From NCBI RefSeq assembly GCF_040954835.1, contig NC_090711.1, forward strand, positions 1,681,501-1,745,500: a stretch of DNA of 64,000 nucleotides, written 5' to 3'. This document shows positions 1 to 64,000 of the stretch, in pieces. The DNA is from Lepisosteus oculatus. Lineage: Eukaryota; Chordata; Actinopteri; Semionotiformes; Lepisosteidae. The stretch's first letter is position 1, and each line of letters begins with the position of its first letter. A program made the position numbers and the translations under genes. A model generated the notes under the pieces. That model did not search any database and was not told the DNA's origin. It saw only the letters and a list, made by a program, of their open reading frames with translations.

Positions 1-2763
1 TTCCTCAAAGTAAACAGTGACCCACAACTGGAAATACCTGTGAAAGGCACTTCTTTACTCTCAGGGTGGTGGGAGTGTGGAACAAGTTACCCAGCCATGT
101 TGTTGAAGCCGGTACCCTGAATTCTTTCAAGAAAAAAGTGGGTGAGACCCTTGAACTGATTAGCTGTTAAATACCAGTTGAGCTCAATGGGCTCTTTGGA
201 CACTTCTTATAGTCTGATCTGCACCTACATGCACATACCCCCAGACTGCACGGTAGCAGGCAGTAGTCCAGAGTTGTGTTTTGTACATGTGGATGGGTGT
301 CTGGCCTGCCTGGAACACTGAATCAGCTCGCCGGGCAACTAACCTCCCATCTGGCTCTGCAGAGCATCTGGAAAGGATTGCAGGCAGGTCAAGCCCACAT
401 TGAAACAGGCAGGAACTGCAAAATCATTTCAGATGGCGAGAGGGAGGTCTGAAAGAGCAATAATTCTGCTTTCTGTTGGCTAAGCTGCTGCCTGCCTTTC
501 ACAGCCACAGGCAGCCAGTGACAACCAGCCATGTTTCCACTTAGTTTCAGTCAGACTGCATGTCTGCGCTGACACCCCGTGAATATACTGGCGAGCAACA
601 AAAAATAAATGGTTATTATGGACAGATGCAGTACACAACGATATCTATTATTGTGTACACAGATGACATTGTTATAGATTGTTCCATTTGGTTCATTTTA
701 AAGCATCTTCTGCTCTGGGGCCAGTGGTATATTCCGGCTATCCGAGTTAATTTTTTTTTTTCCGTGTGCGTGGTTTGTCTGTTATTAGCTCCAGAGCACG
801 CAACAGTCCTGAATTTCCCACGCTGCCTGCGTCATTCATGCCAGGAGTCATGCAGAACAGCTTTGTCCCTGCGCTGTCCTCTCTTGCTTCCCTGTCTCCC
901 CTCCTTTTCTAAAAACATTTTCTGCATTCACATGGAAATTCTGCAAACAAATTATGTGGACCCCTCACCTCTGCCCCCCCCGTCTGTCGCTCAGACAGTT
1001 AAACAGACGTGAGCGACCTGCGCCCCCCCAGCCAGGTCCGGCCCCTGTGTCTGGAAAGGCGCACAGCGCTGTGGCTGTAACCGTGCAGTAAGAGGACTAC
1101 AGAGATCGCTGGCTGCCCACTGCCCCTCCCCACACTGTCTGCCGGAGCGCTTAGAGCTGTCTGGCTCAGCAGTGACCGGGAGTGCCCTGGAGAGAGGGGG
1201 GGTTCCCTCGGATGGGATCTTCTGTGACCCCGTGACCTTCCCGGGGGGTGGGGGCAGGGCTTCTCGTCAGGCTGTGTTGTTGGTGTCTGGTCTGGCAGAG
1301 CAGCCCAGTCAGAACAAAGGAAAAGGCCCTGCTGTCGTCTCGCTGTCTCCCTTTGCTCGTCTGATGGTGTTTCCACTGTCACTTCTGTGCTTTTCTATTA
1401 ATAAGAGAATCTATTAATTAGGTCCTGCAATTAATTTCTACTAATAAGGTCCTGCAATTAATTTCTATTAATAAGGTTCTGTAACTGAGTGGGTTCAATG
1501 ACGCTAAAGCCCAGAATGCACTCGTCTCCTTCCCCTGTTTGCTGTCGTTTGTAGAATTAATTTCCAGGCCCGTGTTTTGGGTTATTTTTTCAATTTGCTT
1601 GCTTCCCTGAATTGTGTTTTCCCCTCCAGCTAGTCTTACAGGTCACCGGGTGTGAAGACTGTGACTGCGTGAAGCAAGTAGTTTGTTCAGTGGAACTGAG
1701 AGCAGGTGGGCCAGCTGCTGCCCTGTCCCCGCTGGGCCGGAGGAAACGGGATGCTGCTGAGCTCGGCCCGGCCGGCCTGCCTCCCTGCCTTGTGATAACC
1801 TGCCCCCAGGGGCAGCAGGGAAGGGGAAGAGGGCAGGGAAGTGCTGGAGCGTGTCTGGGGGGGGGGGGGGAGACTGGGTCGACTCTCGCCAGTGCCCGAG
1901 CCCGTCCTGAGGCTGTGCCAGGCTCGCAGCTGTGCCCGTGTCTGCGCTGAGGGGCGGACCGGAGCCACGCCAGGGCCTCGGCCTGCCAGCAGCAGGCACT
2001 CCAGGGTGCCCGCGCTCTGGAAGTAGGGGCCACAGCCGGGCGGCTCTGTGCGTCGGAGACACCTCGCTCCTTTTTACCACCACACGTTAAAGTCAAAAAG
2101 TCACATGGTCCTGTGGCGCAGTTCTTGGATATGAGTTTCATAATAGCCCCGATATTGAGTTGAAACTTGGCAGCGCAGGGGATTTAGAATATCAGGCTGA
2201 CCCTGGGAAATCGGTTGTGTTGCGGGACACTCCGGCAGGGCCTGTCCACAGCCCTGAGCTCCCACTGCTCTGCTCGGCTGTGTAGGGCTGAAGGGGATCT
2301 TGTGATCGGGGGGCGGCCCAGTGATGTCTGGGCGGGACGGGGAGTTTTCTATCTGTTCAGGCTGTAAAAACGCAATAGCTGTGTGATCTGCCTCCCAGTC
2401 GCCTCCTCGCGCTGTCGAGCTGGCCTGCAGCTGGCTGACCCCAGGGAGCGCTGAGATTCGTGCTGAACGTGTGCTATACTGTAGACATGTGTAAGTGTAA
2501 GGAATTATTATTCAGGAAATAGATGATCTTCAGCCAGTTTGAAGACGCACAGAAAGGGCTGGGCCTGTTCAGGAGCAGTGAAGAGCTTTCCTGTTCAGTG
2601 ATCCCGTTAGTGGAAGGGAAATTGCACGCTGCAGCTGGTCATGTTGTGCTAACTGTGCCAAGTTAAGGGAGGAATCCAGGTGTCGTGGTGCAGATGCTTG
2701 ATGCAGCAGCACAGCTGTGGCTCCTCTCTCACAGGCCCCTGCTCCTCTGTCTCTCCCCTGCAG
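1..2763 (+). other. probable pmepa1 upstream intron
   Basis: No exon could be supported here. The first recognisable pmepa1 coding exon starts at 2764 with a split codon (two bases of a codon whose first base lies upstream), so an earlier exon must exist. It was not found in this stretch and probably lies left of the window. The stretch holds a LINE 3′ fragment (52-168), a G-run near 1859-1871 and otherwise unremarkable GC-rich sequence. Open frames around 1590-2140 on both strands look like chance products of GC-rich DNA. Confidence 0.5.
52..168 (+). mobile_element. non-LTR retrotransposon 3′ end fragment (L2/CR1/Rex-like)
   Basis: Read on + from about position 57, the sequence translates to a peptide containing RVVGVWNKLPSHVVEAG and ending SFKKKVGETLELISC then a stop. 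This is the well-known C-terminal signature of reverse transcriptases of L2/CR1/Rex-type LINEs in vertebrates. Only the tail is present, so it is a dead 5′-truncated copy. A second, more damaged tail of the same kind is at 62484-62575. Confidence 0.6.
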
Positions 2764-5700
2764 CCCAGCTGGAGTTTGTCCAGATCATCGTCATCGTGGT
2801 GGTGATGATGGTCATGGTTGTGGTGATCACCTGCCTGCTCAACCACTACAAGCTGTCGGCGCGCTCCTTCATCAGCCGCCACAGCCAGGCGCGGCGGCGG
2901 CACCTCCCGCTGGCCTCGGTGAGTACTGCTCCTCGTCGGGGTGGCGGGGTGGGGGGGGGTGTCCCGGAGGAGTGCGGCACGCACGCAGGGACGGCTCACT
3001 CGTTTTGTTAAGAGCACCCGTGCCAGCAGCCCACTGGAGCTCAGCAGGCGTGAGCCTGGCCAGTACCTGGAGAGCAGACCTCCTGGGAGAACTGAGGTTT
3101 CTGCTGGAAGAGGTGTTAGTGGGGCCAGCAGGGGGCGCTCAAACTGTAGAGCTGTGGTCTGCGTGGGTCCTAATGCCCCAGTATAGTGATGGGGAAACTA
3201 TACTGTAAAAAAGCGCCGACCTTCAGATGGAGACATAAAACCGAGGTCCTGGCTCTCTGTGGTCATTAGAAATCCCAGGGTGTTTCCCGAAAAGAGTAGG
3301 GGTGTAACCCCGGCGTCCTGGCCAAATTTCCCCCTGGCCCTTACCAGTCATGGCCTCCTAATAATTACCCCCTCTCTGAACTGGCCTCATCACTCTGCTC
3401 TCCTCCCCACTGAGAGCTGGTGTGTGGGGAGTGTACTGGCGCATCATCAAGGTGGGGCTGCACACTGGTGGGGGTGGAGGGGATCCCCATGACCTGGAAA
3501 GCGCTATGAGTGGATATGAGCGTAAGGAGTTATTGCTTATTAAAGCTGCAGATGAAGTCAGGGAAGAGTGTGCCCGCAGGAGGGTGTCGCGCAGAGGTGG
3601 CGTGAGGGTCCGTTAGCATCGTTTTCTTCCTCCCTGACGGCTGGGCTTCATTCCTCCTGCCAGGCTCTGGCCCCCACCCCTGTTTCTTCATGCAGTCTCA
3701 GATCTTTCCTTTCCTTTAGCCAGATGGAGTAGTGCCACCTAGTGGCCGTGTGCATGTTGCAGACCTCAGCACCTGTCCTGAGACTGTGACTTGGCTCTCT
3801 CTCCGCTTGAGGCTGCCAGTCCTGACCTCCAGTCTGTGCTCATTTCCATTCCAGCTGGATTCTCCCTCCCCTTGTCGAGCTACTGCCGTTGCTTTTATTT
3901 TATGAAAATTACATCTTTTTAATTGGTTTCATTTCCTTAAATACTTGCAGATGTTTTGAGGGGTTTTTTTTTTGTACTAATTTGGAACCTGAACCTGAAA
4001 GCCTTTTTAAAAGATTTTTAAATAGAGAATTATTTATTATTATTTAAAAAAGAGAATTAAGTGACTTGAAAGTTCAGCTCAAGTGAAATCCTAAAAACTT
4101 CAGGCCCTGTGGGCTAGGTCTGAGTAAGTCCTGCCTTGAACCCATTCAGTCATGGGTCTCTAATTGTACTGCTGTGTGCTGCCCCCTCCTGTCAGACACT
4201 GTACACTGCACCCAGAGGTACACTCAGCACATCTGCCCACTGGTCTTGCCTCTGGGTGCTCAGGCTCCACACACCGACTAGCCTAGAGTCACTTTTTATT
4301 TTGAATTAGCAGCACTTGACCTATTATACACATTTACATTTTGCGTACATTTTCATGAGTTCGTTTGGCTGGTGTTTTTATCCAAAGTGACTTGCAGTCA
4401 CATTAACTCGAGATGCGAAGGTTGCAGATGAGCGTCGTGTGGTGTTTAAGATCCGGGATGTGGCACCGAGGAGTTCCTGTGCTGCCGGACAGACAGGAAG
4501 TAGTAACCTGGGTCAGTCGCAGGGCCCTGGGGTCAGGAATATCCTGAAGGGGTGGGTTTTCAGTTTCTCCTGGACACTGGGGTCCTGACTGTGGCAGGTA
4601 GGCCGTCCCACCTCTGGGGGGCAGCAGAGAGCACAGTGGCACCTGGGGTTTGTTGCCCCTTAGAGACTGCACTGGCAGCCAGCCTGAGGAGCCGTATCTC
4701 GGCATCCCAGTGGGACACGGGGCCTGGCAGGGGCCTGGAGGAATGCTGGTGCAGTCCCGCTGGAAGCCCTGCAGGACAGCGCCGGATCTGAATCTCATCT
4801 TTACAGCGTGGAAAGACCTAAAAATTACTGCTGAAATTTTCACAACCTGCCACAGTGTGAGTAAGACCACTGTGGGCGTTTTGTATCCCTAGACTGTTCT
4901 GATTTATTGAGAGAGTTCCTGCAGATAATGTGTGTAGAGCCCAGGTGTGTTAGAGAATCGCACACCTGCAGTTCAGCATTAATGTCTCTTTCTGACCGTT
5001 TCTCTCTCCCTCTGTGCTTTCAGGAAGGGAGCCTGTGGCCATCCGATAGCTCTGGGCCCTCCAGTGGAATGACAGAGGTACTGTGGATTTGTTTTCTCCT
5101 TCAGTAATGAGCTCGTTAAGATGGTGTCGCCCGGCTGCTGAGATCTGACAGGATGATGGTGGTGTCTCTGGAGCCCCAGCTCCTCGGTCAGTCCTCAGAA
5201 GAGGACCTGCTCCTGCTCTGCTGTGCGCCTGTTCCTTCAGTTGTGCTGCACACACGGCAGGCGGGCCGGAGCACGATTCTGCCCGGAATGAAGCTGCCCT
5301 CTTGCCATCAATAGGCCCAGGCTGCAGTCTAAACCACTCGAGTGTCAGGCTGAGAAGCTGCTGGAACTGTGCGTGGCACTGAGAGGTGACACTGGCGTTT
5401 CCTGATCTGTAGCAGCACAATGGCGAGAGGGCAGAGGGCTGACAGCAGGCTGGTTTGGAGAGCAGCTCTCGAGCAGGGCGGCTTTTGTCCTCGAGAAAGA
5501 AAGCAGCCTTTTCACACGGGCGTCATCTGGCCAGCGGCTCTCGTTCAAGGCGAGAGAGGGTGGCGGGTGAAGAGGCTCTCGAGCGGAGTGCTGCTTCAGC
5601 TCTCGCTGTCTACTTCGGGTGCTGGTGCTCTGGGGCTTGCTGGGCGGTGTAATAAGGCCAGGTCTCCCTTCAGGCCTCTCCAGCAAACAGCCTTAGTCTG

Positions 5701-6889
5701 CCAGCAGTCACTGCACGCTCAGACCTGCAGGACAAGGACAGTTAAATACTGCTTCTTAGAGTCTGGGGCTTCTCTTCTGTCATGCATGCATCATCCGCTT
5801 TCCAATCGCTTATCCAATCCTGGATCATGGGATTGTCGGGGCCTATCCCAGCAAGCAATGGGCACAAGGCAGGGTGCAGCCTGGATAGGGTCTGCTGCCG
5901 GGTAGACAGACACACACAGTCACACCAGGGCTAATTCTCCCAGAAGACAATTATCCCACCAGCATGTCTGTGGACTGTGGGAGGGAACTGGCGCACCCAG
6001 AGGAAACCCACACCAACACAGACGGCACCCCAGCGCTGCCAGTTGTTTCTTTTTGTTTGTGTTTTTTATTGTGTATGTTATTTAACTTGTTGTTGCTGCT
6101 GCTGTTCTGTGTTTGGTGTGGGTGATTCCTTTAACGTGTTTGTATTGGAGCGTACAGGCAAATAAGCATTTCACTGCACTTGTGCATGTGACGAATACAC
6201 TGAACTTATTAACCCCTAGTTCATGATATTAATTATCAGTTAAGGCAGCGTTTAGCAGGCTGGTAGACGCAGTCCACCCTGCTGCAGTGAGATGGGCAGA
6301 CAGGCGTGCGAGTGCACTCATTCTCTCCTGCCTCTGCCCCCTGCAGCCGATGTACACCCCTCGGCCCCCGGACCGGCTGGCCGTGCCCTCCTACCTGCAG
6401 AGGGATCGCTTCGCCCGCTTCCAGCCCACCTACCCCTACCTGCCGCACGACATCGACCTGCCCCCCACCATCTCGCTGTCGGACGGCGAGGAGCCGCCCC
6501 CCTACCAGGGGCCCTGCACCCTGCAGCTGCGGGACCCCGAGCAGCAGCTGGAGCTGAACCGGGAGTCCGTGCGCGCCCCCCCGAACCGCACCGTGTTCGA
6601 CAGCGACCTCATCGACGCCTCGCTGTGCGCCCCCAGCCTGCACTCGGGGGTCAGCGCCGCCTGCTACGGCAGCCAGGGCCGCGTGGAGGGGCCGCCACCC
6701 ACCTACAGCGAGGTCATAGGTCACTGCCACCCGGGCCCCGCCTACTACCCCTCCACCCAGAGACCGCCGGCGCAGGCAGCCACGCCCCCCCCGGTGCACG
6801 GCCCCCAGCACAGACTGGACCCAGCGCAGATCAGCCTGGAGAGCACAAACGCGCGCAACAAGGAGACGCAGAAGGTCCAGCCCTTCTGA
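2764..6889 (+). CDS. pmepa1: pmepa1 (3′ part): prostate transmembrane protein, androgen induced 1
   Basis: Three coding exons are supported: 2764-2918, 5024-5077 and 6347-6889 (stop TGA 6887-6889). All have AG/GT borders and compatible phases, and they give about 250 residues. The first carries LEFVQ, then a single membrane segment ([19 protein letters not shown]) and the juxtamembrane [13 protein letters not shown]. The 54-base middle exon encodes [10 protein letters not shown]. The last encodes the cytosolic tail with two PPxY-type motifs ([17 protein letters not shown]) and PPNR. In the family these bind NEDD4-type ubiquitin ligases (PPxY) and R-SMADs (the PPNR motif), so the protein dampens TGF-beta and androgen signalling at endosomal or Golgi membranes. 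The tail is nearly identical to human PMEPA1 around the motifs; the C-terminal end diverges. The 5′ exon with the start codon is not in view. The split codon would fit the short human isoform start (Met-Ala-x-Leu-Glu-Phe), but that exon was not found. Confidence 0.95.
3212..3545 (+). repeat. interspersed fish repeat in pmepa1 intron
   Basis: The segment from 'aaagcgccgacc' through 'cactctgctctcctcccc' to 'aaagcgctatgag' matches, in its second half, another copy at 19319-19510 within pck1. Shared blocks include 'cactctgctctcctcccc', 'aggtggggctgcacactggt' and 'ggaggggatccccat'. It resembles an interspersed repeat common in fish genomes whose 3′ end reads like 'aaagcgctttgagtg'. Its class (SINE or LINE tail) could not be decided by eye. 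Confidence 0.6.
4317..4402 (+). repeat. short fish interspersed repeat fragment
   Basis: The block around 'acatttacattttgcg' and 'tttggctggtgtttttatcc' followed by 'aaagtgacttgcagt' resembles a repeat widely seen in fish genomes with the motif 'cgcttttatccaaagcgac'. It lies in the pmepa1 intron between 2918 and 5024. Only the motif similarity supports this. Confidence 0.4.
5785..6215 (+). repeat. fish interspersed repeats in last pmepa1 intron
   Basis: Two adjoining pieces. From 5785, 'gcttatccaatcctgg', 'gcctatcccagcaagcaat' and 'agcatgtctgtggactgtgg' belong to a very common fish repeat, usually read as the tail of an L2-type element. From about 6040 to 6215 a second piece ends with 'aagcatttcactgcacttgt' and 'gtgacgaatacactgaactt', resembling another common LINE-type tail. 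Neither contains an intact gene. Confidence 0.55.
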
Positions 6890-9800
6890 GACTGAGGCAC
6901 CAGCAGGGGGGCCGAGCCTCGGATACTCGGGGCCCTCTGTGGCCCTTCGCGCAGGCCGGCCAACCCGGGGGAGAGGAGGGGGTGGGAGGGGATGGGGGAT
7001 GATGATCCCACAATCAGGGACAGAGTGCCCAGCCTGTGCCCCCCACCCCCCACCTCCTGTTGTACAAATATTTACTTGTTCTGTGTTGTTCAGTGCTCAC
7101 AGCTTTGGCTGTTCTAGGTTTTCAGCTATTGAGGAATTCAAAAAAAAATGTGTTGAGCTGCATCCCCCTTTACATATTTATTCTTCATCGTCATCATTAT
7201 TTTTTTCTTCTTTTCAGGGTTAACCAGCCTATCCCTTGCCGAGAGTGTGTTCAGCTGTCTCTCAGTTGTCACTGTGAGCTCTGTTAGACTTGACTTACCT
7301 CTACAGCACCTGTCCTTAATTCGAAACGCTCGAAAGTCTTTAGCAGTGTCGAGTCTTCCCTTGCAATCCGGATGACTTATTTCAGGCCCGCGTGGTCGGT
7401 GCACTGATATGTGCAGGCCTGCTACCTGTAGACAGGTGTCTCCTCTTTGAGCCTGGCGTGAAGCTGGCTCTGTTGGGCATGACCTGTCCTTGCACTCATC
7501 GCTGGAGCAGTGTGCATGAGTCCTGCTTATTTATTTGTCTTTAATTTCCTTAACCTTTCAAGAAACATTTGCACAAAAGAAAATCAAAAAGAAGACTGTG
7601 TTTATTTGACTAATCTGCAATATGTATCATAAGAGTATTGGGTACAAAGTGCGCAGGCAGGGGTATTTTTGTAAAAAGAAAAGGGATTATAAAGAGAAAA
7701 GAAATTCATTCTTCTTGTTTTGTCTCATAACTAGAAAAAGTGAAATGGCATTTGTTCTTTCCAGGGTGCCAATTCAAACATGTTTAACTTTGTGTTAAAA
7801 GAAAAAAAAGCCTGAAAGGACTTAAAAGAAAAAGCACGAATTTAGAGTTATTTATATAAATGTTGAAAAATATTGCACTATTTTTTAATATAAATGACAA
7901 ATTGCAAGCCCCAGCTTGCACCAGTGAGAAGACCTCTATGGCGATCAGAGGGGATCGTGTGGATGAGTGGTGTGTGTGTTTTCTCACCTGCGCCTGTCTC
8001 GGCAGACGGACCGGCTCTGTCACAGGGCCCCTTCACTGCACAGCAGCTCGGAGCGGGGCTGCAGTTCCAAGCTTTCAAATGGTTTTGTTTTTATTGTTCG
8101 AGAACCAGCTCACTACCGTGCACAATAGAGCCACAGCCAGCGGACTCCAGCAGCAGAGCCTTCCTGTCTCGCCCCCCTCCGAGATCCGTGTGACCCAGTT
8201 CAGCACCCTTATGGGACTGGTGGGCCTTGGCCAGGTCCTTCTCTGTTATTCCCGGGTCAGAGGCAGCTGGCTCAGAGGTGGAGTGAGTCCGGGGACTTGT
8301 CGGGAGCTGAAGTGTTGTAAAAAGCACTTTCAGATGAAGTCGGCTGGAAGCACAGTCGAGGGTGTCCTCCGGGGGTGGTGAGGACATCAGATGACCCTGC
8401 GGTTGTGAGGGCAGGATTGGTCTCGCGGCCACTGTGTCGCGGCTCGCAACGCCAACCGTGGGGGGCGGGCAGCTGGAGACCTCTCCTCTTACTGGACACA
8501 GTCCGATCAGAGTCTTGACCGCCCGACTCGCCTCTAATCAGAAGGCTTGGCCAAGCATCACAGCCCCGGTGCTCCCCTGCAGGCAGTCTTATGATTTCGT
8601 CCTCTGCCAGCTGTCCGGGGTTTCATTTAGAGGTCCAGGGGAGGCCCATCCTGGTGTTGCTGTTCTCGTGGTCCAGCGAGGGGGTGTGTCCGAGCTGCTG
8701 TGCTAGCGTGGCTGTTGGGAGATATTCTTTCCTGCCGGTTCCGTCCTGTGGGCTGGCCGCAGCTGCGCCGGCTGACGTCAAGCGCCCGTCGGGGTCAGGG
8801 CGGGGGGCCCAGGGCCAGGCCGGGAGGGGGCTGCTGTGCAGTGCAGGCGTCCCCCTGAACGAGGACTTGTTTGCAGGCGTTCTCTCAGCACTTTAATGAA
8901 AACGGGGAGGCACACCAATCCCTTTCAGTCAGCCCGGGTTTTGTTTTCTTCTTATGCAACTGCTCCCTTCCTGGCAGAAACGGCGAGCTGCGGGAGGGCG
9001 GAGGGGCGATGGAAGCTGGCAGAGCCCGAGCACACGCCTTCCAGCCCCCCAGGATCCCTGGGAAAGCCGCTCCTTTCTTTTGTTTACAGCCACACAATCT
9101 CAATTAAGATCAGCCGCGGGGAAAAATGAAAAGATCGGTTTCGGCCGGGTGGGCGCCGCTCTCTCCCCCCCCCCAGCGGTTTCGGCCTCGGAGGGAGCTC
9201 GGGTATGATTCTGGTCGATCCAGTTTGCTTCAGGGAAACCCGGTGCTGGCTGAAAGTCGTTTCGAGGCAGGGGTGTGACCAGTGAATAAGGCAAGGGGTG
9301 ACTGGGAGGCACTGGGCAGTCTGGGCGTGCGGTCCTGAGGGCCTCCTGTTCTACATATCTGCCTGTTGTCGCCAGCGACCCCCCCCACCTGCTGAGACGG
9401 GGGCGCTCCTGGCCAGCGCGAGCGAGACTGTGCCGGTCCCGGTCACTCCTGCCCGTCGCCCCCTCCCTCTCAGGCAAGAGCTCTTCCTGTTTCGGAGATG
9501 CCTGGGGCCGGCGCCGGGCCGCCGGTGATGCCGATGACAGGCCACAGTGTGCCAGCCAGCCCGCGTGAGAGAGGTGTGTGCACGATAGAGGTTTAGGGAG
9601 AGTGTTGCAATATACCTACTTTTGCCTTTTGATAATGTAGTTGTTGTTTAACTTAGATATTAAAAAAGGAGGTTGTTGTTTTTTCTTTCACTTTTTTAGA
9701 AACTAAGTGGACTTTATTTGTGCAAATTCATTATACATGCATATATATTTTGCTGTGTAACTTGCAGACAAGGCGAATTAATGATACCTATACCTTTTTT

Positions 9801-11366
9801 TTGTTTTTCACTGGTTATCTTCCATCTGTGTCCAGCACTCATGTCTCCTGTCCTGTCCTTGAGAGTTGAGGAAGTGTGTTGTGCGAATGGATACAGGACC
9901 ACAGTTTGTGCACTTAGTGTCTGATGGAACCAGAGGGACAGGAGAGTGTTTTCTGGCCCAGGGGTAGTGGGGCTCAGGTCAGCGGGTCAGGGGTCAGAGG
10001 TCAGCTGCACTCCTGCCACACCTCCTGTCAAACCGCATCGTCGGCTGCTTCTCCTGAGCGCTCACTTTGCTTTCTGAACTGGCCGCGTCGATTGTCCCCT
10101 TGTTTAGATAAACACTGCTTGTTCGCAAATGTCAGAATCAGAAACAACATGGATGCGAGGCGTGATAAAGAGGGGGTGCATCGACGTATGGCTGTTTCCC
10201 CGAGCGCTCTGACAGGAGGGAGGCGGGGGGCTCTCTGTCCCGTGACGAGCTGCCGTCTCCTGGTGTGGGGGTCAGCGAGGGGTCTGTGTGTGTCCAAGGG
10301 GAAACTCACCTGGTTCCTTGGGGAGTTCTTGTTTGGGTTTTTCTAATTGTCTCATTCCTGAACGTAAAAGATTCAGCCTCGCAGCACAAACGGGTCTCCA
10401 TCTGGGAATATTATACTTGGGATTTTCCTGGATTCCACCACTTTCCAGTGAGTGGCAGGTACCCATCAAATCCCATTCCAGATAAGAGAGTCAATTCACA
10501 AAACGCATTCGTCATTGTTGGCTAAGAGCCACTGTGGGCACACAGGTGCTGGGTTAACATCCAGAAAAGCTCTGAAGAGAAATTGAAGGAGTTAAAGCAA
10601 ATGTCCCTCGCTGTCCCACAATCCCCTGCCCTGCGGCTTGGCACCAGTGCACTCTGGTATATCCCAGCAGCCCAGCGCCTCTCCGGCCTCGGGCCGCGTC
10701 CCAGACCTGGACCCAGGCAGGAGGGCCCTGTGTTGGTCACAGTGCGGTGAGTTTCCTCTAGGGCTGACAGTCGGCCCACACAGAGGTAGCTTGGGCATGG
10801 TTCCCAGCATGAAACCGAGCATTTCCAAAGAAGGCATGATCCCACCCGACCCTCAGAGACAGTCATGGGTGGGGTGGGTCTGTGTAACTTGAAGGTTTTT
10901 TTTATTAATTTTTGTCAGTTCGCTTGCTTTGCCCATTAAACTGTTGGAAAAACAATGATGTAACACTTTAAGGTTGCAGTATAAGCCTATTTATAAAACT
11001 GTTAAGCAATTATCTGTACTAAAAAAAACAGACAAGTTTCCTAGTTCCTTTCCTGGTGCTCATTTTGTTATGAGGATGCTTGTGTTCTGATGAAGAGTTG
11101 TTGTTTCTATACTGTACTTAAACCTGTTATATTCTAAAGCATGTTCCATTCAGAGATGTATCGCCGTAAGTATATATATATATTATTGTCAACAATAACT
11201 GATCATGTGTAACAACATTTTTATTTTTATTATTTTTTAATTTATATTGGATCCTAAAAGTGTTACCAGGTTTGTATCATTCTGTTAAAGCCGGGGGACG
11301 AAGACTATTACCAGAAGCGCTGTAAATCAGATACGTTTCGAGTTAACCTCCATTTAAACAAATAAA
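6890..11366 (+). other. probable long pmepa1 3′ UTR
   Basis: No supportable coding exon follows the pmepa1 stop. The stretch is GC-rich to about 9.55 kb, then AT-rich (9580-9800 and 10890-11340), as is usual near the end of a long 3′ UTR. Mammalian PMEPA1 transcripts have a 3′ UTR of several kilobases. An AATAAA at 11361-11366, followed by a GT-rich stretch, is the best polyadenylation candidate; ATTAAA at 10935-10940 is an alternative. The extent is inferred. Confidence 0.45.
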
Positions 11367-13305
11367 AAGGTTTCTAAAAAGACTAGGAGTGTGCTTAGAG
11401 TTATTGACTCGGTTAACGAGAGGCAGCAGCTGGGCTGAGCTGTGTTTCTCAGGCAGGAGAGCAGCATTGCCGTTTACTGGCTGGTGGAAGAAACTTTCTG
11501 CATTATCAGTTTGCTCTTGTATTTGGCCAGAGCCCTGGATACTCCTCCAGAGAGTCTCCACAGAGTGCCTGTTACTGCAGCGTATACTGTACAGTACCCC
11601 TGGTACGAGCAACCACTGCCCCTCCTGCCTCTTCTCCCTTTCTGCGGGACTGGCTTCCGAAAGGGTTCGGATCAGGGCTGGGATCAGCACACAGCCGGTG
11701 TGTTTCCGAGGTTGTTAGTTTTCTTCTGCAGGGGCCAGCAGGCTGTCTTTGTCAGGCCCTGTGCTGAAGAACCCTGCAGTCGCAAAAACGTTTGGGAACA
11801 TGCTTTGAAAACCAGTTTTGCAGGGGTAGCGTGTGCTTTTTCTGCACTATAACTAAAGTACATCCTTGGGGAAAACCCAAGTACCACCGATCTTTGGATT
11901 GAAATGAAAGATTTTTTTCTCAACTGGAATATGATCAGCAGATGTTTGAAGACTCAACGAGAGAAGGTGTAGGCAGTATTCCTGACTGTAACAGTAGTAG
12001 TGCATCCTTTCCACCAGGTGGAGTCCTTACTCTTGCTCTGGCACTGGGACTGCTGTGCAGCAAAAGTTTACGAAAAGTCTCATATTTCTTTGTCAAAATT
12101 AAGTTGTTACAGGATACATTGTACTTTCAATTTAACCTGAAGGCTAATTTCTCTTAATAGACCCCTGGCAGACACTTAAAACATCTCTTAGTGTCTCGTC
12201 AGACAGTAAGTGAGCCCGAGCCAGGTCAGGCTGGGCAGTAGAGGGATGGGAGTCCTCAAAGGAAAGCCAGGCTGCTACAGTACACCAGCAGCTCTCAGCC
12301 CTGGTCTTCCTCACACGTCAGTCGTCAGTCAGAGTAACCAGCTTCAAGCTGCAGAGAGGCTGAGTAAAGTTCCACGTACTGACACTGTCAGAGGCGGTAC
12401 TCTCAGAGTTGGGTTTATTTTACACTTAGGACTAATGAAATTAGTTAAATCGAAGACTGACTCCAGCTCAGACCCAGAATCACCGTGACCCTCTCCAGGA
12501 GTAGAGGCTTTCTGGTAGCGGCTGGTTGTGCTCTTGTCCATCATTGCTAAAGATCCTGCTCAGACGTGTCCAACCCACTGTATGGCTGCATGAGCAGTTT
12601 GGGATGAACATGGTGTGAACAATGGATTTATATAATGGGAAAGATTATAATGGCAAATGGAAAAATATAATAGAAAAACCTTCTCTCTTATGTTACAGGT
12701 AGAGATGTTTAGTAAATACGGGCAAGCCTAGATTAAATTTATGACCTCTTTGACGCCTGAGTTTATTCTGTGAAAGAAGGTACAGCAATCTTTTTGTGAG
12801 GATTATTAGTCGCTTGTTGTGTTTTACGAATTACATTTCCATGTCTCCCCTCCCTTCTCACTGCAAACATGTAGCTGGAATTTCAGTAAGTGCCACTCTA
12901 ATCCGATCAAGCTGTCTTGTTTGGGCTTGTTGTCTTGGAGTTAGGGGATGTGCTGAAGACAAACCTCTGAGTCCAGCCCGCTGGACAGCGCCCCAGCTGT
13001 AGCACCATGTCCCCGCGTGAGAGGCGGCCCTGGCCTTTAATGAGTAACCACCAGCCGAGAGGCCTGGTGTGGGCAGGGCTGTGTCGGAGCCAGTGACGCA
13101 GGACTCTCCTGAATGAAGTGGGTTGTTTTTCTGCGCTGTTGCGTAACAAGCACACCTCCTGCCCCGCTCTGGGTCACCTCTAGCTGCGCCACTGAGGCCC
13201 TTGGGTGAGAGAGAGCTGACTCTGCAGCACCCTCAGCTCCGGGCAGGGGACCAGACACAAACTCCCCACAAACTGGAACACAGACCCTGACGAAGTACAG
13301 GTTTG

Positions 13306-13530
13306 TGACCACAGCCTGGACACAGACACTGGGCGGCACAGGTAGACCTGGCTACCCTGAGAGGACAGGCTCAGTGACCACAGCCTGGACACAGACACTG
13401 GGCGGCACAGGTAGACCTGGCCACTCTGAGAGGACAGGCTCAGTGACCACAGCCTGGACACAGACACTGGGCGGCACAGGTAGACCTGGCTACCCTGAGA
13501 GGACAGGCTCGGTGACCACAGCCTGGCACT
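13306..13530. repeat. 69-bp minisatellite, about 3 copies
   Basis: The string 'tgaccacagcctgg' begins at 13306, 13375, 13444 and 13513, exactly 69 bases apart. Units are almost identical ('acacagacactgggcggc', 'aggtagacctggc', 'gaggacaggctc'). Because 69 is a multiple of three, frames on both strands stay open through the array, which explains the open frames here. It is intergenic. Confidence 0.95.
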
Positions 13531-16500
13531 TCAGGTACTTCTTGAATATCAAGACGAATAATCGTGTTTAATTATGAAACCAACAGAACTGTAACGTCTG
13601 TGTTTCGTTAGAATTGTCTCAGTAAACAGGTTTTTTGCTTGCTGTCTTAACCTGCCCTGTTTTAGTTCATTCTGAAGCAACAACCATTCTTTCTCCATAC
13701 ATATACAGTATATTCCAGTGTACTCTACAATGAACAGTAAATGACTTTAGTTTATTGTTGAAAACCCTCTTTTATAAAAACAGTATTAACTGTGTATGAC
13801 TTCTTACTGATGGCTAGTACCCAGCTGGTCTGCACAGCACCTTGTGCTTTTTCATATGAAAAGCAAGTTCACTGCTGACTGGGGAAACTGGGCTGTGCTG
13901 TCCAAGGGTTGCTGGGACAAAGGAGTGATTTTCCGCAATTTGTAGGCAATTTAGTAATAAAAAACATTTTATGGATATGAATAGAAATGATCCCAGCCTT
14001 GCCCTGGGATAAAATGATATTATGAGAGAGTGCCCTCTGGCCTGAGCTGTATTACTCTTTGTAACTGCTGAGCACTTTGGCCCACAGTTCCATTAAAAAC
14101 AGCTCAATAGTCCTCAACAGTCAGCGCGGAACAAACGTCTCCTTCACTGTGTCTCGCAGATTGCTTCTCTTGCCAAGGCTGGCCTGTGATCTGTCACTAA
14201 ATTCACAGTAAATCCCCAGAGAAACTCCATAAAAGTGCACAGAGTTGCCTGAATGCTTAAGTGTTTTCTGCAAGTCCAGTGAGCAGGCAAGACCCTCTCT
14301 CTACAGACTTGGTATTAACTTGTAGGGAAGTTTTCAACAGAACATTTGCAAATTGCTTTTACGTTTTTCTATGTCTGGGGTGACCCTTCTGCCCATTGCC
14401 TGCTGGGATGGCAACCCTGTTTCGAAGCAGTTAGAAAAGGGATGGAGGGTTTATTTTCTTGTCTCTCCCAGGTTTACACCACGTATTGAATTTACCTTCT
14501 CCTCAGGATGGAACATGTTTACAGTGTTTTATAATACCTCACTCTGCTTTGGCAAGATCTGATTACACCACGGCTCTCCGTAGTCCTTCTGGGGGCCGGG
14601 ACACATGTCCCCAGTATCAGCTGCTCTTGGGGTTCAGCTGGTGGTAGGGCCCAGGTTTTGTTCTGGAGATGACCGGGGGGTTGTTCCACACAACACAAGA
14701 GCTGTCGTGCGGCTGACGCACCCTGACGTTATGGGCCATGTGGTCTCCTTTCTGCTGCTGTCTGAAACACAGGAAAGGCGGAGGTGATTCTGGGCACATG
14801 TCCCAGAGGAAAGATGCTCCTGTAGCTGCAGGACAAGGGTCAGTCAGAGGTAACAGGTAGGCAACCAAGTGATACGTGGAAAACGAAGGGCGATGGGTTA
14901 TTTTCTGGATTTCCTTATGAACGTTGAATATGGTCGTTCTTCATGGATATTTTACCACTTACCTTTCCCAGACTCTACTGCTCTACTTCCATAATCCCGT
15001 GGCATACATCTCACCTCTCCAGCCAGGCTTTCCTGAGTTTCCCAGGGTGTCCCCTGGGCAGTCGCAGGGCAGTGGGGTGTGTGAGTCCAGCTGGCTGTCC
15101 GAGTGGCTGACCAGCAGTGTGCCTGGAGGTGGGCTGATGACACGGTGGGCCTGTGGGCAGGGTCACTGTCCCCGAATTACATCACACACCTGTTTAGCCA
15201 GCATTCCTGCTTCCTGCAGCTCCGCGCCGGTCCTGTGGAATGTGCCCTGGCGTTGAGCAACTCTCGTGCAGTGCGGTGTGGCGCTATCTCCCTGGGCAAA
15301 CATGCTGTTCGATCTCTCCCGCCGGCTTGTGTAACGCACTGGGGCTCTGGGGAGAGTGCCAACTGCGTGAATCCACAGCTCAGAAATGCTGAACTGCTAG
15401 TTTGATCTGGGGCGGACTGGAACCATATCAGCAGGTACAGTTTGCTCTTGCAGCCCCTTTTGCTTTTAAGAGAATTTCGTCATGAGGAATGGACACCTGC
15501 CGCGCTTGTGCTGTTGTGGAGAGCCTGTGCGTGCGGGTGTCTCGTTCCACCCTCGCTCCCGAGCTCCTCGTGTCTTTGGCTCCATGGGGACGTTTGCGCC
15601 GGTTGTGAATTTGCACAGAACCCAAGCGATCAGCCTCAGGAGGTTCTGAAGAGATCGCCCCGGGTGCCGAGTAGTTTTACTGGTCTCATCAGCATCAGTT
15701 TTCACAATGGCAGCTCTCCAGGAAAGACAGGCCCCGGCTGACCGTGCATGACACAGCATGTGTGACTAACACTTCCTCACTTCTCCTTTATCCCATGGGA
15801 GCTGAGCTCCCCTGCACTGACCTGAGCTGACCGGCCCGGGGACTGGGGGAAAGGTCACAGAGACTCCTGGGACTCTGCCTGTTCTGGATGAAACCGCTGC
15901 GCAGTGCCCTGTCAATAGGACAGAGCAGATTCCCGCACACTCGGAGTGCAGCCGTCGCAGCAGACAGAGGACCCGCTGGCCATCCTCGGCTCGGGCCGGG
16001 CGGGCGCTCGTCCCGAACCCCTGCTAAAGAAAGAGGGGCGAAGGCTTGAGGGGGACATCTACAACTTTAAACAGAAATTCCCTTGCAAAAAAAATGCCAA
16101 AGGCAAACGAAAGTGGTAAAAGTAACTTTAGACGCAGCCCTGCCACTGCGCTTTCAGGCAGAGCTGGGCTCTGTACTTCTGGCAGCACTCCACTGAGGGG
16201 CAGCACTGAGCAAGCAGCTGGCTGCACTGGTACGGATGCCAGGTATCGTAAATGCCAGGGCAAGTTTCGCTCCACAGTGCCAGGCTGCTGGATTGGAAAC
16301 GGCAGGAAGTGCCACAGGAAATTCTGCCTTTTCCAAGTGCACTGCACAGAGCTCCACACATTCCGAACCCCTCGGCCTCTCTGCGATCTCAGCCAGCTCT
16401 GACTCACCCATGTTTTTTTCCCTCTGAACGCCCACTGAGCGATTGAAAATCAGATGATTGTTGATCATGACCGCAAGATTGCACTCTTCAGCTGACCCTG

Positions 16501-16863
16501 CTGCACTAGTTAAGGGGTTGTTTTTTAAAATGCTTCTGCTGATGACTGTGGAGGCACCAGCCCCCAGGGGTTGTGTATTTTGACTTTGAAGTACGAGGGA
16601 GGTCGGGACTGAAAGATCTCAGCTCTGGAGGCAACTTAAGACCTTCTAGCCCTGCTCTGCTTCTCCTACTCTTCCTGTAGTTGTTCCTTCAGGCCTCAAA
16701 TATCATCTTGCCTCCTCCACAGGTCTCCAGTGTTCTCTTGCCATTTATGATAGAAATGCCTCTGCCCTTCCTTTGTTCAAAGTGTGAGCATTTCTAAATT
16801 AATATTAGCGTTCTGTAAAACAATATTGATAAAACAGTGTAATAAATTCAGGTTCCTGGGCTT

Positions 16864-17010
16864 GTGCCCTCACCACTCCCACCCCAGTTCGTCCCTCACC
16901 TCATGGGCTCGAACCCGGGACTCCAGCATCACTCAACAGGGCTCTTGCCAGCTGAGCTAAAGAAGAGCTTTGTCAGCCCAGGTGGCCAACACTGCTGTTC
17001 AGTGCAGGGG
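16864..17010 (-). mobile_element. tRNA-derived SINE fragment
   Basis: On the minus strand the segment reads 'tttagctcagctggcaagag' and, some 30 bases later, 'cccgggttcgagccc'. These match the A box and B box of RNA polymerase III tRNA promoters. No closed acceptor stem is visible, so it is a tRNA-derived SINE head or a decayed tRNA relic and not a functional tRNA gene. Confidence 0.5.
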
Positions 17011-17949
17011 GGTAGAGGGCGGTGCCGTCACCGCACTGCAATCGGCTCGTACCTGTATGTCGGCCATTTCGTTACACTAGCAATATTATAAGAATACTGA
17101 GATTAATTGCTATTTTATTGTTTTTGTTCCTTTCTGTCATCTCCTCTCACTGAGTGAACCCAGGTGGCATCGCAGTACCAGTTACTGGAGGACCGAGACT
17201 GGAAAGCAATGGGACACCAGAGCAGTGGGAAGGGGAGGATGCCGAGCTACACTGTGAGAGCAACGTGGGAAAAGTCTTCTCCCGGAACAGATAAGCCTGT
17301 CTCCGGGTGCTCAGTCCGGACTGGAACACTCTGGGCAACACTCGGATCAACAGGGACTGTGAAGAGTTTTAGCTTGAGCCAAAAGTCCTTGTTTCTCGTC
17401 CACCATTGTGAACACTCAGGGGCACTTTAAGTATTAAACTGATGAGTTCATCGAGAAGAGACGTTGACCCCGACTCCCATTTCTACAGCAGCCATTGCGA
17501 CAAGGGCGCATCAGCAGTGTGCAGCCAGGAACTGGGGGCGACACCCCTCTCATGTGGGGTGCAGTGTCCTGGTCACTCTACACTGCAGCCCAGTCCTAGG
17601 TTCATGCTGTGTTGTATCAGAACGTAAAGATGCACCCTTGCTTTCTCCAGCTGTTCACACCCATGCCTCGTACAGGAAGGAACCTCTGTGGTCTTTGGAG
17701 TCAGAACAGAGATGGGCAGCAGCTGTTCTGCTGGTGGTCATGGTGGTTCTGACAGCTCAGATCCTCCTCTCTGGAGATGGGTGCTTCTTTCTGTCCAGGG
17801 CAGCCCGGCATCAGCACAGCTGCTCTCTGGGCCAGACTGCAAGGCTATACCCTTGTTCCACACAGTAATTTGCTCAGCTGAATTCCTGATAGGTCCTTCA
17901 TCAGAAAGCCACTCATCAACAGACCACAACCGACTACAAACATGTTACA

Positions 17950-18678
17950 AAAATCCAAATATTTTATTTATTTCTTTACATTTTTAAACCTTTTGTGCTG
18001 AAAATAATTACTTTTTTAATTACAACCACACAATTACACTATTAATAAAAAAAATAAAACTATCCCAACAGCTAATGCTGTACAAAAATAAATTAAAATG
18101 TTTCACAATAGCAATAACAATAACTATAACAGTTATTCTGCAAGAAAGAACATGTTCTGCATTTGAAACATGTGCTGATTCCCCAGTGTTTGGAAGACAG
18201 CAGGGCAGGACTTTTTTGTTCTCTGGTAACGCATCCAAACATACTGTACCAGGCTCGTAAAAACATCTATTTGGAAAGCGTATGACATTAAAATATTGCA
18301 TAAATGTGCAAATCAGAATATAGGCTATTGATTTCTGTCTCTCACTTTTTAAAAATATACTTGACACTTAAAGACGAGTTAACACTATAATCTTAAATGA
18401 TTAAGCTCTTCTCAGGTTCCAGAAGACATTTCAGTTCATTAGCAATACTGTTAGTGTTTCACAGGGCTGGAGGTCAGCAGCCACAGCTAGAGCACAGGAC
18501 GCTGGAGGTAAAGATTTCTTTGATTTTTCAACATCCACCATTTTCTTCACTTTTTTTCCTTAAGCGATGGTGGGAGCCCTGGCTCATGAACTTGGAATTA
18601 AAAGCAACAGTAAATTAAGCAATCCGCTAATTTCCTAATTTCCGCCTCCCTGGCAGTGCGCTGTTTTCTGGCCCCGCC
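17950..18678 (-). other. probable pck1 3′ UTR
   Basis: This lies directly downstream of the pck1 stop on the minus strand. It is AT-rich with several T-runs, and minus-strand AATAAA motifs occur near 17960-17970 ('attttatttatttc' on the + strand). PEPCK mRNAs carry long AU-rich 3′ UTRs that control stability. The exact end is not certain. Confidence 0.5.
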
Positions 18679-21600
18679 TCACAGCTGGTGTATCCTCTGC
18701 TCCAGCAGACACAGCTGCCTCTCCACCTCGTAGGGCAGGTCGTCGTTCACCTGCGTCTCGAAATACGCGCGGATCGCCCGGGCCTCCTCCTCCCAGAAGT
18801 CCCGGGGCAGGTGGAAGAGCTCCTGCAGGTCCACCTCCTGGCCCAGCCCCTTCAGGTTGAGCGCCCCCTCGGCGGGCAGGTACCCCACGGCCGAGGGGAA
18901 CACGCCGGCCTCCCCGTCCACCCTGCGGAAGATCCACTCCAGCACGCGCACGTTCTCCCCGAAGCCCGGCCACAGGAAGGCCCCCTGCGCGCTCCGGCGG
19001 AACCAGTTGACGTGGAAGATCTTGGGCAGCCTGGCCCGCGGGCGCTGCTCCATGCTGAGCCAGTGCGTCAGGTAGCGGCCGAAGTTGTAGCCGAAGAAGG
19101 GCCTCATGGCGAAGGGGTCGTGCATGATCACTTTGCCTGGGGCGGGAAGGGAGGACGATCAGTTGTGTGTGAAAGAGACACAGAAAGACAGCCCTACCAG
19201 CGTCTCCCGGCTTCACATCTCTCAGGCAGCTCATTAGCTTGCTCCTAAAAGGGCCGGTGCAGCTGCTTCTGTATCTGAGCCAGCAGGGACGGGCACGTCG
19301 GGTGCACTGAGCATCTCATAACCCCCCTCTCTGAACCGGCTTCATCACTCTGCTCTCCTCCCCACTGAGAGCTGCTGTGTGGGGAGCGGACTGGCGCACT
19401 CCGGCTGCCGTCGCATCATCCAGGTGGGGCTGCACACTGGTGGTGGTGGAGGGGATCCCCATTACCTGTAAAGTGCTTTGAGTGGGGTGTCCAGAACAGC
19501 GCTGTATAAGTGTGTGTGTCTGTGCACGCTCACCTTTGTGCTCAGCTGCAGCTGTGGCCTCGGACCTCATGGCAGCGCCCACGAACACACCGTGCTGCCA
19601 GTCAAAGGCCTCATATACCAGGGGCACACCTGGAGACAGAGAGGACAGAACGGGTTAGTGTCAGAGGAATTGCATCTTTTATTGAAGACTAGATTAGACT
19701 TCTATATCAGCATTCTTTCTGTATTCATGTCAGTAATACAGGATACATTATTAAGGGGATTGAGGGTGGCACGTCAGTCACCGTGTGGAGTCTGCATGCA
19801 CCCGTCCTCCTACAGAGCTCTGGCACCTCATGATGCCCGAGTGGGGGGACTCACCCTGTGGTCTGCGCCCTCCGAAGATGATGGCCTCAATGGGGACGCC
19901 CTCTGGGGACTCCCACTGCGGGTCAATGATGGGGCACTGGCTGGCTGGGGTGCAGAACCTGGAGTTAGGGTGTGCACAGGGCTCGTCTGCAGGACAGGTA
20001 GGGAGGAAAAAGAAGGGTTAATAAGCTCCAGCTCAGTGCCACAGCATCTCACTGAGGAAAGAGGCTGCTCCATGCCAACTAAGTTTATGGTATATTTCAC
20101 GAGTTTTAAAGCAATGGTTAAGTCATCTGGTAACTGCAAAACTAGACAGGCGTCTGTCATTAAAAGTGATTCCGGTGACTGAAGCCTGGAGGTTTTTCTA
20201 GGCTGCAGATGTGTCTGGTGGCTCTGGTTTTCTCTGGGGGTGCCTGGGGAGAGGGGGTGTCTCGTGGATGGAGGAGGGCAGCGGACTCACCGTCCTCGGG
20301 GGTCCAGGGTTTGTTCTTCCAGGAGGTGAGGGTGACACCCTTGGGGAGGGTCAGGTCCATGCCCTCCCAGTACACCCCTCCGTCGCTGGTCTCCGCCACG
20401 TTGGTGAAGATGGTGTTCTTGCAGATGGTGGCCATGGCGTTGGGGTTCGTCTTCACGGAGGTCCCGGGCGCGACGCCGAAAAACCCGTTCTCTGGGTTGA
20501 TGGCCCTCAGATTCCCTGTGCAGAGAGGAGACGGACCTGAGAGTTAACTGCTGCAGGGCAGCAGGCGTACCTGCCTGCTAACATGCAAGAACTGAACAAG
20601 GATTAAAAAAGCCTCTTCTTCTGCTTTTCAGAAGCGAACCGTTAAGATCCCAGGTGGGGGCTTTTCAGAAACTCCAGAACAGCACTGGAGACTCCAGTGT
20701 GGGAAACGAGCTCTTCACGCACAATAGCCATCGCACAAGCGTTTGTCCCGCTTGTGTTCGGGAATGTCAGAGTGTCCTGCATACAAAGTGCATATCTGAA
20801 AACAAGCAGAGCTGCTTCATGATACGGACCAGGAACCAGCAGGCTGCCGTGATCGAGGCTGGGGACCTCTGACCCTCCATAACACTTCCTTCGGGATGGA
20901 ACCCGCCATCGCCTGCTCCTGAGCAGCGCTGTGGAGATTAGGGGGCTGAGGCTGTGCTTCGTGTTTTAGGGCTCCTTCACAAAAAGGAGGGGGGGCGCGT
21001 CCGCAGGAGGCCCCAGTAAAGCCGTGAGGGTGCTCGGTTACGGGAGAGAGCGGGACAGGCTGGTTCTGACCTTCCTCATCGAATTTCATCCAGGCAATGT
21101 CGTCGCCCACACACTCCACCTTCCAGCCGGGCAGCGAGGGCTTCATCATGGCCAGGTTGGTCTTCCCGCAGGCGCTGGGGAAGGCGGCGGCGATGTACTT
21201 CTTCCGGCCCTCCGGGCTGGTGATGCCCAGGATCTGCAGAAGGAAGGGGGGGAATCCTTCAGGGCTGGGGGCTGCCGTGACCGTGACCGAGGCACAGGGC
21301 TGGACAGACCTCAGTGACTGTGAGCACACAGGGACGTGCTGGGCAGCCCTGCAGTGGCCACGGCACAGAGCCGGCTGGCCTGTAGTGGCCCTGACAACAG
21401 GGCAGGGCTGCCCCACCCTCGCTGACCATGACAACACAGGACAAAGCTGGACGGCCCTCCCTGTGACTGTGATGTGTGTCTGTCCAGCCCAGCCCTGCAG
21501 TGACCATGACTGCACGGCTGAGCTGGACAGCCCTGCAGCGACAGTGACCACAGGACGCAGCTGGACAGCCCTGTAGTGACCGTGCCCAGTGGACAGGGCC

Positions 21601-23419
21601 CACTCTGCCATCCCCTCTCGCGACGGCCCCGGAGCAGCGGTCAGCTCACCAGCATGTGCTCGGCCAGCCAGCCTTCCTCCTTGGCGATGCGCGAGGCGAT
21701 GCGCAGAGCGAAGCACTTCTTCCCCAGCAGGGAGTTCCCGCCGTAGCCGCTGCCGAAGGAGACGATCTGCCGCCGGTCCGGCACGTGGGCGACCAGGGTG
21801 AGCTCGGGGTTGCAGGGCCAGTTGTTGACCAGGGGCCCTGGGGGTGATGGGGGGGACAGAGAGCGGCGCTCAGTGGAGTGGCACCTCCTTGCGGCACGGG
21901 CGGGTTCAGAGACGGGTTTTCAGCTCTCGCGTGTGAGAACCGAGAGGAGAGCGCTGGTGCATTCGGCCCGCTGGAGAGCTGGCAGCGCGTTGATCTGGGG
22001 ATCTTATCCAGCCGTCTAGATGCAAAACTACATGAAACCCCTTTGTATCCAACTTGTGCCTGTTCTCTCTATCCACTGCAGACAAGCCAGGTCTGTGCCT
22101 GGCAGGGATATGTGGCACGAGCAGCCATTGAGGGCTTCTCTGGTCTTTTTCCCGTGTGTTATTGATAATGCCGTGGTGGGGACAGACAGGCGCTCGAGCG
22201 TTTCTGACAGCGGTGGGGGGGGGCGGAGCAGACTTACTCTTGAGGGGCAGAGGGCAGCCCACGGAGTGCAGGCAGCGCACAAACTCCCCGTCCCCCAGGG
22301 CCTGCAGCACGGCCGCCCCCATCCGGGTCATCACCCGCATGCTGGCCACCACGTAGGGGGAGTCCGTGAGCTGCACCCCGATCTTGGAGAGCGGTGAGCC
22401 CAGGGGGCCCATGCTGTAGGCGATCACGTACATGGTGCGGCCTGCAGAGGGAGCAGCAGACACAGGGAGCTAGGGCCGCCCTCCTCTCCACACACACACA
22501 CAACACACACACACAACACAGACACACAACACACACACGCACAACACACACACTACAGACACACGCACAACACACACACACACACACACAACACACAACA
22601 CACACGCACAACACACACACGCACACGCACAACACACACACGCACAACACACCCCCGGAGGAGGACAGTCCCCGACAGGGTTTTTCTCCCCAGATGAAGT
22701 CAACAGTTCTTATTTAAGGGGCTCGAGCAGGGCTCTCTTTCAGCCCCGAGCCAGTTCAGGATTACGGCCCACAGACCCACATCTCCGACTCAGACTCCGT
22801 CAGGTACCTCTCATGCATCCGGGGAAGCGCAGGTTCATGGCCTTCTCGAACTCCCCCTGGGACATCCAGCGCCCCAGCTGGCTGAGCCCGGAGCGCGGCG
22901 TGGGCACCGTGTCCCTCTCCTCCTGCGTCACGATCACCGTCCGGCTCTCCACGCGCGCCACGTCTCGGGGGTCGGTGCGAGCCAGCCAGCTGCAGGCAGC
23001 AGGAGACAGGAGGCTGAGTCGGGCCCTCGGGGCCTCTCACCGCTGCCTTGCAAAGCCCTGTAAACACGAGCTTGGTCCAGGGAGTCCCCCTGCCTTCAGG
23101 TCCCCACCGACGGTTAGTGACTCCCTGCCCTGTGCGGCTGTTTATTCTACCGGCGCCAGCTGCGCCGTGGAGAGAACCGGCCTGCGGGCGCTTACCAGTT
23201 CTCGTACTTGTGCAGCCTCTTGATCATTCCCTGCTCCTCCAGCAGCGTGAGGACGCGCAGGTTCTCCTCCTCCGAGCCGTCGCAGATGTGCAGGGAGTCG
23301 GGCTGGCAGAGGGAGGCGCTGCTCTCCACGAACTCCCGCAGCGCCGGGCCGAGGGCGGCCAGGTCCCCCTGCAGGACGCGCGGCGCGGACAGCGCTTGGT
23401 TGTGCACCTGGGGCGGCAT
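18679..23419 (-). CDS. pck1: pck1: cytosolic phosphoenolpyruvate carboxykinase (GTP)
   Basis: Nine coding exons, 5′ to 3′ on minus: 23196-23419, 22808-22989, 22238-22441, 21650-21837, 21071-21233, 20291-20515, 19855-19986, 19534-19629 and 18679-19136. Every junction has AG/GT, the phases fit, and the sum is 1872 bases, i.e. 623 residues (human PCK1 622). The enzyme converts oxaloacetate plus GTP to phosphoenolpyruvate, GDP and CO2, the committed step of gluconeogenesis. The GTP-binding P-loop with the reactive cysteine ([13 protein letters not shown], Cys288) falls at the human position. Also visible are GRTMYVI, the [18 protein letters not shown] block, [23 protein letters not shown] and [16 protein letters not shown]. 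The start MPPQ with no mitochondrial leader marks it as PCK1 and not PCK2. Residues 470-623 and the N-terminus are somewhat Arg/Ala-rich, matching the local GC-rich DNA. It lies tail-to-tail with pmepa1. Confidence 0.98.
19319..19510 (+). repeat. interspersed fish repeat in pck1 intron
   Basis: This second copy of the repeat also seen at 3212-3545 shares 'cactctgctctcctcccc' and 'aggtggggctgcacactggt', and ends 'aaagtgctttgagtg' and 'agcgctgtataag'. It sits in the intron between the exons at 19534-19629 and 18679-19136, ending about 24 bases from the donor site. Confidence 0.65.
21290..21600. repeat. degenerate minisatellite in pck1 intron
   Basis: Repeated variants of 'gtgaccatgac', 'agctggacagccctgcag' and 'cagggctg' recur every 40-50 bases between the exons at 21650-21837 and 21071-21233. 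The array is degenerate. It keeps a minus-strand frame open through the intron, so a 299-codon open frame there is exon plus intron read-through and not a separate gene. Confidence 0.6.
22481..22650. repeat. CA-rich microsatellite in pck1 intron
   Basis: About 170 bases of (CA)n broken by AACAC and GCACA variants lie in the intron between the exons at 22808-22989 and 22238-22441. It starts about 40 bases from the exon's acceptor border at 22441. Confidence 0.95.
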
Positions 23420-23460
23420 GATGTGCTCAGCTGGGTGGGGGTGAAGATGCCGTCAGCGCC
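23420..23460 (-). other. pck1 exon 2, 5′ UTR part
   Basis: Directly upstream of the start codon (23417-23419) the minus strand has a pyrimidine-rich tract ending 'cttcctctcag', a good acceptor, so the exon begins at 23460 and carries 41 untranslated bases. As in mammalian PCK1, the first exon is non-coding. Confidence 0.75.
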
Positions 23461-24576
23461 CTGAGAGGAAGAAGGCAGAGAAAACTAAAGCGCCCGCAGG
23501 AGACGTTTCGTTTCTACAGCGTCACGTTGGCTCCTGGACAGATTCTTCCCGCAGAATCTTCTATTTCTCACTGAAGAAGCGGGGAGGCGAATCTAATTGC
23601 ATTATATTTCACTGAACAGAGGGATTCAGTACACGAGGCGTTCCCACGCATGTCGCCGGCACGAATTGGCGGTAGGGTGATTTGCGGAAACTTTAAAAGT
23701 TTCGCCTTTCAAGACTCCAGCGCAAACTCTTGTACAATACAGCTCACATTCATGAAATTCGTGTTTAAAACTGTACCCGACCTATTAAGATATCGACTGA
23801 GAATACAAAGCTGAACTCGTTTAATCGCTTTTTTCCTACAGTGTTTGTACTCACGTTTATTCCAGACTTTCGCCTATTGTACAGTATTGGGGTTTACAAT
23901 GCTTGTTATTGTATTATTGCTAGTATCCTGTCCGCCCTGGGGTCGGTGGTCCAGTGCCCATCTAACCCATACAGACTACTACAGAGCGGACAGATGGATC
24001 ACAAGGAAACCAGCGCAAAACCTGTTTGACACACGAATCCGGAATATCCGTCTCGGGGAAAAATAAAATTAACGGGACGGGACAGTACATTTATAATAAT
24101 CGAACTCACTTAACCAACGGTTAACGGGTTGGAAATCATCTCCTATTAAAAAAAAGGCATTTACAAAAACAATGACGTTTTCACTCACTTCTGGTAAGAA
24201 GGCCCCTAAATTCTCAAGAGTTTGAGTGAATTCAGTCTAGCCCCAGCCCGAGTCTGCTGGAGATGCCCCTGCCCGCCGGAGCCAGGTGAGCTGGTATTTC
24301 TGATACAGCTGCCCTGTACCTGAGAGCTCACAGCCGGTAGTCTGCAGGTAGTCACCCCGGCACCAGTGCGACTCTATCTGAACTCGCCACGACAAAACGG
24401 TTTTTACTATTAAAAGCAGAGACCTTCTAACACCTGGTTCGTCACGTCATTATGCATTACAGAGAAGACGATGCTCAAATGTATTTTAAAATCAATGCAA
24501 ATCTTAACTTGACACTTATTTTAAAGTGAATGTAAAGCAGAGAAAATATGAGATAATGAATAGTCTAATATCTTAC

Positions 24577-24677
24577 CAAGATCCTTTTAAAAAAAGCGAA
24601 TCAGGTGGATGGAGTGAGCTGTCTCTGCAGATGTCTCTGGGACACGGTCTCGGTGTGGGATGCCTCAGCTCCTGTTT
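24577..24677 (-). other. pck1 non-coding exon 1 (predicted)
   Basis: On the minus strand, a region starting about 25-30 bases after a TATA box (24701-24708) runs to a strong donor, 'atcttg' followed by 'gtaaga' (donor 24571-24576). This gives a non-coding first exon of about 100 bases, spliced over a 1.1-kb intron to the acceptor at 23460. The transcription start is inferred from TATA spacing. Confidence 0.65.
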
Positions 24678-24700
24678 GACCACAGCTGGACAGTCCTGCT

Positions 24701-24708
24701 CATTTATA
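24701..24708 (-). promoter_or_regulatory. TATA box of pck1
   Basis: On the minus strand the sequence is 'actataaatgagcagg'. The spacing to the predicted first exon and its good donor fits a TATA-driven start near 24675. A GC-box-like G/C run (24721-24734) and a motif reading 'ttatgctaatcc' on minus lie just upstream. Confidence 0.7.
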
Positions 24709-25053
24709 GTGTGTCAGCCGGGGTGGGGGGGGGCGAACTTCAGATGGGATTAGCATAAACCCAGAACCTACAAACCACCTGCCCCCCCGATAAGAACACA
24801 CCGAAATGAATAATTAAACATCGGGAAAACACGTCCCTAAGGTTAATTATTCAACCCGGCATCATGTTCTTGTTTTGTTCTTTTTCTCCGAGATACTGAG
24901 TCGAAAAAAATAAAAAAAGAGATCACATCTGGCAGTATTCCAGGTTATTGCTAGCAGTTGCTCCATGCGGTTCACGTTAAAGTTCAACTCTGCCCCAGAT
25001 CGCCCGTGATGCAAGACAGCTTCCAGACCTGTTCGGCTCCATCTCGTCGATGA

Positions 25054-25140
25054 ATGACGTATCTCTTGCGGCAGATACTAAAACCTGATTGGCTGTTGTC
25101 TTGACACCTTAGTGCGAATCGCAGGCTGTGATTGGTCAGG
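25054..25140 (-). promoter_or_regulatory. possible cAMP-response and CCAAT elements upstream of pck1
   Basis: On the minus strand 'atacgtcatt' (25054-25062) is close to the mammalian PEPCK CRE (TTACGTCA). Two inverted CCAAT boxes ('gattggctg' near 25087, 'gattggtca' near 25131) lie next to it, about 380-460 bases upstream of the predicted start. A further TGACGTGA sits in intron 1 (24442-24449). These are motif matches only; mammalian PCK1 is controlled by cAMP through such sites. Confidence 0.35.
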
Positions 25141-25919
25141 GGCCGCGGAGGCTCGTCCAAGATGTGACAGTGGCGGAAGCCGGGAGTCCTGGCTGGTAGA
25201 GCTGAGCTCGCAGCTGCACGGGAGTTTCTAGGGCCGGTTAATCTACTCCAGGTCCCTCTGAGCCTGAATTTCTGATCCATTTTCTTCCAGGCGAACTCTT
25301 CCCTCTTGAATTAAACCCGGATTCAACTAATAATTTAACCGCATAGCTAAACGTTAAGTTTAGGATTCGCTCCTCGAAGTCGTATTCTGTTCAGGAGCAA
25401 AAATAAATAAAATGATCAAATGAATAGTCAGTTTAATCAGAGTATTGCTTCAAATAAGGGCTAAATCAAACCGTTCAAAGTCCAGATGGAAAAACAGACA
25501 CTGGAGTCGCCAAATCCAGGATAAGGAGTAAGAGATGCCTCCAGGAACCTTCAATGTCGTTTAAAAACGATCAAATAAAGCTGAAGTAGGGGTACCGCAG
25601 TCCCGAGTCACACTCCTGTCCTCCTCTCGCTGCGCTTTGAACGCGCATTTCTCATCAGCTGGGGGCGGAATTCACACCGGGCATCTCCGGCACAGACCCG
25701 GCTGCAGGAGCGTCCGGCACTGGGTAGCCGGGACAGACCCGTCCGAACCCAACTGCACAGCGACTCTGAGCGCCACCGCTGGCTTTAAATTATGTTCTTA
25801 AAAAATACACGATTCTCACTCTCCGGAAACGATTCTAGACACTTGATCTGCACGTCATGTGTTAAAATACTGAAGGAAATGTTTTAGAAATATTTATAAG
25901 TAAGATGGGTCCCGGTGTC

Positions 25920-26050
25920 TGACCCAGGGGATACTGAATCGTACAGGAGCCCGGCTCCCCTGCGACCCGGTATCGGAGAGAGTGGTCAGAAATGTACTGG
26001 ATGAATGGGTGAATGGATGAACGGATTATGATCCCGGAGGCGCTGTGTTT
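25920..26050 (-). repeat. possible L2-type repeat piece
   Basis: On the minus strand, 'catccattcacccattcatc' followed by 'accactctctccgataccgg', 'gtcgcaggggagcc' and 'cagtatcccctgg' resembles the fish repeat also seen at 5785 ('catccatc…gcttatcc…gtcgc…gcctatccc'). Similarity is partial. Confidence 0.4.
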
Positions 26051-26536
26051 CTGGGGCGTGTGGATGGGGAGCCGAACGCAGTAAGAGCTGGTGGCGGTTT
26101 TCACGGTGTTTTCTCGCACAAAGAAAAGGAGGAGGGGAGTTACAAAATCCTGAGAGAGGCTGGAATCGTTTTCTGAAAACCTGCCCGACAGACAATTCGG
26201 CACGATGTAACCAGCAGTCTTAAAACAAGACGCCCAGAAAGTCAGAGGAATATGACTGAAGAGCTGGTCTTCACGCGGGAGAAGGGCGGGATCTCGAAGA
26301 CTTCGGCACAGCTGCGGATATAAGGTTTGGACCCACATAGAGACTGTGCAGAAGGTGGGAAAAAAGGTTTTTCAACTTAAGACAAGAGAGAAAAAAAACA
26401 TTAAAGGGAAACACGAACGAAAGTGGCGGAAGTTTCCATAATGCTTTATTCAATAAATACGGTGCACAGCTATCTGTTTTCGCTTCTCCTTTGGTGTTTG
26501 TAGACTGCTGAGCCCGACGCAGAAGGGCTTGTCAAG

Positions 26537-26605
26537 ATGGCCGCTGGTGTACTGCTCATTCTGATGGGACTCCCTGTACTACCGAGACAATCAGATTCAT
26601 TGTTT
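26537..26605 (+). other. possible orphan first coding exon
   Basis: A start codon set in a YY1-like motif ('caagatggccgctgg', 26533-26547) opens a short hydrophobic frame, MAAGVLLILMGLPVLPRQSD, which runs to a donor-like 'gtaaggg' near 26606. YY1 sites overlapping the initiator Met are common in TATA-less genes. No downstream exon was recognised, so this may be a relic or chance. Confidence 0.2.
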
Positions 26606-27124
26606 GTAAGGGTACAGGGGTGAAGTTATGCAACACGTTATAAATCTGTGTGATTCTGGTGACTATACTGAGTAACCATCTATGTGGTATAAGACAGACA
26701 ATCATTAAACCCCATTGTGGAAGACATTGAAGTAATAGTCCAGAGTGTTCAGTAGAGAACCAATTACTGGACATCTTGCTGTAGACAAGCTGTGGACACG
26801 TTGCCACCAAAATATAACTACAGGGCTTTCAGGAATTACACACTATAGATATAAAAGACCAATTACAGAAAGCCTTAGATAGTTTTCAGGACTGGGCAGA
26901 CACCTGGCAAATTAAAATTGAATGCAGACATACATAACATCAAATATTCGCTATTCAGTATGGAAGAAGGCAGTTTATTTGGTCAATAAGGATTCCATGA
27001 TAACTGTTTGTTAGTGTGGGGGTGTTACCCTGATGTCCCATTAAATTTCACTTTGGCCTCCCAGAAGGTCCTCCTTCACTCAGCTGGTGCAGCAGTTTCT
27101 CACATCTCACCCTGATCCACTGTG

Positions 27125-27450
27125 CAGTGGGGCCGCTGGTGCAGAATGATCACCGTGTGTCTCCCAGGCGGGGCCACTGGTGCAGAATGATCACTGTGTG
27201 TCTCCCAGGCGGGGCCACTGGTGCAGAATGGCCCCTGTGTGCCTCCCAGGTGGGGCTGCTGGTGCAGAATGGTCGCTGTGTGTCTCCCAGGTGGGGCTGC
27301 TGGTGCAGAATGGTGTCTGTGTGTCTCCCTGGTGGGGCTGCTGGTGCAGAATGGCCCCTGTGTATCTCCCAGGTGGGGCTGCTGGTGCAGAATGGCCCCT
27401 GTGTGTCTCCCAGGTGGGGCTGCTGGTGCAGAATGGCCGCTGTGCATGCC
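27125..27450. repeat. 41-bp minisatellite, 8 copies
   Basis: 'ctggtgcagaatg' recurs every 41 bases, eight times. Unit variants are 'ggtggggctgctggtgcag' plus 'aatggcccctgtgtgtctcc'. Because 41 is not a multiple of three, all frames cycle through the array and stay open on both strands. It is intergenic. Confidence 0.95.
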
Positions 27451-29059
27451 TGTGCTTACTGTTACAGGAGTGAGCGCACGACTGATCAACAAGTTGGCTC
27501 AGTCTGAATTAATAAAATAGCCACGTCGCTCAGCCACTTTTATTCTTTAACTTTTTAAGGATCAACACTAAAACTAGACAACATTGGATGTATAAGCCTA
27601 AGGATGCCAAAGAAAGGGTTAATGATACGTAGGCATCTTGAGCAAAGTCCTTGTGGACCCCAGTGGGTTCAGACGAGACGTTCTCTCACAAATACACAAA
27701 TACACTTGTTGTCGTGCACCGCAGAGAGAGTGGTGGAACTGGAAGAGAGGAGGAAAACATGTTTTCCTGTTTCTTCCCAACCTCAAGGATGTTGACACAT
27801 CCCCTTAATTAATAACAGCTGGCATGCTGCCAGCGCAGGCTCAGTGAGGCAAGGACAGCTCTGACGTTTGTGACTTATTGATGCACTTCTATCCTCTCTG
27901 TTTACAGATGCAAAAACCTATGAATTCACATCTACCGATCTCTCCATTGAAGTCAAAGGCTAAAGTCTGATGTTCCCTGCTCCAGTAATAAAAAAGCAAA
28001 GAACATTTATGTATTTTTACAAACCCAATCCAGCGGCTGTCCCAGTACAAGAAAGTATCGAATCTGAAGTGGATTACTTTCACAGTTATTACTGTGCATA
28101 TAAATTAAATTATTTTGTGGTCCAACATAATAATCCAGGTTCGATATTTGACTGCTAAGTCTTTGACGAACACGAGGTCTACAACCAGAAATCCAGATGC
28201 TGTAATGTTCTTAGTGCTTGGAAATTGTAATGGAATGCATACTATGGATGATATACAAATGGATAAAATATTTTTATGAACAAGGAGTGTTCGGTTTTAA
28301 TTTGGTTTTAGCATTTATAGATCACAATTAAATTGCATGGTTCTAAAGACCTAGAACAATTCACCCTTATCTTTTAAGAATTCGTAAAATAAATTAGAGA
28401 TCTTTTGCAACGTGATATTTCCTGGTCATCAGAAATAATCCGTTTGATGACCTGCAAAACGTCCTGTATCCGGGCTCTCTGGGGGAGTATCAGCTGTGTT
28501 TCTTTGCCCTGCTCACTTCTACCTTCAGTAAAGCAGGAGGTGTGCGACTGCAGGCTGTGCCGTGTGGGAACACAGCCCAGCCCGGGCACCCAGTCCACAG
28601 GAGAGTCATTTTTAATATTAAAAATTAACCTCCCTTGTTAATTCCTAGCGTGCTGCCGCCAAGTGCCAAAACAGCCCTGTTGTGCTGGTGAGCCTGACGC
28701 GGTGGTGTTTGTGCAGCTGCTCCACACGTAGCAGCACGTGGCCAGCAGCTGGCTGGGGGGGCAGGGGGTGACAGGCCCTTTAGCTGAGGGGCAAAGTGTG
28801 CCCCATGCCAGGGACCAGGGTGTACCACAGAGTGAAAATGTGATAAGGCCTGGTGAAATCACAGCCTCCTGGGTTAATGTACTAAACCACAGCTAATCAG
28901 ACACCAAGCAATATCCTGTTGCCTTCAGATAAACCACATATAATAAAATACTTCACTACACACAACAGACAGCATTTCAGGTCCCGTTTTAACTTGCTTT
29001 GTTTTTTTCAAGAACTTCAGATACAGAGGTTTAGGTATTGATGAACAGCACCGTGTTTT

Positions 29060-29091
29060 AAACAAACAAACAAACAAACAAACAAACAAAA
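29060..29091. repeat. (AAAC)n microsatellite
   Basis: About eight copies of 'aaac' lie in AT-rich intergenic DNA. Confidence 0.95.
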
Positions 29092-29219
29092 AATCAGTAA
29101 GACTTTAATTTCTCTGTTATAAAGTTTTATCCTGTAGGTTGTATGGGTTATCCAGGTTGGAATAAATACATTTTGACTCACTCAGTGAAAGATTTCATAC
29201 AATATATTCATTGTGCACC

Positions 29220-29280
29220 ACGTACAGTACCTATTATATCTATTATATTATCTATTATATATCTATTATATCTTCTATCA
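29220..29280. repeat. TATTATATC-type AT microsatellite
   Basis: Short repeats of 'ctattatat' occur in an AT-rich stretch. No other signal was seen. Confidence 0.7.
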
Positions 29281-29824
29281 AATAAACTTTATTTCACAAT
29301 AAACATCTCACGATAAGTACACACTCATGCAAAGTCTTGCAATTTCTACAATATTACATCTGTTCTAAAAGAAGGCGCTTGTCCTTTATCAATCAATCAG
29401 TGCAAGTGGAGGATGGGGCTGGATTTGCACAGTGAAAGAGTCCCTCCAAGCCCTATCACTTGCTGTTGTCCCTGCTGTTTCCCTGTCCCGGCTCTGAAAC
29501 TGCGGTGTTCAAGTGTTCGTATACCGTATTGATTGTGTTAAAATTAAAGTTAATTTTGAACAACTTCAATCTTTGGTTTGTTTACATTGCTTGTTATTTA
29601 TCATATAAAATAAACGTCCCCAATGTTTTCAGTAACTTTGTAATGAAAAACGCGGATTTGCACTGTAACTTAAACACAACTTTTTAAATCAGATCCGAGA
29701 GCGCCACCTAGTGATTTTTTTCCTGTCTTGATACACTAATTTAGACTCGGCCACGGCCGCTGGACGGTTTTTCAAATTCAAAGAGCTTTATTGGCAACAA
29801 CCGATAAGTTACACAGAGTCTCCT

Positions 29825-29992
29825 TCACCAAGATGGCGCGGAGACTTGCGTGGTGTCACCCTAATTGTCTTCCGGTAGGAAGTGACGTCCCGACTCCTTC
29901 AATAATCGAATCTAGGGGGTAAACAGTGGGCTGGGCTGCTTTAGTTCCTCGGGAGTGCAATGTGCTGTGAGCTGGCTTGAAGACGCGGAGAT
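29825..29992 (+). promoter_or_regulatory. TATA-less promoter and 5′ UTR of ccndbp1
   Basis: A YY1-type motif, 'ccaagatggcgcgg' (29828-29841), lies about 160 bases before the start codon in a GC-rich stretch with no TATA box, typical of housekeeping promoters. The leader has a short upstream open frame: ATG at 29960 reads MCCELA and stops, in the same frame as the main start, so it may lower translation. Confidence 0.45.
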
Positions 29993-32900
29993 ATGAACGC
30001 AGACAATTCGAGTCCGGACGTCTTGGTGCCTTTGAAAAATCTCCTTAACTCGGTGCAGTGCATCCGGGAGCGAGTGAGAGGTAGGGGAACCTTGTTTATT
30101 TGTTTGTCATACTGGGATATCGCCCAGAAGTAGTGTTGGCATGGAGATGTGTTGAGTACAGCAGGCCCGCTTGGTAATGGCACGTTTGAACCCGAAGAAA
30201 GGCGCAAGCCGATTCATTTGCGAGCGGTTCATGAACGAAGAACTGCATCTTTGCCACGATCGTTTAGAGGAAGGTCCTTTGGGTTAATGCCATCGTCTCT
30301 TTTCTCGGTTTTCACTCGCACATGACGGAGTGTGTCTCGTCGGCAGAGGGCGGTCTGTTCATCACTGCATTGCGAAGGGAGATCTGGGCACAGAAAAAGT
30401 TCATGTAACTCAGATAATTGAGGCTCGCCTCGCCACCCTCAAATCGAGCAGCGTGTTTATCTGTAGCAAAAGCCTTTTGAGGGGGAGACGCCCGATGTTT
30501 TGTACACGTTTTAGTGAAACGTAGCGAATAGCTGGATCGTTACAGCTTACGATATTTAAACGACTAAGACTTATAAAATAATTCTAATGCTTTAAATGGC
30601 ATCCACAAAATTCATTACACGTGAATTTCCATTAGGTTAATTTTTCTCTTACTTTCTTTTATGCCTTTTTATTTTATCCCGATTTAGCGGACTTAAAAAA
30701 AGCGTGTCACCTTTTAATACAGTGTAAAGGAACAGCCGACGTGATAGTCATTTGTCTGTGAAATAAGAAGTGGTCAGTTTATAATAATAGAAAGAAAAAA
30801 TGATCGAGTGTTATCGTATTTTCTCCGATTTGCAGGCTGTACACATGATCGATCCAGGGCAAATTTGTAGAGCGAGATTAGGTTTACTCAAGTAGTATCC
30901 TTGGGGGTCCTGGAAACTTCTCGAGAGCTAAAAGTGAGGCACCCCAGTTTCCAAAAAGAGCCCTTCCTACAAATTGTCACACAAACTGTTTTCAAGCATG
31001 AAGTGGGGTAATGATGACAGGGTTTCCCCCTGACCACACTGTGCACCCTGTCAGTTGTGGCCCCTTGACCTGAAACCAGCCTGAAACTGTCAGTGTGAGT
31101 TGGGGGTGTAACCTGTTGGGCAGCTGGCCGAGACGGTCCCCAGCTGCTCTAAAGACGAACTGGTTTGTGCTGAATTTCCTGCTGGCATGACGGCCATCAT
31201 GTGGCACAGCACTCGGAGGATTCCAGATCCATGCAGAGAGAGGGGAACGTGTCACGTGGGATGATGATGATGATGCCCGTGGGAAGAGTGCCTTCGGATC
31301 GTTTCACTAACGAGCCAGTTAGGGGAGAGCTGAGAAAGCAGGATTATTTAACACTCAGGTGGTTTCATGTAGCCTGGACCTCAAGGCTTGTCAGTTTGCA
31401 CGCAGTGGGACTTTCTGCTGTGCTTAGTGGGGTTAATTAGTCAGTGCAGCCATTCGGCTAATTGACCCATCTCTCTGTCTGTTTCTAGATGGCGAGTCTA
31501 AGGAGTCGAATGAAGAGTTTAACCTTCAGCATTTCTGGGACACTTTAGGCTGAGTATTTTTTATGTTTTTCCTTTCCCTGTCCTGATTCCACAGGAAGGC
31601 TGTAGCAGAATGGGGGGCCCATTTTAGATTTTTTAACGCCAGATTTTTATCCCTGGGGCCGGTCGGTGTCTGTGACGCGGAGAGGGTTTGAGTTTTCGGT
31701 CTGCGTTCGCAGGTCGGGCTTTCAAGGCGGTGTCTCAGGAAGCCACGAAGCTGAGCCTTGCCTTCTCCAAGCCCCCCCTGCCCGGCGCCCAGGTAGGCCG
31801 CAGCCTGTTTCTCTCCGTTTCCAGCTCGGCCCGCGGGTGGCCTGCAGCTTGCAGCTCCTTTATCTCCGTGGCATCTGAAGGGTGTCTAGTGCAATTTCTG
31901 CGCATGAAGAGCGTAAAACAATCCGTAATCTGTCTAAAATATCGTGGATCTAGATTTTTACTCTCCTCAAGTTGGAGAAAAGCCGGCTGTTAATTGAACA
32001 CAAACATGCAGGTTTGATTCCAGTTACTAGGTGTCATGTTGGTGTTTGTGATGCATGTGAAGAACACTACATATACTTTCCTTCCTGCTTATTCTCATCC
32101 TTTGCTTTCCTGTCTGTCTTCCAAGGATTGCCAGATGCTGGCAGACTGCGTTCAGAAGAGCGCCCTGTCTCTGGCCACGGTCTACTACTGGCTGCCCAAG
32201 AGCCAAGGTACAGCCCTGTCGCCCTCAGTGCGGGCTGCGTGTGCGTCGCGCCCGCGCGGCTCTCGGTGTGACCCGGCGCTCTCTCCCCAGGGGTCACTCT
32301 GCGCCGGACCGTCCGCAATGCCGCCGCGGAGGCGCTGGAGGGCGTGGCACAGCTGGTCGAGATCATCCTGAGCTCCCCCCTGCAGAGGTCACCCCTCGCG
32401 CCGACGTTTCGGAATTCAGTTGTTTTTTTTTTAAACGGAAGTGGTGACGCGGACCTGACTCCCTGTCCCTCCCTGTTCCCCCCCGCCTCTCCACAGCCTG
32501 TCCCAGGAGCAGCTGACCTCCACGGGCGGGGTGTGGTCATCGTGTGACCAGGTCGCACACCTGCCCAGAGGTGAGTCGCCCCACTTTGTCCCTCCTCCGC
32601 ACTCCGCAGCTGGGCCAGCTCAGCAGTTAGCAGTTAATTAATGCGGGGGGCTCATCCAGCCAGGCAGGGTAACAGCGTGTCTGGGGAGCTCTTTCACAAC
32701 CCCTCTACCCCCTGTTCTCACTTGAAACGTCCAGCTAGTTTCCAGTGACCTCTGGCTCGCGTTAACGCTGCTGATGCTAAAGACGTTCATTGGCTTGACT
32801 GGGGACGCATGGATCAGGAACCCTGTCAGTCTTCTCTGTCCAAGCCTTAAAAAGAGAAGCGGGTCAGGAGATGGTCAGGAGCCAGAAATGGGGACCAGTG

Positions 32901-35463
32901 TGTCAGGGAGTGCGTGCAGACGTTCAGTTCATTATTTGAAAAATATTTCTTTTACCGATGGACTTCGACTAAAGACTTTGATTTCAGCACCTGAACGGTT
33001 TGCTGTGTTGCAGGTATGCGAAGCGTCAGTGCTGCCTGTGAATCAGTTTGGGCCTGTGCTGCGGTGCTACAGTCTGCTGCATTCACATCCACACTGGGTG
33101 GGGGGGGGGAGGGGTGACTGTGTAAGAGGTGTTTTTTCTTTTTCTGCAGATGTTCCCAGCGTTTTGGGCACACCAGTGAGTTTTGTTCCATTTTCAATTT
33201 TCCGTGCAGACAACCAGGCAGCTGTCCTGTTGGTGATGTCCTCCTCCGCTGGTGTGGTCAAGGATGCCATAGAGGAAATGGAACAGGTGCTTGTCGAGAT
33301 GGAGGGTTTGCACCGTTAGGTGACAGTGGCGCTGAGAGATTCTAACCCACATATTTTCCTGACACTCATGCTGTCACTGGGAAAGGGAGACGGCTAAACT
33401 AGTATTGTCAGTAGCTGTCTGGTATCCCCCTTGTCTTTCTCTCCATTAACCTGAGAGATCTTCTCCCTTCTCCCTGCTCCAGGCCCAGGCGGACAATCTG
33501 GATCCATTCAGTGATGTTCTGGACGACGAAGAGCTGGACTCCCGGGGAAACCAGGACACATACTGGTCCGAAGAGGACAGGCAGCTGCTGGCCCCCTGCC
33601 AGGGCCTGATGAAGGCCTCCAAGGCGTGCCTGAAGAAGCTGTCTGCGGCAGTGAAGGCTCATGGGAAGGTGGACACGCCCGAGAACATCGCTCAGCTGGA
33701 CGACCTTGCTGACGTGACCAAAGAGATCAGCCCCAGGTGAGCGAATTGAGCTCCCTGTCTGCTTTTGGCTTAATCGGTACGTTGATGCACTTCAGCTTTT
33801 TTTAGATTCCCGGATGTTTTATTCCATCTGTCTGAGTCGCGGCAAGTTAGAGTTCGCGACGTCATTTCCAGCTCCTGGGAAGTTGGGGGGTGTGTCGTCC
33901 CGCGAGGGCAGGGAAAGCTCGGGCTGTGGCGTGGCTGGAAGGGTAGAGGACAGTGATCCCGGGTCTCTGTCTTGCAGTGTGGACGACCTGGCCCTCAGCC
34001 TGTATCCCCCCATGAGCTACAGCGGCGTGCGTCAGAACGTAAGGCTCCTCTCCTGCCGTCTCTCCATGACTGCGAGTCCACTGCTCGCGTGCTGCCTTAG
34101 CTGTAATACTGGTAACTGGTTCCCTTCCCGTTTGATGCAGAAAGAAAGTTTTCCAAAAATAAATCTGTGCGGAATCTTTTGCCATCTTTGATATTTTAAT
34201 GTCCCCTTGTCGGAAAATCGCTTGGCTGTGTGTCCTTGTTTGGTCACACAGAGGAATTGGTAGATTTATGTGCTGTGTTTTGTCATTCCAGGCAACGAGC
34301 CTGGCCTCAGTCTTAAAGAAAGTCCTGGATATTGTGAGGTAGGTGTCTGGATATCAGCCTTCACCTGTCTCTCCTCTGCAGGTGATTAGTCTCTGTATAC
34401 CTGTCCGTAGGTGGAGATGACTGGGATCACTGGGCTCCCTAATCATGCATTTGGCACTTTAGGAATTTGCAGTTGGATTGAGAACTTGTCTTATTCAGAT
34501 GGTGAATAAGGTAATACCTTGGTATTGGTACACGTTGATATACCTTGAACAAGGTAGTACCTTGCATCTAGAATGACAACACGTGTCCTAGAAGAAAAGA
34601 GCAAGTAAAATCCAAGTATTGTGTTATAGGTGTGATCAAGGAGGAAACGTGTCAAAAAGTGGTGTGTCGGGGAGTCATGCTTTTTTAAAATAAAGGAGCA
34701 CTGTAAAAAAAAAATGCTGATGGCAAGACAAGAGTTTTGTCCGATCTCCAGTGCGAAAAATACCATGTCTTTACAGAACAGTGGTGATAAGAAAGTGTTG
34801 TTGTCTCAAAATCTAAATTTTATTTGCAGCACATGTTTTGAGACTGTTTCCTTTATGGTTCGAGACCATTTCAAAGATGATGTAGACTGTTAGTTTCAAT
34901 TTGTATCCCTGACGTTGTGCAACATTTAGCCATGTCGGGTTGTTTTATTGCTAAATGCTGACCGTAGATCAGTACTGCTCTGCCATCGATATTAAACATG
35001 TCCAATTTAGCAAATTAATAAGTCTTTAGCAAATAGGATCAGTGAAATCTGCTTGTCAATGAGTCTTTGCTCTGGAACCAGCGAGCTCATTTCCCATCTT
35101 CGTTAGTGGGCTGGGAACCCTCTTCACCTGTGCACTGCTGATGCACCCCTGCAGCTGAAGAGGGGTCCCAGTAAGGCGAGTTGGAGTTTTCCTGCAGCTG
35201 CGAAATTAGCTCAGCCGGGAGAGTAAATCAGGAGAATGTGCTCTTAGCAAGGCCGATCTCAGTGACTCCCCGAACGGGGCACCTCGTCGCGACGGCTGTT
35301 TCGTGTTGCTGCTGCCGGTGGACTCATCTGTTTCTCTCTGCCCTCGCCGGTCAGGGCCAGCCACGTGTGCGGCGAGGAGCAGCTGGGCTGGGTCCAGTTC
35401 CTGAGCGGAGCCGTCGATCACAACATGCAGAAGGTCAGGGACCTGACGCAGGACTCGGCCTAG
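29993..35463 (+). CDS. ccndbp1: ccndbp1: cyclin-D1-binding protein 1 (GCIP family)
   Basis: Eleven exons: 29993-30080, 31489-31548, 31713-31792, 32126-32207, 32291-32387, 32497-32570, 33210-33286, 33483-33736, 33978-34038, 34292-34338 and 35355-35463 (stop TAG 35461-35463). Phases fit throughout and the total is 1029 bases, 342 residues (human 360). Family landmarks include FKAVSQEATKLSLAF, YYWLPKSQGVTLRR, HLPRDNQAA, KDAIEEMEQ, an acidic stretch (DVLDDEELDS), YWSEEDRQLL, MKASKACLKKL, IAQLDD and EISPSVDDLALSLYPPM. The family protein is all-helical, binds D-type cyclins and Grap2, and is reported to restrain cell-cycle entry; it is nuclear and cytoplasmic. Intron 2 appears to use a GC donor: TTTAG is followed by 'gctgag', and the next GT donor would bring in a stop. 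It is divergent from pck1 and tail-to-tail with the first transglutaminase. A relic of exon 10 lies at 47971-48215. Confidence 0.95.
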
Positions 35464-36470
35464 CGCAGAGAGGGCCGCGCCGCTCACCACTCGGAGCTGC
35501 CAGAGCAAGGCCTTTATCCAAGCGTGTGGAGAGACAATACTGCCATCCCTTCTGGACGTTTAAAGCTGTTGAATCTGCTGCAGTTTTACCTTATTATGGC
35601 TGTAGTAGTTGTAACATGAGTTCACTCAGCTTAGGGAATACTATGCTACATCGTCATAAATGTTCCCTATCGTGCAGCATGGATCACCCCTGGACATTTG
35701 TAGTGAAGCACAGTGAAGGCAAAACCATAGAACACTGTAGCCACTGCAAGGTGAAACCAAAGCACGCGTGTGGTGTGTAAAAATCATGATGCTAAACTTT
35801 CGAAAGGGGTCTTATACCAGGCGCTTTGCATGTGATGATGATTGTGTTGCCCTGTCAAAGTGTGAAACAGAACAGAGTGATGAATGCAGAGCCCAGCAAA
35901 GCTCGTCCAGGAGATACTTTTGCCCTCAGGACATAAAACCTTGAGGACGCCCTGCAGCCAGGAAGGCATGACTTGGACTGTGTTAGTGTGTTTGTGTGTC
36001 CATCCTTCACTTACCTGTCCTGACTGCTCACTCACCTTCACACATCTGTCATGTGCCAAGTTATTACAGCAGTGAGGGCAGCAGAGGCATGGAAAAGGAA
36101 AAGTTCATATACTGTGAAGGCTTTTGCTGCATAGCAGTGAGGATGGCGTTTCTGGGTAGTGCTTTGGACTTGGTTTGCTTTCCCATGTCTAAGCTGCTGC
36201 AGCCTTCAGTGACTCGGCCCTGCTGCTGGGTGCAGAGTACAGTGACTTCGCACTGTTATGGTGTGAAGATTACAGTGACTCAGCCCTGCTGCGGTGTGCA
36301 GATGTCTTTCTGAAAACACTTGGTTCAAGTGCTATCAGCACTTGCATATTGAAATGATTGCAGCTAGGCTTGGCCAGTTTCATGCTTCCCCCAGTTCCAA
36401 AGGTTTCCACCAGTGTGTTTCATTTTTAAACTTGCAGCACGGGTGTTCCACATTAAGACTCAAAAATAAA
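35464..36470 (+). other. probable ccndbp1 3′ UTR
   Basis: No coding exon follows the stop. An AATAAA at 36465-36470 ('caaaaataaaattc') is the best polyadenylation signal; another AATAAA-type motif is near 36600. A 199-codon frame (35181-35780) is an out-of-frame reading of the last exon plus this UTR. Confidence 0.5.
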
Positions 36471-37019
36471 ATTCATAAAATGCAGAGGTTTGATTTAATA
36501 ATTATCACTTTTTCTTAAAAAGGATATCAAATGTTGCTCAAGGTACAGCTGTCATCTATACACAACTAAAGGTGCTTTGTGCTGAAAATTCAATACATAA
36601 AAATAAATGGGCTTTTGTCAAATGTTAATTTAAGGAAAATTTAAAAGATGTTTTCTGTTAGAGTGACGTAAAGAGCAGTAGTTCAGTGTGGTGTGTTTTA
36701 GTAAGACCTGTTGTACACAGCTCCCTGTACCCTATAATGTACCTTCTGATTTCAATCTCACTCTCTGTCTGGTTCCAGTCGTGTCTGGCTTGGGAAGGGA
36801 TGGGATCACTGGCTCAGTATATCGCATTGTTTCAGTTCAACTGGGTCAGATCTCCCACAGCCTCTCAGTGCGCTTCACACGTAATTAAAAGTGAAAGTCA
36901 TAGGTTAATGTGCTTGAGCCATAGTCAGTTACATAAAAGAGACGTTTTCAACAGTTTCAGAAGACTGCAGAATTTCATCGTTCCCCGTGTGAACTGGACA
37001 GCTTGACCGCGCGACCCGC
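36471..37019 (-). other. convergent spacer / TGM-A 3′ UTR
   Basis: This lies between the ccndbp1 end and the TGM-A stop. On the minus strand an ATTAAA at 36493-36498 could end TGM-A transcripts. No coding exon or known repeat was seen. Confidence 0.35.
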
Positions 37020-40000
37020 TCAGTGCTGGACATGGACAGTGGAGCAGCCCCTGACGTCCTGGAAGAGGCTGCAGTTGAAATCAGCCATCAGCACCCTCTG
37101 GCCAGCTTCAAAGGGCTCGAAGGGGATCTGGACCCTCAGCCTCCGATTCGGCCCGAGAGCAGGTACCCTGAAAATGCACATGCACAGGTCAGCGCACCCC
37201 CCACCCAGACGAACGCTAGGCAGACGTGCCCGGTTCTCCTGAAGAGTGAACGTTGGAATTTAAAGCAGTCTTATAAATGACTAGTCCAGCCCCTGGCAAA
37301 ATTGTTGACACTGGCGTTCAATATACTTTCCCTTCGCGGTAATTAACTTAAATTGACACTGCTTCAGGCCGTAGGTGTGTAACAAACTGCTGAGGGAGAT
37401 GACAACGATGAGGTTTTCCAGAGAGTGTAAAAATAGACACTGATGGCAGGGTGATACTGTGAAGTTGGCTCAGTTCTCGCAGCCAGGTGGAAGATGGCTG
37501 TTCTGTTTAGGCCCAGAGGCGTTTAGTCTCATCAGTAATAATGACAGATGACTGGTGATCTAATTAGCACCGATTTGCAATAAATCTCACACTCTCTGAC
37601 ACCCATAAGATGCACATTGCAAATTCAAAATTATTAGTATAGCCCTACACAGTTTTGGTTAAACACAATCTTGGGGCGGAGCAGTGGCTCTGTGGCTAAG
37701 GATCTACTCCTGTGGCTGGAAGGTTGCTGGTTCAAATCATGCGGCTGGTAGATGAATCCTACTCTGTTGGGCCCCGGAGCAAGGCCCTGAACCCCAAGTG
37801 CTCCAGGGGTGCTGTATAAATGGCTGACCCTGCGCTCTGACCCCAAGATTCTCTCCCTGTCTGTGTGTCTCATGGGGAGCAAGCTGGGGTATGTAAGAAG
37901 ACAAATTCCTAATGCAAAAGATTGTATATGGCCACTAAAGCTAAAAGAGATCATTTTTCTTGACTTAAATTTAAATCTCCAGCCTTCAGGTTTGTAGATG
38001 TGCTTTAGTGGAGGCAGACTCCCTGGCAGTGTCCTACAGACTTGATGGCAAGGAGTGTGCGTCCACGATGGAGTGTGGACTTGGTGTCCTTCAGTCCCAT
38101 CTTCAGAGAATTCCTGGATGTAGAATCTGGAAATCATGGGACATGCTTCACGGAGTGCCCATTGCCCAGCAGTTACGGGACGGTAGATGGTTGCTCTTAC
38201 CCGGTTTCTTGAGGGCATTTTAGAAGCCCGGGCCCAGTCAAGGTAACGGTACAGTCTTTGAGAGTTTCTGCAGTCATGTTCTCAACAACCAGCTCGGCAA
38301 CCATTTCACCAAACAGGACTGGAGGACCTGTTGTCTGGAAGTACAAGCAAACAAGAAGAAATAATCCAGTTTTTACTCTACTAGACACTGAATAGTTTAC
38401 ACAGGGGTGTAACAATCCTACAGTGGCTGAGGAAACGTCTGGTTTAAAACGGGCAAAGTATAAACTTCCACCCAAACTCTTCCCAATCAGCTGATCATCA
38501 TCAGCCTCTTCATCAACAGATGAAGACATCGAATCTGGAGGATCTTGCTGTTGGCTCAGTGGAATGTCACTACTATGTTTGAAAAAAGCGGGACTTTTTC
38601 TGAAGTCTGAGATTTAACATTTGCTTTTTTTTCTGTGGGCTGACTGAACAGGAGCTTAGATTTTTAGAAAAATGCCTTCACCGTTAGTTTATTATTTTTT
38701 TTTGATTACTTTAAATTCTCCTGGAACCGACGTCAAACTCTGTTCCTGGGGTGGCCTTCTGCTTTCCGGTTTTTGTTCCAACCAGAATAGTCAAACGATT
38801 AACTGATTTTTTTTTTACATGAGGCATATATAGAATTTTTCTTAATGTCTTTTGCAGTTCATTGCCAGACATTCACTATCACAGTTACCTATCAATCACA
38901 CTGGAGCCATGGCAGACGTATAGCAATTATTAATGATACATTTTCGTATTTTCGGGGACGTAGGCCGATGAGGATGTGCGTGTTTGTGAAAGGTGTAGCA
39001 GGTTTGCCTTCAACGCTTTCACATGCCTCTCCTCTGAGCAGGTTATTGATTTGCAAGCCTGGAGCAGGAGTGTCTCTGTGGCCCTGGGCCTCAGTTCTAA
39101 GCACCAGAGGAACTTGGGGGGGGGGGGGGGGGGCTGAAAATGATCTGTTCAACTGATCCATGTGTGTTGCAGTACCAAATCACTTTTAGCTATTAGGCAT
39201 CAGGACAGAGTTGGGCAGTAACATCAATCCCTTTCCGAAAGACGTTGAGTAGCCTGTCTTACTAGAAGAAAAGACAGCCAGGCAGGGCTTTGACATACTT
39301 TCAGGCTGAGAGTGGGTCTGGACAGGAACATGTTCTTGGAAGTGAAGAACCCTCTGTTGTTCCAGGGCAGGTGGGTCAGGGCCTCCACCCTCATGATTTT
39401 GTTCTCCAGCACATGACCTTCGTACTTGGAGTAGGGGATCAGGATTGGAATCGTTATCTCTGAGAGAACAAAGGCAGAAATCAAGTCAACATCTCCCCTC
39501 CTGGCGTTTTGGAGTATGTTCCTCTGGATCATGATCAGGTTGGCATAACTCGATTAAGTGGGGCAAACATTTTACCTCCAGCTTAGGCAGCTATTTATGT
39601 GTCAGCTGTCTATTATTTCCCTGACAGTCTCACACAGACTTTGGGTGGAAATGATTCCTTATTTGGAATAATGGATAAGGGCAGAGTGGTGGCTCTGTGG
39701 CTAAGGATCTGCACCTGTGGCTGGAAGGTTGCCGGCCCAAATCCTGAGACCGGCAGAGGATCCTACTCTGTTGGGCCCCTGAGCAAGGCCCTTAACCCCA
39801 ACTGCTCCAGGGGTGCCGTATAAATGGCTGACCCTGTGGTCTGACCCCCAAGCTTCTCTCATTGTCTGTGTGTCTCATGGAGAGCAAGCTGGGGTATGTG
39901 AAAAGACAAATTCCTAATGCAAGAAATTGCATATGGGTGATAAAGTGATCTCTCTTATAAACCTGTTTGCTCCTAATTTGTGACTAATTTCTAAGGCACT

Positions 40001-43000
40001 AGGTGATCTACTGTCTCCACTGGACCTTTGTCTGGGGTCTCCAGTTTATAGCTCTTTTCAAACTTATGGTGGTGCTGGCAAGTGTCCAACACTGCAGCCT
40101 GTTTCTCTCTGGATCGGAAGAAAGTCTCATGTAATTCTGCATTAACTGTGGGTGTGTTGATAACCTAACAGTGTTAACGGTTCAGTGTCGAGACTGAACA
40201 GGACCGTAAATCCCTAGACGGAACCCTACACCATGTGATCACCTGTCTGTGGCTGCACCTCCACGTCCCTGTTCTCGCTCCAGAAGTCCTCCGCACAAAC
40301 CCCATTGTAGCAGATGGAGTCGGCGTTGATGTTGACCGTCATCTTCCGGGTGACCGTGCTGTTGCTGTGCACGATCAGCCTGAGGCTGATGTCCTGCCCC
40401 CTGACGGGGGCGCTCTGCTCCTCGATCTTGAGAGTGATCTCCGGCTGCTCTGGGGCAGTGGGTGGTCGCACCCCTCCGGTGACATGGCCTTTACTCACTG
40501 CCAGTGTGTAGACCTCCCTCTCCTTTGCACTGCCTGTGCAGTACAGAATACAGCCATTGACAAAGAGCACTGGTGAATCAAGAAAACTTGCAAGGTCCAC
40601 TGTGCAGTTTTCAGTACCAAACTACTGTGTACACAAGGTGTTCAAGTCTGGACTTGCGACAGTATGACGCAGAGTGGAAGGAAGTCTTCTGTACTGCTTT
40701 GGGATTGGAAAAGGACTTGTATGGAATATTTTTATGGACACTAACTTAGTCTGAATAAAGATGAATGTTGGCTACCCATCGCATCGTCTGCATACCTTCT
40801 GGGTATTTGTAGCTGCTGGTGATGTCCGTTCGTGCGTCACTGCCCACGGCCTTGGTGCTGATATTCTTGCCCACGGATTGAGTGTCAGTACTCATTTTCG
40901 TCTTGGTTCCATCAGATTCCACGTACCAGACCACGATGTCTGCGTTGACCTCAGCGAACACGAAGGGCACGTCGTATTTGTGCTCTGTGTGCCCCTCCAG
41001 GATGGCCTTCACTGGGGCCGGACCGCAGCAGAACGCTCCTGGGACAAGGAGGAGACACCCGGGTCTTCAGCTGGACAGAACATTTCGTCTAGAAGTCGTG
41101 CAACTACTGGCCGTTAGCTGTACCTTCACTCCTCTCCTGAGGCGTCGGGTCCAAAACCTGCCAGCCACCGAAGTCTCCCTGGAGATCAGGGCGGCGCATC
41201 CACGACTCCACCCAGACGTGGAAGTTCCTGCAGAACCACAGCTGTTAAATTACAAACCCTCTCTCTCTGGACATCGCTCCTTTCAGAGGCTGCGACACTC
41301 ACCAGACAGACTCATTTTGCTTTTTGGCGTTGCCGCGGTACATATCGATGGTCAGGTTCCCATCCGAGTCGTGGGCAGAATCGAAGTTGCTGACCACTCG
41401 AGTTGGGATTCCCAAGCACCTCATCACTGTGATGGAGAGAGAAGAAGCCACACTGAAGAAGACAGGGGTGTGGCAAACAGATCTTGAAGATTTGTTCAAG
41501 TTTAAGCAAGATGTTTGTAGTCCAGGATAACTCAGATTAGCAGGAGTCGCACAGTTTATAAATCAGTGTGACACACTATGGACTGTAGTGTGTCTACGGT
41601 CCATAGTGATTTGCATGTCTTTATGCCTGCGTGAGGTCTGCAGCGCTCAGACGAGCCCTCAGGGCAGCAGGTCACCTGTGCACATGACGGCAGCGAAGAC
41701 CCAGCACTGGCCGTACTTCACCGGCTGCCCTCCGGACTTGTGCCACTTCCTCAGGATCGACACGCTGTCACTCCAGCTCGTGGGCTTGACACCATCTTTG
41801 TAGTCGTCGTCCCACTTGCCCACGAGCACGCCATTGTCATCGTTTGAGTTAATCTGGGGGGGGTGGGGGGTGGGAAGGTGTAAAGGTTTCAGTCTAGTCA
41901 TCTGGAGATGTGGTGCTGATTTTCTGCAGCATCGTGATTTAGTGTCTGTCTGGAGTGTGGCGAGTTAAATTCAAATATCCATTGGTTGAAACAAGTATAG
42001 TGAAACAGTATAATTTCACAGTTCCTCAAGCTCCATTGAGTTTTCAGTGACGACATGGACTTCCATGCCCAAGCCCTCAAAATGTACTCTATTTTCATTA
42101 ACAGAGGATACCCCATCCGTGTTGTTGACAGGGCCTTCTCCTGAGCTAGCCCATGGATCATCAACTCAATTAGGAAGTCCCGGCCTCACAATTGCATTCC
42201 ATTGGTGTTTCCCTACCGCCCTAACACCCTGGACCATAAATAACTTCCCCATCTCACAGGATGATCCCTCCACTGGTACCCTTTTTTCTGAGTTCCCCAT
42301 CATCGCCCATCACAGACCACCTAATCTGTGTAAACCTTCTTGTTCACAGTTTCCTTGACCGCCCTCAGCAGTCATCCACACCAGGCACTTTCACCCTGCA
42401 ACAGGACTCACTGCATCACCTGTAAATATACATCCAATCCCACACACATTCAAGGGCAGGCCCCTCTGGACAATTCCGGATCACTCAGATGACATATCTC
42501 AGCAGCCTTATTTACTGCATCTCTTGCAGTAAATGCCCAGCTATCTACATTGGTGAAACAGGATTGAGACTGGGACACCATTTCAGGGCTGTGGGGATCT
42601 AGATCTCTCCAACCCATAGTTTCCCATTTCACCTCTAATGGCCTCCATCTGATCTCTCTGTCTGCAGTCTCACAGAGGGGTTTTGGAACTCCTACCGCAG
42701 AAAGACATCTGAAACCAAAATTATCCTGAAACTCAACGACAGACTTGTTTCCTTCTAATCCTCTCTATTCATTTGCAGGTTTTGACTTCAAACCTCTCTC
42801 GACTTCACACCACCCGAGTGCCCACTCTGCTTCTCTCCTGATCCCGCCCCCTCTCCACTCCCGGCTTTTGTTCTTCCATGCTTTATCAAGTGCCAGTTTT
42901 CCTCTCTCCATCACACCTGAAGTAGGCTCCACAGACGAAACATTGTCTCCTCTTTTCAGCATGGAATAAACCTGTACTTGTTCCTGAACAGTATAATACC

Positions 43001-46000
43001 ATCTATATCTTGTTTCAGACACAAGGTGCTGATACACCTCTCCTGCTCTGTACTTTGACATTAAAATGCATTTCTCTGTTGCTCAAAAAAGAGAAAGTGA
43101 AACACATGACACAGTGGATACGCACCATGGCACTGACGATTCTGCTGACGTAGATGGGGTTGCACCGCGCAGAGCAGTCCTCCCCAGGGTCTCTCTTGAA
43201 TTTGGGACTGGCATTCAGCATCCACAGACAGATCTCCAGGACGTCCTCCTCAAACTAAAGAGACACTCCTCGTTAACCCAGGGCAGAGCAGCAATGAGGC
43301 AACAAGAGATGCAGAACACAGACTGGCACGGGGGGGGGGGGGGGGGCGAGATGCAAACACAGCCCCCACCCCGGCACGCTGTTCCCATGGGCACCAGTGA
43401 AGCATTTCAACTGCCTCCTGGATCCCGTCCTGGAAATGTATATCTTTGAGCTGCAGTTCAGGTCTTTACCTGTCCGAAGGTCCAGGGAATGCCATGGATG
43501 TAGTCACGTGTTCCTCTAAACACCCGTCCAGAATCATTCATGACGTACTCCTGTCTCTCATCCTCCTTGGGCAGGTAGACCCAGTCCTCTGCAGCAGGGG
43601 AGACAGCAGTGGCTGTGCTAACGTGTTATACCTTCACACACTCCACTGTCTCATTGATGTATGTCTACGAGTCTGCGTTTTTTAGCATCAGACATGCCCT
43701 CAAACATATCTTTGTACAGCTCTGTTTCTAGTAGAAAAATATTAATAATCTGCTCATTATTAAACAAGGCCTTAACATCACATCTGCTGAGTATTTAACC
43801 AAATCAGTCAAGCAAGGTTTACAGGTGATACCGCAGGGCAGTTAAGACAGGAGTATGAAAATAGGGGCACTGTAGCACCACTCTCTCTCAGTCTTACCTG
43901 AGCACCAGGGGTTAAACAGCACAATGAGGTTCCCTATGGTGTGGTTCTGGACAGGGGTGGTGCCAGTCTGTAAGGACAGGGAGTATTTTCCAATACTGGC
44001 ATCAGGAGGGCTGGTGATCTTCAGGGTCACAGTGTTCTGAGATGTCTTCTGGATGGTGGCGCCCCACGACTTACTCTTCACCACGCTGGGCACCCCGAAC
44101 GCTGACCTCGTCCCTGCAGAGTCAGAGGCCTTGGGGCCTGGAACACAGAGACACTGGATTAGAGCCGCCCACTGCTGTGGACTTAAAATACTGTTTGCAT
44201 GGGCCTGGCAGACACTGTGAAACCAGTGGGTGCTAAATCTCTCACACCGAGCTGGGTGATCAATGTTGTTACATGTTTCCACAACAAGGCATTAAAAGCT
44301 TTGGAACAGTACCTAATGAATACCTCCTGAAGCCACCTCAAGGTCTTCTAGGTCTACTCTGCTTTAAGTTAAAAATGAGGTATAAGAACTCAATCTGACT
44401 AACCAGTACAGAAGGCAAACTAGATAGTGCACAAGTGGGCAGTTTCTTTCCATGACAAGGAGATTTGCTTTAGAGCATTTACTTAAGCAATTAAGACACC
44501 CAATCACTTGTGGGACCAAAGTATTGGGCGAAAGGACTCGGTGTTGTCCAGCTGCTGGGATATCGAGGTAGCAGCGCTCGTACCTGTTTCCACAGTGAGC
44601 TGCAGGGTGTCCGCCCCCTGCGGAAATTCCCTGTTAAAGGACACGGAGAGGAGGAAGTCCTGCCCTCGTCTCACTATGAGCCTGTCCTTGGAGAACCTGT
44701 TGGTGTGGTGAGCGCTGTTGTTCACATCGCAGTGGAAGTCTTTCTGAGTCACAGCTGCAGGGGGAGATGAGAGACTCCAAATCACTCTCTCTGGGTTCGG
44801 CCCGGCAGCAGTCACAGCAGGGCAGAAGGCCACAGCCTTTTTATCATAGTGGCTAAGTGCTCCCGAGTTAAACGTTTTATAACTTGGTGTAAGAGGACCT
44901 CTCCACTCAATTTGTGTTTTTGAGGGCTGAATAAGGGCATTTTTAACACACTCCTGATATAGGTGTGGCAGAAATTTAACCTAAGGACATATTAAAATCC
45001 TGAGTTCTTTACTTAGTCTACAAAATACTTTTTAGTAGTCTTAGATGGCACATAATTCCACTGGCAATTTCCTCGTTAGGACAAAATGTTCCAATTTAAG
45101 TATAGAAAGAACAGGCCTGGATCAGGGCTTAAATAGAAGCTAAACACCTAGAGATCACAATTAGAGTAATCTCTAGAGTTAGGCTGTTCAGCACCCAGGT
45201 TGAGGTGACCAAAGATCTTCAAAATCAGCAGAACCCAGGGAAACACATACAAAACACAATCGTGAGTTCCAAATACTCTTATTTAGAGTACGGGGAAAGT
45301 ACAAACAAAACAGAAACCAAACCAAAACATCTCCTAAGCCAGTGACTAATATAATAAGGTAGCTAAGATGCTAACTGGCTTCCAAATCAACAGGGCTCAC
45401 TCTCAGAATTCCAAAACATGGTCTCAAGGCTCTTGAAGACTCTTCCACAACTCACAGATTTCTTTATCCCTTGGTTAGACACATCCCTTCTCCCTTCCCA
45501 CTAGTGAATTTTGACCATATAGGATCTATCCTCTGTACTCCAGAAAGCAGATGCAACATAACCTGCTCAGGAACACCTAGCTTCCTCCTTTTTAAACTGT
45601 CACCTGACCAATTGTCTTCCAGCAACTGGTCAGGTGACTGAGGGCGGCAGCTCATTGCCCTCTGCATTTTGGGGAATGTAGTTCAGACAATATTTATGCC
45701 TAGACTTACTACCCTCATACAACTGCATAAAGAAATATTGGTAATGAATTTGACCCTGTTCTGAACTTGTAATCAATAAACAAGTGAGGATTAAAGAGCT
45801 ATATGTTAAATCTAAATAATGAAGTTGTTGATATTGTTTAAAGAAGATGTGATAATAACATTGACTTCAATTGAACCTCCAAAGACAGTTGGAAATCTGA
45901 GTCTTTAGGACCCTTTAGGAATTTTCTCATGATTAGCAGATTGCAGCCAGTTTCCTAACAACCTGTGATGAGTGATTAAAATCTGTCAGCTCCCACGCCT

Positions 46001-46747
46001 GTCTAGCCCATTCATTGAGGGAAGTAGGCAGCACTGAAAGCAGGCTCATTAGCAATGTTTTCTATTCAGGGTCCTTAAAAAACTTGTTAAACAGGATGGC
46101 TTTCAGACTTTAGATGTTTTGTGTATCTGTTTGTGCTGAAAGCAGGCTCATTAGCAATGTTTTCTATTCAGGGTCCTTAAAAAACTTGTTAAACAGGATG
46201 GCTTTCAGACTTTAGATGTTTCGTGTATCTGTTTTGTTGGTTTCAGGAGACAGCTCTATGATGACGGTGGCTGGAAAACTCTCCCAAAGAGTCAGTTAAT
46301 TATTTATTACCATTTAAAGACCTACTTTAACCCTTTTATTACTTCAGGAGGGCTTTTAACTGGTTTACAGGAAATCTGCTCCAGCTGTTCTTGTCTGCTG
46401 TCATGACGTCAGTCAGTATTAGAGATGGGAGGAAATGCTGTGACTCCATTTCAAACCGTCTTTTGCAGTCCTTCTGTGCCGTGTGAGCTCTATACCTTTA
46501 TCCAGAACTCACCTTTCACCTTTTTTTAAAAGAGATGGAGATGCTGACCCCTAGTAGAGGTGAAAGGTCAAAATTGCAGCCTGCATTGTCTCCCCGCTCT
46601 CCTCTCCCTCTGACACTTACAGAACACGTGTGCCCATTGCACAGATTGCAACATTGTAAGATACCAAGACTAACCAATAGAGAAATGGACTAAACTGTCT
46701 TGAAATGTTTCAATCCAATATTTTATTGATGACTCACCCAAAGCCAT
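37020..46747 (-). CDS. TGM-A: transglutaminase (TGM5/TGM7/EPB42-cluster-like)
   Basis: Thirteen exons, 5′ to 3′ on minus: 46738-46747, 44584-44754, 43898-44137, 43470-43588, 43126-43254, 41676-41853, 41303-41426, 41124-41227, 40796-41038, 40243-40533, 39299-39459, 38201-38334 and 37020-37167. All have AG/GT, phases fit, total 2052 bases, 683 residues (human TGM2 687). The family makes glutamyl-lysine isopeptide bonds in a calcium-dependent way. The triad is intact: Cys273 (KYGQCWVFA), His327 (WNFHVW), Asp350 (WQVLDPTPQ); Trp237 (VGKW) matches the transition-state Trp of TGM2. Order: N-terminal beta-sandwich (about 5-140, LIVRRGQDF), core (140-450), two C-terminal beta-barrels (450-683). No signal peptide; first exon encodes MALA. 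Being next to ccndbp1, as in the human 15q15 cluster, suggests that clade, but the sequence also resembles TGM2, so no symbol is given. Introns hold SINEs and a Penelope-like element. Confidence 0.95.
37676..37960 (+). mobile_element. tRNA-derived SINE in TGM-A intron 12
   Basis: The head has a polymerase III A-box-like 'tggctctgtggctaagg' and a clear B box, 'ggttcaaatc'. The body has 'tcctactctgttgggcccc', 'agcaaggccctgaacccc' and 'ctgtataaatggctgaccct', and the tail 'aattcctaatgcaaaag'. The same family recurs at 39672-39955, and a tail only at 57176-57275. It is inserted opposite to the gene. Confidence 0.85.
38201..38334 (-). other. TGM-A exon 12, diverged C-terminal barrel exon
   Basis: Same length (134 bases) and phase as TGM-B exon 12 (50558-50691) but clearly different in protein: [20 protein letters not shown] here against [20 protein letters not shown] in TGM-B. 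It lies outside the homogenised parts of the two genes. Confidence 0.85.
39116..39133 (+). repeat. poly-G tract
   Basis: Eighteen consecutive G residues lie in TGM-A intron 11. Such a run is prone to length errors and could form a G-quadruplex. Confidence 0.9.
39672..39955 (+). mobile_element. tRNA-derived SINE in TGM-A intron 10
   Basis: Second copy of the SINE at 37676-37960, sharing 'tggctctgtggctaaggatc', 'tcctactctgttgggcccc' and 'gtataaatggctgaccctg', with tail 'gcaagctggggtatgtg' and 'aattcctaatgcaag'. Its B box is damaged ('ccggcccaaatcc'), so it is unlikely to be active. Confidence 0.85.
42050..43010 (+). mobile_element. Penelope-like retroelement fragment in TGM-A intron 5
   Basis: A 5′-truncated copy. 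The + strand gives [11 protein letters not shown] near 42105, then RPPNLCK, a cysteine-rich stretch (CNRTRCITC) and, in shifted frames, a GIY-YIG endonuclease remnant ('gcccagctatctacattggt' near 42536). A 3′ UTR with 'ctgaagtaggctccacagac' and a polyA-like 'ggaataaacctg' follows. These are hallmarks of Penelope-like elements. The coding part is broken by stops and frameshifts. TGM-B lacks it at the matching intron (54300-54734), so it either inserted after the genes separated or was lost there. Confidence 0.75.
43330..43346 (+). repeat. poly-G tract
   Basis: Seventeen G residues lie in TGM-A intron 4, 76 bases upstream of exon 5. The matching place in TGM-B has only a short 'cgggggcta'. Confidence 0.9.
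44755..46737 (-). other. TGM-A intron 1
   Basis: Two kilobases without a recognisable exon. It holds a perfect-looking 102-bp tandem duplication at 46034-46237. TGM-B intron 1 is only 428 bases, so most of this sequence was gained here or lost there. Confidence 0.7.
46034..46237. repeat. 102-bp tandem duplication
   Basis: The block beginning 'ctgaaagcaggctcattagc' at 46034 is repeated at 46136 and runs to 'tagatgtttcgtgtatctg'. The copies differ at about one base in 100, so the duplication is recent. Confidence 0.95.
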
Positions 46748-46860
46748 GGTGCACAAGCTCATAGTCTTCTTAGTCTTCCTCCAGAGTCAACCTCAACAAT
46801 CAGCTGCTTCGTTCAGGAGCGAGATGCTCCTCTCAGTGTGTGGGGTTCTATTTATCTCGT
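46748..46860 (-). promoter_or_regulatory. TGM-A core promoter and 5′ UTR
   Basis: Upstream of the ATG the minus strand carries 'gagataaatagaacc' (46844-46858), a TATA-like box about 100 bases from the start codon. The 5′ UTR is closely similar to that of TGM-B (57569-57680), where the box is a fuller 'atatataaatag'. Confidence 0.5.
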
Positions 46861-47149
46861 GAAGCCCAGCCCCTCTCACATTGCTGGGCAGTCAGCATCC
46901 AGGAAAGGATACTGAAAAGCCACCACACAGGTTTGATTGAATACCAAAGGAACCTGCTCATGAATGAATTAACAGTTGCTGTAAAGGCTCACATGATTTT
47001 AACTCACATTATCCTTTTGTCACAGGTGTCAAGCTCAATAAATATCACAATATAATTTTGTTTATTTAGTGGTCTGTGAAAATGTAATTTAAACATTGCA
47101 ATCAAGAGCAATAATATGTTATTCCACTCCACAAAAATCAAAGTAAATC

Positions 47150-47760
47150 ATAGTTATAAGAATAAGGAACAAGTAATAGGTTTATTCCCTGCTGAAAAGA
47201 GAAAGAAACACATTTCAGCTGTGGAGCCTTCTTCGGGTGTGAGAAAGACAGGGCAGACAGCAAAGATTAAAGAGCACATGAGAACAAAAGCTGGGAGAGA
47301 GGAGGAGAAGGGAGCAGGGGAGAGGCAGAGAGGCCACTCAGGTGGTGCCAAGTGAAGAGGGGTGAAGAGAGGGCTGAAGTCGAAACCTGCATGTGAATAG
47401 ATATGATTACACAAAAACAAGTCTGTCATTGAGAGAAGGGGGAAGGTGTGAGGATAATTTCAGGATATTTTTTGTTTCTGATGTCTTTCTGCTGTGGGAG
47501 TTGAGAAACCTTTCTTTGAGAACACAGACGGAGAGATTAGAGTGGTCATGGCCGTTTGAGGTGAAATGAAAAACAGTGGGCTTGGAGAAATCTTTAATCC
47601 TCACAGCCCTAACATGTTCTCTGAAGCAGTCTTTGAGTCTCCTTCCTATTTCTCCAACATAGACAGCTGGGCATTTCCTGCAAGAGATACAGTAAATGAG
47701 GTTGCTGGAGGTACAAGAGGTCACCTGGGCTCCACAGCCAAAATGATGTGTTCTCTTACT
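47150..47760 (-). mobile_element. Penelope-like retroelement 3′ end with GIY-YIG domain
   Basis: On minus, 47407-47724 is open for about 105 codons with the GIY-YIG nuclease signature (NLIYCISCRKC, VYVGEIGRRL, FREHV) and its downstream FHFTSNGHDHSNLSVCVLK. The 3′ UTR follows (47150-47406), matching the copy at 42750-43010 ('cttcgggtgtgagaaagac' against its complement). Upstream reverse transcriptase is absent, so it is 5′-truncated. It sits just upstream of the TGM-A promoter. Confidence 0.8.
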
Positions 47761-47970
47761 TGTACCTTTGCAGCCTGTGCATGCTAAAACACCTACCCAT
47801 CTGAACTACTGTTATAAGAATAAAAAGAGTCGTTAAATTATTGTCTTTTATTTATCCTTGTGGGAAAATGAGTCGCCATTTCTAAGGTTTATTGGTTGAA
47901 CTGGCAAAAATGTATGTATTCTCCTTGTTCATGCAGACAAATGAACGGGATTATTTGCAGAATACCATAT

Positions 47971-48215
47971 TTTGTCATTCCAGGCGACGAGCCTGGCCTC
48001 AGTCTTGAAGAAAGTCCTAGATATTGTGAGGTAGGTGTCTGGATATCAGCCTTCATCTGTCCCTCCCCTGCAGGTGATTAGTCTCTGTAGACGTGTCTGT
48101 AGGCGGAGGTGAGTCTAATGATTTTGAGAGTGCCGGTCTCTTGCCTAATCACTTTAGGAATTTGCAGTTGGAATGAGAACACTTGTTATTCAGATGATGA
48201 ACAACGTAACTGCAG
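47971..48215 (+). pseudogene. ccndbp1 exon 10 relic
   Basis: From 'tttgtcattccaggc' at 47971 this matches ccndbp1 exon 10 and its intron (34281-34510). The exon copy, 47984-48030, keeps the acceptor AG, the donor 'gtaggt' and all codons: its three changes from the parent are third-position and silent, so the encoded ATSLASVLKKVLDIVR is unchanged. The following intron matches with about 10% changes and indels until about 48215. No other ccndbp1 exon is found nearby, so it cannot make the protein alone. Confidence 0.85.
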
Positions 48216-49398
48216 TGTTCAACAGGCATTCTGAGAGTTTGCCCTAGAAATCCCCTTCTGTGCAAGTTAAGTCTTGTCGAACAACAGGAAAAGATTGTTA
48301 TAAAAACAATGGAGATTACAAGACAAACAATTTCAATTTTTCATTAATTTTAATGAGTGCATTTTTTTCCCCCATCACCATTTAACAAGAACAAGAAAGT
48401 ATCTTGACTGGTTGACTGAACAGTTATTCCAAAAGTAAAGTACTCCCATTCCTTCACAAGACCCTAGAACAATTCCGTAAGCAGCATAAAACAGATATGC
48501 ACATTTTTTTCATAAATAGAATTTGGAATTCAATCATTTTTGTGGTTATAGGAACAAGATTCATCGCTTAATTTGACATCTGCCTTTGGAAGATTTCAGG
48601 ACCGAAGAAAAAAACTTTCTTTATAATTTTACAAGTTGAGATCTGCACCAGTAAATTCACAATACTGTGGACCTGAACATATCCCACATAATTTACTCTT
48701 TATGTACTGCAGACACTAACCACAAAGTTATGTGATATTTTGCTGTAGCTAGAGAGCTCGCCATGTTTTATCTTTTTGATAACATTTATAAAACACATTT
48801 AGTATACAAAAATTGTCACTTCTTTTTTCAAACTTCTGGAACCAGAGATTTAACTCTGGCATTTCATTTCCAAAGACAATTAACATTCCTGGAAGGAACC
48901 TAATAAGGTTCAAACCAGGATGAACATAAAAGCTGCCCAAAACAATTTACAAAACATGAAAATCAAAGCGTATTATACTCCAGGCAGCATATAATATGGT
49001 ATATATGAGCAGTAAACGAAAGAAGATTTCAGTATTGCTAACATCATAGGCCAGGAGCCCAAGTACAGCAGCCCTGGGCAACTCAAGGGGAATTTTTGGC
49101 AACAACTTTGTGCATTCTGACAATGTATAGGGTCCAATCAGAAACATACAGAATTAGTTCCTCTAGAACATAAAATACAAAATATTTATAAAGTCTATGA
49201 AGAACGTTACAAATTATCGTAGCTGATTTGAAATCGATTCAGAGTCTGCTGAACAACAGAGGGGTTTGAGCACAGGAGTAAACTGATCAATCCAGGCCAG
49301 GACACTGACCCTCCTCTCTGACTGTTTGCCCCTGGACTTTGTTAAGATAGACGAAGGCTGCAGCAGGGAGAGAGGAGAAACTCAGGACATTCACGCCC
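48216..49398. other. spacer and probable TGM-B 3′ UTR
   Basis: AT-rich sequence between the ccndbp1 exon relic and the TGM-B stop. Part of it should be the TGM-B 3′ UTR, but no canonical AATAAA was confirmed on the minus strand. No coding exon or known repeat was recognised. Confidence 0.4.
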
Positions 49399-52300
49399 TC
49401 AGAACACGACATTTACAGTGCTGTAGGCCTTGATATCCTTGAAGAGGTTGCACTTAAAGTTGGCCACCAGCACCATCTTGCCCATTTTGAATGGCTCGAA
49501 TGAGATCTGTGCTCTCATCACTGTTTTTGGACCGATATTGGCCACCCTGAAATGACAGACAAGCGCGAGTCAGCAGGGACAACTCTACCCACACACACAT
49601 ACAAGGCACAAAACAGAGTTCACTCGAAGTCAGATGAGTCAGGAGCCAACTGCCATGACATGACAGGTGTCAGTTCTAGTTCCCTGGAGCTAACAAGAGC
49701 ACCTTTCACAATTCATTTTTAAGGTGAAGAGTCTTCACGGAAACTAAAACAACTGCAGGTAATGAGCCTGGAATGAACTGCGCCCTAGGGAGAAGTTGCA
49801 TGCAAGACAATCTAGAGACAGGGTTTTTTCAGACAACACATTCAAATCTTTCAAAGAAATAGAAGAATTACTCAGATACGAACAGGCCACTCCACAAAAA
49901 GTGCAGGTGTGACCAAACATGTCTGAGATGCTGACAATATTCCAATTAACACCAAAATTGACAACTCTTCCTCCTACAGAAGTTTCAAATATCAGGGGTG
50001 TCCAATCCTGGCTATGGGGACCCCCACATGTCTGCTGGTTCTGATTGCTGCTGAGCTCTTTACTTCAAGCAATGCTTGGCTGAACCAACCAGTTGCTTAG
50101 TTGGAACGTCTTCAAGTTTCTTTTCTTCTAACATTACTTATGAAATGCAATAAAGACCATTGAAACTCTTCTATGGCCTCCGGTTTCCATGGCCCATAGT
50201 TCTAATATGGCTCCCAAAGGTCAGAGGATGTTGTATAACGTAATTGTGTTCTTCAAGAGTTACAGTTACTGTAACACACTTTCTCAGCTTTTATTTTCCA
50301 AATACCTGAGTGGATCCCAGTGTTGCAGAGACTGGAGGGGAGACAACCATGGGACTTGGGGACCCCCAGAGGTTTCTTTCCTCCCACTGGGTTGTTTTTT
50401 TTGTTGACCTCTCCACTGTGTCTACATGATCCACTGCAGTTTTATTGTCAACTGCACTACAGACCTGTGGCGAAGTGTTGTGAAGGGAGGTAGAGGAAAT
50501 AATAGAGGAAATAAATTGACCGATTGACCGATTGGCCGCTTGGCCGCTTGGCCTTACCGTGACACACGGGGGCTTCTCAGCAGCCCAGGTCCTGTCAAGG
50601 TGAGTACACAGTCTGTGAGAGGCTCGTCCAGTGGGTTCTCCATCACCACCTCAGCCTCCATGTCGGCAAACAGGAAAGGCATTCCAAACACCTGGAAGGA
50701 AAAATGACACATGAACTTAATAAGCAGTCTTTCCTTTTCAGTTTTATATTTTTAATTTAGAAAGAAATTTGTGCTCTGTAAAGTGTGCACTACATTACAG
50801 TGTGAACAGTTTACACAGGGAGGAAGTTATACCCTGTAGCTGGACTGATGTGTTGAGTATTAGTTTGGCCACAAGTCAAGTTAACTAGATTCATTAACTA
50901 ACATTAATTAGGTTCTCTAGAAATTTTAAAGGCATCCTTAGACAGGACAGGGTCATCATGAATGTCACCGTCTCTTTATAGACGGTGATTATTAGCATTT
51001 GATAAAACTTCAGTTGGTGGTAAATTGCTGTTTGATACAATATTTGTTAAAAATATTTGAACAGCTCAGTCTAAAGTGTTGCCATTAGTTCTGAGCACCA
51101 GTGGAGTCTGAGGAGCTAACTAAATGCCACACTGTTCAGTTCCTCATGGTACAATACAGAAGCAATTTGAGCTCGGAGGTGGGGGCAGAGTTTCTGAAAG
51201 GAGCTGTGGTTTCTGGGACTGACCAGTCTTGCCAAGACCCAGTGAAGACCCAGGACCGGGCCAGTAGCAGCTCCCTGGCTCATTGACTTACCTGCAGGCT
51301 GAGGGCTGGGCTCGACAGGATCACGTTCTTGGAGGTGTGGAACCCTTTGCTGCTCCAGGGTGGCTTGGTCAGGGCCTCCACCCTCATGGTCTTGCTCTCC
51401 AGTACGTGATCTTTGTACTTGGAGTAGGGGATCAGGATTGAAATCTTTACCTCTGCGAGAGCAAAGGCAGAAATCAAATCAGCATCTCCCCTCCTCCTGC
51501 TGTTTCAGGGTCTTTTCATGCTAGTTAATGTTCACAGCTCCCAAAACAACTTCCAGGAGCTGGAACATGTGGACTTGAAAGCACCACGAGTATGGACAGC
51601 GGTGGTGGAAATTCTCGGTTCTGAGAGAGAGAGACCGTTCTCAAAGACTTGAGCTTCGGGTCAGCTTTCTTTCCGAAAGAATATATGCACCACGCGTGAG
51701 GAATTTTCAGTACGTCATTATGCCAAATGCCTTTTAATTCCATGATGCTCTGAAGCTGAAACTATTTGAAATGACTCTTCATTTTTGTAAAGCCTGTGTG
51801 CAGTGATAGTTTAATTTAATTAATTTCTAGGGAGTTTAATGTTCTGCTACCCCAGTCTGATGTCTCACGTGCGCAACTAATGCCTTCTGTCAAGTTAAAA
51901 GTCAAGGTTAATTCCGTGCTGACAACTCAAATGAAAATCTATGTTATAATTAAGTTAAAGTTATGGGATGCCCTACCACACCCTCACTGCAAACGTTCCC
52001 TCGGAATATGGAGTTTATAACAGGACTGATCCTAATCTGGCTCACTTCCACTCGCCTCGTATATAAGTCTCGTGCCCAGGACTTCCCTTCACGCATCTCT
52101 ATCTCTCCCAAACCTTCAACCCCCTCCCCCCCCATCTCCACTCCTGCAGCAGCTCCCTGGCTCATTCCTCGCGATAGTGAGGAGGGGGGCAGCCTCATTC
52201 TCTCAGATAGGCGGCCATTCCCTCAGCCAGGCGGGTCTTTTTACAACGTAGTTCATCCCTCTGTCACATTCATTAGGATCTAACTGAACTACAGGACTGT

Positions 52301-55300
52301 GGAATATCGGATATAAGCAGTAGATTCCTGTTGAGTTGTGCATCGCCAGACGGAACCCTACACCATGTGATCACCTTTCTGTGGCTGCACCTCCACGTCC
52401 CTGTTCTCGCTCCAGAAGTCCTCCGCACAAACCCCATTGTAGCACATGGAGTCGGCGTTGATGTTGACCGTCATCTTCCGGGTGACCGTGCTGTTGCTGT
52501 GCACGATCAGCCTGAGGCTGATGTTCTGCCCCCTGACGGGGGCGCTCTGCTCCTCGATCTTGAGAGTGATCTCCGGCTGCTCTGGGGCAGTGGGTGGTCG
52601 CACCCCTCCGGTGACATGGCCTTTACTCACTGCCAGTGTGTAGACCTCCCTCTCCTTGGCGCTGCCTGTATAGATATGCTGGCATTTCACACCTTTGCAC
52701 ATTCAATTACCCTTCTTAATAAATTTCTCCAGATAATGTAAGTCATTAAATTTAAGTTAACTTTAAAATAAAGTTAACTATTTAGGGATAGCAACGCATA
52801 GTAAGATCCTGTGTATCACCAGATCAAGCAAGCAGAATTGTCAGAATATGAATACTGACATTTAAAAATACTCTAGACTCAGAAGACTTAGATGTACCCA
52901 TTAATTCATTACTGCTTTTCTTCAATATGTTTTTAGCTTGATACAGTATATTACTTTAATAGAAATTAGAACTTAACTTTAATCAAAACTGTTAAAGACT
53001 AGTAACGCCCACCACAGCGTCAGCATACCTTCTGGGTATTTGTAGCTGCTGGTGATGTCCGTTCGCGCGTCACTGCCCACGGCCTTGGTGCTGATATTCT
53101 TGCCCACGGATTGAGTGTCAGTTCTCATTTTCGTCTTGGTTCCATCAGATTCCACGTACCAGACCACGATGTCTGCGTTGACCTCGGCGAACACGAAGGG
53201 CACGTCGTATTTGTGCTCCGTGTGCCCCTCCAGGATGGCCTTCACTGGGGCCGGACCGCAGCAGAACGCTCCTGGGACAAGGAGGAGACACCTGGGTCTT
53301 CAGCTGGACAGAACATTTCGTCTACAAGTCGTGCAACTACTGGCCGTTAGCTGTACCTTCACTCCTCTCCTGAGGCGTCGGGTCCAAAACCTGCCAGCCA
53401 CCGAAGTCTCCCTGGAGATCAGGGCGGCGCATCCACGACTCCACCCAGACGTGGAAGTTCCTGCAGAACCACAGCTGTTAAATTACAAACCCTCTCTCTC
53501 TGGACATCGCTCTCATGCCTTGAGAGTGGAACTGCGCTTCTCGCTGGAGAACAGCCCCATGACTTTCACTGATACACTGGAGAATAAACAGAGAGCAGAG
53601 GGAGCAAAAGGGCTTCAGACTGCATTCAGCACCTGCTGATCTGGTTGACCCTCTCCTTGCCACAGGCAGACAAAGGCAGAAGAAAGGAAGGGGCATCCTC
53701 TCTCTGGACGCAGTGCAGAAATGTCCTTTCAGAGACTGCGACACTCACCAGACAGACTCATTTTGCTTTTTGGCGTTGCCGCGGTACATATCGATGGTCA
53801 GGTTCCCATCCGAGTCGTGGGCAGAATCGAAGTTGCTGACCACTCGAGTTGGGATTCCCAAGCACCTCATCACTGTGATGGAGAGAGAAGAAGCCACACT
53901 GAAGAAGACAGGGGTGTGGCAAACAGATCTTGAAGCTTTGTTCAAGTTTAAGCAAGATGTTTGTAGTCCAGGATAACTCAGATTAGCAGGAGTCGCACAG
54001 TTTATAAATCAGTGTGACACACTATGGGCCGTAGTGTGTCTACGGTCCATAGTGATTTGCATGCCTTTATGCCTGCATGAGGTCTGCAGCGCTCAGACGA
54101 GCCCTCAGGGCAGCAGGTCACCTGTGCACATGACGGCAGCGAAGACCCAGCACTGGCCATACTTCACCGGCTGCCCTCCGGACTTGTGCCACTTCCTCAG
54201 GATCGACACGCTGTCACTCCAGCTCATGGGGGAAACCCCACCTTCAAAGTTATCGGTCCACCTGCCCATCAGCACCCCATTGTCATCGTTGCTGTTGACC
54301 TGGGACAAAGCAACGCGAGAGCTTAGGAAAAGCCAGCAAGAAGAATTAACACTGGAGACCTGCAATCAGTTTCTTGGACTCGCTGGCAATGCAACATGAC
54401 TTATTCAGTAATGCCGAGCTGAAGCTGTGCTAAAAATGGGTTCAACCTGAAATAACGAGGGCAGCAAAACCAATAGCTGCATTAGCTATTGAGAGGGTGA
54501 CCAAGGTACAGAAGGCCAAAGTCACTCATGATGTACTCCTGTCTCTCATCCTCCTTGGGCAGGTAGATTTCTACCAGATCTGCATACTCTAATTGCTTGG
54601 TTCTTGTGCTTCAGAAGGCCTGGGGTGAATACCTGTGCACATGGTGTTCATAAACATGTCAGTGTTATTGCCTTATACTTTAGGCAGACAGGAAAGGGTT
54701 AAAGCTCAAGAACCATGTGAGGCTGCACACACACCATGGCACTGACGATCCTGCCGACGTAGGTGGGGTTGCAGCGCGCAGAGCAGTCCTCCCCAGGGTC
54801 TCTCTTGAATTTGGGACTGGCATTCAGCATCCACAGACAGATCTCCATGACGTCCTCCTCAAACTAAAGAGACGCTCCTCGTTAACCCAGGGCAGAGCAG
54901 CAATGAGGCAACAAGAGATGCAGAACACAGACCGGTACGGGGGCTATAGACACGGCCAGATGCAAACACAGCCCCTACCCCCACACACTGTTCCCATGGG
55001 CACCAGTGAACAGAGCTCTGCCTCATCACAACACCTCCTGGCCCCACTCATCCCAGAACTGTGCTGGGGCTCAGCAGGTATCGGATATACCTCCGAGGTG
55101 CAATTCTAGAGGTGTGCCTGGGAATTACCGTGAAGAGCATTTGTTTACCTGCCCAAAGTTCCAGGGTAGGCCTTCAATGTTGTCATATGATCCCCGGTAC
55201 AGAAGGCCAAAGTTGCTCATGACGTACTCCTGTCTCTCATCCTCCTTGGGCAGGTAGACCCAGTCCTCTGGAAAAGGGGAGACACAGCAGTGTGAGGGGG

Positions 55301-57568
55301 TGTGAGGAGGGAGACACAGCAGTGTGAGGAGGAAGAGGAGACACAGCAGTGTGAGGGAGTGTGAGGAGGGAGACACAGCAGTGTGAGGAGGAAGAGGAGA
55401 CACAGCAGTGTGAGGGAGTGTGAGGAGGAGGAGACACAGCAGTGTGAGGAGGAAGAGGAGACACAGCAGTGTGAGGGAGTGTGAGGAGGGAGACACAGCA
55501 GTGTGAGGGAGTGTGAGGAGGGAGACACAGCAGTGTGAGGAGAAAGAGGAGACACAGCAGTGTGAGGGAGTGTGAGGAGGAAGAGGAGACACAGCAGTGT
55601 GAGGAGAAAGAGGAGACACAGCAGTGTGAGGAGGAAGAGGAGACACAGCAGTGTGAGGGTGGAGGAGACAGCAGTGTGAACAACTGCACTAGCTTCCACT
55701 CCAAGATTTACCACAGGCAACAGGTCAATTCACACATTAAATGGCAGCATTAACTTCAGCCTCTAGCTTTAAAATCAGTAAAATAATAAAAGAGTCTAAT
55801 CGCTGATACACTATCATAAGCCATAGACCATATGTAACCGTGCAAGTTATTTTCTATGCCTTTAGATGTTCAATGTATTTATTGAGTGCAAGAAGCACAC
55901 ACCAATTTTCAGTTGGTTTCTGCTCCTGTGCAAAACATCAGTTTTCTTTTGCCTACCAAAATGCAGCTCTAAATGCAAAACAAAGGATATTATCCATTCC
56001 TCAATTTCTACTTTGAAGGTTTGGAAAGATCATTTTTTTCCTGCTTAACTCATTTTGTGGCATTGACACACCTGTGTCAAAGAGAAAGGAAAGTCTAACT
56101 AAGATTAGGGGGCGCTGTAGCACCACTCTCTCTCAGTCTTACCTGAGCACCAGGGGTTAAACAGCACAATGAGGTTCCCTATGGTGTAGTTCTGGACAGG
56201 GGTGGTGCCAGTCTGTAAGGACAGGGAGTATTTTCCAATACTGGCATCAGGAGGGCTGGTGATCTTCAGGGTCACAGTGTTCTGAGATGTCTTCTGGATG
56301 GTGGCGCCCCACGACTTACTCTTCACCACGCTGGGCACCCCGAACACTGACCTCGTCCCTGCAGAGTCAGAGGCCTTGGGGCCTGGAACACAGAGACACT
56401 GGATTAGAGCCGCCCACTGCTGTGGACTTAAAATACTGTTTGCATGGGCCTGGCAGACACTGTGAAACCAGTGGGTGCTAAATCTCTCACACCGAGCTGG
56501 GTGATCAATGTTGTTACATGAGTGTTGCCGATGCCTGATAATTATGTGTTGGAGCTGCTGTATGACCTGAGTATTTTTAATTTTAGAATGACATATAGGG
56601 ACCTGAATGTGCTGAAGCAGTGTAATGCACACAGACACAAGAATACAGTAAGTTGGGTGACTGGTGTTTGTTTATTTGGCAGTCTTAAGCCACTTCATAT
56701 TAACACGCCTAATTTACTTACTGAAGCCGATTACGTTTACAAATCGATCCATCTCCACACAGCTACACAGCACTAGCTTTTCAGCCTTTTGGATGCTACA
56801 TGGGCTGTATACGCCATGACAAGAGGTATGCTTTTCCATGTCAAGCATGACTGATTTGGTTTTTTTTTTGCCTGGGTGCTCTTCAGCAGAAGAGTAGGTA
56901 AAAACATTAAGGGACTCGGTGTTGTCCAGCTGCTGGGATATAGGTAGCAGCGCTCGTACCTGTTTCCACAGTGAGCTGCAGGGTGTCCGCCCCCTGCCGA
57001 AATTCCCTGTTAAAGGACACGGAGAGGAGGAAGTCCTGCCCTCGTCTCACTATGAGCCTGTCCTTGGAGAACCTGTTGGTGTGGTGAGCGCTGTTGTTCA
57101 CATTGCAGTGGAAGTCCTTCTCAGTCACAGCTGCGGGGAAAAACCGGGAGCCCAGAGGGAATAAAACAGCTAGAGTCTTAGTGTCACGCTTGATGGACAA
57201 GCTGGGGTCTGCGAAAAGACAATTTCCTAATACAAGAAATTGTATATGGCCAATAAAGTGATATCTTTTATCTCTAGACCTGGGCTCAGCTCTCTGAGCA
57301 GGCAGGAGACCTGGTGTCCCGTGGCACATTGCCAGCGTCCTGTCTCAACCCCGCAGGCTCATGTGTCCCTATGTGCTGCGTTAGCCAGCCTGCACCCTGT
57401 GCCTTCCAACACCCAGCAAGACCTCAAGACTTCCAGCCACCTCCAGACCTAATCAGCCCATTGCACTGGCTGCTACAGCATCAGGTAACGACGCTTAAAC
57501 TGTCGGTAACGAAACTGTCTTGCAATGGTTTCAATCCAATATTTCATTGATGACTCACCCAGAGCCAT
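49399..57568 (-). CDS. TGM-B: transglutaminase, tandem paralogue of TGM-A
   Basis: Thirteen exons, 5′ to 3′ on minus: 57559-57568, 56960-57130, 56143-56382, 55149-55267, 54735-54863, 54122-54299, 53749-53872, 53357-53460, 53029-53271, 52375-52665, 51292-51452, 50558-50691 and 49399-49546. Each exon has exactly the length of its TGM-A partner; total 2052 bases, 683 residues, no stops. The active site is intact (Cys273 in KYGQCWVFA, His327, Asp350, Trp237 in MGRW), so it should be a working calcium-dependent cross-linking enzyme and not an EPB42-type dead member. Exons 7 and 8 are identical to TGM-A in DNA, and exons 2, 3, 9 and 10 differ by only 2-4 bases each. The second half of exon 4, the first half of exon 6 and exons 11-13 are strongly different. 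Same orientation as TGM-A, with its own TATA box (57669-57680). Confidence 0.95.
53512..53728. other. extra segment in TGM-B intron 7
   Basis: TGM-A and TGM-B share this intron's two ends almost perfectly, but TGM-B has about 215 extra bases. The extra part is bordered by two copies of 'cctctctctgga', suggesting a short-repeat-mediated gain here or loss in TGM-A. No coding potential was seen. Confidence 0.7.
54505..54568 (-). pseudogene. partial exon-4 copy inside TGM-B intron 5
   Basis: The + strand 'ggtacagaaggccaaagtca' through 'tccttgggcaggtaga' matches the exon-4 stretch at 55196-55257 with few differences. It lacks both exon ends and splice sites, so it is a duplicated scrap. It resembles the TGM-B version of exon 4, not the TGM-A version. 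Confidence 0.85.
55279..55680. repeat. minisatellite in TGM-B intron 3, 14 copies
   Basis: 'gacacagcagtgtgagg' recurs about 14 times with alternating spacers (gaggaagag, gagtgtgaggagg). It begins 12 bases upstream of exon 4. TGM-A lacks this array; its matching intron keeps only a single 'gagacagcagtgg'. Confidence 0.95.
57176..57275 (+). mobile_element. SINE tail fragment in TGM-B intron 1
   Basis: Contains 'gacaagctggggtctgcg', 'aatttcctaatacaag' and 'tatggccaataaagtg', matching the 3′ tail of the SINEs at 37676 and 39672. The tRNA-derived head is missing. Confidence 0.7.
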
Positions 57569-57680
57569 GGTGCACAAGCTCGTAGTCTTTCTAGTCTTCC
57601 TCCAGAGTCGACCTCAACAATCAGCTGTTTCGTTCAGCAGCAAGATGCTTCTCTGAGTGTGTGCGGTTCTATTTATATAT
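57569..57680 (-). promoter_or_regulatory. TGM-B core promoter and 5′ UTR
   Basis: On minus, 'atatataaatag' (57669-57680) is a strong TATA box about 100 bases upstream of the start codon. The leader between them is closely similar to that of TGM-A. The similarity ends just upstream of the box. Confidence 0.6.
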
Positions 57681-58844
57681 GGGGCTGGGATGTCAGCAAC
57701 CAAGAAAGGCTATTGTGAAACTTAACGTATGCCTCTTCACTTTCAGTCCGATGAAGAAGATATGCTGGTGTTGTGGTAATCATGTAGTATGAAGCAGACT
57801 GTGATGGGTTGGGGTGTGTCAAGGAAATTTTAAGATCAACTAAAAAACACACCCCAGTGACCCACATAAGAAAAAATAAAAGTTAAATAATGAAGGGGCA
57901 ATTGTTTCAGCAACATTTTATGCTGGAGTTCTTCCTCTGCAGGTGAAAGACTTGTGATGCCTCTTTCGTCTGTTCCCCACACTTGGGCTTCTCTTTAAAT
58001 GACTGCTAAGGAGGTCTTCCCTGGCTGCAGGAGGCTGTGGCCGAGCTGTGACTCAGCCCTGCTGGGGTGCTGGAGACAGGCGTTCTAGCTCAGCACCCCA
58101 CTGTCCTCATGTTCAGAGAAAGTCAGAAATGCTGCTGGTCTGCTAAAGCTCCCTGCTGGCCAGGTCCAGAGTCCTTTCATTTTTGGCAATGTACCCAAAT
58201 ATAATAATAACTATAAAATATAGTATAAACACTATAAAATTAAAAATAACCATTCTCCATGGCAGACTCAGCCTCCCCCCTCCCCCTCGGGGTGCTATCT
58301 CTGTTTCCCCGCGGGCCAGGCGCGGTGCTGTAGATGGGGCCGGCGCAGGTTTTGGTGCGACTTGCCTGCCGAAGAGGATGGTAGCCTAGCTCTGAGGAAG
58401 AGCTTGTTAAAAGACCCCGAAAAGACCCGACGTTTCAGCTGTTGAGTCTTCAGATGTGAAGACGAGAGAGGAACGTTACAGGGACATATGGCAGAGGAGA
58501 ACAATAAACAATGAACAGAGAATGTTCCTCTATTTTTGAGTTGACAGATAAAACCGTGTCATTTTCATGCAACATGAAATTTCATCACAAGTTGCATGAT
58601 TTCCCCGCAGGGGATTCAGAAGAAATGGTCAAAGACACTTTCCAAACAGCAGAGCCTCTGAGCCATGACCCCTGGGGTGAGATTGTGGCTTAGATAGGAT
58701 AGATAACTGAGAACTGTAAGTTTCCTTCCAAGAGGGAAAGAAGAAAGCCTACGAGGTCTTGAGGCCTGGGGCCGTGCAGCTGTGGCGCAGGTGGGACTGT
58801 CTCGGGAACGAGTGGATCCTGTGGAGGGGCGGGAGAGAGGGGGG

Positions 58845-59225
58845 TGGTGGAGGATTATTGTGTTGATGGTGTAACAGCTCCTTCCCTTCCACTTAATGTG
58901 TTGAAATCCAAAACCATGATCATTGATTATAGAAAAGCCACCACCTGCTGCAAAACCAGCAGTCACTGCAGGAGCAAGAATACGAATTGTTCACTGCTAG
59001 AAATATCCATATTAATTTGTAATAACAGTTACGAATATTGTTGATTACAAGCTTACATTTGAGAAAAACACAGACGTAAGAAGAGCCAACAGAGACTGTT
59101 CTTCCTAAGAGAACTGTTCCTTTAATGTGTGGGTGTGGTACAATGACGACTTTATTCTACAGAAAGTTGAATCTGTCCTGACATTCACTGCAGTAGCCTA
59201 CACAACTAAAACACAGGATAGTGAA
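58845..59225 (+). mobile_element. LINE reverse-transcriptase fragment, copy 1
   Basis: Decayed frames show LKSKTMIIDYRKA, then QQRLFFLREL and ESVLTF, the pattern of the C-terminal reverse transcriptase of fish L2/Rex-type LINEs (TKEMVIDFRK … AQQRLFFLRKL … ESVLT). It is nearly identical over 350 bases, frameshifts included, to the copy at 61189-61595. Confidence 0.65.
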
Positions 59226-60203
59226 GACAGCCAGCAAACTTACTGTGTACAAGTGATAAAGTTAATTAGGTAGTTTTTTCTGTCTTTCTTTGCAGCTGTA
59301 TTGGAAGTGAGTTACTTTCAAGTTTCCCTTTTTGAATTGTGCTCCAGATTGTAAGAAGGTTTGTAATTAAATGCTGTAGATCATTTGCTCTGTTTTACTT
59401 TTGTTTTCATTTACGCAAATTGATACTTTTGCATTATTATTTGTAACAGGAAATTTAAAACTGACACATTAGCATTCTGGTTACCTTGAAGTGGAACCTG
59501 TGTTGACAACAAATCAACCAGTATGATTCAGGGTATTTGTCCTGTTTCACATGGGCTGCCACAGATGCCCCAGTGATTCCCTGCTGCCCCTGATGCAGCC
59601 TCAGTCCCTGGAGATTGTTATAAACCTGCAATGTTTATTTTTGATTCTTGACAAGACAGTGAAATAATTTTAGAGTAGTATAGAGAACCAACTGTACAAA
59701 GATGTGGGGAAGTGGAATGTGTTGCTCGTCATGCTACTCCTCCCTGCAAAATGCTACAGCTGTCATATGGTGTAGATTGTTTTAGTAAAGAGCTTTGCAG
59801 AAAAGGGTATGTGAGATAACCAGTAGGTGACAAAACATCTCCAGCGCTCTTAGTGTGTTGAAGCTCAGCGTGTAGAATCAGGTTGGTCCAATCGAGACCT
59901 GTGTGAGCAGTGCGGACTGAACTGAAGCTGCAGTGTCCCTCTCTCGGGCTCAACTGACTTCAGGATAGTGTCGTATCAGTTCTGGGGTCTCAGCTGCTCT
60001 GTGCATGTTTTGGGCAGCTGTGGGTCTTTCCCTGTCCGTCCCTGTGGTTGCAGGAGCTCTGTTGCCCTCAAGGTATGTTAAACTGTCAGAGCTCACAGGT
60101 TGTTTCTCTACATTGTAAATGACCTTAGGTGTTAATGTCATCTTCAACTGTAGTGTGTGTGCCTCTGAGAGTGCAGTCACTGCTGTCTCTGCGCTGTGTG
60201 TGT

Positions 60204-60612
60204 CTGAAAGGCCACTGGGCTGTGTGCTCTGAGCTCTGTGTGTCTGACAGGCCACTGGGCTGTGTGCTCTGAGCTCTGTGTGTCTGACAGGCCACTGGGC
60301 TGTGTGCTCTGGGCTGTGTGTGTCTGACAGGCCACTGGGCTGTGTGCTCTGGGCTGTGTGTGTCTGACAGGCCACTGGGCTGTGTGCTCTGGGCTGTGTG
60401 TGTCTGACAGGCCACTGGGCTGTGTATGTCTGACAGGCCACTCGGCTGTGTGCTCTGGGCTGTGTGTGTCTGACAGACCACTGGGCTGTGTATGTCTGAC
60501 AGGCCCTGGGCTGTGTGCTCTGGGCTGTGAGTGCCTGACAGGCCACTGGGCTGTGTGTGTCTGACAGGCCCTGGGCTGTGTGCTCTGGGCTGTGTGTGTC
60601 TGACAGACCACT
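60204..60612. repeat. 40-bp minisatellite beside the ankrd60 stop
   Basis: Units of 'gtctgacaggccactgggc' plus 'tgtgtgctctgggctgtgtg' repeat about ten times, mostly 40 bases apart, with some shortened units. The array ends 17 bases from the ankrd60 stop codon, so it probably forms the start of that gene's 3′ UTR. Long frames here are products of the repeat. Confidence 0.95.
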
Positions 60613-60628
60613 CGGCTGTGTGCTCTGC

Positions 60629-63493
60629 TCAAGCAGCTGCAGTAATGGCTTTTCCCTTGGCCCTGGAGAGGGCTGCGCTCCGAGGGGCCCCCAGCCCAGT
60701 GCCCTGGAACTCTCCCTTCTTCAGCAGGCTGGCCATGTAGACCTGGGCCTGGGGGCCACGCCGCCATGGCTTCAGCTGCGAGTCAAAGCGCTGGTGGGCA
60801 AACAGCTGTTCTTCATCCAGATGTGGCCTGATGTGCACCCCAGCTGCTCGCTGCTGCCACTGGAATAGGCAGAGCTGGCGCACGCTCCTCTTCTGCCCCA
60901 GCAGAGTGGCCAGGCCCAGGGGCGTTAAGCCCTGGCTGTCGGGCTGGCTTGCTGGTGCCCCCCAGCTCAGAAGCAGTTCCACACACTGGGGGTGCCCCTG
61001 GCCTGCGGCCACATGCAGAGCCCCCCTCCCCTGCTGTGTCTGCATCTTCACATTGGCTCCTGCATGACACACAGACAGAGTGACACGAGTTAGAGTCTGT
61101 TCTTCACCTGCATCTGCAATTCCTTGCATGACTGCTGCACAGGACTTGCATCATAGTTGCATTTACATGATTCCAAGAAAGAAAGAGGGGGGTGATGGAG
61201 GATTATTGTGTTGATGGTGTAACAGCTCCTTCCCTTCCACTTAATGTGTTGAAATCCAAAACCATGATCACTGATTATAGAAAAGCCACCAATTGCTGCA
61301 AAACCAGCAGTCACTGCAGGAGCAAGAATATGAATTGTTCACTGCTAGAAATATCCATATTAATTTGTAATAACAGTTGCTGATTACAAGCTTACATTTG
61401 AGAAAAACACAGACGTAAGAAGAGCCAACAGAGACTGTTCTTCCTAAGAAAACTGTTCCTTTAATGTGTGGGTGTGGTACAATGACGACTTTATTCTACA
61501 GAAAGTTGAACCTGTCCTGACATTCACTGCAGTAGCCTGGATTGGGAACCTTAATACACACAATTAAAACACTGAGCAGGATAGTGAAGGCTCATGTTCA
61601 ACCCAGATTCATGTGCCACAGAACCAAGTTGTTTCAACAGCTATTAAGCTGCTTAACTTGTTCAATTGATGGAATGTTTTACTTTATAAATTTCGATTTT
61701 CTTCCTCATCACACAGGTGTGCCTCTTATTTGCTCACGGGTCCCCGCTGTGTGAAATGTATCGTGTCGCGCCTCTTACCTGCCTGCAAAGCAAACCCCCT
61801 CTGCGGCAGTGGGAGGAAGGACGCTGGAGCGCGCGCCGGCTCTTACCGTTGTGCAGCAGGAAGCGGACGGCTGGCAGGTGCCCGCGGTGCGCGCTGATGA
61901 ACAGTGCCGAGAAGGCGCGGCGAGCCTGCCACGCTGTCATCTCGGGGGCAGCCCCACAGTCCCGGGACGCACACAGACTGCTCCCCCTTGGCAAGAGAGA
62001 CTGGAGCTGCCACACACACACAGAGAACCAGCTTGATCCTCAGGACGCGGAGAAGCAGCAGCTCTCTGGAACCGCGGATCTGGAGTTTTCCAGGATCCGG
62101 TTATTTTATCATTGTGAAATCATCCACTTACTGCATTACGCCAGCAAAACGATTACTACTAAACACTACACTTCCTGGCTTTTCTAAGCATTTGGCAGGT
62201 GCTTTGCATGCTAAAAGAGCAGTTACAGCCACCATGGCAAAGATTTATTCAAACCAACAAGTTTTGTGAAGAGGCAATATACCCAGTGAATTAACAATGT
62301 GTGAAAGGAGCATTGAAACCGACAGTATCAGCAATGCAATGAACGCTATTCAGAACAAGTCTACTTCCAGGAAACAGATCCGTTCTGATGCAGCTGAAAA
62401 CAAGGTTTAAAATCCAATAAGCATTAAACAGCTAATACACAGAAACTAAGGGGATGTGTATTTAATGCTGATAACAGGAGGCACTTATTTACACAAAGGG
62501 TTGTGGGAGCCTGGAACAAGCTACACAGCTGATGTTGAAGCTGATACCTTGGCTGATTTCAATAAACTGCAATTACCTACTTTAAAGTGCGCCCTAAATT
62601 GTAAGGCTGTTTTGTAATTAAATGTTAAACATCGGAGCTACAGATTGGTCAATTTCACCAGGTCTGGTGCCCCAGTCAAATCGAGCATCGTCGTGGAAGG
62701 CGTCTCTTGTCCAAGGGGGGCACCAAAGTACACTGCTCTCTTCCTGACAAGGGCCCCCCGACACCCCCGGGTGGGGATCTGAGGAAACGGGAGCCAGTTC
62801 GAGGAGGAGCGATGAGGGCTGGTGATATCAGCGGAAGGAGTGACCCTACGGCATTCTAACTATGCGCTCCTCCTTGGCTCGGCTCTGACACGCCCCCTCA
62901 TGCGAGATAATACTCCGCTGACTAGTTTTTGGCTGGTAATGTTTAGGACCTACATGTCTTAAGCCATCTCATACTAACACTTGTTTAATGCTGTTAACAG
63001 AAGCATATCATCTCTCATAAAACACTGCCTGCTTTTCAAAATGCCCATAATCACTTTGCATTCATGTTTTGATCAGTTTACCAAGCAATTATAGACGTAA
63101 AGGGGCGCATAGTCCCTGATCTACAGTGTCTGCTTCTCGTGTCATTGTGTGTGAAGTGCCTTTTTTTAAAAAAAGCGCAGTCTTCAGGTGCAACATCCAT
63201 GTTTATATTCAGCAGCAACACATTCAAACTAGGTGGTTGTTGTTGTTTTGTGTTCAGGGCTTTGGACATGGTCTGGCTTGAAAGTGCCCGGGTCAGAGAA
63301 GAGCTCTGCAGAAACACGGGTCCTGGGGGTGGACGCGCCTGCTCCCCGACGGCACGAATTACCCTCGGAACGTCCCCAGCTGCAGCAGCCCGCACCAGCT
63401 CCGCCCAGCCGCCCTGGCGCCACACCGTCAGGGTGACCGTGCCGCCCGGGACCACGTCGTTGAACCTGAGGGTGGACTCGTCCGGCATGTCGC
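60629..63493 (-). CDS. ankrd60: ankrd60 (3′ part): ankyrin repeat domain-containing protein 60
   Basis: Three exons on minus: 63363-63493, 61847-62006 and 60629-61059 (stop TGA 60629-60631). Borders are AG/GT and phases fit, giving about 240 residues. The first encodes MPDESTLRFNDVVPGG and VWRQGGWAELV, the end of a ubiquitin-like fold as in human ANKRD60. The second has ALFISAHRGHLPAVRFLLHNG, an ankyrin repeat. The third has GRGALHVAAGQGHPQCVELL and GLTPLGLATLLG, further ankyrin repeats, then a basic C-terminal tail. The first exon's donor ('gtaatt') is weak. The Met at the start of MPDE replaces a Leu or similar residue of relatives and the exon begins with a split codon, so the true start lies upstream, beyond 64000 or unrecognised. 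The protein's function is poorly known. In human the gene lies near PMEPA1 and PCK1, which supports the call. Confidence 0.85.
61189..61595 (+). mobile_element. LINE reverse-transcriptase fragment, copy 2
   Basis: Nearly identical to 58845-59225 in the same orientation, with the same frame breaks. It lies in the ankrd60 intron between 61059 and 61847. Confidence 0.65.
62484..62575 (+). mobile_element. LINE 3′ end fragment
   Basis: Reads LFTQRVVGAWNKLHS before a frame break, matching the LINE C-terminus also seen at 52-168. It lies in the ankrd60 intron between 62006 and 63363. Confidence 0.55.
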
Positions 63494-64000
63494 CTGTCGG
63501 GGGAGGGACAGCCCTTAGTCCGGGTGTGACTCGTGCTGCAGTCGGACCGCGACAGAGCGACAGCACTGTAACTGCGACTGCAGCGGTTTCCTGGAAAAAG
63601 CGATCTTGTCCGGGGTCCTGTGCCTTTGCTCGTGTGCATGGGCTTACAGTCGCCGGCCGTCTTTGGTGCAGACTTGACGGATTTTCACGTTTAGATGTAC
63701 CAAACGCATATCCCCCTCGTGAGGAGTGAAGTGTACTGCGCTCCTACATACACGAGCTGTATTTAAACGGCCAGCCTCGCAGCGCTGCACGGACGGACAT
63801 CAGGAGGCGGATGGACTGAGCCCCAGCGCTCGTCCACACCTGGTGTCCTATCTGTTGCCCGCTTGCGACCTTTGAAGAAACGGAGCGCCGTGGTCGACTG
63901 TCCCGCCCCGTCTCTTATTAGCAAACCATGCTATTTAAATTCTGTTTCCAAACCCACCCCCCCACGCACCGATGACACGTACTGGTGCACTAATCTGTGC
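63494..64000. other. ankrd60 upstream intron or 5′ region
   Basis: The first ubiquitin-like exon of ankrd60 was looked for on the minus strand here and not recognised. The sequence is GC-rich with no repeat I can name. Confidence 0.4.

Follow-up and report, generated by a model that had tools for sequence, protein, structure and literature searches.

Probable interlocus gene conversion between two tandem transglutaminase genes of Lepisosteus oculatus, with islands of old divergence

Two transglutaminase genes, TGM-A and TGM-B, were found in tandem within the analyzed window, a stretch of 64,000 nucleotides from Lepisosteus oculatus (contig NC_090711.1, positions 1,681,501 to 1,745,500), and represent two sister genes at one locus. 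Over distances of a few hundred bases along the pair, synonymous and intronic divergence rises from roughly 0-3% to nearly saturated levels and falls again. Based on the sequence of this one genome, A and B are very probably old tandem duplicates in which exon-centered blocks were overwritten by each other more than once via interlocus gene conversion. This reading fits best because near-identical intron DNA and saturated synonymous divergence lie only a few hundred bases apart.

Gene models, rebuilt from the splice signals, show 13 exons that agree in length throughout and 683 encoded amino acids for each gene, as a preliminary description of this DNA had stated, with both genes on the minus strand. 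Splice sites are consistent and the reading frame is open in both. The N, core and C domains together with the catalytic motifs assign the two proteins to the transglutaminases. PEPCK and ankyrin genes adjoin the pair.

37020..46747, minus strand: TGM-A, 13 exons, 683 amino acids, splice model; Transglut_N, core and C domains
49399..57568, minus strand: TGM-B, 13 exons, 683 amino acids, splice model; Transglut_N, core and C domains
55274..55659, strand not assigned: minisatellite in B intron 3, directly adjoining exon 4

A global MAFFT alignment put exons 4 and 5 in the wrong place, for which the minisatellite is probably responsible, and therefore an exon-anchored comparison was chosen for the statistics. 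Over the whole gene dS between A and B was 0.19, with single divergent segments reaching about 1.5. A dS of 0.032 was obtained over 483 codons, comprising exons 1-10 with exon 4 cut to its first 51 nt and exon 6 to its end, and of 0.805 over 192 codons from exons 11-13, the remainder of exon 4 and the beginning of exon 6. The latter value agrees with the preliminary description, which had singled out exons 11-13, half of exon 4 and half of exon 6 as heavily different. Its counts for exon 2 (4 of 171 positions differing), exon 3 (2 of 240) and exons 7 and 8 (identical over 228 bases) were reproduced; for exon 10 it had given about four differences in 291, of which the near-identity held and the exact number did not (5/291). 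Exons 5 and 9 differed at 5/129 and 4/243 positions, and exons 11, 12 and 13 at 29/161, 53/134 and 49/148 positions, respectively. All 25 differences in exon 4 are located after nt 51, and 23 of the 24 in exon 6 within its first 74 nt. With a dS of 0.30, exon 11 is intermediate, as it deviates from the other islands (p 5e-4) and from the converted exons (p 2e-5). The tracts (T1-T9) and islands are listed below in A coordinates with their partners in B.

46689..46855, minus strand: T1, upstream flank, exon 1 and start of intron 1, older; partner 57509-57676, 91.1% over 168 columns, neutral differences 10/109 in the ungapped part
44531..44762, minus strand: T2, exon 2 and 53 bp of intron 2; partner 56909-57138, 96.6%
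43864..44275, minus strand: T3, 138 bp of intron 2, exon 3 and 34 bp of intron 3; partner 56109-56520, 3/412 differences, intron 2 part 100%
43538..43591, minus strand: T4, first 51 nt of exon 4 and 3 bp of intron 3; partner 55217-55270, 0/54 differences
43470..43537, minus strand: island, last 68 nt of exon 4, not homogenized; partner 55149-55216, 25 differences, dS 1.53
43126..43401, minus strand: T5, 147 bp of intron 4 and exon 5, older; partner 54735-55010, 22/276 differences
41780..41853, minus strand: island, first 74 nt of exon 6, not homogenized; partner 54226-54299, 23 differences, dS 1.04
41278..41779, minus strand: T6, end of exon 6, intron 6, exon 7 and part of intron 7; partner 53724-54225, 7/502 differences
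40796..41279, minus strand: T7, part of intron 7, exon 8, intron 8 and exon 9; partner 53029-53512, 6/484 differences
40216..40525, minus strand: T8, exon 10 from nt 9 and 27 bp of intron 10; partner 52348-52657, 3/310 differences
39299..39502, minus strand: T9, 43 bp of intron 10 and exon 11, intermediate; partner 51292-51495, 33/204 differences
37020..38334, minus strand: island, exons 12-13, not homogenized; partner 49399-50691, 102/282 coding nt differ

The longest difference-free coding run comprised 317 nt. When the sites were permuted 20,000 times, no run exceeded 133 nt; with only exons 1-10 considered, 1 of 20,000 permutations gave a run as long as that observed. At the 271 fourfold sites (31 differences), the longest identical run was 74 sites, which 14 of 20,000 permutations equalled. 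Such sites differed at 5 of 197 positions in exons 1-3, 5, and 7-10 compared to 16 of 26 in exons 12-13 (Fisher p 8e-14). Identity is not confined to coding DNA: intron 6, already noted as nearly identical, showed 98.0% identity over 249 bp and intron 8 98%, and 138 bp of intron 2 were 100% identical while the core of the same intron lacked any A-B match. These intron stretches are as identical as the exons, and the synonymous sites of exons 1-10 hardly differ, neither of which would be expected from an old duplication followed by extreme purifying selection on these exons. The catalytic domain is indeed conserved among transglutaminases, but at the protein level these exons are about 45-50% different from three paralogous loci, and we regard such selection as a practically negligible explanation.

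In a protein search of the whole assembly (at least 58 matches), the matches listed besides A and B were more distant transglutaminase exons. The best of those listed outside the pair were 63% identical over 85 residues and, in exon 8, 75% identical over its 36 residues, and on the same contig none of the listed transglutaminase loci came closer to the pair than about 13 Mb. Two loci, C10:31.35 Mb and C20:11.50 Mb, match the Transglut_core family model and are absent among the protein-search matches listed. Besides A and B, nothing of similar identity to the exon 2-3 regions was detected elsewhere in the assembly, and for exons 11-13 the three loci with recovered pieces were only 25-32% identical to A or B. 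Nothing among the matches listed pointed to a third gene that could have donated the divergent pieces, the loci outside the pair being clearly more distant.

Trees comprising three of the six paralogous loci had equal branching for converted and unconverted exons and an A-B depth of about 0.03 and 0.75, respectively, a contrast of about 26-fold for A-B versus 2-fold for the stem of the pair. Of the discordance anticipated for such separate trees, the difference in depth was thus observed and a different branching order was not. A single recent whole-gene duplication, after which exons 11-13, parts of exons 4 and 6, and most intron cores diverged rapidly or were replaced, would account for the near-identical bulk of the coding sequence and for the 91% identity of the upstream flank and exon 1. 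However, the divergent exons also differ at synonymous sites (dS 0.8), which rapid protein change leaves unexplained, the rate of the C-terminal exons in the paralogue trees was only about twice as high, and no outside donor was found among the matches listed, making this course of events extremely improbable. It is also very improbable that an assembly or polishing error copied blocks between A and B, as the near-identical blocks alternate with unique sequence every few hundred bases and hold their own neutral differences (0.5-13%), both genes are open with consistent splice sites, and polishing does not make near-identical sequence out of saturated sequence. Near-identical blocks that include non-coding sites within a diverged pair, runs of identity beyond chance, and trees of differing depth are all as expected for gene conversion.

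The identity in intron 2 stops at a single base with nothing alignable beyond, and B intron 5 contains a stray copy of exon 4 sequence:

54505..54567, minus strand: 63-bp copy of part of B exon 4, inside B intron 5; 95.2% identical to 55196-55258

Templated repair can leave such copies, and both features would fit conversion tracts whose ends arose from copying past the homology, finished by end joining, and not from later indels at the block edges. This origin of the ends seems unlikely, since later insertions or deletions yield equal junctions, the otherwise near-identical intron 7 carries a clean 213-bp length difference, and residual A-B similarity in introns 4, 9, 11, and 12 indicates that homology may once have extended further (observed score equalled by 0 or 1 of 60 shuffles, with introns 11 and 12 taken whole, splice ends included). 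The core of A intron 2 had no other match in the assembly in a search that ignores simple and very common words, and one piece of the B intron 2 core had two weak matches elsewhere (75% and 79%), which argues against dispersed repeats as the source of the intron cores. One repeat is common to A introns 10 and 12 and B intron 1. Comparison of the intron cores with other loci was of little use, because most matches were loci overlapping the window.

With respect to the number of events, neutral divergence was unequal among the nine tracts (chi-square p about 5e-9, some tract cells being small), which points to more than one conversion event in the history of these sequences. Their number is uncertain, since the six youngest tracts showed no significant difference in divergence among them (p 0.45) and the excess of the exon 5 tract falls to p 0.012 once a poly-G patch is removed. 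The repeated conversion between neighbors proposed in the preliminary description is supported by the near-identical introns, the saturated dS nearby, and the unequal divergence of the tracts. In A as well as in B, converted exons have a higher third-position GC than unconverted ones; with the three scorable paralogous loci as controls, this is the pattern that GC-biased conversion would give.

Of the 99 residue differences between A and B, 87 are located in three islands, which cover the C-terminal barrels, the end of exon 4, and the start of exon 6. The homogenized part had been thought to include the catalytic core, which holds for the motif positions Cys273, His327, and Asp350, presumably the catalytic triad, but not for residues 158-180 and 224-248 of the catalytic domain. 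It is rather doubtful that, in the face of ongoing conversion, selection maintains two co-adapted enzyme types as separate, with the three islands forming one functional unit and mixing conversions being purged. The islands were not found to have functional sites at their center and converted sequence to either side, and selection is not needed as a cause of the two small ones, as those of exons 4 and 6 extend into unalignable parts of introns 4 and 5. A likely consequence of the mosaic would be two active enzymes with almost the same N-terminal domain, a mostly shared catalytic domain, and different C-terminal barrels.

Under interlocus gene conversion, exchange may have occurred intermittently ever since the duplication, and blocks would have remained convertible where homology persisted. 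Conversion might now be confined by old indels and by drift within introns 1-5, 9, and 10. Escape would have come early for exons 12-13 and for the divergent parts of exons 4 and 6, and later for exon 11. Using the entire coding sequence to date the duplication would give a badly mistaken result (dS 0.19 versus 0.8 in the unconverted segments), and a whole-sequence gene tree would blend two histories. The locus also lends itself to a natural test of where conversion ends once intron homology is gone, and of whether chance or selection preserves islands of difference.

A and B belong to the vertebrate transglutaminase family treated in PMC11152450, where TGM3/5/6/7/8 form a subclade. Among solved structures, their C-termini score higher with TGM3 than with TGM2; full-length B scores slightly higher with TGM2 (607 bits) than with TGM3 (601 bits). 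A text search of the main text of PMC11152450 found neither 'gene conversion' nor 'tandem', and a literature search at the level of titles and abstracts found no report of gene conversion in transglutaminases. A paralogue mosaic of high and low divergence under conversion is likewise described for GOT1p1/GOT1p2 of the copepod Tigriopus californicus (PMC3728101), in a study that compared populations, whereas A-B represent one genome, in which several intron cores are without detectable homology. The human red and green opsin genes are also tandem, with divergence kept low by conversion and a local peak in part of the gene (PMC3924837), as in A-B. The opsin peak lies at two functionally tested exon 5 residues with low divergence in the flanking introns (PMC3924837), whereas the A-B islands, whose functional role is putative, continue into unalignable introns. 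Interlocus gene conversion with islands of divergence is known from before; the A-B pair adds a clear and well-marked case.

The neighbouring transglutaminase genes TGM-A and TGM-B (A and B) were rebuilt from splice signals as follows:

46747 to 37020, minus strand: TGM-A, 13 exons, 683-residue product
57568 to 49399, minus strand: TGM-B, 13 exons, 683-residue product

All 13 exon lengths agree between A and B. Both products contain transglutaminase N, core and C domains, and the B product was aligned with human TGM2. The GQCW, NFHVW and DPTPQ motifs, which contain the presumed catalytic Cys, His and Asp of the family, occupy identical positions in A and B.

The per-exon difference counts of the preliminary description were confirmed exon by exon, save that exon 10 has five differences and not four. 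Nei-Gojobori analysis, excluding codons straddling segment boundaries, gave dS 0.032 and dN 0.011 over 483 codons for the near-identical class (exons 1-3, first 51 nt of exon 4, exon 5, end of exon 6, exons 7-10; "converted") and dS 0.805 and dN 0.303 over 192 codons for the divergent class (rest of exon 4, start of exon 6, exons 11-13; "unconverted"). Fourfold sites differed at 5/197 in exons 1-3, 5 and 7-10 versus 16/26 in exons 12-13. The coding sequences share an identity run of 317 nt, compared to a maximum of 133 across 20,000 site permutations; chance therefore does not account for such runs.

Whether selection or copying caused this identity is decided by the introns. Identity in introns 6 and 8 is about 98% along their whole length; for intron 6 this confirms the near-identity described earlier. 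Both ends of intron 7 are 96-100% identical and flank a length difference of 213 bp. The ends of intron 2 show 94% identity over 53 bp and 100% over 138 bp, the core between them, 255 bp long in A and 388 bp long in B, has no A/B match, and the switch from 100% identity to no match occurs at a single base. In introns 1, 3, 4 and 10 the match does not reach beyond one end or the two ends; for introns 5, 9, 11 and 12 there was none at the threshold used. A finer test of intron cores with 60 shuffles per intron (introns 11 and 12 entered whole) revealed residual similarity for introns 4, 9, 11 and 12 (observed score reached by 0 or 1 shuffles), at best weak similarity in introns 2 and 1 (2 and 5), and none in the cores of introns 3, 5 and 10 (56, 37 and 17). 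Old homologous introns that had drifted apart would look like this.

Repeats were also noted in the introns. Part of B exon 4 recurs as a 63-bp copy in B intron 5 (54505-54567; 95% identity); the copy shares B-type bases with that exon and by eye lacks clear splice sites. A minisatellite adjoining exon 4 (55274-55659) occupies much of B intron 3; at the equivalent place A intron 3 has, by eye, an apparent single copy of its unit. A intron 1 carries a recent 102 bp tandem duplication (46034-46234; copies 99% identical over 99 bp). One short repeat, SINE-like by eye and present at other genome loci, lies at 37674-37931 (A intron 12), 39679-39936 (A intron 10) and 57198-57271 (B intron 1). An inverted pair, 71% identical, joins 42500-42985 (A intron 5) and 47165-47707 (between the genes); on visual inspection the open frame at 47410-47805 looks like part of a mobile element, but it had no match in a Pfam search.

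No third gene involved in the mosaic was seen. Searched at the protein level, the 1.2 Gb assembly yielded transglutaminase exons at no fewer than six loci besides A and B, the top match among those listed having 63% identity over 85 residues (short exon 8 matches, up to 75%); two additional loci had a Transglut_core match. In DNA searches of the assembly with the exon 2-3 region of A and of B, the shared parts matched A and B only. Just outside the window, in the 20 kb below and 30 kb above it, nothing more matched at E up to 0.001. Elsewhere in the window, PEPCK (GTP type) exons lie at 18682-22469 (minus strand), and an ankyrin-repeat exon lies near two copies of a sequence of about 360 bp, 95% identical to each other (58833-59199 and 61181-61538), on either side of a minisatellite (60182-60627). 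The PEPCK and ankyrin exons presumably resemble the human PCK1 neighbourhood.

Separate trees for converted (exons 3, 5, 7, 8, 9) and unconverted (exons 11-13) sets, a check proposed in the preliminary description, were built from A, B and such exon fragments as three of the six loci besides A and B provided, one lacking exon 13; in the fetched stretches of the other three, exons 11-13 were not convincingly found. Branching order did not change, A and B being grouped in both trees (support 0.999 converted, 1.000 unconverted), whereas A-B depth differed 26-fold (about 0.03 versus 0.75 substitutions per residue). The branch leading to the pair, at 0.41 versus 0.86, shows no more than a doubling, so the C-terminal barrels evolve about twice as fast, which does not explain this difference.

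Neutral differences (non-coding plus fourfold sites) were counted in nine exon-centred alignable tracts:

Upstream flank and exon 1: 10/109
Exon 2: 1/50
Exon 3: 1/217
Start of exon 4: 0/7
Exon 5: 18/161
Exons 6-9, two tracts: 6/306 and 5/189
Exon 10: 0/68
Exon 11: 8/61

Divergence was unequal among the nine (chi-square p 5e-9). The six youngest did not differ significantly (p 0.45), and removal of a poly-G patch reduced the excess of the exon 5 tract (p 0.012 versus exon 3). Synonymous divergence of exon 11 was intermediate, distinct both from that of the converted exons and from that of the four remaining islands, which did not differ among themselves (p 0.56). Within the limits of the six-tract and poly-G tests, these data point to more than one conversion event. 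In both genes the converted exons exceeded the unconverted ones in third-position GC (A, 0.77 versus 0.60, p 2e-4; B, 0.78 versus 0.66, p 0.005); among the other loci, the three with scorable exons 12-13 had no such excess (0.63 versus 0.88, 0.89 versus 0.88, 0.56 versus 0.69). In this small sample the pattern agrees with GC-biased conversion.

As 87 of the 99 residue differences fall within residues 158-180, 224-248 and 537-683, the two products are predicted to be nearly alike in the N-terminal and most of the catalytic domain and to differ in their C-terminal barrels. Both genes appear to be under constraint, because dN/dS is about 0.38 in the unconverted segments.

To the extent that a single genome permits, the near-identical introns, tract divergence and tree depth support the earlier reading of repeated conversion between neighbours, i.e., an old tandem pair shaped by repeated interlocus gene conversion. 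In the red/green opsin case, according to PMC3924837, islands are protected by selection, and a parallel for the exon 4 and exon 6 islands is tempting. Such protection is not required here, because each island extends into a non-aligning part of the intron and a conversion tract ending inside the exon accounts for it. Interlocus gene conversion is itself a known process, and a comparable paralogue mosaic is already described in PMC3728101; the A/B pair is an unsurprising, clean and useful case.
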